Assembly (NCBI GenBank): GCA_027603065.1
Contig: JADGJP010000019.1
Location: 397,073 to 461,072 of the forward strand
Reading direction: 5' to 3'
DNA: 64,000 nt
DNA from: Geranomyces variabilis
Lineage: Eukaryota > Chytridiomycota > Chytridiomycetes > Spizellomycetales > Powellomycetaceae
Shown: one piece after another, positions 1 through 64,000 of the stretch
How the letters are laid out: each line of letters begins with the position of its first letter
Numbering within the stretch: the stretch's first letter is position 1
The notes under the pieces: model-generated
Database searches by the model: none
What the model saw: the letters and a program-made list of their open reading frames with translations, nothing else
Told to the model about the DNA's origin: nothing
Made by a program: the position numbers and the translations under genes

Positions 1-3000
1 GCTATACCGCTGACGGAGTCACTGAAGTCGCGCCACGATGCGGTCAAAAGGTTTGTGTCGGCGGTCCACCGCTGATGGACATGCGGGCAACGGCCGTAAA
101 CGACAGTGCCTGATATTGGTGGAGATGTGTCGATGCAAGTTCCCCCGGTTGACTGCACAAGCTTGGTACTGCTACCGGAATCTTGCGCGAATAACGACCC
201 ATAGAGACAGAAGCCTTCCGTGATCTCACTCAACACTGACAGTGAAAAGCTTGTGCTTGCTGAAGATACTGACGTCCAGCCCTGAACGTCTTGCAAACCC
301 GGCTCTGTTCCCACCGCGACCGAAAGCGACGAGACGGATCCTGTAATCTCCCAGCTGAAAGAGTAGGTGTTTAGCGACGTGACGTACAAGAACTGGTTCT
401 TGGGATCTAGGCCATCGATGAGGTATTGTATAACGATCGGCTTGTCCGGTGTAATTTTGCCCAGCAATACACTCTGCAAGCCTGCATTGCTGGTCGCAGT
501 CACTCGGCATTGGTACGTTTGTCCGGGCTTAAGAGCGAGGCTTGTGGCAGATGCGGAAGAGCTGGTGTCCGTGAACGTCGAAGAAAGCACATCCTCCAGT
601 CCATATGCACTTTCGATTACCCAAACCGTTGAACGCAAGCCGCTCGAGTAGTCGACGAAAGGGTCAAAGGTCAGAGTAACGTCGTATGTGCCATAAGCAT
701 TCGACGACGCTGATAGAGCTGTGATGCCCAAGTTGGACGCCGGCGGTTGCAACGCGACGGAAATCGGGACAGAAGTTGCGGATGCGGAAAGACCTAGTTC
801 ATTGAAAGAGACGGAGGATTTAGTTTGAGGTATTGGATTCTCTCTTTGCCCTGCTTGCCGCATCTACCGTGATAATCAAAAGCCGTAACAGTCGCATAAA
901 CGTTGGATCCCGAAGCGAGCGTCATGCCAGAGACTAATGCGGAAAGCTGGCTCCCATCTACGGCTGTCGCTGGATAAAAGTCCGACCCACCAGGGTAAGA
1001 GCCGAGCCGCCAAGTAAAGTAAGCAATACCGCTGGACGATGGATCAGGCCAGCTGGATTTGACAAAGCCAGACCAAGTCAGCTGTAGGCTGTTTGCGGAT
1101 GTCAGGTAGACGATCCCTGATCCGCTGGTGTAGCCGTCAATGACAACGGTACCCGAACTGGGCGGTTGTACATCGTACAAGATCTGCGTGCTGCAGGCAC
1201 TTGTGGTCGCTTCGGATGATAGGACCGTAACATTGACGCACGCGTACACTAGTGAAACATGATGGGTTAGTGTGAGCGAGACATGCAACTTATGAGCCTT
1301 GCTGGAGATTACCGGGAGTTAGAACCGAGGGAAAAGACTGGAACTCGTATGGGCTAAACACTGAGATTTGGTGATACCCGTCCGCAAGCAACACGCTGTA
1401 AGCGCTCAGGCCGCGGCTGGCGTCGCTCAAGCTTATTGAAGTGACCGGAACTATATCGTCGTAGGTGCCCGACCTGGATGCCGCCGATCCGACGCTGTAT
1501 GTCACCTGCGCGACCGTGTTGCCTTGAACCCGAACGGCCGGAAACCCGCTGAAGGCTAGGGCAAAGCTTGAGTTTTGCGTGACAGTAACGTCTCTGAAAA
1601 ACTGGAAATCAGAAGCCGATGTTGGACCGACCACAAGGCTCCAAGTGCTGAGTGTCAGGACGATAGGTTGCGCCGCTGTTTCGGCGCCAATGAGACCATT
1701 GTGAGGGCCTGTGCCCGGGAATGCTTTGGTGTATGTCTGCCCGTAAGCGTCACGCCCTGTCCACACACACTCGATTGGAAATTCATCGAGAAAAGTCGGC
1801 CGCGCGAACTGATAGGATACGGTTCCATTAAAGTCGTTCTGGCCCGGAGATACCACAGCCGCCCCAGACGTCTGAAGAGTATCACCAACCCGCCGGAAAG
1901 CCACACTCTGAGATGCAATCAAACCATAGGGATCCTCATATGTCATTGCATTCCAAGCAGCGGTAAGGAGCACGGATTGGGATCCGGAAAAGGCTGCAAT
2001 GTACGTTTCCATGGTCTTGGGGGTGGTGATGAGCGAGTTGGCGGGCAGGATCAAAATGTTGTCAACGAGTGCGACTTCAGAAGTGCCGTCGACTTCTGCC
2101 AAACTGACTTTTAGCTGGTATTTTCTCGGAGGTAGCGAGGTGTAAATCAAGTAGTCTTGCTGGTTTGCCACCGTGGCGGTAACGACTGGAGCAAACCCCG
2201 TTGTCAACAGCTGTTGATTGACCGTGTAAGTGACGCCCAAGATGTGGGAATAAATGGCAACAAGCTCACCTGAATCGTATACACAGCAAAGGGCAAGGCT
2301 CCGGTGCTAGTGAAGCCCGACCAGGTCACATGTATTGCAGCTGAGGAATTTGCAGGCGTTGGAAAGCTGCCAAAAACCGTCAGAGCCGTTGTAAAACCCC
2401 CGTAGGTGACCCCTCAAGGTAAACGACGTTTAACCATTACTCACTAGGTGTAGCTCGCGTTTCCCTTGGGCGCGAATCCGTTGGGGAGGACTATGACTGG
2501 ACTTGCCGAGTACCCAATGCCCGTGATTTTCACCGGTGCAGAGTTCATCTTTGACGACGTTTGGCCTGCTCCATTGATAGCCCAAACCTTTGCGGCATAG
2601 GAGCTGTTTGCGGACAGGGACAGGCCTGTCATCAGATACGCAGTTGAAGTTCCAGGAAGGACGACCGTGTCGGATACAACGGCACCGGTGTTTACGTCGT
2701 AAACGTTCATGTATACGCTTGCCGCTGAAGATTCCGGATCTTGCCACGCATTCCACCTGTCAAGGAACGTGAAAGAGCCGATGACTTAGAGACATTTTCA
2801 ACAGTTAACTAGCAAAATTGTTGAAATGGCTTACCTGGCAAGGAAAGCTGTCGTGTTTGTTGACAGGCCGACAACCGGCGCATTTGGGTCAAACCCGCCT
2901 CCGGCATAGAGGCTGCTAATGACACCATCGTTGGTGGGCGGCGTGTAGTCTAGCAGGTATTGCCCAGAGCAATATGCAAAAAGGGTCACATTGAATGAAT

Positions 3001-6000
3001 CAAATCCGCTCACACAAGCCTGATAGCTGCCAGTGAGAGGAGCCTTGAAAATTTGGACTCCTCCGCGGTCGACGGTGGTGATCATTAGACCAATGGGATA
3101 GCGCTGCAGCGAATTTATGACGACTGCGCGAATGAACCGCGCGGTGGATGGCATTCTGCACGTAGTCCAATCCACGTTAACAAAACCCACCCCTGCCTGC
3201 GGCGAAAAGGAAAGACGGGTACAATTGCGGCCGTCAAACGTTGTGGCATCCGCTGCGTTTGTGGAAGTAACACAATTGGTGAGCGAGGTAGGGGGAACCG
3301 CGTTGGAAACGACATTTGCGCAAGCAATAAGGTGCTGCCCGGGAGCGAGTCCTTGACTGAGCGAGAAGTCCATAGTTCCTTTCGCTACGTTGCCTTGAAT
3401 TCGCTTCGTCTGCAGAGCGAGTGTTGCATCTGTCCCTATCGTCACATCCACATATGCGATTCCCGCAACCACTGCGTTTGCCTAAGGTTATGGTTAGGCA
3501 AGAACACGGTACTCACTGTGACCGGGAGACCTAGGTCTCTGACTTACCAGCCAAGAAACGTAGACCTCGCTGCCATTTGCCAAGTTTGCGTTCGTGCTCT
3601 GCAAAGACGTGAATGTCAATCCAGTCACCGACACGGTCGGCCCTTCCGTGGCAAGGACCAGTGGTAATGAAGTAGCATAGGTCAGGCTGTGCGAATTGCT
3701 CGGCGCGTCGGCAGTATAAGCCGTATTGGCGACTGCGACTTGGTAATAGACCGACGTTTTGCCCGTATATGGAGGAAGATCCAGAACCAGGTACTGAGGG
3801 CCGGCTGCGGTAACCGACAGAGGCAGCTGGCTCCAAGCTGTATCAAGCTGAGGGTCGGTTTTGACAGGGTCAGCAGTGCTTGACAAGCGACCCCAATAGG
3901 CGAGCAGGCCGCTCTCAGGATCTCCAAAACCATCGATCCGGACTGTAGCCTGGATTGTTTCCGCGCTTTGCACGAGATGCGTGAATTGAACCGACCCAAT
4001 CGATGGGCTTGTGGCGTCAATCTGAATGAGCTCCCAACGTGTGCTGGCTTGTCCAGACGCCGCCGACACGTGAAGACTAATGTTGTACTGCTCGCCGTGA
4101 AAGGACACGCCTTGCCAGCCCGCCATAGTAATCTTTGCTGATCCGTCTCGAGCAATGTAGTTTGCTGCAGGGGAATTGAAGACGGCAACTCCGTCTTCCC
4201 ATTGCAGCGAAAAGTCGGCTTGGATGGTCAGCTCAATAAGCTTTTCGTACCCGGATATGGCAGCACTGACTGTGACGTCGTGGATGGCAGAATCGGGCTC
4301 ATAGACGCTGGTTGTAAAGTCAACATGTTGGACTTTAAAGCAAATGTGAGCCACATGGACGCCGGGTGGAACGTGAAGGAACGAATCATGTTTCTTACCA
4401 GAGGAATACCAATATGTTTCCGCCACTGCCACCTTGGCGTACGTAAAGGGCAGAATTCGTGGGGCGGTACCGTCGTAAATGACGCCGATAGATGTGGCAG
4501 TGGTATTCAATGCGGCCTCATTGTACGCGGTAAGCACCGTCTGCAAGTTGCACTGTGGATTCTCGAAAATTTAGTCTGAGTCCAGTCTCTACGAACCAGA
4601 GCCACCCGACTTGCCTGGAAGCAGTTGACGCAAGAAAGAGACGCGCTAATGGTGGAGCAGTCGTTCATAAGACCAAACACCAGGGTGCTGGTGTCGTTAA
4701 GATCGGTAGCCGCCCCGCTCATTGACGAAGAAAAGACGCGGCAGCTAAACGGGACGTATGTCGTGGCCGCTAGCGAAGTTGTAGTACACAAGGCTAGGTC
4801 TGGGTAAAAAGCTGCGCTGATGCGAGCATTTGCCGCCGGTCCGGACAATGAGAGAGTCAGCTTTTGCCAAGAGTCGATGTGAACGATTCCAGAGTGGTAG
4901 ACGCCCGCCGGATAACTATTCAGGATGTTCGTGTAGTCAGGAGTGTTGGAAAAGACATTGAAGAAGGTGGCCGCTTTTCCCAAAGTAGTCTGATAGTGCG
5001 TCGCACTTGTTCGAGAAACCGGGTCGACATCAATTGGCGGGCCGGAAACGCTCGGAATCGCTGTGATAATCGCAAAATGAGAGGTACTATCGGCAGACCC
5101 GCCATTGGCGTTGAGGACAGTGACTGCAGGCTCATGTTAGAACATTCTTCTAAACTTTGTCGGAAATCAAATCGATGTCACTTACTGGTGAGTTCACATT
5201 GAGCGTTTTTCAATGAAAGGAGTGCAGGGTGAGACACATTGTATACATTTGATACATTGACTGCTGCGTGTTTCGTCGGATCCGCGGCATCCGGCCACGC
5301 AAAGTTGAGAGCTCCCGCCTTCAGGTCGTTGCAGCTGATCTTGGCAAACAAGGACTGCACCACTGTGTCGGTGCTTAATGTAACGCTGAAGGTAAATGAT
5401 CCGATTGGATTTGTGAAATACTTGAGCAAGCCTCCTGGATAAGCAGTTCCATCCCTTTCAGGTACAGTAACGTTGAAAGCGCGAGGAAGTCTGCGAAACG
5501 GAACAGTCTGCCGATCTCTCCAAATAAGCAAGACTGCCCCTCGGAGCAACGCGTAGTCCTACACGCGTGAAACTGACCGTGAGGGAAGCAGAAGCCTTGT
5601 CGTTCGTGACAAAGCTATACAGCGCAAACGTCAAATCAATGTTGGTCAGGTCAGCGGAAGGCGCGCCACTCGGCCAAAACGTCTTGATCACGTCAACGTT
5701 CCAAGTAAGCGTGCAGGACTGTGTCATCGTGGAATCGCTCTTCAGGCAGCTCAGAGGGTCCTTGCCAATCACGGTCGTGACGGGTGAGGGGTGGCCGGTC
5801 CAGGTGCCGGAGACCTCGGCAAGCGCGAGGTCAGGGTATGGAATGGGAGGGTTGTTGTCGAGGATCGGCTTTTCATTATCATCGTAGACCGGGTATTGCA
5901 AGGCCTTGATGCTGACTGTACATGTAACTTGCCAGATATTGCTACTCGCGGTTTGCGAAACAAACTTCGGCGTGCAACCACTTGTGACCGTGACAACCGC

Positions 6001-7529
6001 TGGTTGATCTGGGTGGCATCATTTTGTACGTGGAATGAGAATTACAAACTATTGCCTTCGCACAGTCAACAGCCGACTCAGTACTTACACGATCCGCAAT
6101 TCCAAGCAGACGCCTGGGCTGCCGTTTGGCCGCCGAGAGCGGGATACTTGCAAACGCATTGGCCGGTGTCTGTATTGCAAATTCCATCAGAATCTGTGAA
6201 CTCACAGCTTTAATCATGGGTTGCAGCAGTATTTGCAAGGGAGGGACGCAAATAACGAACAATCGCCGCATCCAGTAATTTTGATCGCTGCTTGTCCACC
6301 AATAGTAGTGGTTGCGTACGCGGAGCTGGTTACCGTTTGCGCAGGGGTGGCAGAGGTTGCTCTTCCCATCGAGGTGGAGGCTGACCCGCCGGGAGAGCAG
6401 ATGACGCTGGTATGGGATGCCGTTGCGCTAGCTTCGGAGCAGTGTGCAGCAGACCAGGTTGCGGCGCTGTCATACAAAAAATCAATATAAGCCACTGCGG
6501 AAATGAAGAGGTTACTGGGCCAGAAGAACGGTACGTCTGAGTGGGGTCGCAATCGCATGAAGTCTGCGTCGCAGTACTAAGTGTCGATTGGCAGTTGCTC
6601 CTCGAGTTCCATATCTTGTACGTTGTGACAGCCGGGGCGCCGCAAGCAGTCGCAGTACTGCTCGAGATTGGCGATGCCATAGCTGGGAATGCGCTGCATA
6701 CCACGTTGTAGGTCCACCCGTAACCCTATTTGAATGAAAAGGTGAGCCGATGAATTTAAGTCTTTTGCCCGAAAAAGCCACTACCCAATGGGCGGGCAGC
6801 CTTACGTCGTCGTCGTCAAAGTAGGTGCACATGTACCAATTTTGATAATCATCCGGTTTAGCATTATAACTGAAAGCAAAGCATACGAGCTTTAGCCAAT
6901 CGTTGATCAGTCCTCCATTGTCTTCCTGGGTGCACGAGATGCCACTACAGGTCACGTCATGGGAGCAGCTCTTGAGACGGTCCGCGATTATGTCTCCCCA
7001 GTCTGCCTGGACAATGTCAGCATCGAGCTGGAACCCGAAAAATAAGTGCATGTGCGGCAACGGAGGTTCCTACAGTAACGAGTGAAAGCGCCATTTTTTC
7101 GTTCATCCTCCACGTCCGGATCTGTTAACGATAAAGAAATTGATTCAGCTTTGAGAAATCAACCACGGGCAAACTGGTGTGCAAAGCGGGGCGGTGACCA
7201 TACAGTTGAACATTCTGACAAACGAGGTGGCTACCCCCTTTGAAATGGTAAAGTAATTGGGAACCCAATCGGTTGGGCAGTTGTCAGTGTCGTGGTCACC
7301 GTCATTACGGACGTGGAGAGAGGCGTTAGCATTGAAGCCTTGGAAAGTAACTCTGGGCAGCGCCGGGAAGAACTGATTGGCAGCGGCGTGGGTTTGGGCG
7401 GCGGTCAGCTCCTGGATGATATTATTCTCGGACGACGAGGCAAGCTTCTGACGCGTAGGAGACGGAACCAGCGGAGTGGGCAAAAGCGCGATGACTTCTG
7501 CAGTGGTCGCAGGAGGTTGTTCAGCAAGG

Positions 7530-7564
<35 letters not shown>

Positions 7565-7672
7565 GAGAGTTTGAACGGGAGCCCTGCTGCGACGTCGCTG
7601 GCCGGTAGCAGGGACCAAATCTCCTGCAACGCATCCGCAGATGAGGAGTAGGAGGCAGAGCAGGAAGCGCAT
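1..7672 (-). CDS. Large secreted repeat protein, 5' part (gene runs off the left edge)
   Basis: A multi-exon gene on the minus strand whose start codon is at 7672. Exon 1 (about 7150-7672) opens with a clear signal peptide (MRFLLCLLLLICGCVAGD), then a basic stretch and an alanine run encoded by a CAG/CAA tract. Further open exons lie near 6730-7075, 6215-6720, 5458-5901, 5178-5440, 4507-4983, 3494-4546, 2831-3472, 2444-2710, 1290-2240 and 794-1288. They encode cysteine-bearing segments, an EGF-like stretch near 6110-6215 (CNTDTGQCVC) and beta-sandwich-like repeats bounded by motifs such as IDATSPSIG and DGTAPRI. These resemble the VDxTPP repeats of the divergent neighbour, so the two are probably paralogous extracellular or cell-surface proteins. 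I could not close every splice junction; the frame between about 6500 and 6590 and the end of exon 1 are uncertain. The 3' end lies outside the window. Function is unknown. Confidence 0.65.
7530..7562. repeat. CAG/CAA trinucleotide tract coding for alanines
   Basis: A run of CAG/CAA units on the plus strand, read on the minus strand as GCT/GTT codons within exon 1 of the 7672 gene, giving an alanine-rich segment just after the signal peptide. Such tracts often vary in length. Confidence 0.8.
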
Positions 7673-8024
7673 GTGGGGAATCTGAGTTCAGTGCTGGTGC
7701 TGTTATTAGGAGACTGCAGGCGCGAGTGAGTGATGGGAAGGAAGCATGCAACAACAGTCTTTTAAACGAGCCCGCGCACGGGGCACGCGCAGCAAACAGC
7801 AACGCGTTAATCATCCGAGTCATCATCGCGTATAATAGTAAGCAGCGTGCCAGTGCAAGTTGAAGTTGCAACGCGTATATAAGCGCAGCATCCATGATCC
7901 CCCCTCTGTCCGTTTGTTTACTCTTGGGCAAAAGCAACGATCCCATATCGTATATACACGGTATATTCTTCTCTTACATATCTCAACAGTCCCGTCTTCT
8001 TCTTTCCATTCCCATCTTTATTCC
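7673..8024. promoter_or_regulatory. Divergent promoter between two secreted-protein genes
   Basis: These 352 bp separate the start codons at 7672 (-) and 8025 (+). A TATA-like element, GTATATAAGC, lies at 7875-7884, about 140 bp upstream of the plus-strand ATG. An AT-rich CGTATAATAGTAAG near 7828-7842 could serve the opposite direction. The shared region suggests co-expression of the two genes; this is inferred from layout only. Confidence 0.5.
7875..7884 (+). promoter_or_regulatory. TATA box, 8025 gene
   Basis: GTATATAAGC lies 141 bp upstream of the ATG at 8025 and is the best core-promoter match in the divergent spacer. Confidence 0.5.
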
Positions 8025-11000
8025 ATGATGCGCGTGCATCTGGCCCTGCTGGCCGCTCTTTTCTTGATTGCTGCATTGGCTGCCTCGCGCTGCCACGCGG
8101 CCCATTTTGATCTGGGCACAAAGTACACGTACCACATCAAGAGCAGAATAGACTCCTCATCCGACATCTCTCAGAGCGTTACCTCTGTCGGCGGCTCTCT
8201 TAACGCTCAGGCTTCAGGGTGAGTGTCTTAAAAACCACGCTGCGCAGGGAAATCCAAGACAAATCGTCCGGTTTCTGATATACATTTTTTTTTTTTTTTT
8301 TTTTTTTGAAAGGGATGCTTCGCTTCTGTTTGACGCTGATTTCGAGATTGTCCCGTTGTCTGTAAACGGATCAGGAGAAACAAACTGCTCGCTTGTCTTT
8401 GTGGGTCGTGTGCCGGTCATTGATATTGTCACCAGCCACGCCCAGCTACCTCAGCAGACGCTCTCAGCGACAGGGAAGCTGGATTTCAATCGCTGGTTCT
8501 CATTTGCAATCAATGCCGAGGGCATCATCGTCGCGTATTTCCACGAGCCGACAGAGCCGCGCGAGGTCGTCGCATTTAAAAAGGGCGTGGCAAATCAATT
8601 CTCTGCCAGAGTCGTTGAGCCTGGAGGTGGTCTCCGCAAGCGATCCTTCGAAGCCGAAGAACACGATGTTTCGGGAAAGCACTTGGCTACCTACTTTGTG
8701 AGTCAAGGCAACCATCCTCATAATGTGGTCTATACGAAGCGATCGGTCCCCATCTTGGAACCCGGTCAAAGTGATTCCTCCATCACCCGCTCCGGCGAAA
8801 AAGTACTGGTCAAAAACGAGCACCTAGGCCACGTTGTCAAGATAACTCATCAAGATGAGTTTGCAATGGCCAGCGCTTCCAAAGTTCGGGAACAAGGCAA
8901 GTCCATTTGCGCACAAACAATGGGGGTCGGGCGAGAGGCTGCTGTTATTGTCGTGAAGTTTAAACTGACCTCACAAGACGACCCGTCCAGGACTTAACCG
9001 AAGAGATCAAGATGTTTCGAGCTTACTTCTCGCCGGTCGGGGCAGCACCACGATCACTTACAGGAGCCAGCAACCGGTCGTCGCCGAATCCGCGCCGCCT
9101 GTGCAGTTGATTTCCACGCCGGTCTACGTAGCGCCGCCACCCATCCTGTACAGCCTGCCCGAGGCTCTCCTGCAAATTGACAAGAGCATGACATGCTTTG
9201 ATGACTCAATCATTAACTCGAATATTCAAATGTCCACCGGCGAAAAGGGCAAATGTTTTCAGAGGGCCAGGACCGTCATTACGCATTTGAACACCCGAGA
9301 TGCAAATGAGACCCTCGGATATCTCATCAACCGATACTCGGCAGGCGGTCGCCGGTGGGTCGTTTTCGAGCTTGCCGGCGAGCTTTGCAGGTCAAACCCG
9401 GAGCTTATGGACGACGTGCTGCGATTGACCGCCTCCCGCATCAGGCGCGTTCCGGCCAACGATGCCGATCCCATTTTAAATGAGTGTCTAAAGAGCTTAT
9501 TTAAATGCGGCGTTGTCACAGACTTTGCGGTCAGTACCGTGAATCAATTAGTGACCGCATCCACTTTCGGGAATCAGACTGTGGGTGCGTGCTTCCATCT
9601 TCTGACCTCCCTCTCTGTACCAACCATAATAAATTTGGGGCTGACACACATCATGATTCAGGTGCAAGTTCAAGAGACCATGCAGTTCTTCTCCTTGGGC
9701 ATCTGTCCAGATTTGCTGGCTCGGCTGGAAATGAGACCTTGGCCGCCTTGCTTCATGATCGCATTCAACTTCGCTTGATGACCGACATCAAGGCGGACGT
9801 TTATGCACATGCGGGAGCAAACTCTTCGACACCCAACGTCCACAAAGAGGCGTTTCTCGCCTCGTCTCAAGCAGCGAAGCATGCAACTATGCTGCTTGCG
9901 CTTGGAAACACGCAACGTCCGAGCGCCGCGACTACCCTGGAAAACGTGCTGTTGCCGAATCACACGCAAGCGTATCCGATCGTGGTATACCAATATGCTG
10001 CTCACGCCTTGGGCTTGATGGAGGGCGAGAAAGTCGAGAATATTCTTCTTTCCGCTATGGTCCGTCACCATCCCGATGTCAGCCGCGCAGCTCGTGCCGC
10101 CTATCACATCAAGAAGCGGAGCATTGAGATTGACGATCTGGTAACCGGTGTGGATGAATTGCAAGAGATGGACGTGATTGATGACTCTCAAAGCCTGCAT
10201 GCAAGAACCCTACGGGCAAGAGGCTTCGTTAATTACCACCGTAGAGATATCGATTCTGGTTCAAAGCACTTTGCGCTCGCAGCCCCAAGTTTCAACTGGG
10301 ATAAAAAATTTGGACCCGATCTCGTCGGCGTTCACGTCCAGGCGCGTGCCATAAACTCTGTCTCACTTGACCTGTCGTTGATCTCATCCGCTCTGAGCAT
10401 ACAAGTCGACAACACCGCTTCCGCTTCTCTCTACGTCGATATTGGCGGCTACCAGGAGCTTCCAATTTTCAGCGCCGCCCTGCAGTTCATTGCAAGTGTC
10501 GGTTACGATATGGATATGCTCAAAAACTTCAAGCTCTCCGACGTGGCCAACATTGAAGAAACATTCAAAAAAGCGTACGGGGAGGTCACGACCGACTTGA
10601 AGATTGCCATTCAGTTCGCGCAGACCGCTTGGGGAGATCTTGTCACTGCAGTTCACTATATTGAGCACCTCGCAAACGATTTGGCCTCCACCGATTGGAC
10701 TTCAATATTGCAGACTGTCCCATCCTCCGATGACGACCTGAATGCGATTATCAGCGTGTTTTCGGACACCGTTGCGGACTTGAAACAGTGCGGGCAGAAT
10801 GTGAAAACGATTGCTATTACAGCTTTCAGTAAGCGCAGACCGTGTTTTGACTTGCTTTCCCAGTTTCCTGCTTGCCAACTTTCTCGTCTTTTAGATCAAG
10901 TTGTCGCAAACGTCACGGTTGGCTTGGAAAATGTAGTCGGCGGCATTGAATCGATTGCAAACTGCCCGCAGCAAGCGGTCGGCGGGATTATTGCCGGCAT

Positions 11001-14000
11001 TCAGGTGCGATCGGCGCCATAAGTGTCGCCCGTATGAGGAATGCCCACCAACATGTATTTTTTTTACTTCAGGACATTGAAGCCGCTTTTTGGGTCGCCG
11101 AAAACGCGTTGGAGAGCTTGAGGCTGCTTCTGTCCCCAGACTCAATCATGTCGTCATTTCCGATGCTCGACGAAGACTTTATGGATTTCATTTCAAGTTC
11201 TTCAAATTCGACTGAGGCAGTCTACTTTTCCAAAGCCGTCGAAATGTACCGAAATGTCTCGTCAATCATGGCCACGGCCGAGTCGGACGTCCACGCGTAT
11301 CTTTCTAAATTCAAACGCACCTACACAAACGTTTACTTGTCATACCACAAGATGAAGTCGGTCTTTGACTCCGTCTTTGGCCCAAAGTTTCATCTAAAAT
11401 TCCCATCGAAGATAGCCGCAGCCACAGACGGCAGTGCGTTAGGCTTTCCCATGGGCGGATGGACGGACTCGCAAGCATTTGCATATAACGGCCTGCAAGT
11501 CCAGAGCACCTCCGGCGAGACCGTTGTGTGTCCGATGGCCGGGGCTTACTACACCGTCGATTCGACGACCTTCAAACTCAGCATCACCGAGAACAGTTTG
11601 AAAGGATACAACATATTCTTCACTGGCATCACGGCCAACAAATCTCTCAGCGATGGCGTGGCTTGCAGAAAGGGTCAAATCATCGGTCAGACGAAAAGCG
11701 CCGGCATCATCGGCATCGCCATATCGAAAAAAACAAACGCTAGGGACTTTGTGGATCCCACGAAATAGTATGAGTCTGCGTCTTTTTTCGTTGCGGGTCT
11801 AAAGCAGGGAGCTAAAGCACATATGTTTGGTTCTTAGCCTTGCGAGAAGGACTCCATCGATCATAGGTCCCTTGCACCCGACTGCAAACTCCTACTCATT
11901 GACTGCCGTGGGATACAGGTATTACTGAAAAAAGACAACTGATCTGGTAAAAAGGGCCTTGCTGAAATACGTTGTTCCTAGTATTCTGCCAGTCACTCCG
12001 CTCATTGATTTAGCCTCGTTCGGAGAATCTGCCACCACGGGAAAGTCCAGTAGTGCCGGCCTGGCCCGCCGCGACGATTTCGTTCCCACAAATGTCTGCG
12101 ACGTTGACGAATTCAAAAACCCAAGCAGCGCTCTCTGTGGGGGAGGAACTCTTCCGGAAGAGCGCAAGTCTATCCTTCTCTATAAAATCGAAGAGTTCTT
12201 TTTGGTCGCCGGTTTTATTCCCATCACATTTTCCCTAGAGTTTGATGCAATTATTGGCATATCCGCATCGGTAAGACCAATTGCGTCCGCTAGTCTCACG
12301 AGCTCAACGAGCGCAACGCCTTGTCTCTGACTACAAATTTTGTGCTGCTTCTCGCGTGCCAGCTCAAAATGTGTCTGATGGATTTGTCGGTCAACCCCGT
12401 CATTACGCCGGAGTTTGCAATCGCAATGTCGGGCAGCTTGAGCCTCGGGATTGGGGGGGTCCTCTCTGCAGGCCTTACAGCAACCGGGATTGTCGCAGAT
12501 ACACATGTTCCGATTTCTGGCCACTTTCCCCTCTCCACTGTGCCAGCGGGAGTGTGTTTGAATGTCGACATGATCATCGTGCCGCTCACACTTACATTGT
12601 CCATTGACGTCACGATTGTGCTCATTCACTATTCCGCACCACTTGTGACCGTAAGTATGAGCGTCTGCGTTGTGCCAATGTCTTGAGTTTACTGACGTGG
12701 AACAACAGTTCAAGGCGGACGCGATGACCCTAAATATCCTCGATACCTGTCCGGCGCCCGGGCTTGTTGTCAGAGACCAAGCGGCTTTTTTGTTGGACTC
12801 GACACCTCCCGTCTTCTCCGCCGTAGAAGCGTTCCAGGTTATCGGACAAACGGCCGCGGCTCCGCTAATTTACGCACGTTTTGCGGCCAATGATCCGGAA
12901 AGCGGAATCAAATCGCTCGCGGTGTCCGTCGGAAGGAGTCCTGGTAAGTATAGTCTGCAGCTCATCAGGCTCGAATTCACCTAATATTGGCTCCTCCATC
13001 TTTTATCCATAGGTGACGACTCGATTGTACCAACTCGGGTCGTTCCCTTGGATCAAGGCGAATCCTTGACTATGCTCGGCCCAACGGATGTCAGTTATGA
13101 TGAGAAGATAATTTTTGTCAGCTTCTACGCAATGAATCAGCAAAACCTGACCAGCATTGCCGCAGTTTCGATACTGTACGACATCAGCCCGCCGGTCATT
13201 GTGATAAAGGACGACTATTCGGGTCTCTCCCTCCATCAGCATCCTCTGGACGGAAACGAAGTTCGATCAGCGTTGCGAAAGAGCTTGCAGCCGTACACAC
13301 TGGCGTTGGCGGACCAGCTGGACGGAACGTCATTTTCCGGCTTTCCCGACCAACTATGTTTTACGTTTACCATAACGGACGCCACAGCGATCTCCTCTGT
13401 CAAATACGCGATCGGAACGGGCTCGCTGACGCCAAACAATGCGATGGATTGGAAGTCACCTACCAACTTCTCACCGCTGGCGATGGTATGCGAAAACAAT
13501 CTGGATCTCAGCCAAGGCATCACGTATTTTTTGACGGTAGTTGCTCAAAACGCGTTGAACTATACAACTACCATGACCAGTCGAGGAACCACTGTAGACC
13601 TCACTCCACCTGAACCGGGCAACATCTTCTTTGGCACCATTCCTGGCGCGATTAGTAACGGCACTCAGATCCAAAACGTAGCCTTCATTACCTTTAGCGG
13701 TTTTAAAGACGTGGAATCGGATGCCGCTTGGTGGCGTGCTGCAATCGGGCCGTCCAGTGCCACTCCCGAGGAGATTGCAGCGCACCCCGGAAAATGGGTC
13801 ACCGCGCCTCTGTCGAGCTGGACCGCGCCAGTCAAGTTTTCCAACCCTCCAGTCTACGTGCAAGCTCCCATCACAGCGGTGTCCCTGCCCGAAGGAAATC
13901 ACACCGTTTGCATTCAGGTTCAGAATTTCGTCGGACGACAAACCACCAACTGCCGCGCCGGCTATATCGTGGATCTTACTGCACCGTCTGGAAATGCGAC

Positions 14001-17000
14001 GATTGATGCCGACGGGTTCGAAGTGACCATCTCCTTGCAGTATGCGGACAACCTGAGTGGGGTACGATATGTTTGGGTCGCCCTGGGCGACGGGGAAGAG
14101 CCGGTTTTTTCGGACTGGCAAAAATTCGACCTATCCCAGACTGACAACGTTGCGACGGCGACGTTTGAAGTCGGCGCTGACATGAACGGTGTCCAGGTCT
14201 ACGGACAACTGATTCTATTTGACTATGCTGAAAACGTTCTCCGCATTCCCACAATGAACTTCCTTCAACTGGATCTCCTTCCGCCGGTGGCTGGACAGGT
14301 CTTTGATGGCGCGTTTTGGCAGGAGGTTCCGTTTATCAACGGAAGCACGCTTTGTGCATCATACGATGAATGGCAGGACGCAGTAACCGGGATCGGCAGC
14401 TATGACATATCCTTTGGTAGCTCGCCGGGATTTGACGACATTGCGTCCGTTCAAGGATTGTCGCCAGATACGCACAGCTACTGCACGCAAAACGTCACCG
14501 CCGTCGTCGACGGACAGCAAATATTTGTCACGGTTACAGGTTGGAACCTCAAACACAGTCTGTCATCGACAGCCACTTCTACTGGCACCCTCGTCGACGT
14601 TAGCCCTCCCCTTCCGTTTAACGTCACCATTGTAACCCCCAATGGTTCAAACTTTACAAGGGAGCTTGGGCACGTCTTCGTGTCCTGGACGACCGCTGTG
14701 GATCCGCAATCATCGGTGAACTCGTACCTGGTGGCTCTGTTCAAGACGGTCATTGTCTCGGGCGTCCAGGTCAACACTACCATCGTGGACTACGTTGATT
14801 TAAACCCGGCCAATCCGCTATTCACAAGCGCCAACGTGTACGGGGCACCGATTGTGGATGGCGATGTTATCTTCGCATCTGTGCAAGCTTTTAACAGAGC
14901 GGGAGGGAGCCGAGCTGTGGCCTCTCAAACAGTTTTGGTCTCCACAAGCCGCCCCATTCTGCACGAATCGTATTTCCAAGCCAACTTCTCAGCGGGTTCG
15001 CTGACGTACGTTCTCTCGGCAACGGAAGTGGATTTACTTTGGACTTGGCAGTCCGGTAGCCCCGTAGTATATGCGTGTGACGTGCTCGCGAAATCGGATG
15101 GAATAGCTGCTCCGACCGTGGTGACGCGTGCCGACGCGACGGGATGCTATGTTACTGCCGCACCTCCACTCGCAGAAGGTGGAATTTACACCATCATCCT
15201 GTCGGCTACGACGAGCGCCGGCGTTACCGAAGAAGTTTGGAAAGATTTCACGGTTGCGACACAGCGTCCTGTTTTTGTGAGCGGGGGTTGCGGAAGCGAC
15301 ATCATCAACACGCCAAACGTTACCACCACTACATGGGCACAGACTCTGCGGGCGTGGTGGACGTTTGACCAAGGCTCCGCGCCGATTACAGGATATTCGT
15401 ATGCATTTGGATCCCAGTCTGGGTTCACGGATTACACTGGATCAAAGTGGATAGACACCTCGGTTCCGTTTGCCGACATCGCGCCTTCGGTCCCGCTCGC
15501 CCTCCAAAATGTGTATTTTGTGTCTATAAAGGCAAGGAATGAGGCCGGGTTTGTTTCAATGCCCGTGTTATTTGATTTAGGGACCAAACTCGTCGACGGT
15601 GCCATCAGCGGAGCCGTCATTGACGGACCTGGAGTTGAAGCATCGTACCAAGAAAACGCAGACATGGTTACCGCTTCTTTCGCAGGCTTCAAAGCCTCCG
15701 AGGGCATCCTGGGCGCTGCTTACGAGTGGGGGCTCGGAACGCAGCCGCGACAAACCAACGTCGTCGCCTTTTCGACTGCTGGCCTGCTGGTCTCAGATGT
15801 GAGCGGCAGCGGGACCATTGTGTACCCGGTCGCGTTAACCGCTGCCACCTACTACGTATCGGTTCGCGCGACCTTTGGCGGAACGCCACTGCAAGTAGTT
15901 CAATCGTCTTCGAGAGGTTTTCGGGTCATCAACAGGCCGCCGTCGACCGGATTCTCGTCGTCGGGCGTGACTTACTTACCGGCTAATGACAAGTTGCTGC
16001 TGGAATGCGTCGGCAACGACGCTGCTGGTACCCTAAACTCGATGGGCATACAAGTCGGGACTATGCCTTGGGCCCTGCATGATTCCGCTCTGACTGAATA
16101 CTTCAATCCAGTTGCGTCTCGCGCACTTGCTACAACAGTCACTCATATTTCTGCACCCGATGGAGTCACCCTGTTTTCGCAGTGCAACGCAAGGAACGCG
16201 ATTCCGGACCTCATAGGCGTCAGCGACGGTCCGCAACTCGTATTTGACAGCACGCCACCATCGCCGCCCGTGGGGGTATCCTGCACGGTTACCGTCGTGT
16301 CACCCACCGGATTCTTTACATGCTCATGGACTGAGGCGGTCGACGTGGAGTCTGGCATATTCAGCTACTCTGCCACCGTTGGAATTACCATTGGCGGAAG
16401 CGAATTTGAAACCTTCACAGACGTGTCTGGTGGCCGCATTTTCGTAAACATGCAAACGTATTATGCATCCAACCGCGCACCTCCGCCGGCAGTGTACGTT
16501 TCTGTGCAGGCCACGAATGGTGTTGGAATGAACGCTTCATCAGCGCCCGTGATTGTGCAGGTAGACTCGACCGCCCCAACTGCGGACGCCAGCCTGATCC
16601 GCATTGTCAGCCCGCATGCCAGCAAGCTGGCAAACGGGACGCTGCGCACATCAAAAAGCGCGGATTGTCAGAGCTCGACCGCCAGCATGCGTGTCGACTG
16701 GACTGGCGCCTTTCAGGACCTCGACTCTGGGATTGCATTGTATGAAGGAAGCGTGGAAATGCGAGTGATTGCGCCGGACGGTTCACAACAGTCGAGGACT
16801 CTCCGGAAGATGTCTCGAGTGGGTAACGCCGCTCTCGGTATCACGGTCGACACATTGTCGTTTGAACAGCAGGCCGTCGTGAATTGTCTGCTGATTGCAA
16901 TAATCAAGGCAACAAACGGCGCGGGACTGTCATCCGCCTTGCGGGCGAATATCAGCGTGGTAGACAGAGGTCCCCAGCCACTTGTTGTTCAGCAAGCGCT

Positions 17001-20000
17001 GAGTACGTCCTCAAACGCAAGCTCGTTTGCTATTGGCAGCAATTTGCTGAGAGCTAACTGGCAGTGGTCACACCCATGTCCGATCGTGCTGTATCGAGCG
17101 ACCGTGATCGAAGTCGACACTGGAACAGCAATGTATGGGCCCAACTTTACAAACCTCACTTCATTCTCCGTGACAAATTTGGCGCTCGAACCCAATCGTA
17201 CATACAAAACCACAGTCGACGCATGGAATTCCCTAGGGATGATCGGAACCCTCGGGGTAAGTGACGGGACAAGCATCATCTGGACGCCAGCCAGGCCCGG
17301 CGCGGTTTATCAGGGCTCCCTTTCCAAAGTTGATCAGCAAGTATTTGTAAACTCAACTTTCCTTGCCGCCTCGTGGGACGCGTTCGATTCTGCGAGTTGC
17401 CTTGTTCAAGGCTACGAGTGGGCCGTCGGTTCCGATACCTCATCGCTGACGGGCCAGACCGACGTGTTGCCCTTTACAAATGTGGGCTTGGCACAAAACG
17501 CTTCGTTCAACTTGCCGGCTCCAGTGGCACTTTTCACTCAGTACTACGTTACCGTTCGAGCCGTGGACTGCACTTCCAATACGCTGTACGCCTATTCTGG
17601 AGGGTTTCACATGGGTCAAGAGGTCCCGCCCCAGATGCCAGCAGTGTTCTTAGGATCACAAGGCAGCGACAGCTGGGCGCAGGACTCGGCCGATGTTGTC
17701 ACCGTTGCGTGGTCAGGAGCGTCCAGTATATGGTCGGCTGTTGACACTTATGTTGGCCTCGGAGTTGCAAGCGACCCATTGATTCCAGTTTTGTGGCCGT
17801 TTACACAAGTCCCATCAACGGAAAGCTCGTTTACGTTTACTGGTCTGAGTTTGAAGCAGCTTAACATCAGTCAAGCTGGCACTGCGAAAAATGTCGTCGC
17901 CAACATCACTAGTAATACCAGCACCACTAGCGACACCAGCACCAGCGATTATTCTATTCAGAAGCGAGAGATTACCTCCGTGTCTGTGCCGTACTCAATC
18001 ATCGTGCGTGTGCAGGACCGATCTGGTCAAAGCACAACCGCGAACAGACTCTTCGTGGTTGACCAGACGCCGCCGATTCCAGGCACCATCACCCTGCAGA
18101 ATCAAGGGGTTAATGATTCTGTCGTATGGCAAGCTTTCGCGTCAAATATCACCTTCGCCCTCAGTGGGGCAGCAGATCCCGAATCTGACGTGGCTCGTAT
18201 GGCGTACCGCGTCGAAAACAACGCCACGGGCGCCGCCCTCTTAGACTGGACTCCGTTCCAAATCGCGAATGCGGCGGTGATCTACACGCAACTGGACGTT
18301 GCCACACCGTATATCATACGCTTGCGTGTGACGAATGGCGCGGGTCTCAGCAGTGAGACCCAAAGTATTCCCTTGGCGGTCGACATCACGCCTCCCGTGT
18401 TCGGGGATCTGAACCTGGGAACGGACATGTCCGCAGGCATCCAGTATCTCAGCTCGCGAGCAATTATTCCGTGGACGCTGGCCGTGTCTACAAATGCTAA
18501 TGGGGTTCTTTGCACATCGTCCGCGGATGATTTTACCAACGTCAACGCAAGCAAAGCATGGACGCCCACCGGGTGCTCAGCGGGGACTACGTCACAGGGC
18601 CTTTCCATAAAAGCCGGATGTCAGTGGTCCTCCACGGTTTACGGTTCCGGATCGCCGTTCGTTGTGCGCATGAAGGCATCAAATTCCACCGGCGCTGTTT
18701 CAACGATCGTTATTACCGATTCGACTTTTCCTGTAGTGTTCGAGCCCGTTCCTGCGGCAAATAACGATACGGTGATATCCAACGCCGCCTTTCCATATAC
18801 GGCGCTAGGGATTGCCGTTTCAGCCGGTGCTGTCCCGTCAGTTGCAGTATGGAGAACCGATAAGGGAGAAAAAGTGTGGAGGCAAAAGAGTTTCAATTTG
18901 CAGATCGATCCCACATTGTCGTTCATCTCGTACACTGTAATAATTTTGCGTAGCGGGCTGACCATCACCGCGGCCGACGATGCGGGAAACCTGCAGGGGT
19001 CCATGACCATGGCAGCGCTTCCCTCAGGCGTTTCGTTCTTGGACAAGCTTCCGCGGATGGCTGCAAGACTCAGGCTGTGGAACGTAAATGCGCCGAAAAC
19101 AACCGACACCATGATGACAGTTTCCGGTGCTACGTACCCGACCGCGTCTCACCTGCCCTGCAACTATGCAGCAGTTACCAATGATCTCGAATCCGGAATC
19201 ACCAGATATCAAATTGGGCTGGGAACCGCTCATGGCCTTACCGACATAATGAACCTCACTGATATTCTGGCAACGGACGTCGAACCAAATGGCTGCCTAG
19301 GTGACGACTGCTACTTCTCCGAGCGTATTGACACTTCGACAGGAGTGAAGACGAAGCGCATCAATCTCGATCTTTCCCTAAGTGCGGTTCCGGGGCTCAT
19401 TCCAGCCCGATACGTACCGAATTGGTGCAGCCTCACAGTCCTTCAGGGCGGCTGCGCGACGCTAGCGTCTTGCAACCCCGTTGCGTCTCCGCAGACCGGT
19501 CTCAATTTTACCTGCAACTGCCCAAAAGGATTCACAGGAACCGGCGTAGGACCAAATGGATGCGTGGACGTTGGTAAGCGGACGCGACGTAAAGATTTCT
19601 TTTGATTGAACGATTACAGCCACACGCCCCCGCTATGATTAACCTGCCCCTGACTTGACTTAATGCAGACGAGGTCGCCGCAGCTACTGCACGTGGTATT
19701 AGCCTCTGTGGACCGAACGCCAAAGCCCGAAACGTCCCTGGCACGATCGTCTGTGACTGTCGTCCAGGATATCAAGGTCACCCCTACAACATGACGGACG
19801 GCTGTGTCAACATTGACGAGTGTCAAACAGACCCGCAGAGATGCGGAGCCGGAGGCGTCTGTCAAGATCTGCCGGGCACATGGGCCTGCCGTTGCAGAGC
19901 CGGTTTCGCGATCGCGGACGCGAAAGAGCAGTCATGCACGGCCATTAACAATTGTCCCGGAAATTGCTCGGCGCTCGCGACTTGCGCAAACACCGCACCG

Positions 20001-23000
20001 GGCCAATACGCGTGCCAATGCGCAACCGGTCTTCGCGGGAGCGGCCTCGGCATGGACTGCGCTGCCGCAGGTTCGACGTGCGCGACCAACGCGCCGGTAG
20101 CTTTAAATTCCAGCTTTGCTTCCAACCTCACCGTGGACGTAGACCGCGTTCCAGGGATGACCACTAGGCTGTTGAAGTTTAGCCCAACGCTGCTGGCTAA
20201 ATGGTACTCTGTAAAATCCAATGGTCGGGGGGTCAGTCTCAACGTCACATCCACCGCCATTCTCAGCGGGTCATTAACTGTTTATATGACTGGCGACTGC
20301 CTCGGAAATGATAACGTCCCCATTTCGTGTAACGCTAAAGGGGTAGGTTTTATTACGTCCGCGCGGCCCTATGGTTCAGCTGGAGGACTAAAATACCTGC
20401 ACTCAAGATGTATTGCACTGGGCAATACCTGGCTCCCGCAGGTCACCAGTTTTTCTTTGCGGTCTCAGCCATTATTCCGGCGAACTTCACTATCAGGATC
20501 CAAATCCTCCCACCGACAACTTGCTCCATGGCCTGCCTTAATGGAGGAACCTGCTCGTATCCGGGTCCCACATGTGTGGTGAGTAGAAGGGTCTTCTGCA
20601 ACTTTTCATTGTGAACGCACTCCTTTGACAGTTTTTTCCGCAGTGCGCTTCGGGATGGACTGGAAGCGACTGCTCCGTACCGTCGCTTAGCATGCTTCCG
20701 CGCAAAGCTACCACAAACTTTACATGCCAAACGCCATACGGTTACAGCGGGATAGTATACAACGCGGGAAATCCGTGCTCGTCGACTGTGCTGCCTGGAA
20801 CCGTTGCGCCGCCGAATGCATCCTACACTTTCCAGGGCTGCTTCGGATCGTTCTGGCTTTGGTCAGCGGATGAGCCGGAGCCGCCGCGTCTGGCTCTTGA
20901 CATGATTTCGAGCACGGTGGCGCTTGGTGGAACACTCCAGCAGTGTGCCAACACCTGCCGGGCGGCCGGCACCACTTTGTTCAGCTATCATCAAGCGCCG
21001 TCGACCTTCTACAGTTTCTATTGGCCAAACGTCAACTCCAAAACAACCAGCTGTCTATGTATGTCTCGCGATATGCCTCTTCCACACACTCAAACTACCT
21101 TCTGAGCCTAACCCTTCTTACAGGTATGCCATTTCTGCCGTCTACAGCGTCTTCAACGTCAATGACCACTTGCCGCAATGCCTCTCGTACATGGGCGAGC
21201 TCTTTAGGAGGTGTGCCAGTATTCGCGGTGACGCCGCCGGCGGCCTGGTGTCCCGTTGCGGAAACGCTCAGCGCAAACACCAATTTATCCGCGACATTCA
21301 ATACGCCTGCCACCTGCGCGTCCCGTACCACCGTCGGAGGGTCGGCCTGCGTCTTCCCCTTCGTTTATAGGGGCATGCAGCACACAGAATGCACTTCCAT
21401 TGACGACATTGCTCCCTGGTGCTTCACCGACGTGGTTCAGAAAAGACGCGATTATTGCAGTGGAGTCGATTACTGCAGCTCATCAACTCAGAAGTGTGCA
21501 GCAAACAGCACTTGCGTTTCCGGTCCGGCCAACGCTCAGTGCGTGTGCAATCGTGGATATGCGGCAAATTCGACAATTGGACCGGGCTGCTACGATGTAG
21601 ATGAGTGCGCGCAGAACCCAAATCTTTGCGATCAACGAGGAGTAAGGAGATGATGAGCGGCGACATGACATGAACGGCTGACTGAATACTCAATCTTTAA
21701 TTTAGTACTGCCAAAACACCATTGGCTCGTATTCGTGTGGTTGCAACGCAACCCTGGGCATGTTCATCGATCCAGTTGACAACAGAACCTGCTACTGGTT
21801 ACCCGACAATTCCCCGCAAATAGAGAACCAAGCGGTAATTCCGACAGCGCCAAACAACACCAAAATCTCAATCCCATACTTTGTTGCCTTCAAGTTGTTT
21901 AATTCGGCCAATCTCAGTACCCAGTACTATCCGAAATCGTTCATCATCGACGAGGACCCTCCCGTTTTGAATAACGTCGCCACGTGGACGAGAGGCCAGC
22001 AAGTCTCCGTACTATCCCCCGGCAACATCACGACCACGTGGGATTTTTCGAGTCCCTCAAGCGGAATCGCGTACTATGAGTATTGGATGGGCACGTCTCG
22101 GTTTGGAGCAGAGGTGATGCCCAAAACAGTCACCGTGAACAAAAACGTCACGTTCGCGTTAACTGCTCCGCAGCTCTCGACGTACTACTTCTCGGTAAGC
22201 ACCCATGTCTAGGCTGCCGCTGATTCCATTTGTTTCCAGATGCCAGTAAAGACCACTTTGTTACTAAAATACCTCAATTAGATCACTGCCTTCAGCGGTG
22301 CTCTGCTCAATACGTCCGCAAGCTTTCCAATCGTGGTCGCAATTGTTGGACCCACGGCGGCAGGGGTGACTGCATCGCTGTTTTCGTACGGACGCGCTAT
22401 CGCTTGGTCGGGAAGCTTCACCGATCCCGTTGGTGTTACGCAAATCTACGCGGCGATTGGCACAAGACCCGGCCTGTCGGATCTGCTCTCCTGGACGCAA
22501 GTAGCCGACGCGGCTCTTTCCAATGCCACGTTGTTGGGTGACTCGACTTGCTCAGACTGCCTCGCGGCGTCTAGCTATCTTCCGGCCACGTTTTCGACCT
22601 TTGCCACACCCGTATTCTTCAGCGTTCGAGCCGTGAATCGAGCCGGGTTATTCGGTACTGCCGTCACCGCTCCGCCAGCGTTGCTTTTGGGAACGTCTGC
22701 TCAGATCCTATCCGGAAATTCCACCATAAGCATTGGTGGATTCAGCGCTAGTACGGCAATGCTGACGCTGAGTGGGAACATCGGAAGCATCTATCGTGTA
22801 ACAGCCATCGCTATGAATTCGATGCAATACCAGTTTGCCGCCAAATATGGCGCGATCACACCGGTCCCACCGCCATTCCTAACAATCTACAGGGTTGGAT
22901 CGACGACCGTCAAGTTTCTGCAAGTGCATGCGCTAGTCGCCAGCGTGTCGGCGAATGCGGCACTTCCATCGACCATGCCGAATGTGTCCGCAGCTTGTCA

Positions 23001-24096
23001 AATCCCCGGGATAACGGTGACCGGAGCTTCAAAGCCGGTGGTTTACTTCTCTGCCTACAATTCGACAGGTTGGGCGGCTCAAAAGACTACAGTGGATCCG
23101 ACCACTGGAATCGCCAGGTGGTTCGCGACAGTACCAGGATTTTATGGATTGTTTTTGAACACAACGGTGCCTTCGTATCTAGACGTGAACATGGATGCTG
23201 TAGCGGACATTCTGCTCACAAACGGCAAGGGAGTGTATTACGTGGCACTTTCACCCTCTTGGACCGCGTTCCCTGTTTTCTTCAACTTAACCGGATCTAA
23301 AGTTCTAGCCATCAGGTGAGTCGCTCGGGGTGCCGAACAATTTTCTACTCGCTACGTCATTTGACTAAAATATTTGTGCAGTGACTTTGACGGAGATGGA
23401 ATTATGGATGTGGCTTTGGCCGGAACAACGACCGTTCTCTCGTACCTTGACGGCAGCGGCAAAGTCCGCAAAAGCGACACAGCAGTCGCTCCCTCGATTC
23501 CCGCCGGCGCCAAGAGATTTAAGATTGCGCCGACAATTCTCGGCGCGTCTGACGTTGACGAAGACTTGGTACCCGACCTGATCTGGACGGCTGAAGTTGA
23601 TAGCGGAATCCCAGTTCTCTTTGTCCAGCCGTCAAAGTTGGGCAATTATTCCCGACCGGGCCAAATGACTGTTCGCTTGCCGTATAGCGACCCGATTGTT
23701 GGACTGGGCTCTTGGGGCACTCGCACCGGGGTTCTGTGCTCGTCTCGAACCGGACAAAAAGTCATATTTTACACGCTGGATCTGCGGACGTCCACCACGA
23801 TATATGCCGACGGCACGAGCTCTTCGGTGCCCACGGGATTCTCGGCCGCGGCGGTCCTTGGAACCACAATCAGCGTCCTCCCGGGTCAAGTATGGACCGC
23901 GCAGGTGGTAGGTGATATGAACGGCGATGGCGTATCGGACTTGGTGCTCCGGTGCACTAGCAGTTACTACAACTGTGCGCCTGGGTCGCTTGCAGCCACC
24001 ATGGTCGTCTGGTATCTGGGACCGGTGGGACAGGTGCTGGCGACGGGCACGCTACCGCTCGCGGCCAACGCGTTGGGCGTGGGAGTTCAATTGTGA
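8025..24096 (+). CDS. Giant secreted protein: vitellogenin-N-like, sandwich repeats, EGF, WSC, FN2, FG-GAP
   Basis: Eighteen exons close in frame to about 4,942 residues: 8025-8218, 8313-8984, 9064-9584, 9662-10828, 10895-11004, 11073-11767, 11838-11918, 11982-12270, 12363-12650, 12709-12943, 13013-19573, 19669-20342, 20408-20578, 20644-21058, 21124-21641, 21706-22194, 22282-23315, 23382-24096. Order of parts: signal peptide (residues 1-25); vitellogenin/LPD_N-like barrel and helical region (about 25-700; AHFDLGTKYTYHIKS, FHEPTEPREVVAFKKG, AEEHDVSGKHLATY, ALGNTQRPS); a weak M23-like fold (about 1000-1100); at least nine repeats separated by VDxTPP-type motifs (about 1250-3550); calcium-binding EGFs (NIDECQTDPQRC); EGF plus WSC; fibronectin type II (CVFPFVYRG, WCFTD); EGF (DVDECAQNPNLC); FG-GAP/VCBS repeats (DFDGDGIMD, DMNGDGVSD). 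It is probably secreted or surface-bound and may bind lipid, sugar and matrix. The intron at 8985-9063 has an odd donor (GTCCAG) and is the weakest junction; the gene may also extend to 24799. Confidence 0.8.
8286..8307 (+). repeat. Poly-T tract in intron 1
   Basis: More than 20 consecutive T residues sit just before the 3' splice site (TTGAAAG at 8306-8312) of intron 1 (8219-8312). It serves as a polypyrimidine tract and is likely to be length-variable. Confidence 0.9.
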
Positions 24097-24429
24097 TGCG
24101 GACCGTGAAAAGTTCTGTAAATTTTTCGCCTCCCCTGCGAGTTCAGTTAGTGCAGGGCTTTCTCGTCTGTTCATCCTCAAGAATATAACATTCGCACCGA
24201 AGAAATACTCTTCCTAAAAAGGCTCGCGTGGGTCGGTTCGACCAGGTCCTCGCATGGGGATTGAATATCTGTGGAATCTGCTTGTCATTGGACAGAGAAA
24301 GTTCCTTATCGGGGGGTGGACGCGGCGCAGGCCGGAGGTGTCGTCGACGGTTCTTCCGGGCGTGTGGTGACGCAGGGTTCCGAAAGGACTAATATCCACA
24401 CTTGAGCTGAGTCGTGGCGGTGGCTGCAG

Positions 24430-24799
24430 TCTTGGGCTGCACTGGCGGCGTGATAGCGACCGGACATATCAACTTCGAGCACAATGTCACGGCTGATCAC
24501 AGTATTATCCACGGACCTATCTGTCTTTTCCGCACAAACGTAGGGTAAATCCCGGCGACGTCCCGCTTGAATCTTGTTTTTGACCCACACACCCTTATAT
24601 TCTCTAGGCAACTCAGTCCGCCTCAGAGCTGAAACCATACTCGCGAGGTTACATGCAGTACGGTATTGTTAAGCAGGAGGTGGCCACCGCGTTTGTTCAA
24701 TACTGGTGCGAGGTACGACACCGTGTACGCTTAGCGTATTCGTGCTCATTATTGAGTTTAACTCCCACATTCTGCTTGCAGACTTGGATTGAGGTTTGA
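24430..24799 (+). other. Probable additional 3' coding exons
   Basis: Three segments join in frame with good splice sites. The first ends at 24539 before GTAGGG (reading VLGCTGGVIATGHINFEH...). The second, 24608-24712, follows TTCTCTAG and ends before GTACGA (reading ATQSASELKPYSRGYMQYG...). The third, 24782-24799, follows CTTGCAG and ends WIEV-stop. They could be the true 3' end of the 8025 gene, by alternative splicing around the 24096 stop, or the end of a separate small gene. No domain is recognised. The stretch 24097-24429 shows open frames but no junction I can defend. Confidence 0.35.
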
Positions 24800-24885
24800 G
24801 CTTCAAAGTGTGAAGTTTAGAGCTAAGCCTTGTGGCAGACGTGTTTGCTGGCCAACCGCTGGCGGCGTAGTCATGCAGGCGGTTG

Positions 24886-24978
24886 TTGGACGCTTCACAC
24901 AGTTCTCTCCCAAGCCGTGGCCGCTGGCGGCGTAGTCGTGAAGGAGATTGTTGGGAGAGAATTGTGTGAAGCGTCTAA
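24886..24978. repeat. 28-bp inverted repeat with internal direct repeats
   Basis: The arm at 24886-24913 (TTGGACGCTTCACACAGTTC...) is the reverse complement of 24951-24978 with two mismatches. A direct repeat with core CCGCTGGCGGCGTAGTC occurs near 24857 and 24921, straddling the left arm. The unit is hairpin-forming and MITE-like, but no target-site duplication was identified. Confidence 0.75.
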
Positions 24979-25057
24979 GCCTTACTAAGGGGCGTGCGTA
25001 TCGATGCTGGCCGTCTGTACCGGAGTACCGTAATAGTGTAATAGTATGCTATACTTT

Positions 25058-25155
25058 TGGAAGAGCCAGACGACGACGGCACTCGGACGGTTGAATCATC
25101 ATCCTCATAACTGGACCCGCCTTTTAAGTGAAAAGAATCAATAATAAAAAAAAGC
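25058..25155 (-). pseudogene. Degenerate copy of the NRPS intron 1 / exon 2 boundary
   Basis: This stretch aligns closely with 50808-50901 on the same strand. It shares GGAAGAGCC, the block GGCACTCGGACGG, TGAATCATCATC and CCGCCTTTT, with small indels. In the NRPS gene that region spans the end of intron 1 and the start of exon 2. Here the 3' splice-site AG is lost (GATTCAACC instead of GATTCAGCC) and coding similarity stops within about 15 codons, so it is a non-functional relic. Its origin (duplication or remnant of a second NRPS) is unknown. Confidence 0.75.
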
Positions 25156-25296
25156 ATTTATATTGCGCCTTTGCAACGGGCGTGATGTTCAACCTTCGTG
25201 TCCGACACCAGAACAAAGGATCGCTGTAAAGTCTAGGCTATTCTAACCTGACCGCTCCGACGCTACGTAACGGAACAAGAACGCAAACCGCAACAC

Positions 25297-26824
25297 TCAA
25301 AACCACTCGTCTGCGAAAATAGCAGCGTAAGGAACGCCATTATCTTTGATGAAGCCGCGATACATGCCTGAGGTGTTGAATGGCAGTGCCACTGAGAGAG
25401 TGAGAGAGCGAGCAGAAAGAAATGGAAAGGAGGTTTCATCAGAGTTCAGAAGCGTTACGAAGATCTCTCAGCTCCCATATGGAAGCACAAGTTCATTTGA
25501 TATCATGATTTGGCCGCACGTACCTCGGCCATCAGGACCCACAGCAACGAGTCCACCAGCGCCACCGGCATTCTTCAAAGTCTCGTGCACCGTAGCATTC
25601 GAAGCCTCCACGAGCGATTGCCCGCCGTACTTGATCCTTGCTACAACATCGTGCGCCACTGCGTGCCGAATAAAGTACTCCCCGTCGCCTGTGCCAGAGA
25701 CAGCGGCATACTTATTCTCGGCGTAGTTGCCGCAGCCAATGAGGGGGGTGTCTCTACGTTTCAAAAGAAAGGAGAAACATGTATTAGCCAAGAAGCCACA
25801 TTTGGAAATGGGAGCCAGGCATTTACGAAGGGCCTTACCCGATCCTGTACGTCCACTTATTGTTCTTGCCACCGGTCGACGTTGCCGCGGCCAAATCACC
25901 GTTCTGATCAACCGCGCAAGCGCCAACAGTGCCCTGGGGGTACGGATCAGGGTACTTGGCATCCGCTTTCTCCTGGTATGCCGGCGGCTCGATGTGTAAG
26001 TTGGCTGCAGCCTTTCCAGCGCCTCCAACGTGTTGTCTCCATCGATGCTCGGTGAAAAAGTACTTTTCATCCACAATGTCCAATCCGTTTTCGGCAGCAA
26101 ACTGCTCAGCCTCGGTTGATGCAATGAACACATGTGGTGCCTTCTCCTTGAGGACGCGGGCAAGGCTGATTGGGTTCTTGACCTTGGTCAACAATGTCGC
26201 AGCACCTGCTTGGGCAGTCCGGCCGTCCATGATGGAGGCCTCGCAGACGTTCTTTCCGTCACGACTGAAGACGGCTCCCTTTCCAGCGTTGAAGAGCGGA
26301 CAGTCTGCGAAACGGCAGGGAGACCGCACAACATCAATGGTCGTTATGGAATACACCCCTCACTCTGTTGACAAGGAAGCAGACCCTGCGTACCTTCCAT
26401 AGCACGAACGGCAGCTTCCACAGCGTCCATGCTGCTGCCACCCTCCGTGAGAACGTCATAACCGGCGGCCAGAGCCTCCTTCAGGGCCGCTGCGTATTTC
26501 TCTCGCGTTTGCGGGGGCATGGCCTCCGGGTCGATAACTCCGGCTCCGCCATGAATGACCAGCGCGAACTTGGCCGTTGACGCCTAGTTTTAGGTAGTAG
26601 TAAAGAGCGAGAGAGTCAGCATACTCCGAACGGTGGCCGCTATGAGCAAGACCTGTAACTCTGGTACTTACCTGTGCGGCCTGAATGACAGGGTCCTCCT
26701 GGGGGATGCCGACATGCTCAGCTGCGAGTTTGCTGGAGGCTGCGGGTAGGCAGGAGTAAAGCAATGACGAGATCATCTGCGGCGATGGTTCCTCTCCATT
26801 TGACGCGCTGCGCTTAGCGTACAT
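25297..26824 (-). CDS. Isoaspartyl peptidase / L-asparaginase (N-terminal-nucleophile family)
   Basis: Five exons (26672-26824, 26394-26583, 25839-26304, 25524-25753, 25297-25391) close in frame to 377 residues. The family hydrolyses L-asparagine and isoaspartyl dipeptides after autocleavage before a threonine. Visible motifs: KFALVIHGGAG near residue 55; MDAVEAAVRAME near 105; FNAGKGAVF near 120; the cleavage and catalytic site YPQGTVGACAV with Thr as the new N-terminus; STGGKNNKW; GCGNYAENKYAAVS; HGEYF-like GDGEYFIRHAVAHD; and the closing PFNTSGMYRG. The length is usual for the family apart from about 50 extra N-terminal residues in exon 1. Start codons of this gene and its divergent neighbour are only 84 bp apart, so they probably share a promoter. 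No secretion signal is evident; the protein is likely cytosolic. Confidence 0.93.
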
Positions 26825-26908
26825 GGTCTAACTACCCTCGAAAACCGTAGCCCTTTGAGCCAAGCCAAAAACATAGAAAACCAAAACCACACCCGAAAAA
26901 CATCATCC
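26825..26908. promoter_or_regulatory. Compact divergent promoter
   Basis: Only 84 bp lie between the asparaginase ATG (26824, -) and the ATG at 26909 (+). The spacer is A-rich on the plus strand with no clear TATA box. It must hold both 5' leaders, or the true starts lie further in. Confidence 0.4.
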
Positions 26909-28474
26909 ATGCCCTCAAAACGCAAAACCGCAGACGCCGAAATAATCGAAGCGGGGCTCGCTTCTGAAGCGCTCCCAAAACGGCACGCCAAATCTGCTTC
27001 ACCCACCAAAAACAACGCCAACAACGACAGCGAAAACGAACCCAAGTCGCCCACCATCACGGCCGGTAAAGGTGGTCGACGCGCCTCTTCTTCTGGGGGT
27101 ACCAAGCGCCCTGCCAGCGCTGACGAAAAAGGTTCGAAGAAGTTAAAGAAGGATGAGGAGGGTCATACGTCTGACGATGATGCGGTTGTGAAGGGAAGGC
27201 AACGTGCGGGGTCTGGTCGACGCGCGAAGAAGGACGAGAAGGCCGGGGAGCAGACCTCGCCTAAATCGCTAAAGTCACCTCAATCACCAAAGTCGCCCAA
27301 GTCGCCCAAGAAGGCTGGTGTAAAGGCCGAGAAGGGGGACAAGGAGGCCAAGCCGAAAGCTGAAAGCAAAGCCACTAGCGGGGCAAAAAGCGAGGATTTG
27401 GAGGATTCAAAGCCGAGCGCGAACAAAGTCGAAGAAACTGCAGCACAGGGCAACAATGGCAGCTCCTTAGAACTTGGTAAAGGTGCGTGTCGGTGTCGCT
27501 TGCTCTCATTGGCGACCCACCCACAATACAAATGCTGATCTGCCCGACTACTCCTCCAGGAACCCTAGAAAAGGGCCAGATCTACTTCTTCTACCGCCCC
27601 AAAGTCGAGCTCAAAGAAGCACACAGCCTGGGCGAAGTGCAACGCTTCAAGATAATCCTCCTTCCCACTGGCGGTTCTGCGGCAGGCAAAAGGAACCGTA
27701 TTGCCGTCCTGAGTCGCAAGCGACTGCCTCACATTGCTCGTAGGGAGCGTACTTGGGGATTCGTCGAGAAGGCTACGTCGGATGTTCAAGAGCTGGATGA
27801 GTTCGTCAAGAGTGAGATTTATGAGACGAAGACCAGAGGGACTCGCCATCTGGAGGCGATGAGGCCTTGTGGAGAGGGTGTCTATGCCATTGTGGAGCAC
27901 AACGGCCACACCCATTTGGCTTATGCTCTCGCTATGCCAGAGACTCCAAGTATGTGATCAAACACGGTATAAGAACAAGCAAGCGGGCCGAGTGTTCTGA
28001 TCCTACTGTTTCGTCCGTTCAGGCGAAGTCCAAAAGACTTTCAACATCGAAAGTCAGGGAAGCTTCATCTTCTCTGTCAAGGTATGTTCATACATATCAT
28101 ATGCAGAGGCAATGCCAGACATTAGCTGATTCTTCCCTCTGTAGAACCCTGACAGCCCCTCTCCCCCGTGGGCGGGACTCAGCGGAAAGTCCATGGCCAG
28201 CTTCCCAGCTCAATACATGGACCTCTTCGGCAACCGCCGCTTCGTACCGGTCAACCCAGCCAGCTTCCTTGACTATGACCATGCCGAGTTCCTGCTCATC
28301 GGCGCCAACGAGGACGTGGCGGGTGAGCTCGGCGAAGCCGGCCAGGAGCTGATGCAGGACGAAGAAGATGAACACAAAGATGTCGTCAAGTTGCAGGATG
28401 ACAAGGTGTTCCAGGACTTGCAGTTGGAGAAGAGCGAGTTCAAGGCGGAACCCTTGTTTGGAGACTGGGCATGA
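26909..28474 (+). CDS. Conserved fungal protein of unknown function with disordered basic N-terminus
   Basis: Four exons (26909-27482, 27560-27949, 28023-28081, 28145-28474) close in frame to 450 residues. Residues 1-190 are low complexity, rich in Lys, Ser and Glu, with nuclear-signal-like KRK and KKLKKDEE clusters and SPK repeats. Residues 190-400 form the conserved domain: GTLEKGQIYFFYRPKVE, EVQRFKIILLP, RRERTWGFVE, YETKTRGTRHLEAMRPCGEG, HLAYALAMPE, GSFIFSVKNPDSPSP and FLDYDHAEFLLIGA. I recognise this as a widespread fungal family, sometimes labelled a BTB-domain transcription factor in ascomycetes although no BTB fold is visible. The C-terminus is acidic (DEEDEHKD). Function is unknown; nuclear location is a guess from the basic N-terminus. 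Confidence 0.88.
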
Positions 28475-28704
28475 GGTGCCCAAGAGTGCCTGACTGCTCA
28501 TCAGCTTGTTGAATGGGCGATGCCATATAGCAAGACTGCGCACTTTTTGGGTTTTTGAGATCTGCGGGCATCAAATCTTCTTGGGAAGTCTGGTTTGTGT
28601 TTCGAGGCGCATCCGGCTATCCTTCTACGAAGAAAGTTTCGGCGAAGCAATACTTGTGCCTTCTCCATTTGTGCCATTCCCCACAACAGAGTACAATCCT
28701 CATC

Positions 28705-28795
28705 ATGTCGTTCGACACAACCACAAGCAAACTAGCCGAGCCGTTTGACAAGCATCCAAAGCTCAATGTCACATACACGTACGGTACCGCCGGGA
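28705..28795 (+). pseudogene. Orphan first exon resembling phosphoacetylglucosamine mutase
   Basis: An ATG at 28705 opens 30 codons ending KHPKLNVTYTYGTAG and followed directly by GTGAGT. The His-Pro-Lys and T-Y-GTAG pattern matches the N-terminus of phosphoacetylglucosamine mutases (chitin precursor pathway), where GTAGFR normally follows. None of the remaining ~500 residues is visible downstream; the rvt-like gene begins within 450 bp. The codon phase left at the GTGAGT donor does not give the expected Phe. It is probably a gene fragment stranded by rearrangement, or the promoter end of a locus broken here. Confidence 0.55.
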
Positions 28796-29030
28796 GTGAG
28801 TACTGCAAATCCGCCGCTCCTGCTCCCCCCTTTACGCTCGCCCCCTCGCCCATATGTACCACCCTTACATATTTCAATAAGAATCTGAAAGCCTAATCCC
28901 AAACCTTAAGAGACCATGCCAATGATGATGCCACGTTTAAGCTTGTGGCGGCGGCTGATCAGTATGATGACGACTATATATAGCATCTGTCACCCAAGAT
29001 ACATACAATGTGTGACTCGGGAAGCCCAGC

Positions 29031-29090
29031 AATCCCACAACTGCGCGCGCAGTCCAATAATAGCGGCAATCCCGCAACTGCGCGCGCAGT
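29031..29090 (+). repeat. Short direct repeat upstream of the rvt-like gene
   Basis: A GCAATCCC(A/G)CAACTGCG block followed by CGCGCAGT occurs near 29031-29053 and again near 29069-29090. A shorter GCGCAGTTGCG follows at about 29100. CTGCGCGCGCAG is itself palindromic, so these could be protein-binding sites for the gene at 29224. Confidence 0.6.
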
Positions 29091-29118
29091 TTAATGACAG
29101 CGCAGTTGCGTTCCTGTT

Positions 29119-29128
29119 ACTGTATAAA
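29119..29128 (+). promoter_or_regulatory. TATA box of the rvt-like gene
   Basis: CTGTATAAAAGA lies about 100 bp upstream of the ATG at 29224, in a pyrimidine-rich leader typical of fungal promoters. Confidence 0.5.
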
Positions 29129-29223
29129 AGAAGACCCAGCCCGACTCCAAACCTCCCTCCCTTCACCTTCTATAGCAATTGACTTCCCTCCACCTTCAAG
29201 CAATCAACTCAGTTAAATCCACC

Positions 29224-31948
29224 ATGACGCAGCGCATGGATTCACTCGGGTCGACTCTCCACAACATCACCTCCATCAAGCGGCAAGAGCTTGCAAAACA
29301 ACGCGATGCTTGCAAGGCGATGCGCTCAGATATTCTCGGATCGATTGAAAGCGAGCACGACCCGCGAGCCCGCGTTCGACTGCTTCTCGGAGACACCGGC
29401 AAGCGCAGGGGACTAGAGGTCAGCAGCTATAGTGCTAGAGCCTCCCGGCAACTAGCAGGGCGAGGGCGCGGACGAGGTCGGGGACGCGGCGGGGGTTCCA
29501 CGCACTTTCATCCATACCAGGCGGCCCGCGTGAAAAGTTCCGCGCAGCACGAGGAAATTCTAGCGCTGGCCGGCATATCAGCGTACAATGTTCAGCGTTT
29601 TCTCGAACAGTCCGATCACGACGCTTCCATTCCTCAAGGGTTGTTCTCACAAGTCGAACTACGTTTCCGCAAAGCCTTGCGGGCGCTCGAAGTCAAGTAC
29701 GAATACGCCACCTTATTCAGCGACCTGGTCACAGAGAGCTCCGCCAAACACACTGCGAAAGCAGTAATAACGCCTCCGACAACTGAGAGCGAGGGTCTCA
29801 CAGAGATGCGCAAGCAGCGGATGGAGTGGGAATCGATCGTTTTCACGCCGCTCAAGCGCGAAGAAACGGCCGTTCTAGCAGAGTTGGAAAAAACTTTCGA
29901 AAGCCCAGAGGCGCGTCAGAGCCTTAGCATTCTGCGGTCGCTCACAGCTCATTTCTGCGATCGGATCCAGAATGACAAGATTTGCGTTTCGCGGATGAAA
30001 ATAACTGTGAACGGCCTGCTCGCTTCGGACATTCTATCAGATGATCAAGCAAGCACCCTCAAACTGATCCGCGACAGTCCAACGCTGCTCGGCGAAATGA
30101 TTGACGTTCTCAACTTGCGTCTGGCATCAATCGAGCGGTGGACCTGGGAAACGGACGCCGTGCCTCTGGATATGCGCAGACAGATCAATGGCAAATTCCG
30201 CGTGTTCATGCACGAGGAAATTGCCCAAGCCCTGCTGATTTATCATGTCGGCATCAGCTTCTCCACGGCATTTGCCCAAGCTCTCGATGGCTTCTACTCC
30301 TCGACTGGCTGGAAGAAACATAATGGTCTGGCTCCGTCTGATCTTGCTCAGTTGGATTACTTTTGCGGCTTTCGCGGAGTCCAACACAGATCTATCAACA
30401 CCTTAACCTCGACCGAGTTTGGCGCGAAGTATTTCATGAGCATGATGCCTCGCAACCCCGAAGAGGGCGGGTGCGGGGGCGGGTACGATGGGACTGCTGA
30501 TCAGCAGGCGACGAAAAACCCGCGAGTCGAAAGCCGTGCCTCTAAAGTCATTCTAGCAAAGCAAGCCGTCCTTCATGCCACCGTCGCTGAGACTCTGCTG
30601 AGCGACACACTCGAGGAAAGAGCTTGTGGTAGTCCAGACTGACTTCCGCTGGTTCGGCCCATCGCTGTCCCACTCCACCATCGCCGCCGTCATGCAGTTT
30701 TTTGGAGTCACGGAGGTCTGGCGGGGCTTTTTTCAGACATTCTTGAGTGCCCCTCTGCGGTTTATACAGGACGGCCCCGACGGTAAAATCCGCAAGCGCG
30801 AACGCGGGGTACCCATGTCTCACATGCTCAGCACCATGTTTGGGGAGATGACGCTATTCTGCCTCGACTGTGCAGTCAACGAAGCTACGAAGGGGAAACC
30901 GATGTACCGGCTGCATGACGATGTCTGGATTTGGGGCACGGCTGCGCAGATGACCGCCGCGTGGGGTGCATTGTCTCGGTTGTCGGACACACTGGGAATC
31001 TCCTTCAACAAGGAGAAAACCGGATCGGCTCGGCTAACACGGGACAGCGCAAAGGCCGCGCACCCACTCCCGCCAACCCTCCCGCTTGGCTCTCTGCATT
31101 GGGGGCTCCTGTCGGTTCAAGACAATGGACAGTTTCGAATTGATCAAACCAAGGTTGACCACCATATCGCCGAGATCCGTCGCCAGTTGGGCGGGCGCAC
31201 CTCAATTCTCGCGTGGATTAGGGGTTATAACACCTACATGAAGTTCTTTGCGCTGAACTTTTGCGAGCCGGTGAACGCGCTAGGCCGCGGGCACGTCGAT
31301 GACTGTCTGAGGACACTAAATCGGATCCACCTGGAACTTTGTCCATCTACGGGCGGGAATGTTGCAGAGTACCTGAAATCCATGATTTCCAAGCGTTTCG
31401 GCGTTGACAACATACCCGATGGGTTCTTGTTCTGGCCAATGGTTTTTGGCGGTCTGGAGCTCCACAACCCCTTCATTTCCTTACAAGGAGTACGAGAGCT
31501 CATATACGACGATCCATCGGATAGGCTTCGAGAGGCATTGGAAAAGGAGGAGCTCGAGTATCGCTCGTTGGAAGCAAGGTTTGCAAAGATGGGACCGCCG
31601 AACCATTTACATCACAACTCGCAAGTATTCCTTTCCAGGAGCGCATTTTCCAAATACCGCCGGGACGGCTCTCAAGTCTTTCTCTCTGCGTGGAGCGATC
31701 TTCTAGCAAGCGGTACGGAGGAGATGGTCGAGTCGACCGCCGAGGTGAACGGCTTGCTGGACAAACTTGCGACTGCAGATCAGATGTGGTTACAGACTCA
31801 CGCTGAGGAGCCGTACTGGCGTGCGATACTGGAACTTTATGGCGCTGAGATGGGTGAGGTCTTTAGCGGGGTGCAGGTGGTGGACAAGGGACTGCTGCCA
31901 AAGGGGATGATGGACATTATGAAAGGTAGGGCTCGGTGGGAGGCGTAG
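29224..31948 (+). pseudogene. rvt: rvt-like reverse transcriptase gene with one frameshift
   Basis: Two long frames overlap at 30602-30642 and together give about 900 residues. The N-terminal half (29224-30640) has a helical, coiled-coil-like start (SLGSTLHNITSIKRQELAKQ), a Gly-Arg-rich stretch (GRGRGRGRG) and ends TVAETLLSDTLEE. The second frame continues VVVQTDFRWFGPSLSHSTI, then RKRERGVPMSHMLSTMFGE, and the catalytic YxDD-equivalent MYRLHDDVWIWG. These features match the single-copy, cellular rvt reverse transcriptases of fungi rather than a retrotransposon: no gag, integrase, endonuclease or terminal repeats are seen. The frame changes inside GAGGAAAGAGCTTGTGG (30613-30629) with no room for an intron, so there is either a one-base indel mutation or a sequencing error. 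Apart from that break the reading frame is open, suggesting recent or only apparent loss. Confidence 0.75.
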
Positions 31949-32380
31949 ACGATTGTAACCATGGGTATGTTCGGATCAGAAAAGGGTTTGTGACAACAAA
32001 GCGAGACGTTTAAACGATGACTTCCACTTCGCCTTCACATATCGCTTCCATCCTTCATATTCTGACTCGCTCGCCAGTAGCAGGCTTCTTTCTGCGTTGT
32101 ATTAAGGCAAGCCCAACCTCGTCTTCCTTTTTGAAAACAGTGTACATTCATGGGATTTAGGGATGCTGGGCGTGCGCCACCAGCCTTGACGCGGTGTCGT
32201 GGAAGTTCCGATGCAAGACACTTTTTCGGGCTTGTGTACTAAATAGCTGAAAAGACTATGCAAGAGCTGTGCTCATTGGTGATGCGCTTTGAGGGAACGA
32301 GCTCAATCGAACTGGACGTCTGCTTGCGGTGGAAGGAAGGCCTGCACACTTGTGAACAAAGCGGTATGTCCTTCCGGCCT
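31949..32380. other. Intergenic, nothing recognised
   Basis: No gene, RNA or repeat was recognised between the rvt-like gene and the minus-strand ORF ending at 32381. Confidence 0.5.
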
Positions 32381-33112
32381 TCATCCTCCATGGCACAGCT
32401 CTTCGCCAGTTGCATGCGTGGCAATTTCCAGAGGGACGCCAAAATCAGTCGTCCTGCGGACCACTGTCCCATTTGTCCCTACAGGGAAACTGTCCTCGGC
32501 CGTTAATCGGTACAATCCTGTCTTCCATCCACACTGAACCTGAAACCCGCACGCGTAGAAGCCCGATGTGTCGTCCCAAATGCCTTTGCTGCAGACAGGG
32601 TACTCGATCTCAGCCGTAAGGCCCTTCAACGTGACCTGGATTGTTTTCTCGAACACAGATCCGGTTCTGTTGGGCGCAAGTCTCTTTATAGTGCGATCGT
32701 CCATGAAGATCTCCTCGTCGGCCAGGCCGTCAGTCCACCGGACACTGGCGGCCTGGCCGCGGTACAGCTGCGGCTGAACGAGATTTTGCTCTGACGTGGC
32801 GTGCGGGTTGACTCGCGTTGCAGGGTTTGATTCGCTGATCGCCGGAGTTGCAATCGGCCACACCGCCGCGACCCATGCCGCGACATTGAGAACGTCTTGC
32901 AGTGCCGCGCTCGCGGCGGGGTACGTGTTGCACTCAAAGAGGTAGGCCACGGTATGCAGGTCAAATGGCGTCCCGACGGGGCGGGGACGATAGTCGACGA
33001 CGCACAACAGCTGCACGCCCCCGCTCCCGTGCTGAAAGCTGGGGTGGTCTTGTCCGATGCCCGTACAACTTTGTGTCCATTTCAACAAAGAACTACAAAA
33101 GGATGTATTCAT
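32381..33112 (-). CDS. Unrecognised protein of 243 residues downstream of the NRPS
   Basis: An uninterrupted minus-strand frame begins with ATG at 33112, only 36 bp after the NRPS stop codon at 33149, in the same direction. The product is moderately cysteine-bearing (YPVCSKG, FYACGFQVQCGW), with no signal peptide and no motif I recognise. Codon choice looks protein-like. It could be an independent small gene, a further exon of the NRPS tail, or a co-transcribed accessory. An AT-rich TATATATAG stretch (about 33125-33135) lies just upstream and could be its core promoter. No function is proposed. Confidence 0.4.
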   Translation of the reverse strand: MNTSFCSSLLKWTQSCTGIGQDHPSFQHGSGGVQLLCVVDYRPRPVGTPFDLHTVAYLFECNTYPAASAALQDVLNVAAWVAAVWPIATPAISESNPATRVNPHATSEQNLVQPQLYRGQAASVRWTDGLADEEIFMDDRTIKRLAPNRTGSVFEKTIQVTLKGLTAEIEYPVCSKGIWDDTSGFYACGFQVQCGWKTGLYRLTAEDSFPVGTNGTVVRRTTDFGVPLEIATHATGEELCHGG

Positions 33113-33148
33113 CTATGTGGGATCTATATATATCTCTATCTGTGGGAA

Positions 33149-36100
33149 TTAGTGCATTTTCTGCCGTGAAGCAGCTACGACATTTGTTACTCGGACCTGC
33201 TGCGACTTGGCTTTGCTGAGCTTCGGAGTGATCCACTGCAAATATTTCTTCCACCAACGACGACCCTTTGTGCCGTCTTGTGGTTGCTTTTCGTCACGAC
33301 TCGTCGTTCCCTTGGTGGATGTTTTTACTTCGATTGTAAGGGGCAATGGCGGGGCAGGGATGATATCCGTATGAGAGTCCGGTCGTTTCTCGTTGGTGGT
33401 TCCAGTCGTCGCCTTGATGGCTCTAACGAGTGCTTCACAGAAAGCCCGGCCCGATGGCAGGACGTGACCACCCTCGTGCTCCAAGATCGTCCGAGCAGCT
33501 ACCGTATACTGGTCGGGGAGGTTCGATTTGATCAATGGAATCTCCTGCTTGCCGTACGCAATGATGGTGGGCGAAGCGATGGGGCCCGCGATCGCCAACG
33601 CGTCGCGGATCTTTGACGGCAACCCGGCAGACGGATAGGAGACACCGCCGATGTGAACGGTGAACTTCCAGGTCCGTTCGATAACATTCAGATGCGCCAG
33701 GCGGTCCAACAGCTCGATCGGCCAGCAGCCCTGAGAGAAGCCGAGAAGGCCATCGACGGGACCCACTTCATGAAGCTTCTGAGACAGGAAGGCAATGAGA
33801 CTCTCGTACTCCGCAGCGGGCACAGCCCAGTCCGTCCATGCTTGCGTGAATTTGTCCGCATCGGTCGTGGCGGCATCGATCGAGGTCCATTGGTAAACGG
33901 TAACGTTCTCGTAATCTAAGGTATGCATAGAATAAACCTACTGAATTCCCACGCAGGTGAACACGGCTCAAATCTCAGGCACATACCTTTGTTCAAAGGC
34001 TTGACTTTGAAAGGGGCATCGCAGAACAAGAACTCGATATCTTGTCCAGATGCCTCGATAAGGTTTGCCATCGCGTTCTCCATCATGACCGAGTTGGCAA
34101 ACAAGGCATGGAAGCAGAGAATTTTTATCTTTGGCGCCTTCCCCTCAGTTGCCGGGGCGAGATCGGACGGGCTTTCAATCCCCTCAATGGCCTGCGCCAT
34201 CATTTTCAGGGTAGGGTTTTTGAACATAGAGTTGATCTTAAGGTCAACGTTCCACCGCTGCTTGATGTGGAAATGGAGCGACACAGCGCTCAGGGACGAG
34301 CCTCCAACGCTGAAGTAGGACGTTTCACGTCCGATGTAGGACAGATCCTTTTTCAAAGATTGACCCCACACCGCAGCTAGTGCAATTTCGAGCTCCGTTT
34401 TAACGCCGACGTTCGGTCTGTCGAGGTCGATTGTAGAAAGAGCTTTTTTGTCGATCTGGGAGGTGGAAGAGAGATATTAGAATAATCCAACTTAATGGGA
34501 ACTCATGTGTGTCTTACCTTTCCGTTTCCGTTGACGGGAAGGGTCTCAAGGCCGTGAAAGACTGACGGAATCATATAGTTGGGCAGAACGTCGGCGACGA
34601 TGCGGCGAAGCTCCGTGACATCAACGGTGCTCGGAGAGAAGAAGGCCACAAGGTTGCCGTTCTTGACGATTGCCGCAGCAGAACTGACAGCCGCGTGTTT
34701 CATCATGGCGTCAGTAATTTCCTGTTGTTCGATGCGGTAGCCGGCCACTTTCCACTGATCGTCCAGGCGTGCCAGCAGTTCAAACGCGCCAGTGGTGAGC
34801 ATTCTGCCGAGGTCGCCAGTCTTGAACAGGCGACCGGGACCGAACGGGTTGGGAGCAAACCGCTTGGCCGAAAGTTCTGGGAGGTTGAGATAACCCGGGG
34901 AGGCGTTGACTCCGGGCGATGACGTGTACAGTTCGCCCAAAACGCCGATCGGGACGATGCGACGGTTAGCGTCTAGGACGTAGCACGCGTTGTTGGCTAC
35001 CGGAGTCCCTACGGTCACCAGTTGTCCGGGCTTCAACACCCCCATGTGCGAAACGATACTGGTCTCGGTAGGGCCCATCACGTTGTGCATCTTCACCGAG
35101 CTCGCCCATTGGTCTCTGAGGCGGGCGGGGCAAGGCTCACCGCCGACAATGACGTGCCGCAGGTTCGGGAAGTCATCCGGTCCGCCGAGCAGCGACAGGC
35201 CGGTAGGAGTGATGTGCAGCACCTCCACGGTCCTGATGTTGTCAAACACGTTTTCTTCCTCTCGCAGGACCAAGATACACCCGTTGCTGAGGGCTCCCCA
35301 GACCTCCCATTCGGCAACATCGAATCCAATGTTCATCATCTGCATCACGCGAGCTCGTGGGACACATCCGATGGTGGTGGATTGCAAGGCGATGATGTTG
35401 ACAGCTCCTTGGTGGGGCACCGGGACGGCTTTCGGGGTGCCCGTGGAACCGGAGGTGAAGACTAGGAACGCCGTGTCGGAGGCCTTTGCAGCACTGACCG
35501 GTGAGGCAGCCGCCGGCCGTCGTGCGAGCTCGTCGAGGTCAACAAATGCATGCTGGATGGGCTTGCTCGTGAGGGAAGACAACAGAGCCGAGAGATGTCG
35601 GGTGGTCAGAACCGCGGATGGCTCGGCGTCACTTAAAACAAAATTCAAGCGGTCAACAGGAGTCGAGGCGTCGAGAGGGACGGCAACAGCACCGCTCATG
35701 GCCACGGCCACCAGAGCAACAACGAACTCCGCGGAGCGATCCATCATGATGGCAACGCGCGAGCCGCAAACCAGTCCCATCGTGGACTGCATATGCTGTG
35801 CCAGCGTTGAAGCGAGAGTGTAGAGTTGGCGGTACGAGATCCGGTTGCTTCCGAACTCCACGGCGGTCCAATCGGGGTGCATACGGTAGCGCTCTAAAAA
35901 TCCCTCGTGGATGAGCGCATACGGCAGCTCGATATGGGGGCCGACGGCAACCGACGATCGGGTAGGGGCAGACTCCCACAGCGAGGACAAGTACTTGTCT
36001 TCGGTCACTGCCACAATCATTTGGCTGACTGTAAAGTCGAATTCCTCCAGCAAGGTTTTCGCCTGAGCTCGGTCCATATGGGCATGGTCAAATTGCCCAG

Positions 36101-39100
36101 CAAGGTGGAGACCGTGGGTGTTTGGGAAGAGCATGATTTCGAAAGAGTACGCGAGCGAGCGGTTGCTGGCCTTTCCCCGATGTTCCAGGGGTGTGAGACC
36201 AGCGCCAGAGCGTCGCTCCTCGGGCGCAGCGCTCGCAGGGCTTTCGTACGTGAATAACGAATTGAAGAGTTTCTGATCTCCTTTCAGATCCATCCAGCGC
36301 TGCACGTCCCCGAGGCTGACGTTCGTGTGCCGCAGGACCTCCGCGTGGTCCTGTTGCGCACGTGCAAGGATTACTCGAATTGCCTCCGAGTCTTGCAGAT
36401 GGACTCGGCAGGCCACCGTATTAAGAAGCGGCCCAGTAATTCTACAAAAGTGGAATAAAGTATCAGTACACGTCCATTTGGCAAAAATCCTGTTAGGGGA
36501 AATATGATAAGCTTGCCTCTCTGCGTCAGGGAGTCTGGCGTCATGACGGTTGGCGAGGACCTCGCCAAACACGATGTCGCTGGATCTTGAGTACTTGCGG
36601 AGAGCTAGTGCCCACGCGACTTTGAGGAATGTGGACTGCGTGACGCCGCAATCTCTACTGGCTTGCTGCAGTTGGATCAGCGGAACCGAGCAGTCCATAG
36701 ATAGCCACGCGTGCGGGTCGGAGCGTCCAGGGGCCGTTCCTCGGCCAAGGGCGAGAGGTTCGGCAGCCCTGATGTTGTTGAGGTACTTGCGCCAGAATCG
36801 TTCTGTTTCGGAGGTTTGAAGCGCTTCCCTGAAATCAATGAATGTCCTGAAGGACGGACGAGCAGCTAGTGTGTGACCGGCATACGCTGCCGCAACGTCC
36901 TGGACGAGGTTTCCAATGGAACTCCCGTCGTACAGGGCATGGTGGAGAGTAAGGACGGCGTGGCGATCGCCAACCTTCGTCATGCGAATCCAGTTGGGGT
37001 CAGCGACAGTGAATCCGCGTTTATGGTCCTCGTCCAGGAAGATACGCAGGTCCGTAGTCTTGGAAGCATTGCAAATGTTGGAAGCCGCGAGGGGAACAAA
37101 GTGTTGGTAGATTTCGCCCGATCGCGATATCACAAAAGACGAACGCAGTATATCATGTGTCTCAGCGGCAGCCAGGACGGCTGCGCGCAGTTTGTCCATG
37201 CGGATGGTTTCAACGGACTCAAAAACAGCCTGATGCAGATAAGCCGATCGATCTCTGATAGAGGCAATGACCATCGCAGCCTGCAATGGGGAAGTCGGAA
37301 AGATAGTGTCCCGCAACTCCTCCTTTCCGACGCCGAACAAGGGGCGAACGTCGCTGCTCATCAGGGCATCTAGCGCTTGATCGCTGAGCTGGAAACGAGA
37401 TACAATCCGCGTGCTCGACCCGACTCCGGCTTTGGAATCCAAAACTTGGGCGGCGCCTCGAAGAGTTGGGAAGGCAAAGAGGTCCGGCACGGAGATCTCC
37501 AAGCCGGCTTGGCGGCAGGCGGTTGACATGCGGATCACGGAGAGACTGTCTCCTCCGAGCGCAAAGAACGATGAGTTGCGGCTGATTGCGTTGACAGAGA
37601 TTTTCAACACCGTCGCCCAGATGTGGGCAAGGCGTTGTTCGGTGGCGCCTTCGGGCTCGTGATGGGTGAAGCTGACTTCCAGATTGGCAAGCCGTTTCTT
37701 GTCAACCTTGCCGTTGGCATTGAGGGGCATCGCAGCGAGGCCCACGAGCGCTGCTGGAATCATGTACGAGGGGAGGATTGCCGCCATGCATGCGCGGATC
37801 TCTTGCTCGTCGATGTCGGCGGGACTGAAATATCCCACGATGTCGCCGTCCTTGACAATAGCCGCAGAAGACTTGACGGAGGGGTGCTGCGCCAGTGCGG
37901 CCGCGATTTCGTTGGCCTCAACTCTGTAGCCTTTGACTTTGTACTGGTCGTCTTTTCGTCCGATCAGCTGGAAGGCGCCGGAGCCGTCGGATAGCACGCG
38001 GCCCAAGTCGCCGGTTTGGAAAAGCCGCCCATGGGCGAACGGATTTGTGATGAACCTTTCGGCGGTCATATCGGGCAGATTAATGTAACCCGCCGAAGCG
38101 GCAACACCAGGAGTTGAGGTGTAAAGCTCTCCAACCACGCCGATTGGAACGATGCGCTGCTGCTTGTCCAGCACGTAGCACGAGTTATTGGCAACCGGGC
38201 GCCCGACAGTGACCGGGCGGTGCGGATGCAGCGTGCCGGCATGCGAGATGATGGAGACCTCGCTAGGTCCCATGACGTTCCACATAGTGAGTCCCTCGGT
38301 CGACGCCCACTGGTCCTTGAGACGAGCCGGACAAGCCTCGCCTCCGACAACGAGGTGCTTGAGATTGCTGTAGTGCTTGGGTCCCTCGAGCTGAGCCAGT
38401 CCGGTGGGTGTGATGTGCAACACGTCGACGGTCTTGAGATTTTCGAACAGCTTCTCGCCCTCTTCTCGCAGCACAAGGGTACATCCATTGTTTAAGCTGC
38501 CAAACACTTCCCAGAGGCAGACGTCGAAGCCCTGGTTCATAAACTGCATGACGCGAGCACGCGGGACGCAGCCGATCGACGCAGATTGGAGCGAGATGAT
38601 GTTCACGGCTCCCTGGTGAGGAATCGGCACGCCCTTAGGGGTGCCCGTTGAGCCGGAGGTGTAGATACAAGCGAATTCGTCAGCGGACGTGGCCGAAGCG
38701 TCAAGGGCTGGTGCTTCAGCGCGCTGGGACGAGCTTGCGAGCAACCCAGCCACATCCGCCCACACCCACTGCTGGGTGGTGTCGATGACTGGAGCGTCGG
38801 CTTTCCTCGACACAATTGCGGAAGCACCCGCGTTGCTGAGGATGTGCTCGATACGTCGAGGGCTAAACTTGCAGTCGATGGGGATAATGGTCGCGCCTGC
38901 GAGGAGAGGATTCAAAAGTGAGCGAACGGGCCATCGAAAGCAAGTGATAATCCTCACGAAATCTGGACTCACCTGTTCTCAAAACCGCAAGTAGTGACAG
39001 TGGGAACTCTAAGCAGCGGCGCATGATCACAGCAACACGAGATCCCCGCGCAATGTCCAAAACACGGAGACGATTTGCAAGAACACTGGCAGCAGCGTCG

Positions 39101-42100
39101 AGCTGTCCATATGACAGGGCTTTGGCGCCAAATTCAACCGCCTGCCACTCGGGATGCTCGCGAATCCACGGCTCGATACCCTGGTGAACCAGCTCGTACG
39201 GAAGCGGGATGCTGGGACCGGAGACCAGGGAGTCGTGCGCTGTACGGTGTTGCCAAAGGTCCGCGAGCAGTCTGCGTTCTCCGATAGATTTGATGACGTC
39301 GGCAATGGTCTGCTGTAGCTCCTCGAGGATCTGGACCGCCTGGGTACGTGCGAGGATCTTGTGGTCGAATTGAACGGCGATCTTCAAGGCAGAAGAGGAG
39401 GGGAACACGATGAGCTCACAGGCGTAGGCCACGGCGGCGCTCGACTCTCGGACTGAGTTGGTCAAAGGCACCAGCCCGTTCGTGGTGGGGGTCGCGCTGA
39501 AGTCAAAAATGCCATCGTCGGGCAGGTTCTCGTAAGTGAACAGGGACTGCATCAGCTTGGCCTCGGCCGGAATGCTGCTCCATTCCTGGATGTTGACGAG
39601 GCCGGCGTGTGCGTGAGGTAGCACGGCGCTGTAGCTACTTTGCACGGACTGGAGCAGGTCGACGATGCTGATGTCGTCGCGGCAGTTGATCCGGCAAGGA
39701 ACAGTGTTGAGTAACGGGCCAATGATTCTAAAATGGTATTGTCAGACCACGCGCGGATAGGTATAGTGAAGAAATCAATAAGCCTACCTTGCCGCGTCCG
39801 CCAGGTCAATGTCGCGATTGGCAACAACCTCAGCAAATACAATGTCGCCAGTGCGCTGGTACTTTCGCAGGGTGAGTGCCCACGCGACCTTGATAAGCGT
39901 GGCGAGGGTAACTCCCGCAGCCTTGGCTGCGTCCTTCAAATTTTCAATACCCTCGCAACATTCTTCTTCGAGCCAGATGTCTTCCGTCGCAGTCCTGTCG
40001 GCGGGTCCGAGGGCGAGGGGCGTAGCGGGGACGACGCCTGCAAGGTATTCCTTCCAGAAAGTTTCAGTGGCATGGCCGTCCTGAGCCTGGATGTAGTCGA
40101 TGAAACTTTTGAAAGTGGGTCGGGGTTCCATTTTCAGGGAGTTGTAGGCAGCAGTAAAGTCCGACGCGATGGTGGGGAGAGACCACCCGTCGTAGAGTGC
40201 GTGGTGAATCGTCAGGCACACATGCTGATTGTTGACAAGCGTCACACGGATCCAGCTACGTTCCCCGAGATGGAAACCGCGTGCCCGGTCTTGTTGCAAG
40301 AAAGATTCAAAGGCCGTGTCGCTAGCGGTTTCGAAAATGAGGTCGTCCGGCTCTGGGCTGACGATTTGGTAAACGCCGGCAAGAGGTGAAATGGCGAATG
40401 AGGTTCGGAGGATTGGGTGAGTGGCCACCAAGTCAATGACAGCCTGGCGCAGGCGGTACACTTCAACCGAGGCACACGCCCAGGTTATTTGGTTTAAATA
40501 TGAGGTAGGGTTTTGAACCGTGGAGGACACCATGGCAGCTTGCATTGGGGAAGCGGGATAAACGTTTTCGACGGTGACGAGGTTTTCGGGGAGTACGCTG
40601 AAATCGAGGTTCATTTTGATGTCGTCCAGTAGCTCGTCGCTAGCAAAAGGTGCCAAGAAAATGTCAAATCACACGCCATTTATCCACCGCGGACGCTCCA
40701 CGTGAACATACCTGACAGTATGAGAGGGCCACACGGTGGCCGGGGCGAAGGTCTTGGTGCCGTTGGCGTCCACAATCCTCGCCGCGGCGCCAAGGACCTG
40801 AGCTGCGAACATTTCAGCGACCGAGATCTGGAGCCCGGCGCGCTTGAGCGCCGTGACGGTCTTGATGATGCTCAACGAGTCACCCCCGAGCGCAAAGAAC
40901 GATGTGTTGCGGCCAATGTCCTCAATCGGAACGCGGAGGACCTGGGCCCAGACCTGAGCCAGTTTTCGCTCGATGTCAGTCTCGAGCTCGTCGACGGCAA
41001 TTTTGTATTCCATGGCTTCGAGAACCTTCTTGTCCGTCTATATCAGAATTAAGATAACACATGAGTCAAGAAGCTCTTCAAAGCTGTGCTGGCCCAAAGT
41101 ACCTTTCCGTTCTGATTGGTTGGCATGACGTCGAGTCCGATGTAAACGGCAGGGCGCATGAATGAGGGCAAGAAATTTGAGACGACATCACTCAACTGCG
41201 AGACGTTCACATCTTTGGGGGTGAAGTAACCGACAAGGTGAATTCCATCCTTGACAACTGCGGCAGCCGTGGTGACGCCGGGATGTGCCATCATAGCGTG
41301 AGCGACTTCGTCTAATTCGATGCGGTAGCCGCGCAGCTTTACTTGTGCGTCGCGGCGGCCAATGATCTGCACGTTGCCCTCTGCAGTAAAGCGGGCGAAG
41401 TCTCCGGTGGCATACATGCGGGCTGTGCCGTCCCCGCCCACGAACGGGTCAGGGATGAACTTTTCGGCGGTGGCTTCGGGGAGGTTGATGTAGCCGCGCG
41501 CGAGGCCAATACCGCCGAGGTACATTTCGCCAACGACGCCAACGGGGACGGGACGGAGAGCCGCGTCGAGAATATAACTGCTTGTATTTTGTAAAGGTCG
41601 GCCGACGTGAATCTCGTCGTCAGGGCCGAGGACGCCAAAGTGAGAGCAGATGCTGGCTTCGGTGGGCCCGTATCCGAAACAGAAGCGGACGTACGGAGCC
41701 CAGAGATCTTTGATCGCTTTGGGGAGAGACTCGGCTCCGCAACCAAGGACTTTGATGTTGGGGTAGCTAGACGGGTGGCCCATCTGAGTCAGGCCTGTTG
41801 AGGTGATGCTGAGAGTGTCGATCTTGGCGAAAGTGGCATAGGCATCGTCCTCGCGCAAAATAAGACAACAACCGTTGCTCAAGCCAGACCAGATCTCGAT
41901 CTGCGCCACGTCGAAGCCGAGAGCAGCGAATTGGCAGGTGCGCGTATGCTCGCGAGCGCCGAACGTCGCGGCGGTAGCATTGATGCAGTTGACGACACCG
42001 AGGTGCGGCACAGGCACGGCCTTTGGTTTCCCCGTGCTCCCGCTCGTCCACACAATCATAAAATCCTCGATCTTGTAAGACGGCAGAGACATAGGCACAG

Positions 42101-45100
42101 AGGCAGGCAGCTCGGCAGACGCGTTGACGACTATGACGTGGACTTGGGACATCTTGAGACCGTGAATCATTGCGAGCTCCGACTCAGTAGTGAGGATGCA
42201 AGCAACATCGCCGTCCGCGAGGATGAACGAGATGCGATCGGCCGGCATCTGGGAATCGATGGGAACGAGTGTGCACGAGGCAAACATGACGGAAGCAACG
42301 GCTAACGGGTACTCGAGCCGCCGCTGCATGACGACCGCAATGCGGGAGCCATGTTGGATTCCTTTACTCTGGATCGTTCGCGCAATTTCTGTAGCACGAG
42401 TGCTGAGTTCTCCATACGTGAGTCCTTTGTCCATGTGCTCGATAGCGGGCCAGTCGGGGTGGCGCTTGGCGCGTTCCTGAAACTCTTCATGGACCATGGA
42501 GAATCGGAGCGGGACCTTTGGTCCAAAGCTGAACTCGTTGAAAAGCGCAACCTGGCGGTCGCTAAGCTTGTCAAGGTCTTCGACAGTTTGGTCCAGGTTG
42601 ACGCACATCTGGCTCAGCACGTGAACAAAATGGTCGGCCATCTGCTGGACACACTCTCGGTCGAGAGACCGCTCGTACGAAACCCAAATGTGCATAATAT
42701 CGTCGGTCAGGCCAATGGAGAGAGCCACAGAGGCCGCGGCGTACTCTTCGGTGAAGGCGAGCTCGAATGTGAAGGGAGCCTTTTCGGGCTTTTCGGGAGG
42801 GGGCGTGTTCTGGAACACCACCAAGGTGTCAAACAGCTCGACTGATAAGGGAGCTCCTGCCCACCGCTGCACGTCCAGGGCGCTGTCGTGAGAGAACGAA
42901 CTGACGTCGGCGGAGAATCTCTGCATTTCCAGAAGCGCCTGCTTCAAAGACTTATCGGCGGAGAGGTGGGCGGATACCGCAATTGTGTTGATGAACACGC
43001 CGATGATCCTGCGAGATTAAAATGTATGGTTAGAATGCGTAGTGGAACGGACCTCCGAACAGAGCGAGCATACTTGTCGATCTGGTCCAAGCCCCCGTCT
43101 CTTCCCGAGACGACGGATCCAAAGACGACATCGTCATTGCGCGTGTAATGCTTCAACGTCAGGGCCCATGCGGTGCGGACGGCGGTGCTCATGGTGAAAC
43201 CGTGCTTTCTGAGCGCTTGTTGAAGGGACGGGAGGCCCAGGGAGCGCTCAAAGGCGGCGTACCGCGGAGCATCGGGGGCAGCTGCGGGTGCTTTCGGGAG
43301 GGTGAGCTTGCTGGTGGACAGGACGTTCTTCAGCGCTTCCTTCCAAAAGCGCTCGCTGGCGGTGGGATCTGCGGCGAGGAGCCACCGGACGTGGTCTTTG
43401 AAGGTGCTCTGCGGGGGATGGAGCTCCAAGTCAGCGCAGGCGCGGCGAATGGCGTCGAGTGTCAATCCGAGGGACCAGCCGTCTGACAGGGCGTGCTGGT
43501 TGGTCCAGAACAATCGGATGCGTCCGTCTGCAAAAACGAAATGCGGGTCAGTGTCAAATTAAAGACGACAAAAGTGGCTGGCATGGACGGGGTATGGGCA
43601 AAGCTTACCTGACAAGCGCACGCTCTTGAATCTCTGGAACGAATTGTCCGCCATCGTGAAGCCCAGGGCGCGATCCGCTTTCAAAAACTCCTTGGTCTTG
43701 ACGAGCAGGGCGGCGGGCTCCGCGTCCCACTCACCGTCGAACTGCGTCCAGGGGGCTAGGTCCTTTTTGGGAACGACCTGCATGATGCCCTCGACTGTGG
43801 AGACAAAGCAGGTTCGCAAGATGGGATGTGTCTGAGTAACCCTCGCCCACGCATCCTTGAGAATGTCCATGGGCAGGTCCGCCCGGATATCGATCACGTT
43901 TTGCACGCAATACTGAGATCGGTCTTTCATCATGCTGGAAAGGAACGAGAGCTGGAGTGGAGTGACCGGGTAGAGATCGTCGACGTCAAGTGGGTTCAGC
44001 CCGAGGGCAACGAGCTCGCCTTCTGCCTCGAGGAGAATTTCGGAGGACGGGAGAAGCGGAAAGTCGGACAGGGTGAAGCCACCCTTGTTTTCGGGGTCAG
44101 TACAGTGGTCGCAGATGCGCCGGAGCCATTCGGCAGCGAGTTGGAACCACCGGCGAACGTCCTCGTCCGTCTTGACCCAACGCTCTCCACGCCAGACGAG
44201 ACCTAGGCATCCGTCGGACTGGTGGATGACACTGACGTAGGCCGGGTGAAGAAGGGACTCTCCTTGGTCCATGGACTCGTCCTCGTGCATGTTTAGGATC
44301 TCGAACAGGGTATCGCGGGTCTTAAACCTGCCGAGGTAGTTGAAGGCAACGCGGAGGCCTGTAGCGGCCTTGATAGCGGCGGTGCGCGGGTCGGCGTCGG
44401 AGGACAGGTACTGGATAACACCATAGGATACTCCTTTGTCTGGAACAGCCCGGAGCTTCTGCTTGATTTGCTTGATAACATCGCCGATGGGGGACGCAGT
44501 ACCGGCCTCGATATTCAATGGGTGAATTGACGTGAACCATCCAACAGTGTTGGACACATCGTGGTTGCTATCCGGAAGATCGCGTCCATGTCCTTCAATG
44601 TCAAGGGTCAGGGATGACACGTTCCCGCCGGAAATCTCGGCATTGGCAAATGCAAGGGCTGCGAGGACCAGCTCTTGGATGTTGCTGCCATAAGGGACGT
44701 TGGCGAGATCGATGGCCTCGGATGTCTGCCTGTCGATGCTGTGCTGGACGACCACATCGTTGAACCCGGAAGCTGCCACCTCGTTCTCACTAAATCACGA
44801 GAAAAAAAAAAGAAGAAGGTTGGAGGAAGTCACACGGTCAAACGATCTTCACCGAATCCCTACCTCGGTGCATCTAGCATCGCGCCGAGATACGGCCCCC
44901 AAGGCGTAGGATCAACCAACTCGGAAAACTCTTTCAGATACTCCGCCCATGTTTGGTACGAGGTGGTCTTGGCCGGCAGCTTTCCACCCTTGAGAAGGGT
45001 TTCGAGGTGATCGAGCAGAATGCGCCAGGAAACCAGGTCGACCACAAGGTGGTGAATAGTGAAAAAAACGCGCTGGGAGCCGTCAGGGAGCCTGATGAGA

Positions 45101-48100
45101 AGAAGCGCATGGATGGGCCCGTTCGAGATGTCGAGTGACCGCTGGGTGAGTTCGAGCTGGGCGGGGATGTCGGCTTCGGTGACAGAGACCTCGGTGATCG
45201 TGGCGGGGGGCAGGTCGGATGGTTGCAGGACAGTCTGCGTCCAGAAGGGACGGCCATCTTCACCTTCGGTCTCCACGAACCTCGCGCGCAGCATGTCGTG
45301 ATATTCGAGGAGTTGTGCCAGAGCGTGCTGCAGGCCGGCAGCGTCAACGGGACGGCAAGGCTTGAGAAGAAATTCTTGGTTGAAGTGATGAATATTGCGC
45401 CAGTGCTTTCCAAAGAACATGTGCTGGATCGGAGTAAGAGGCACGGGACCGGTGACGGGGCCAGAGGGAACGACGTTGGCAGCGACCATATTGGCCGTGC
45501 TTCTGATGAGAGCCATCTTTGCAAGCACGGGGGTTTTGAGGATAATTTTAGGTGTGAGAGCAAAGCCGAGGGCCTTCGACTTTCCCATGAGCAAAATTGC
45601 GGAGATGCTGTCGCCGCCGAGCGCGAGGAAGTTGGAGTTGCGTCCTATCTGTTCGAGCGGGGTGCCGAGGACCTCGGACCAGACCGTGGCGAGGACGCGC
45701 TCAGACTCGGATCGGAAGTCATCCACCTCGACCTTGATATCGAGAGCAGCGAGAGCCTTTTTGTCGATCTTGCCGTTGGTGTTGGTTGGCAGCACGGCCA
45801 TGGGAATGAAAACCGCAGGAACCATGTACCAGGGAAGAAGGCTGGCCATAACAGTACGGAGGGCACCAAGGTCCACATCGGCAGGCGTGACAAAGCCAAC
45901 CAAGTGGTTATTGTCTTTCAGGATGGTGGCGGACGTGGTAACGCCGTCGTGCTTCATCATGGCAGCTGAAATGCTGTCAAGAGACACTCGGTAGCCCTTT
46001 ACTTTTCGCTCGTCGTCGAGACGACCGAGAAGTTCCAGGGTGCCGTCCTCCCGGATCCTGCCTAAATCGCCGGTCTTGAAGAACCGCGTGCCGGAGCTCG
46101 GTTCAACAGGATCTTCCACAAAGCGTTCGGCGTTCAACTGGGGAAGATTGATGTACCCGGGGCTGATTCCGATTCCGCCTGTGTAGATCTCGCCGACGGT
46201 GCCAAGGGGAACCTGGCGGCGCTTGTTATCCAGGACGTAAGCGACGGCGTTGGGAATGATCTTGCCAAGGTTGATGTCGTCGTCGCGGGTCAGGACGCCC
46301 AAATGGGCGAGAATGCCGACTTCACTAGGTCCTCCTCCGTTCACGAATGTCGTTGCGGAGCACCACAGGTTCTTGAGCTCAAGAGGGCAGGCTTCGCCCG
46401 TGACAGTCACAAACTTTAGGTTCGGAAAGTCTTCGGGCTGGCCCATGTGGCGGAGACCCGTGGGGGTGGTGATCAGTGCACTGACCGCCTTCAGCGTCTT
46501 CAATGGGTCACACTCCCGGAGGACGAGGGTGCCACCGTTGTTGAGACAAGCCCATGTCTCCCACGCACAGGCATCGAAAGAAACAGCCATGAACTGCGCG
46601 CATCGCGCCTGCGGCACGAACCCGACGAGCTCCGAGCAGTGCGTGACAACGTTCACGATGCCTTGATGGGAGACGGGGACACCTTTAGGCTTCCCAGTCG
46701 AGCCAGAGGTATACACAATCAGTGCCGGATCGCTGGAACGTACGGGGTCGCCGCGCGGCGTCACCGCCCTGACAGCCTTTCCGCCGCTCTCCGCAAGGGA
46801 ATCCAGGACTACAGAAACGCGCGGGAGCACCGCGGGGATGGCCAGCGCGAGCTCGTCCGACATGGCGCACCCGTCAGCGTCAGCAACCACAACGGCGGAA
46901 GCTTCGGCATCGGCAAGGACGTGCAGGATGTGGGCAACGGGGAACTTTGAATCAATGGGTACAGCTGTGGCGCCGCATTTGCTGAGAGCGAGCAGTGCGA
47001 CGACGAATTCGAGAGACCTTTGGGCAAGGACAGCAACACAGTGACCGCTGCGGACGCTTGCAACCCGCTGGATAGTCAGGGCGAGCAGCGAGGACTTGAC
47101 GTCGAGGTCCCGGTACGTCAGCGCGGCGGATCCGAACTCGACGGCGCTCCAGTCCGGGTGATCGCGAGCCTGCAGCTCGAACCCATGGTGCAGGAGTTGA
47201 TAGGGGTTGCCCAGCGCGGGTCCAACGCAGAGCGAGGTTTGCAGGGTTGTGTGGTTCTTTGAGAGCTGCCACAGGTCGTCCATGATGAAGGGCGCACCGG
47301 CCAGGGTGTCCACAATTTGAGAGAGCGTGAAGCACAGCTCATCGGCCATGAAGCCGATCTGCGTGGCGGTGCTCGCGTCGGAAGCGTAGACAAACTCGGC
47401 GAACAGGGCCTCGGCAGGCCCCGTGGAAATACGGATGTGGAGGTCGGGTTCCTTTTCCAGCCGGCCCAGTAGGGCGACAGTGTCCGTCTCGGTACGATTG
47501 TTGTGGAAGGAAAGGACGACACTAGCAAATAAGTTCGGGTTGAAAGAAGAGTCAAGGTGTCCCGCGTCGAGCGCACGCTCGTATTCCTGTATGCGCTGCT
47601 CGATGTCTTGCTGTGACTTTACAAACTCTGCAAGGGAGACCGTCTTGTCGAGCCGGAATCGTCGCGGCAATAGTCTGAATGGAGATCACGGTAAATCCTA
47701 AGCAAGCCCGAAATGGTATGTTCCGAAACATACAAGACTTACACATTCGTTCCCTGTGGGACTACGACAAAGGAGATGTCGTCGACTCGGACGAATTTGC
47801 GAAGCATGCCGGCGACGGCCACCTGTACCGCAACCTCGAACATAGATCCGCCGTCCGCTTTGAGCAGGTTGCAGGCTTTGACCGGGAGCTCACACTCCAC
47901 AGTCGTATCAGGCCGAAGTGATTCAACATGCGGCTTAAGGAACGTGAACGCCGGCATGGGAACCGCTCGGGCGAACGCAGTCTCAAAGTATGATTCCGCT
48001 GCCTTGGCCATCCTGTGGGCGAACTCATCATTCTGGCCGTCTTCGAGAGCCACGGAACAATCCGCCATCTCGGCCAACGTGTGGAGTCTCAACACGTCCG

Positions 48101-50988
48101 AGATGGCGATTGCAAGGCCCACCTTTCTGGCCTCCATCGTAATTCGGATGGCGGAGATGCTGTCGCCCCCGAGTGCGATAAAGGAGGACTGGCGTCCTAT
48201 GTTAGCGGCAGGGATACCGAGGACGTTGGACCACACCGAGGCCATCAGTTGCTCGGCGATGGTGACGAGGAAATCGACGGGCATCTCCATCGGTATGGCA
48301 TTTAAGGCTTTCTTATCAATCTGGCAAGCAGAAATCCACCACATCAGCATGCGTGCTCCATTATCGAATGAGTCTGGATCATCATACCTTGTCATTAGTG
48401 TTGGTAGGCATCTCGTCTAATACCTGAAACGTCCCCGGAATTGAATACGCGGGAAGGGCAAGGCTCAATAGAGCCCGAAGGTCGGCAGCAGTGACGCTAT
48501 GTCCACGGTGAGTGGTATAAAAGGCTGCGAGGTGTGTAGCGTCTTTAGCGATGACAGCCGCGAGGTGGACACCAGGGTGTGTTCGGATCTCGGCCTCGAT
48601 AGCGTCGAGCTGGACCCGATAGCCCTTTATTTTCGTCATCTGGTTTTCGCACCGACCCAGGATCAGGAGATCGCCGTCAGGGGTGAGGCGGCCCAGGTCA
48701 CCGGTTTTGAACATGCGCGGTGACTCGACCGAGACTAATGCTGCGTCTGGGGCGCTGCACCAGTACGGGTCCGGGAAGAAGCAGGTGGCGGTCAAATCTG
48801 GCTGGCGGAGGTACCCCGGGGAGACGCCGAGCCCGCCCAGGTAGATTTCGCCGACAACGCCAGCCGGGACGGGCATCATAGCGTTGTCCAGGACGTAGCA
48901 GCTAACATTCTTCATGGGCTTGCCAAGATGAGCCACCGCGTCAGCGTCGCTCATGATCGCGGAATGAGTGATGATGGTGGTTTCTGAGGGGACACAAGTT
49001 AGCACAGAGTAATGAAAACAACCCTCTCACCACGAAGCACACAGGGGTTCACTCACCACTCGGACCGTAAGCATGGCGCAAGGTGACAACAGGCGACCAA
49101 AGCTTTTTGAGTTCCAACGAGCACCCTTCTCCCCCTGTGTAAATGTTACGCAAAAGCGGATAATCTCTCGGGTCACCGAGCTGGGCGAGGAAAGTTGGAG
49201 TGCAAATAACCGAGTCGACCTTCTTGATAGTGTCGAAAGCGTTGTCGGTGCGAAAGACCAGAGTGGCGGCATTGCAGAGCGAACCCCAGGTCTCACTTTG
49301 ACAGGAATCGAAGGCCTGGGCACTGAACTGGGCCATGCGACAATTCGGAGATATGCGGTCGCCGGTGACGACGTTGACAGCGCCGCGATGCGGAAGGGGA
49401 ACGCCTTTGGGCTCACCAGTGGAACCGCTGGTGTAGAGGATAGCGTAAGGATCCGTGTCGGCAACCGCAGCCGAGGTGGCTGCCGACATGGCTTGGAACC
49501 GAGCCCATTCTTCAGCGGAGGGGGAGCGGGGCTCTGCCAGGACGGTGCTATCGACTCGGATGAAGGTAAAGGCAGGTTCAGAATCCGATGAGAGACCTTG
49601 CTTGAGGGACGGCAGGTTCTCTGTGGCCAGCACAATGCAGCAACGGGAGTCCCGTGCCATCTTTTCGATCCGCAAGAGTGGGAACAACGGGTCGCAGGGA
49701 ACCAGAACGCCTGGAAAGATGAAAGAGTTAGCCCACCTTTCGAATAACAAAACGCTTCAGCTACTTGACACGAGAACCCCTTTACCTCCACATTTCAGGA
49801 CCGCCACCATGGCGATTCCAAACTCGAGGGACCGGGGCATGACCAATGCAACGGCATTTCCAGGCTGCACACCGGCATCGAGTATCTGCGCGGCCAACCG
49901 GTTTGCCTCTAGGTCGAGTTCCGCATACGTGACCTTCTTGTCTTCGTACTCGAGAGCCAGCCGGGTTGGATTGGTCGGGACGTGCCGCTCGAAGCCATGG
50001 TGCAGGAGACGGAATGGCAGGGGCACGCGCGGGCCATGACAGTAGCGCCGCAGGTCGGCGGTTTCATTGTCGGACAACGTCCAGAGGCCGGCAACCGCGG
50101 CGTTGTTCTCCAGGCTCGACAGGATCTGGGCGATTGTGGTTTGAAACTGGTCCATAATGCGCGTGCAGTCTGCCGCGGTAATCATGATAGGGTTGTGAAT
50201 GACTTGGAATGCGGGAGGCTCCTCTCCCAAAGGAGAGGAGAGGACGACGATAAGATCGCACTGGGTGGTGAAGCGGGTGGCACACACTGATTCGTCCGGC
50301 GAAGCACTGTGCAGGTCGAGCGCTGTTGAAAAGATCATGCCGTCGAGCTCCAGCTGGTGACGGATTTCTCTGTCGACATCTTCAGTCAGAGGTGCAGCAG
50401 CTGCTTGAAATTCGGCAGAAGAGTGCTCAGTCTCGAGCCGCTCGAGCCAGCTGCCCACGGAAGCTTTGTCATCAAACAGCACGGAGCATGGAGCAAAGAG
50501 GGAGGGGTGCCCGGAGGAAGCGGAATAACCCAGCTTGGCATTTTCGTAGGCATAGCCAAACACCACGCGGTCCTGGCGGGTAAACTTGCGCAAGGTCGCC
50601 GCCCATGCAGCCTTGAGGATCGGGATGGTCGCGCTGTCCGGCCATGCCGATGCGGTCCAGTAGAATTGGGATGTCTTGGACGGGTGTTTGTGGGGTATAA
50701 CAGAGGGCACGCTGATGGAGACCGGCTCACATTTGACAGTCCCATCGAGGTGGCGCAGCCAGAAACTCTTGTTCTTCGATTCCAACGAAGGCAACCCTGA
50801 CAAGGAATCGGAAGAGCCGGACGACGGCACTCGGACGGCTGAATCATCATCATCATAACCAGATCCGCCTTTTGGATTAAAACCAACAATAATAAAGAAC
50901 ACGGTTAGGGTTAGGGTTAGGTCCAGCTTGCGACTTGAGGTTTACCTCGTTGCGATTGCGGCTCTTCTCCGCCGTGGTAGTCGACCAT
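33149..50988 (-). CDS. Five-module non-ribosomal peptide synthetase with FSH1-type terminal hydrolase
   Basis: Sixteen exons: 50946-50988, 49786-50838, 49057-49711, 48388-48983, 47744-48320, 44864-47674, 43609-44789, 43074-43527, 41103-43008, 40712-41037, 39788-40639, 38973-39727, 36517-38896, 34518-36441, 33987-34455, 33149-33915. They close in frame to about 5,582 residues. Domain order: half-C, A1, T1, half-C, A2, T2, E, C3, A3, T3, C4, A4, T4, C5, A5, T5, FSH1 hydrolase, basic tail. All A domains have (Y/F/W)TSGSTGxPK(G/A)VP and an Asp in the FD core-4 motif, so all should bind alpha-amino acids. Enzymes of this type activate amino acids as adenylates, load them on phosphopantetheine arms and condense them; the E domain predicts one D-residue. 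The start is MVDYHGGEEPQSQR in a short first exon; the in-frame GTG further down lies in intron 1. It is head-to-head with an ABCC exporter. The product cannot be named from sequence alone. Confidence 0.92.
33340..34140 (-). other. FSH1-type serine hydrolase fused to the NRPS C-terminus
   Basis: Directly after T5 the protein reads IKILCFHALFANSVMM and FLFCDAPFKV, then the nucleophile elbow LLGFSQG, IGGVSYPS and the closing HEGGHVLPS. This is the FSH1 family of fungal serine hydrolases and stands where a thioesterase normally sits, so it probably releases the peptide by hydrolysis or cyclisation. The acid position normally GxxD reads YGKQEIPL, with Glu or Gln instead of Asp. A basic tail of about 70 residues follows (KGRRWWKKYLQW). 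Confidence 0.82.
34210..37330 (-). other. NRPS module 5: C5, A5, T5
   Basis: C5 has FPTSPLQAAM and LHHALYDGSS. A5 has LVFTSGSTGTPKAVP, FDVAEWEVWG, NVMGPTE, LFKTGDLGRM and NGNGKIDKKAL. T5 has SYFSVGGSSLSA, where GGDS has become GGSS, as often seen in carriers preceding a release domain. C5 is interrupted by an intron with a GC donor (36442-36516). Confidence 0.86.
36442..36516 (-). other. GC-AG intron in the NRPS C5 domain
   Basis: The coding sequence reads GACGCAGAGAG then GCAAGCTT, and resumes after TTTTGTAG with AATTACTGGGCC, giving DAERITGPLL. The paralogous intron in C4 sits at the same codon with a normal GTAGGC donor and gives DAARIIGPLL. Confidence 0.85.
37500..40580 (-). other. NRPS module 4: C4, A4, T4
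   Basis: C4 is complete with YPASPMQAAM and IHHALYDGWS. A4 has CIYTSGSTGTPKGVP, FDVCLWEVFG, NVMGPSE, LFQTGDLGRV and NANGKVDKKRL. T4 carries FFALGGDSLSV. It closely resembles module 5 and is probably a recent duplicate. Confidence 0.87.
40770..44000 (-). other. NRPS module 3: C3, A3, T3
   Basis: C3 starts LYPVTPLQLSFLSSM; its active-site motif reads NQHALSDGWS, so the first His of HHxxxDG is Gln while the catalytic second His is kept. A3 has IVWTSGSTGKPKAVP, FDVAQIEIW, GYGPTE and NQNGKTDKKVL. T3 carries FFALGGDSLS. The module follows the epimerase, so C3 should be of the D-accepting type. Confidence 0.85.
44090..45470 (-). other. NRPS epimerization domain
   Basis: It begins VPLTPIQHMFFG and has the epimerase-type active-site motif IHHLVVDLVSWRILL. 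Later come EGHGRD, NTVGWFTSIHP and VAFNYLGRF, all epimerization-domain signatures. It converts the residue on T2 to a mixture with the D-form, so the next C domain should select D at its donor site. Confidence 0.88.
45500..48045 (-). other. NRPS module 2: half-C, A2, T2
   Basis: Only about 40 residues separate the T1 serine from the second lobe of a C domain (ESYFETAF, AVAGMLRKFVRVDDISFVV), again with no HHxxxDG lobe. A2 is complete (IVYTSGSTGKPKGVP, FDACAWETW, FFKTGDLGRI, NTNGKIDKKAL). T2 carries FLALGGDSIS. Confidence 0.85.
48050..50838 (-). other. NRPS module 1: half-C, A1, T1
   Basis: After a 30-residue linker the protein enters the second lobe of a condensation domain (SFWLRHLDG, LKAAWAATLRKFTRQDRVVFG). 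The first lobe and HHxxxDG are absent. A1 follows (LPFRLLHHGFE, ILYTSGSTGEPKGVP, AFDSCQSETWG, AYGPSE, MFKTGDLGRL) and closes NTNDKIDKKAL, with Asp replacing Gly in NGK. T1 carries FIALGGDSIS; its Ser is the phosphopantetheine site. Confidence 0.85.
50839..50945 (-). other. NRPS intron 1 containing telomere-like repeats
   Basis: It runs from GTAAAC (after CAATCGCAACGAG) to GATTCAG and joins MVDYHGGEEPQSQR to AVRVPSSGSS in frame. It carries CCTAAC repeats about 45-65 nt from its 5' end. Without this intron the NRPS frame has no ATG before residue ~190, which supports it. Confidence 0.65.
50903..50921 (+). repeat. Interstitial telomere-type repeat (TTAGGG)
   Basis: GGTTAGGGTTAGGGTTAGG is three exact units of the canonical fungal and animal telomere repeat, lying inside the NRPS 5' region rather than at a chromosome end. 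Confidence 0.9.
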
Positions 50989-51379
50989 TATGTAGATGAA
51001 CGTTGTTCTTGGGTATTTTGAGAAAGCAGAGCGGTGAATGGCGTGCTTGCAGTGTCTCGCTCGTATTAATAGTTTGCTGTCGCAAAGCGGCCCCTCAGCC
51101 TTGGACGCCCTTGCCGCTGTTGACTTTGGCGCCCTTGCCGCTGTTGTTCGCCTGACCACAACCACATTGTAAAGCGCAACGTGCGGGGTTCTGCCGCTGG
51201 TGTGGCGATAGAACCCTCGTTCCTTCTGTCTTCGCGGCCTTTGGGAGGCATTAGGGCTGAGTTCTTGGAGTGGTTTGTTCAACTTTTTGTTGTGACGGCG
51301 GGCGCTCTTAAAGCGCGTCGCGCGCCTTTGCCCGCCTGCCAGCAAGCACGCACACGAAGAGAAGGAAGGGCCTTTCGCA
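50989..51379. promoter_or_regulatory. Divergent promoter of the NRPS and the ABCC exporter
   Basis: 391 bp separate the NRPS ATG (50988, -) and the transporter ATG (51380, +). A 17-bp direct repeat, CGCCCTTGCCGCTGTTG, occurs at 51106-51122 and 51130-51146 and could bind a shared regulator. No convincing TATA box is seen. Confidence 0.5.
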
Positions 51380-54300
51380 ATGTCGACGACGACGACCACC
51401 GACCAGAAGGTCAAGTCGTCTTCCTTCCACGAAGTCCGCGTCTCCACCGTCGTGCCTCCTGCCGACCACAGCAGTCACAGTCACCGCAACCCACTCTCAT
51501 TTCTCACGCTGTCATGGCTCACCCCGCTCATGAACAAGATCAGCAAGCTGCCAAAAGACGAACCGTTCGACACCCTGCAGCTTCCGCCGCTGTGGCCTGA
51601 AGACACGTCGCTCGCTCAGGAGGACCTGTTCGTCCCTTACTGGTCTCAGCTGCGCTTGCACCACGCCGCTACCCAGCCCGGCAGCTCGACCACCGCTGCT
51701 GATCCGGGACCTCCGCGCCTGCTCCATGCCCTCATCCGCGGCTTCTGGCGTTACTTTGTTGCCCTCCTCCTCTTGGGCCTGCTGTCGACCCTTCTCAACC
51801 TGGCCCTGCCGCTCATGATTCCCCAGATCTTGTACGTCTTGGATGCGGCCGACAACCCAAAGCCCAGCTTCCTTCTGACCACCAACGCGTACGCGCTGGC
51901 TGTCATCGTGTTTGCCATCCAATGTGTCTGCATCGCAATCAACACCACAAACATGTCCATCTGGAGAACCGCCGCTATGCGCCAGCGTGCCGCCCTCTTC
52001 CACGCCATCTTTGTCAAATCCCTTCGCCTCTCGGCCAAATCACAGAAGGAATTCGGACCCGGCAAGATCAACTCGCTCTTCTCCACCGACGTCGGCGATT
52101 TTCAAACCATCTACAAGGACGCAGCGGAGTGCATCATCTCGGTCATAAAGATCGTTCTCGCCCTGTTCCTCCTCACGAGCTACCTTGGCAATGTCATCTG
52201 GATCGCGCTGGCCCTGTATGCTGGCTTGTTCAGCGTGCAGTTTGCCGCCGCTCCTCTGCTCAACCAGAGCTCCAGGGGTTACTTTATGGCCGCCGACCGC
52301 CGCACAAAGGTCCTCCGCGAGTTCCTTTACGGAATTAAAAACGTCAAGTTTCAGGCGATCGAAGACTACTTTCACAAGGCAATGCTTAAGGAACGTGCCA
52401 TCCAGCAGCAAAACCAGATCAAAGGCAGCGCCGGATACTTTTGCATCTACGTTGCTTCCGGCCTGCAAAAGAAGATCCTTCCTTCCATCGCCATCATCAT
52501 CTACATCGCAATGGGACGAGACTACAACGCGTCAATGATCTTCACTACTCTGGGACTCTTTGGCAGTCTCATCGAGCCTGCCAGTAACATCAGCAATTCC
52601 ATCAGGTAGGCTCATCAAACTGCCCACCCGTCGCTCTTTCTCTCTCGCTCTATGTTGGAACGCTTTCTCATCAAGGACCTGTACCGTATAGCACCCTGCT
52701 TCGCTTCAAAGTCTCGTACGACCGATTAAGCTCTTTCTTTCTCGCCCGAGAGAGAGTGGATGCCGAACTGACGTCTCGCCACGTGCAAGAGCGCGAGTCC
52801 GGCACGGGATGTTCCATTGTACTGGAGGATGCAACCTACAGCTGGGAAAGCGAGGTTGCCGACGCCTCAGTCAAACCCGTGGCTGGCGATGCGGCTGAGA
52901 CGGGCAGCTTTGACCAGGACACCATCTTTGAGCTTCGAAACCTGACGCTCTCCGTGGCAAAAGGCAAGCTTGTGGCTGTCGTCGGGTCGGTTGGAAGCGG
53001 CAAGAGCGCGCTTCTTTCAGCGCTCTCGGGTCAAATGCGAATGACCGGCGGCCAAGGCAGCGTCTACGGCACCCTTGCTTACTGCCCGCAAGAGCCCTGG
53101 ATTGTCTCCGGAACGATCGAGGAAAACATTTTGCTGAACAGCGACACGATCACTCGCGACGTTGTGGACCGCGCCGTCACCGCGGCATGCCTGGACGCCG
53201 ACGTAGCCAAAATGTCCAGCCACCTCGGCACACAAATCGGCGAGCGGGGTGTCTCGCTGTCCGGAGGTCAGAGAGCGCGAGTTGCATTGGGTAGGTTGAG
53301 GGGTCCTTGGCGTTGTATAGCTTTAACTGTTCACTTGTTGACCTTGTTGCTCGATTCCAGCCCGTGCTATCGCTCGAGACGCCGACGTTTATCTTCTCGA
53401 CGATCCCATGGCGTCTCTCGACGCCCACGTTGGAAAGAAAGTTTTTGAGCGCGCCATCTGCGGCGCGCTCCGCAGCAAGACTGTCCTTCTCGTCACCCAC
53501 CAACTGCACCTCCTTTCCAAGGCCGACGTCATTGTCGTCCTGGACCAAGGCCGCCTCGTTGAGAGTGGGTCCTTTGCGAACCTCATAAGCCGCGCGGATG
53601 GAAAGCTTACACACATGATGAGGGACTATAACGTCGACGCCGACGAGAAACCCAGTTCAGAGAACGCTACAGAGGGGGCCGATGGCGAGCAGGCGGATGT
53701 GTCCGCTGGCAGTGAGGAACCTGTGCAGGAAGTCGAGGCGAAGAAAACAGAAGAGAAGCAAAAGGAGGTCGCTGAAGAGCGTGCGCAGGTGAGCCATACA
53801 GATCAGACCGGCTTTAAGGCCGGCCAAAGTTTTCTCACGGCCAAGCTCTCCTTTTGTCTCGCAAAACAGGGCGGCATGACGCTCGCCACTTTCAAGTCCT
53901 ATTTCGATGCCGGCTCTCATATGTTCTTACCGGCGATGATACTCTTGCAATTTGTGGCCATCGCGGCGAGTTGCGGGCCACGTATCTTCTTGTACATTTG
54001 GATTGGCAACCAGAAAGGCACCGACCCAGACCACAATCTGAAACTCTTTGGGGGACTGAGCGCTGTCGATGGTGTCATCCTGGGTACGGATCAATGGACA
54101 TGTTGCGCAAACCGGACAGAACGGCTTACTTTCTTTATTCTCCCCTTTGCAGTCATGAGTCTGATCGTCGTCAATACTGGAGCCTACTTTTCCTCCAAAG
54201 AGTTCCACGACCGGCCCCTGGCATCTTTGATCAGGTTCCCGATGAACTTCTTTGACACTCAACCCATTGGCCGAGTGCTCAATCGGATGACGGGCGATGT

Positions 54301-55911
54301 GATGAACATCGATTTCATGATGACCGGCCTGCTGGTCAACCTTACTGAGATCGTCACGACTCTCATGATGAACGCCGTAATCGTGTCTTACACAACGCCG
54401 ATATCGTTGGGTAAGTATCGGGCTGCTTCGAACTAGTGCGCGCTTCGCAAAACTTACCAATGTCCGCCCCGCACTACCCTCAGCTTTCCTGGCAGTCATT
54501 GGGATCCTTGCTGCCTTCATTTACCCAAAGTACAAAAGATCCTACATCGAGCTCAAGCGCATCAACTCCGTCCTCAATTCGCCGCTCAACTCGCATGTCT
54601 CCGAGTCGCTGAACGGTATCCCGACTATTCTCGCGCACGACGCTGTGCCATTATTTGTCTCAAAGGGTCACTACCTCTGCGACCGGTCCAACGCCGCTAC
54701 GCTCTACTCGGTGTCGTGCAACATCTGGCTCACCCTTCGCCTCGAAGCCATGACATCGGTCCTCCTGCTGTTACTCGTCCTCCTTGCGTCGGGCGGGGTC
54801 ATCTCCCCAGTGGCCGTCGCTTTGGGCTTCGGATCTGCAGTTGACCTCGGTACCAGCTTCAACAGCCTGCTCATCTTTTTGGGCCTCATCGAGGGTTCGT
54901 TCAACGCCGTCGAGCGCCTCAACTATTACGCAAACGACCTGCCCGTCGAAGCATCCGAGACCCTTCCCAACGACCCCAAAGACGGCACCTGGCCCTCGCG
55001 GGGTGCAGTGCAGATCCGCAACCTGGAACTGCGATACGAGGCGCGGCCCGACCATCCCGTCATCACGGACCTGTCGCTGAGCGTGCGCCCGGGCGAGAAA
55101 CTCGGCATTGTGGGAACCACCGGAAGCGGAAAGTCCACCCTCATGGCCGCGCTCTTTCGAATAATGGACGCGACCAAGGGGTCGATCGAGATTGACGATA
55201 TCGGTGAGACCATGGTCCGTGACTGGTAGCGCGCGCTCGCTTTAATTTGTCGTTGTGTTTTTTTTTCTCTTTCTTTTTTGTGCAGACATCGCCACGCTCG
55301 GCCTGCGAGTGCTTCGATCCGGCCTGCAGATCATCCCACAGGAACCGATCCTTTTTAACGGCACCTTCCGCACCAACCTTGACCTGCACTCAAAGCACGA
55401 AGACGGCAACTTGTGGGCCGCACTCGAAGACGTCGGGCTCAAAAGCCACGTCTCGTCCCAAAAGCCAGGTCTCGACGGTCCAGTAACGGAGAACGGTAAC
55501 AACCTCTCCTTTGGCCAACGTCAGCTTCTGTGCCTCGCCCGAGCTCTTCTGGCCAAGCCTCGCATCCTCGTCATGGACGAAGCGACCGCTTCCGTCGATG
55601 CTGACGCCGACCGTGTCATCCAAGACTGCATCGCCACCCGTCTAGCCGACACGACGGTCATCAGCATTGCTCATCGCATCAACACCGTGGCGGCGTTCGA
55701 CAGGGTTATGGTGTTGGACCACGGACGCATTGCCGAGATTGGTGCCCCGCACGACCTACTGAGCAAACCCAACGGGGGCTTATTCGCGGACCTCGTCGAT
55801 GCCACGGGCGGGTCGAATGCTGAAGCGATCCGAGCGGTTGCCAAGGCTCATTCATGGGAAGGAGCCAGGGCTGCTGCTGATTTGCTGACTCACGCAGCGC
55901 ATTCCCCTTGA
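51380..55911 (+). CDS. ABCC (MRP-type) ATP-binding cassette exporter
   Basis: Exons 51380-52605, 52692-53290, 53361-54083, 54153-54410, 54484-55203 and 55286-55911 close in frame to 1,383 residues. It is a short ABCC protein, without the extra TMD0 helices, with order TMD1, NBD1, TMD2, NBD2. Near the start is FLTLSWLTPLMNKI, a hallmark of the family. NBD1: VVGSVGSGKSALL (Walker A), CPQEPWIVSGTI, VSLSGGQRARVAL, ADVYLLDDPMASLD and VTHQLHLL. The linker is acidic and Lys-rich. NBD2: IVGTTGSGKSTLM, IIPQEPILFNGTFRTNLD, NLSFGQRQLLCLARALL, ILVMDEATASVDADAD and AHRINTV. Family members pump organic anions and glutathione or amphipathic conjugates out of the cytosol or into vacuoles. Being head-to-head with the NRPS, it is the likely exporter or self-resistance pump for the peptide (inference). 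Confidence 0.93.
54084..54152 (+). other. Likely 69-bp intron that keeps the frame open
   Basis: GTACGG to TTTGCAG, exactly 23 codons with no stop. Removing it gives ILVMSLIVVNTG and restores the helix spacing expected for ABCC TMD2. Retaining it inserts a polar, cysteine-rich 23-residue loop. Confidence 0.65.
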
Positions 55912-56392
55912 TGAAATAGACTAGCGTCGTTACCAATAGATATCTGTAGATTTTGCTGCGGACATTAGACCATCGACTGACCTAACGTTCTCAGTGATTC
56001 CTCACATCCTGGATGGCACGATAATGAACAGGTTCACCGAGGCACGTGCAGGGTTGCCGCGGCTGAGGAAATTTGCCGTGGCTGAGGAGATGCGTCGTGG
56101 CTGAGGAAGCATTCCTTCGTGGCGAGCGGCCGCAACCGAAATCAACAACAACAGCAGCCCACAGCGGCCGAGTTGGGAGGCAAGCCACAAGGATCCAGAC
56201 ACAAACGGCCTCATTCGGACCACAACATGCCTGTATAAACAAATTCAGCGTGGAAAGACGAAGTAAAGAAGAGTAATCCGCCGGGAGGGGTAGTGCTTGA
56301 AGCTCCTCACCGGTCCGTCCAAGTCTTGAAGACCAACCTTTACCAGCGACCGGCCCAGCTCATTAGAATCACACTTGTCAAATTAAAACGAC
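55912..56392. other. Intergenic with a short tandem repeat
   Basis: No gene is seen. Three near-copies of CGTGGCTGAGGA(A/G) about 20 bp apart lie at 56055-56110, upstream of glutamate-cysteine ligase; these could be binding sites. Confidence 0.5.
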
Positions 56393-56730
56393 ATGGCGCC
56401 GCTCCGACAAGGCAATCCCCTTCCGTGGTCCAAAGCCCAAATTCACGCCGGTCTGATTCGCGCTCGGGCGGTGCAGGAGATTCTAGCGCTGGACGCGTCG
56501 GAGCTCGCTCACCGAAGGAAGAAACAGTATCCTTTTTTATGGGGCGACGAGGTCGAGCACATGGTGCTGATAACAAACGGCTGCGTCGATACGGATGGAG
56601 ACGAAAGAGCGGTTTTGGGTCTGGGTGCCGCACCAGACTTGCTCGAACGCTTGCGAAATGACGAGCAAGATGGTGCGGATTGCGGGTCGTGGCACGAGGA
56701 GTACGCGAGCTACAGTGAGTTGGACTCGCT

Positions 56731-56765
<35 letters not shown>

Positions 56766-58734
56766 CAACGGTTGTGCTGATAGCGTTTGGTTTGGCTCTT
56801 TGGCGCCACCTAGTGGTCGAGTCCACACCGTCCAAGCCGTACGAGTGGAGCCTGAGAGGCTTAACAGACGTGCAGGGTAACATGGAGAGAAGGTGAGTTG
56901 CTCACGAAATGTGCGGGTTCATTCCTCATTCTGGCAGTTCGATGCTTATGGCTGTACAATCAGACGCCGATTCTTGTGTTCCGTGCTCTCTCCCAATCAG
57001 ACAGCCATCACGCTGACCAACTTTCTCACTCTCGGCTGCACGTCTGCCTTCCCGCCGAGCACATCGTCGTCACCATCTCCGCTCTCCCTCTGCTACCCGT
57101 CGGCGTTTCTTCCCGACACCGGGACGAGCTGCCACCCACGGTTTCAGATGCTCGGGCACAATGGACCGGCGCGACGCAAGGGAGCACCACCGTCAACCGC
57201 GCGAGTATTTCGGGACGTTGCGACCCCGACGCCGTTCTTCGATGATGAAGGATGCTCGGCGCTGCGTTCCCTTGGGATCGACGAGCTGGACGCGTCGCAC
57301 CCGATCCCGTCTCTGCTCTACATGGACTCGCCGTTGTTTGGGATGGGGTGTTGTTGCCTGCAACTGACGTTCCAGGCGCCCGATGCGGATGCCGCGAGGG
57401 CTCTCTATGACCAGTTCATTCCTTTAGCTCCCGTGCTGATCGCTCTTGCGGCGGGGTCGCCGTGCTTCCGGGGCTGGCTGGTGGACACGGACGCCAGGTG
57501 GGGAGTGCTGCAGCAAGTGAACGACGATCGAACTCCAGGGGAGCGAGGCCTGGTCCGGTCCAAATTAGAGACGCGAATTTCTCGGTCGAGGTATTCGTCG
57601 CCTGGGATTTACGCCTCTGAGAAGACTCCTGCGGCCTACGGGGATGTCGAGGTCGCGATCGACCAGAAAGTCTTCGCACAGCTGGTCGAACAAGGTAGAT
57701 ATCTTCTGTTAACCCTTTCTTGGGACAATGTAGCCTACTCGTCCCCTGACACCGTATCTCTCCGTGTTCCTGGCTCTTTTCTCCAGGCGTGGACGCATCG
57801 CTCGCAAAGCACTATGCTTCTCAATTAGTTCGCGATCCGCTTGTGGTTTTTGATGATGTGGTGTGTGCAGGCTCGCGGCCGGGCTCATGCCCGCATTTAG
57901 AGGTACGAGGGCTTTTAAAGTAGCCACAAACATCACTTTCGGTCTTGCATTCTCTGACAGTCTCTTCACAACGACAACAAAAACAATTAGAATTTCATCT
58001 CGTCCAACTGGAATACGGTCCGTCTAAAACCGCCATCGTCGTTCCCAACCGCCGACAGCGAAGGACCGCAGCCTCCCCCGGTCCCGGGCAGCCCGGACAT
58101 TGGGTGGCGGGTCGAATTCCGACCGATGGACATCCAGCTGACCGACAAAGAAAACGCGGCGCTCTCTGTCTTTGTCGCCCTGCTCGCCCGCGCGATCCTG
58201 CAGTCCCTCCACGGCGGATCCGAGGCTCTGCTCCCTGATCTTACCCAGCCACTGTCCGCTGTGGACGACAATATGGTACGCGCCCAAAAAATGGACGCCG
58301 TCAACACATCCCGGCTCCGGTTCTCGACGCTCAGACGGGCTGGGGAGTGGGAAGAGCAGAGCATCCAGGAGATCATGTGCGGACGTGGCGACTGTCGCGA
58401 CGGTGGAGGTTTGCTGGGAGTTGCGGAGCGCGTGGTCGAATCATTTCCCAAACAGGATCGTGCTGCTGCGGAACAAATTCGAGGGTTATTGAAACTGCTG
58501 AGACTTCGCGCCGAAGGTGAGAGGAAGCCGGTCTCTGGTCGTGAAAGAAGATTGACAAAGACCGTCTAACGACCTGCGAATCTAGGCACAATCCCGACGA
58601 ATGCGCAATACATCCGGTCGTTCGTGCGCGGGCATACGGAGTACAAAGGCGACTCAAAGGTGTCTGCGAAGATCTGCAGCGACCTCGTTGGCCGAATTAA
58701 ACTGCTAGCGCAAAACGACCAAGAGGAAAGGTGA
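56393..58734 (+). CDS. Glutamate-cysteine ligase (gamma-glutamylcysteine synthetase), catalytic subunit
   Basis: Six exons (56393-56714, 56814-56892, 56964-57694, 57787-57902, 57991-58516, 58586-58734) close in frame to 640 residues, the usual eukaryotic length. The enzyme joins glutamate and cysteine with ATP, the rate-limiting first step of glutathione synthesis, in the cytosol. Visible motifs: FLWGDEVEHMVL near residue 50; GSWHEEYASYMVESTPSKPY across intron 1; LLYMDSPLFGMGCCCLQLTFQ with the family's MD-FGMG-CCLQ-TFQ block; GSPCFRGWLVDTDARWGV; DDRTPGERGL; SRYSSPGIY; ENFISSNWNTVRLKPP across intron 4; and SPDIGWRVEFRPMDIQLTD. Intron 1 holds a CA microsatellite. The 5' end is 481 bp from the ABCC transporter stop in the same direction. 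It may be the housekeeping copy or a cluster-linked copy supplying thiol; the window cannot tell. Confidence 0.95.
56732..56761 (+). repeat. (CA)15 microsatellite in an intron
   Basis: Fifteen uninterrupted CA units in intron 1 (56715-56813) of glutamate-cysteine ligase. Confidence 0.95.
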
Positions 58735-58913
58735 ACTGTGCCAAATTAGAGATACCCTCGGTTACTGAGTACGTATGCATTGCCGCCGCATTGCTCCTCC
58801 TATCAGCGAGCCTCTTCGCTAGTCGAACCCACATGTAGAATAGTTGAAACGCATTTCAGCATAGACTAGCGACTGTTATTCGTTAGTGAATTAAGTCGAA
58901 GTCATAGGGACCT

Positions 58914-59771
58914 TTACGTAGAAGCTGCTATAGAAACGTTCCTGGGCATCCGCTTCATATATCTGAACACGTACTGTCCCCACTTCCCCTCCTCAACGCC
59001 CTGACCCTCCTTCGGCGGGGACATAGCGTAGCTATCCAGATCTATATCCAGCCTGCCCACCGTCTCAAACCCGCACTTTTGATACATACCCCAGCTGGGG
59101 TCGCTAGCGTGCACCCACGCGTAGAGACCCAATTTGTCCGCCTGGTCGGTCGCCCACCGCACAAGCGCACGACCCACGCCGCGTTTCTGCCAGTGCGGGG
59201 CGACGATGAGCGAGACGACGAACATACAGCGGCAGCCGTCCGGCATCAGGATGGACATCCACCGCGCCATGTCAGCGGACGTGAGGGCTTCGAGCGCGGC
59301 TGCCTTGTCTGCTACGACCATGTCGTTGTTGATGGGGGCATCGGGTTCCGATGAATCATTTATGGTGTCGCCGGCGCGGGCGTCTTCTCGTCTCTCCACT
59401 TCTTCCGCCTCATTCACCGGTGGGGTCGTGGCCGCGGCGGGGTCTGACGGAGAGCGGTACATCGCCTCGCCAATGGTCAGGACCTCCGACTCCTCCAGTC
59501 CGCGGAACCCCCATGTGCACCACCCCGCGATATCGCCTGACGTTTCGCTCACCGCCTTCAAGACCACGCAGTTCTTGGATTTCATCCAACTCGGGATCGC
59601 TTCGGTCATGACCTGTTCCAGGGAGTATCCCTCTTTGCCAAGGCCTTTGACGAGTGTGTTTCGGTCGGTCGAGAAAGAGGCGGCGGACAGCCGGGCCATT
59701 GTCGGCACGTCGGACGGCGTCGCGGCGGCGATGTAGAAGCCATTTTCTATCCTTCCTGGCGCAGAGGCCAT
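58914..59771 (-). CDS. GNAT-family N-acetyltransferase
   Basis: A single open frame of 285 residues, convergent with glutamate-cysteine ligase. It starts at ATG 59771 (MASAPGRIENG). The fold elements in order are YIAAATPSDVPTMARLSAASF (strand 1 and helix 1), CVVLKAVSETSGDIAGWCTW (strands 2-4), a long acidic insert (about residues 105-165, EEVERREDARAG), then VSLIVAPHWQKRGVGRALV with the acetyl-CoA-binding Q/R-x-x-G-x-G/A signature, YAWVHASDPSWGMYQKCGF and VGRLDIDLDSY. Fungal GNAT proteins of this shape are common, and the substrate cannot be read from sequence. It could acetylate an amine on a small molecule or protein; a role with the nearby NRPS is possible but unsupported. Confidence 0.85.
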   Translation of the reverse strand: MASAPGRIENGFYIAAATPSDVPTMARLSAASFSTDRNTLVKGLGKEGYSLEQVMTEAIPSWMKSKNCVVLKAVSETSGDIAGWCTWGFRGLEESEVLTIGEAMYRSPSDPAAATTPPVNEAEEVERREDARAGDTINDSSEPDAPINNDMVVADKAAALEALTSADMARWMSILMPDGCRCMFVVSLIVAPHWQKRGVGRALVRWATDQADKLGLYAWVHASDPSWGMYQKCGFETVGRLDIDLDSYAMSPPKEGQGVEEGKWGQYVFRYMKRMPRNVSIAAST

Positions 59772-60246
59772 CAAGTACGATTGAATGCAACAAAAGGGTG
59801 TTCAACCAACTGTCACAGATTATTGTTGGTAAGTAACCTTGCACCTCAGCGCAATCGTCTGTTATTTACAATAGGTGCGCGGGTTGCTTGCTGTCAAAAA
59901 ATAGGGCGACACTTTGTATGCACAGCTCGGGCTTGCCCTAATACAACGCAAAAAGAAGCCCCGGTACTGGCGAGCCGGTCAACAGAATGTAAAGGATGGA
60001 AGCGATATGTGAAAGCAAAATGGGAAACTTTATGGTATGAGCGTCACGCTTGTTGACCCAACCTCTTTTCTCGTCCGACGTCCGATAATCCCCTCTGGCA
60101 GCAGTCCGTCCTCCACCACCTGCACTCCGCCCAAAGACCTCACCCATCTAGGCGCCATAAAGCTCCAATCCCACACGCCAGTTCAGCTCCTCAGCGTGCG
60201 TCCGCAAATATATTGACTTTCTCGAAACTTTTATAGTGAGTTCCAA
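59772..60246. other. Intergenic, nothing recognised
   Basis: No coding, RNA or repeat signal was recognised between the acetyltransferase start and the end of the ABCC remnant. Confidence 0.5.
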
Positions 60247-61210
60247 CTAATATCCACCAACAGCAACCTCCTCTCGCACGCGAGCCGCATTAGCCAAGCC
60301 CGTCGCATCCAACAGCTCAGCAAACTTTGTCGTTGCCTCAAGCAGGTTCCTCGGTGAATCGAATTCCAGCAGTTTCCCATCCTCAAACAGCATCACCCGA
60401 TCAAACCGCGACACGGGCGTCAGCGAGTGCATAACGCTCATGAAAGTCGTGTGCGCGAACACACTGTCAAGCAGGTCGTGCGCGCGCGCCGCGCCCGCAG
60501 CATCAAGACTCGACGTCGCCTCGTCAAGGATAAGGACCTTGGGGCGGTGCAGTACGGCCTGGGCCAGAGCTAGGAGTTGCTTTTGGCCAGCACTGAAGTT
60601 CTTGCCGCTTTCATCGAGAGCGGCGTCGAGCTGTTGTGGTAGGGAGGAAACGTGGTCGTGGAGGTCGACGGCGGTTAACGCTGCCCAAAGGGCTTCGTCG
60701 GACTGCTCTCCTGTGACGTCCAAGTTTGAGCGTACGGTTCCTTCAAAGATGGCCGGTTCTTGAGGGACGATTTTGATTGACTCACGCAAAGTTTTGAGAC
60801 CCATCTGCGAGATGTCTGTAAACGCAATTGAAGTTAGCAAGGAGAGCGCTGGAAAACCCCGCACCACCCAACTTGGTCTTACCCCAACTATCAATCGAAA
60901 TGGACCCTCCTGTAACATCGAGAATCCTAAAAAATGCTGCAGCAAGGCTGCTCTTGCCGCTTCCCCTTCGTACGCAGATTGCAACTTTTTCCCCGGGCGC
61001 AATGCGGAACGAAACCCCATCAATCACCGCGCGATCCATCCGAGCAGCGTAACGCAGGACCAAATCTCGGACGACAATCTCCCCATTCGTGGGCCAGGAT
61101 CCAGCGGCGGGGTCTCCAGGCAGCGTCCGCGCAGGTTCGCTTGGCAAATTTCGATAAAAGTCCAAGCGTTCAACGCTTGGACTTTTATCGAAATTTGCCA
61201 AGCGAACCTG
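60247..61210 (-). pseudogene. Remnant of a second ABCC transporter (NBD2 only)
   Basis: Two exons (60883-61210 and 60247-60815, intron 60816-60882) encode the second nucleotide-binding domain of an MRP-type transporter: VERLDFYRNLPSEPA, the Walker A region CVRRGSGKSSL, ISQMGLKTLRESIKIVPQEP, FEGTVRSNLDV, NFSAGQKQLLALAQAVLHRP, VLILDEATSSLDAAG. All membrane domains and NBD1 are missing. Coding similarity stops at the perfect palindrome 61132-61210. The first Gly of Walker A (GxxxxGKS) is replaced by Val, so ATP binding is doubtful even in the remnant. It is paralogous to NBD2 of the exporter at 51380 and lies in the opposite orientation, consistent with an inverted duplication followed by loss. 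Confidence 0.82.
61132..61210. repeat. Perfect 79-bp palindrome
   Basis: The arm 61132-61170 (CAGGTTCGCTTGGCAAATTT...) is the exact reverse complement of 61172-61210 around a single C at 61171. It starts inside the ABCC remnant coding sequence, so the right arm is a fold-back copy of that coding sequence. Confidence 0.97.
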
Positions 61211-61222
61211 TTAAACACCTAT

Positions 61223-61440
61223 TGGCGAGGGCGAACCAAAGCCGGAAGGCTTCCATTACGCGAGAGAGCCGGCGAGGGCGAAGGAGAGCTCGAGGTTGCG
61301 CGAGAGTTGGCGAGGGCGAACCAAAGCCCGAAGGCTTCCGTTACACGAGAGAGCCGGCGAGGGCGAAGGAGAGCTCGAAGGTTTCCGTTGCGTGAGCGAG
61401 GGTCCAAGCAAAGCCCGAAGGCTTTCATTGTGGACAAGGC
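61223..61440 (+). repeat. Degenerate tandem repeat, about 86-bp unit
   Basis: Two near-identical units start at about 61223 and 61309 with GGCGAGGGCGAACCAAAGCC, each containing GAAGGCTTCC, CGAGAGAGCC and GGCGAAGGAGAGCTCGA. A third partial unit (AGCAAAGCCCGAAGGCTTTC) lies at about 61405-61435. The repeat begins 12 bp after the palindrome. Confidence 0.85.
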
Positions 61441-62087
61441 AACTCGAGGTCCGGGAATTCCTTTGAACTGCTCACAATCGTTCCATCCACCGTTTCCAAT
61501 CGCGCATGGACCGGATCATCGCCCACGCTCGGTTCAACTTCGTGTGCTCGTCGCGGATGACGAGCTTCATCAGTGCGACGTTTCTTTGAAGGCTGCCCGG
61601 CGCTGGTTGAACTGAGTCGCTTTCCAGCGAAGGAGGAGGCAGGGTCTCCGGTCGGTCGCGCGTCGCAAGAACTTGCCGATCCGCACTAAGACCTCGGAAA
61701 ACGCGCTAGCACTCCTCGTCGAGGTTTACGAGCAACCGGTCCGCATCGTCGACCTTGGGATGGTCTTTTCGGATACAATGCACTGCTTTTTGAGATCGTG
61801 GCCGTTGTGCCTTCCTTGGTCACGTATCTCAGCCCGATACTCCCACTCCGGCGAGCAACTTGTGTGGCATGCCCGATCGCAAAAGCTTTGCGAATCTTTT
61901 CGACTGGCACCACAGCGGTCTCTGAGTGGACACGTCGGCGTCTTGCCTCGCAGGATAGCTACGTCACTCATTGCTGCCGCTTGGAGGGTATGTTGATGTA
62001 TTGCAGAAGGAGGATCTGCGCGGTGTCCCCCCAACATCGATGCCGCGTGATCCGCCTGAAGGTAAGCCGAACCTAATAAAGAAGGAA
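61441..62087. other. Unassigned region
   Basis: Short frames exist on both strands but none shows a recognisable domain or splice structure. The block lies between two minisatellites and is probably decayed repeat or transposon sequence. Confidence 0.4.
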
Positions 62088-62235
62088 GATCCGCACAAGG
62101 GAGAGGCCTATGCCTAGCGTCCGCACGAGGGAGAGGTCCATGCCTAGCGTCCGCACAAGGGAGAGGCAGCGGCCTGTGATCCGCACAAGGGTGAAGCCAA
62201 ACTCAGCGTCCGCGCAAGGGAGAGGCATGACGCTG
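62088..62235 (+). repeat. Minisatellite, about 30-35-bp unit
   Basis: Five imperfect units of (A/C)G(A/T)TCCGCAC(A/G)AGGG(A/T)GA(A/G)G follow one another, several with CCTATGCCTAGC-type tails (CCATGCCTAGCG). Confidence 0.85.
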
Positions 62236-62535
62236 TGACAATCGCCTGGTAGATCGTCCTGGGCTTTAACTGCGCGGTACGCAGGCGACAAGGAATCTGC
62301 GGAAGGGGTTATCTCCGGTGAAACTATGAACGGAACAAGGCAAGGGCTAGAACAAGGTAATGGGAATTCTGTGTTGAGAACTCTAGAGAACAACGAAAGA
62401 GCGGAGAGCGCGGGATATATCTGTGGGAGCTATAATAGTCCTACATTTGGCTTGGACTTCAGCGCGTGTGTGGGTTTGCTTGTAGGAATATCGCGAGGTG
62501 ATGGTCAGCTAGGGTGAGCGTCACAATATCTCCCC

Positions 62536-63000
62536 TCAAAGATCGCTCTCCGGGGGTATCGGCGGCTGGTTAGGTGGCTTTGGTAAGGTCGGGTGTCGTT
62601 CGTGGAACTCATGGAGATATTCGGCAGAAGAGCGCAATTGCGATAAAGGTATCCACTGGTCTGCCGTCTTGTCGTATCCTTTCCAATGTACCAAATATGA
62701 GTAGCCGTGTCCAGCTCGTCTGACGTCAAGGATAGTTTCAACCTCGTACTTTAATTCTCCTTCGACCTCCACCGGGGGCAGCGGCGCTTGAGCGGCTGGT
62801 CGCGGGTCGTAATCATGCACTGGCTCAAGTAGAGAAACATGAAAGACGTTGTGTATCCTCCACCCCTTCAGAAGTTTCAAGCAGTAGGCCCGAGAACCGA
62901 CTTTGGCGAGGATCTTGAAAGGTCCGAGCTTTTTGTGGTCTAACTTTAACGATGGTCGTTTAGGGTTACAGAGAACTCTGGGTTGAGTTTTGTTTTTCAA
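62536..63000 (-). mobile_element. Ty3/gypsy integrase C-terminus with chromodomain (remnant)
   Basis: The frame reads LGPFKILAKVGSRAYCLKL, then GWRIHNVFHVSLLEPV, the GPF/Y integrase end of chromoviruses. A chromodomain follows (YEVETILDVRRAG, YLVHWKGYDKTADQWIPL) and the protein ends with a proline-rich tail. The 5' side is cut where a 115-bp repeat begins (62971). No reverse transcriptase, protease or long terminal repeats are seen, so it is a dead fragment. Confidence 0.88.
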
Positions 63001-63412
63001 TGAGTGTTTTTTCCATTTTTTTTCTACCCAACTCGTAGAGAAGGTTCTCTTTAGTAGTTCTGTAATTTTTTTTGTGGGGGTATCCGCGCCAACGGCCGAG
63101 AAAAATGGATTTTAAGTTTTTGTTCAATATGATCTCGAAAAAGTGTTTGTCCCTGATTGAAACCAGCCATCTTATAGAGAGCAGTTTCAAAAGTATTTCC
63201 ATGATTTAAAATGTGGGGGTATCCGCGCATTTCATTGAGCAAATGGCGTTTTTGTTTGGGCGCTATCGGTATATGATAGACAATTTTGTGTGAAAAAGAG
63301 AACTCTGGGTTGAGTTTTTTTTTTCAATGAGTGTTTTTTCCATGTTTTTTTTGCCCAACTTGTAGAGAAGGTTCTCCTTAGTAGTTCTGCAATTTTTTTT
63401 GTGGGGGTATCC
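62971..63412. repeat. 442-bp insert bounded by 115-bp direct repeats
   Basis: 62971-63085 and 63298-63412 are near-identical, each starting GAGAACTCTGGGTTGAG and ending TTTGTGGGGGTATCC. A third short copy of ATGTGGGGGTATCCGCGC lies at 63211-63228. The block separates the two pieces of integrase and is AT-rich and non-coding. Confidence 0.88.
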
Positions 63413-63492
63413 ACTGTGAAAACGCTCCACAATGCCTGGAAAGGGTTGAAATCAGCTACCATCGCTCCGATGATGGTTGGATTCAGCCACCT

Positions 63493-63780
63493 TTACCTAC
63501 CTTGAGTCTGCAGGTGGTAAGGCAATCCGTGGCGCTCACCAACGCCCCATGTTTTGTAAACCTGGGTGAGTACTTCACACACAAACTTGCCTCCATTGTC
63601 GGCAAGGATAACCTGTGGATGCCCATGACGTTCAAACTCGTTATGCAAGAATGTTGCCACGTTTACGGTTTCCTTGGTCGTGAAAATTTCTCCCGTGATG
63701 AATTTGGTGAAGTGATCAACAACAGCCAAGTACCACAGTGAATCGAGTTGCTTGAAGTTGATGACCCACTAGACAATGTG
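63493..63780 (-). mobile_element. Retroelement integrase core fragment
   Basis: In the minus direction the frame reads WYLAVVDHFTKFI, then HNEFERHGHPQVILADNGGKF and a tail YHLQTQGR, matching the D and D-N-G parts of the DDE integrase core. The segment with the last catalytic Glu is missing, replaced by the repeat block at 62971-63412. It belongs to the same dead Ty3/gypsy-like element as the chromodomain piece or to a related one. Confidence 0.75.
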
Positions 63781-64000
63781 TGAGATGCGTATCGTCTTAG
63801 CCTAAGTGTTCATAGTAGGAAGAAAATGGACTTAAGCGAAAAACACGCGCGACGCGATACGTGACTCATCTCCATGATTTGAGGAAGTGTCGGTGGACGG
63901 ATCGCTGTGAGAAGAGCAGTCTTCGGGGTCTGTCGTGACGGTCTGTTCTGTTGTCGGGCGACGCACCAGCCCGTAGTTCGTATGTAAAAGATGTGCGTTA
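63781..64000. other. Window end, nothing recognised
   Basis: No open frame or motif is recognised in the last 220 bp; it may be decayed retroelement sequence. Confidence 0.4.

Follow-up and report, generated by a model that had tools for sequence, protein, structure and literature searches.

A giant Geranomyces NRPS with two half-condensation domains and an FSH1 end: a candidate chytrid family built around an epimerization-condensation junction

Introduction

Chytrids and other early-diverging fungi are described as poor in nonribosomal peptide synthetases (NRPSs) or in secondary metabolites in the accessible parts of three papers (PMC2823734, PMC7466969 and PMC6784888), and Bushley and Turgeon, in the portion of their text available, regard NRPSs as scarce in chytrids (PMC2823734). 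The same excerpt, dating from 2010, describes BDEG_03514 of Batrachochytrium dendrobatidis, an FSH1-ended NRPS-like protein with the order T-C-T-A-T-FSH1 (PMC2823734), where A, C, T and E denote adenylation, condensation, carrier and epimerization domains, respectively.

In this study, a window (i.e. the whole stretch of 64,000 nucleotides that was analysed) carrying a giant NRPS gene was characterized. The window represents the terminal part of contig C11 (positions 397073-461072), its end coinciding with the contig end, in a genome of 23.8 Mb and 91 contigs.

Results

A single spliced gene with a near-identical Geranomyces homologue

The interval 33149..50988 on the minus strand was predicted to contain one NRPS gene of 16 exons, with an ATG at 50988 and a stop codon at 33149, encoding a protein of 5592 aa. 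Splice sites were taken from a codon-model gene finder and then frame-checked; removal of the 15 introns (60-81 nt each; 14 GT-AG and one GC-AG) yielded a single open frame of 5592 codons. The GC-AG intron was detected because the C5 domain showed 25 extra residues relative to C4. The exons below are based on the spliced frame and a database protein (P0121).

50988-50946, 50868-49786, 49710-49057, 48983-48388, 48320-47743, 47674-44864, 44789-43609, 43527-43074, minus strand, exons 1-8
43008-41103, 41037-40712, 40639-39788, 39727-38973, 38896-36517, 36441-34518, 34455-33987, 33915-33149, minus strand, exons 9-16
36442-36516, minus strand, GC-AG intron of 75 nt, in frame, interrupting C5; its 25 aa are missing from P0121

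A telomere-like repeat was observed at 50905-50916, inside intron 1, with two units in an exact scan and ~3 when partial ones are counted.

A protein search with residues 601-5592 identified HDU90_006429 of Geranomyces variabilis (P0121), a hypothetical protein of 5593 aa whose gene model is presumably likewise a prediction. Compared at the protein level only, the whole NRPS shares 97.98 % identity with P0121; the two differ by 112 substitutions and a single 1-aa gap, which lies within exon 2, and all exon junctions align without gaps. P0121 displays the same domain order and a nearly equal length, and the substitutions are densest in the N-terminal quarter. This match bears out the chytrid lineage that had been raised as a possibility in the sequence-only reading, Geranomyces being a member of the Spizellomycetales, Chytridiomycota (taxonomy lookup). 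A unicellular holozoan source, to which a Vitellogenin_N match in the window had pointed, was discarded on the strength of this protein match. The 16 exons and the two gene ends proposed in that reading likewise agree with the predicted gene model, as judged from its single spliced frame and the absence of gaps at the junctions with P0121.

Domain organization of the NRPS

Pfam, run on five spliced pieces of the NRPS rather than on the whole protein, reported AMP-binding, PP-binding, two Condensation matches (the E domain, E 6e-43, and C3, E 1e-55) and FSH1 (66 bits, cut-off 21). The remaining domains were called from whole-genome Pfam matches and from HMMs built from the window's own domains. 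Along the whole protein, these HMMs produced the order X-A-T-X-A-T-E-C-A-T-C-A-T-C-A-T-FSH, in which X represents a half-C domain, so that the order previously read from motifs (half-C-A-T-half-C-A-T-E-C-A-T-C-A-T-C-A-T-FSH1) was reproduced using Pfam, the own-domain HMMs and hhalign. The predicted domains are as follows.

50006..50755, minus strand, X1, N-terminal half-C (C-lobe only, without HHxxxDG), aa 53-302 (hhalign; C-lobe HMM)
48388..49999, minus strand, A1 adenylation, aa 305-792, core motifs present (Pfam, HMM, alignment to P0121)
48054..48263, minus strand, T1 carrier, LGGDSI (motif, Pfam, HMM)
47194..48050, minus strand, X2, internal half-C between T1 and A2, aa 883-1145, without HHxxxDG (hhalign)
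45769..47187, minus strand, A2 adenylation (genome Pfam, HMM)
45502..45714, minus strand, T2 carrier, LGGDSI (motif, HMM)
44075..45444, minus strand, E epimerization, HHLVVDLVS and FNYLG (motifs, Pfam, HMM, tree)
42534..43978, minus strand, C3 post-E condensation, QHALSDG (Pfam Condensation, E 1e-55; post-E clade)
41103..42488, minus strand, A3 adenylation (genome Pfam, HMM)
40768..40983, minus strand, T3 carrier, LGGDSL (motif, HMM)
39238..40566, minus strand, C4 condensation, HHALYDG (genome Pfam, motif, HMM, tree)
37707..39183, minus strand, A4 adenylation (HMM; A3 core motif)
37437..37649, minus strand, T4 carrier, LGGDSL (motif, HMM)
35943..37304, minus strand, C5 condensation, HHALYDG, split by the GC-AG intron (genome Pfam, motif, HMM)
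34518..35903, minus strand, A5 adenylation (genome Pfam, HMM)
34186..34401, minus strand, T5 carrier, VGGSSL (motif, Pfam)
33428..34143, minus strand, FSH1 serine hydrolase, likely release domain, GFSQG and His in GGH (Pfam, 66 bits; structure 1ycd; alignment)

The repeated C, A and T modules on one chain are those of a type I NRPS, but a complete C domain is not present in each elongation module, module 2 having a C-lobe only. Since departures from one complete C domain per elongation module are known among NRPSs, the protein was counted as a variant of this type. The motif of C3 is QHxxxDG rather than HHxxxDG and retains the second His, which is the catalytic one in C domains. A4 and A5 were shown to be sister domains (support 94 and 96), as were C4 and C5 (support 96). 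The ten-residue pockets of A4 (DVWHVGVIIK) and A5 (DVWHIGVIVK) were read by script and by eye, respectively, A1 being the only other domain read by eye; we know of no code that provides a good fit to any of the A-domain codes.

The FSH1 domain matched structure chain 1ycd, which we take to be yeast FSH1, with an E value of 1e-5. It provides the C-terminus with Ser and His that characterizes the family discussed below, and alignment placed a Glu at the expected acid position in the proteins from the window, Polyrhizophydium and Quaeritorhiza. In the same alignment, Calcarisporiella carries GFCQG and the Ser is lost in one of two Irineochytrium proteins.

Two C domains reduced to their C-terminal lobe

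Neither X1 nor X2 matched the Pfam Condensation model at E 0.01. Using hhalign, both were placed on about columns 171-426 of the 430-column C profile, corresponding to its C-terminal lobe (Prob 98.7 and E 4e-16 for X1, Prob 95.4 and E 1.7e-8 for X2); the highest Prob among 20 shuffles was 9.6. A C-lobe HMM scored X1 at 50 bits and X2 weakly (best 8 bits, E 0.13), and in a FastTree tree both half-Cs fell beside post-T C domains on long branches. When an N-lobe HMM was run over all six frames of the window, the only N-lobes it detected were those of E, C4, C5 and C3 (the last split between two exons), followed by a match of 3.8 bits; none belonging to X1 or X2 was found anywhere in the window. 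A missed N-lobe in an intron is improbable, as every intron of the gene is shorter than 85 nt and thus too short to accommodate one. As predicted from these profiles, the first two C domains of the NRPS retain just the C-terminal lobe.

This reduction bears on whether module 1 contributes to the product. A pentapeptide would be made if module 1 were used; the C2 activity would then have to come from the half-C working by a novel mechanism or from a C domain elsewhere in this or a different NRPS, or else be replaced by direct aminolysis. The core motifs of A1 and T1 are intact, and neither the A1 core nor the middle of X2 differs from P0121, as such a route would have it; however, an HHxxxDG N-lobe for C1 or C2 was not found in the window, and no stand-alone C gene was seen among the best candidates of a six-frame PF00668 search of the genome, in which 25 of 25 matches lie on contigs C1, C11 and C24, near A domains. 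We consider this pentapeptide reading doubtful, though far from negligible.

Uneven sequence change between two genomes

In the comparison with P0121, 55 of 1093 sites differ in the module 1 stretch, versus 49 of 4126 in modules 2-5 (P 4e-13). The module 1 differences are located in X1 and the A1 flanks, with none seen between about 450 and 625 in A1 or within X2 908-1043. A single site of 215 differs in FSH1, and none of 72 in each of T2, T3 and T5.

These data also bear on the notion that the gene is decaying, the two C-lobe losses marking the onset of pseudogenisation so that no peptide is made. While the two truncated C domains and the faster change of the N-terminal 300 aa would fit such a process, the 5592-codon frame is intact and modules 2-5 and FSH1 are almost unchanged between the two genomes, making decay very unlikely in our assessment. 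The unchanged A1 core and mid-X2 in the two genomes make the narrower proposal of a purely vestigial module 1 less convincing.

Chytrid relatives sharing the E-C core

The sequence-only reading had regarded the architecture as unrecognised. This holds in that no described pathway was found; conversely, the protein is not an orphan, as the E-C core recurs in other chytrids, some of which also have the FSH1 end. Among the other early-diverging fungal proteins compared, the E-C core was identified in Polyrhizophydium, Dinochytrium and Quaeritorhiza, with more or fewer modules, and the FSH1 end in two of these three records (Polyrhizophydium and Quaeritorhiza), the Dinochytrium record being partial.

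Polyrhizophydium stewartii HK105_208582 (P0122, 7544 aa; C-A-T-C-A-T-E-C-A-T-C-A-T-C-A-T-C-A-T-C-A-T-FSH) shares an E domain after module 2, a post-E C domain of the same clade and an FSH1 end with Ser, His and Glu, but differs in its seven modules and in its first two C domains, which carry HHALYDG. Dinochytrium kinnereticum HDU67_003455 (P0123; C-A-T-C-A-T-E-(C-A-T)x4-C, partial) shares C-A-T-C-A-T-E-C-A-T, and its A3 code equals the A4 code of the window; it differs in that its first two C domains are whole and at least six modules are present, its C-terminus lying outside the record. Quaeritorhiza haematococci HK102_008943 (P0124, 5789 aa; A-T-E-(C-A-T)x4-FSH) shares five A domains, the E-C core and the FSH1 end, but its E domain follows the first module, a half-C was not detected in it and only two of its five A domains belong to the 31-row A clade described below. 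Shorter relatives are JEL0842 P0013 (A-T-E-C-A-T) and Aphanomyces stellatus P0007 (A-T-E-C-A-T-C). The first two C domains are thus complete and HHxxxD-bearing in Polyrhizophydium and Dinochytrium and halved in the window NRPS; the half-Cs are treated here as a variant rather than a defining trait of a chytrid E-C/FSH1 family, which spans Spizellomycetales, Rhizophydiales, Chytridiales and Quaeritorhizaceae.

Phylogenetic comparison was performed with 29 (A), 22 (E) and 20 (C) proteins chosen from 353 listed, in addition to the window's own, after removal of A rows below 370 aa, E rows below about 300 aa and C rows below 330 aa. The window E domain falls inside a clade of chytrids, Irineochytrium and A. 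stellatus (11 of 50 rows, SH-aLRT 98). All five family rows long enough for the tree fall in a shared post-E C clade (support 99; 0.999 by FastTree with more rows); the length filter removed the JEL0842 post-E C and an A. astaci C, both of which grouped with the post-E domains in the FastTree tree. In the C tree, 11 members of a 12-row fungal clade (support 98) are post-E domains, compared with none in a separate 24-row clade (support 100), and three ascomycete post-E C rows stand apart from both.

The A-domain tree comprised 87 rows, among them those of two ascomycete proteins, and bacterial rows served as outgroup. Here, all 13 rows from Aphanomyces join 18 from chytrids in one 31-row clade (support 100), while Quaeritorhiza A1, A3 and A4 and Polyrhizophydium A5 and A7 lie outside it. 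The E-C junction thus represents the stable core, around which A domains were duplicated and exchanged. A wider A clade of 53 rows (support 99) also takes in Calcarisporiella, Irineochytrium and P0125, another NRPS of G. variabilis. Not every chytrid NRPS belongs to the family, as Chytriomyces P0135 has six A domains that cluster with ascomycete rows (support 100).

Protein searches, each considered over its best 120 rows, were consistent with this grouping. With the ORF 34506-38978, Polyrhizophydium matched at 39-43 % identity, Aphanomyces at 34-40 % and named bacteria at 26-33 %. In the E-C search, several bacterial proteins exceeded Quaeritorhiza in summed bits owing to long multi-module chains, yet at 29-31 versus 41 % identity.

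A link to Aphanomyces

NRPS fragments of Aphanomyces (P0002, P0005-P0010, P0012 and P0018) have their A domains in the 31-row clade of the window, and one E domain and seven post-T C domains in chytrid clades. They differ in being derived from an oomycete and in being fragments only, and FSH1 is not among the domains listed for them. The Aphanomyces A rows represent a single clade (support 100) inside the 31-row clade, and in the post-T C tree Aphanomyces is adjacent to a group of 16 chytrid rows, a single Dinochytrium row branching outside at a support of only 80. Approximately unbiased (AU) tests rejected a single clade of 28 fungal rows without Aphanomyces (p 5e-5, 48 rows) but did not reject a single clade of the 18 core chytrid rows (p 0.358, 41 rows), both tests being weakened in that their groups were named after the A tree was known. 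The latter result lends no support to a strictly nested position of Aphanomyces inside the core A clade.

Gene exchange between chytrid and Aphanomyces lineages is suggested by these trees as likely, with chytrid to Aphanomyces being the better guess for its direction. Contamination would be an unlikely source, because the rows from four Aphanomyces species share one diverged clade. NRPS unigenes of A. euteiches were reportedly described by Gaulin et al. According to the accessible part of that report, they are unrelated to those of Phytophthora (PMC2248709).

Other NRPS loci and neighbouring genes

Condensation (PF00668) matches in the genome number 25 including this gene, counted exon by exon. 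Contigs C24 and C1 also hold multi-module C and A domains, contradicting, for this genome, the earlier premise that large NRPSs are scarce in chytrids.

C24, 3-18.6 kb, 29-34 kb and 102-118 kb, further NRPS domains
C1, 51-60 kb, further NRPS domains

One of the C24 loci reaches within 3 kb of the contig start. Upstream of the NRPS gene, a divergent transporter gene was predicted, its start lying 391 nt from that of the NRPS.

51380..55911, plus strand, full ABC transporter, ABCC/MRP-like (gene model; Pfam; one ORF against solved structures)

Several further features were observed in the window, in which Rfam and tRNA scans gave no match.

8028-21650, plus strand, at least one very large gene, with a Vitellogenin_N match at the cut-off (24 bits), EGF domains and a fibronectin type II domain
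23365-24093, plus strand, FG-GAP repeats
25838-26359, minus strand, Asparaginase_2
56881-58566, plus strand, glutamate-cysteine ligase (GCS) pieces, beyond the ABC transporter
58917-59801, minus strand, GNAT acetyltransferase
60250-61023, minus strand, second ABC transporter ATPase piece
62539-63111, Tf2-1-like ORF of retroelement type with SH3 and chromodomain

Genes with Vitellogenin_N, EGF and fibronectin type II domains are unusual for a fungus. The G+C content drops in the last 2 kb.

Discussion

A proposed assembly line

The reading we favour, by a modest degree of confidence, is that of an undescribed chytrid NRPS family arranged around a conserved E-C junction, with FSH1 release in several members, in which the window protein acts as a tetrapeptide line starting from A2-T2-E. 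The intact frame, the domain order, the missing N-lobes, the motifs of E, C3-C5 and FSH1 and the kinship are features of the sequence itself, from which we infer the steps of synthesis. Against solved NRPSs, A2-T2-E gave its best match to linear gramicidin synthase subunit A, followed by tyrocidine synthetase 1 (residues 28-802 of the chain), and synthesis is proposed to start there with a D-residue in view of this alignment to starter proteins. The amino acid would be loaded and turned to its D-form by A2-T2-E, similar to the A-T-E starter of tyrocidine synthetase; C3 would take the D-residue, C4 and C5 would extend it, and the FSH1 domain would free or cyclise the tetrapeptide D-aa1-aa2-aa3-aa4. 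Residues 3 and 4 are probably identical or alike, given the sister relationship of A4 and A5 and the close similarity of their pockets. The annotated Quaeritorhiza protein, which has no domain before A-T-E and ends in FSH1, is consistent with an A-T-E start.

With no catalytic C lobe in module 2, module 1 (half-C-A1-T1) would be unable to pass on its residue by the normal route, and the half-Cs may persist as platforms for their A domains. The faster change of module 1 between the two genomes is in line with the tetrapeptide model. The intact A1 and T1 motifs and the unchanged A1 core and mid-X2 speak against this model, in that module 1 may be working still, as does the QHxxxDG motif of C3. 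A bolder proposal, which we hold only tentatively, is that the family passed between zoosporic fungi and Aphanomyces, most likely from chytrid to Aphanomyces, and that the catalytically empty half-Cs of Geranomyces are working parts (as a platform or in non-canonical transfer) rather than remnants. Judging from its position, the divergent ABCC/MRP-like transporter is a possible exporter of the NRPS product.

A family so distributed and linked to oomycetes would represent a peptide chemistry proper to these lineages and a clear gene target for products. Half-C modules would show what an NRPS can shed while keeping its frame. Through the link to Aphanomyces, it also becomes possible to test for gene exchange between two zoospore-forming lineages that are not related.

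Comparison with known systems

The sequence-only reading had stated that the protein fits none of the fungal NRPS classes familiar to it (siderophore, AAA reductase, cyclosporin, ETP or ACV type). The hallmarks of alpha-aminoadipate reductase (AAR), ACV and ETP synthetases are indeed absent, while the cyclosporin and siderophore types were compared by layout only. Alpha-aminoadipate reductase has the layout A-T-reductase, whereas this NRPS ends in FSH1 and scored at most 199 bits on three ORFs with the TIGR03443 model (cut-off 1030). ACV synthetase has three modules and an E-TE end, compared with five A domains, an internal E and an FSH1 end here, and the two-module GliP-type layout of ETP synthetases (A-T-C-A-T-C-T) does not match. 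Cyclosporin-type synthetases have N-methyltransferase inserts and a terminal C, whereas here FSH1 is terminal and the A-T spacing leaves no room for such an insert. Terminal T-C repeats, as in SidC-type siderophore synthetases of the SID clade, are not present, the trees containing no reference set of fungal NRPS classes and no SID sequences. Membership of one of these classes with merely an unusual order is highly improbable, given an FSH1 end instead of a TE, reductase or terminal C, and A domains that separate from all eight of those contributed by the two ascomycete proteins.

Tyrocidine synthetase 1, a bacterial and separate starter protein with an A-T-E layout, is regarded as an analogue in its working and not as a family member, although A2-T2-E aligns to it. 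A description of the family was not found in the open-access literature, including the accessible parts of PMC7466969, PMC6784888 and PMC11291939, in agreement with the earlier idea of an undescribed peptide pathway. Compared by description only, B. dendrobatidis BDEG_03514 is alike in being a chytrid protein with an FSH1 end and differs in having one A domain. Relative to the available portion of PMC2823734, the FSH1-ended chytrid NRPS-like protein was known before; what appears to be new, as defined from the sequences compared here, is the chytrid E-C/FSH1 family and its half-C variant.
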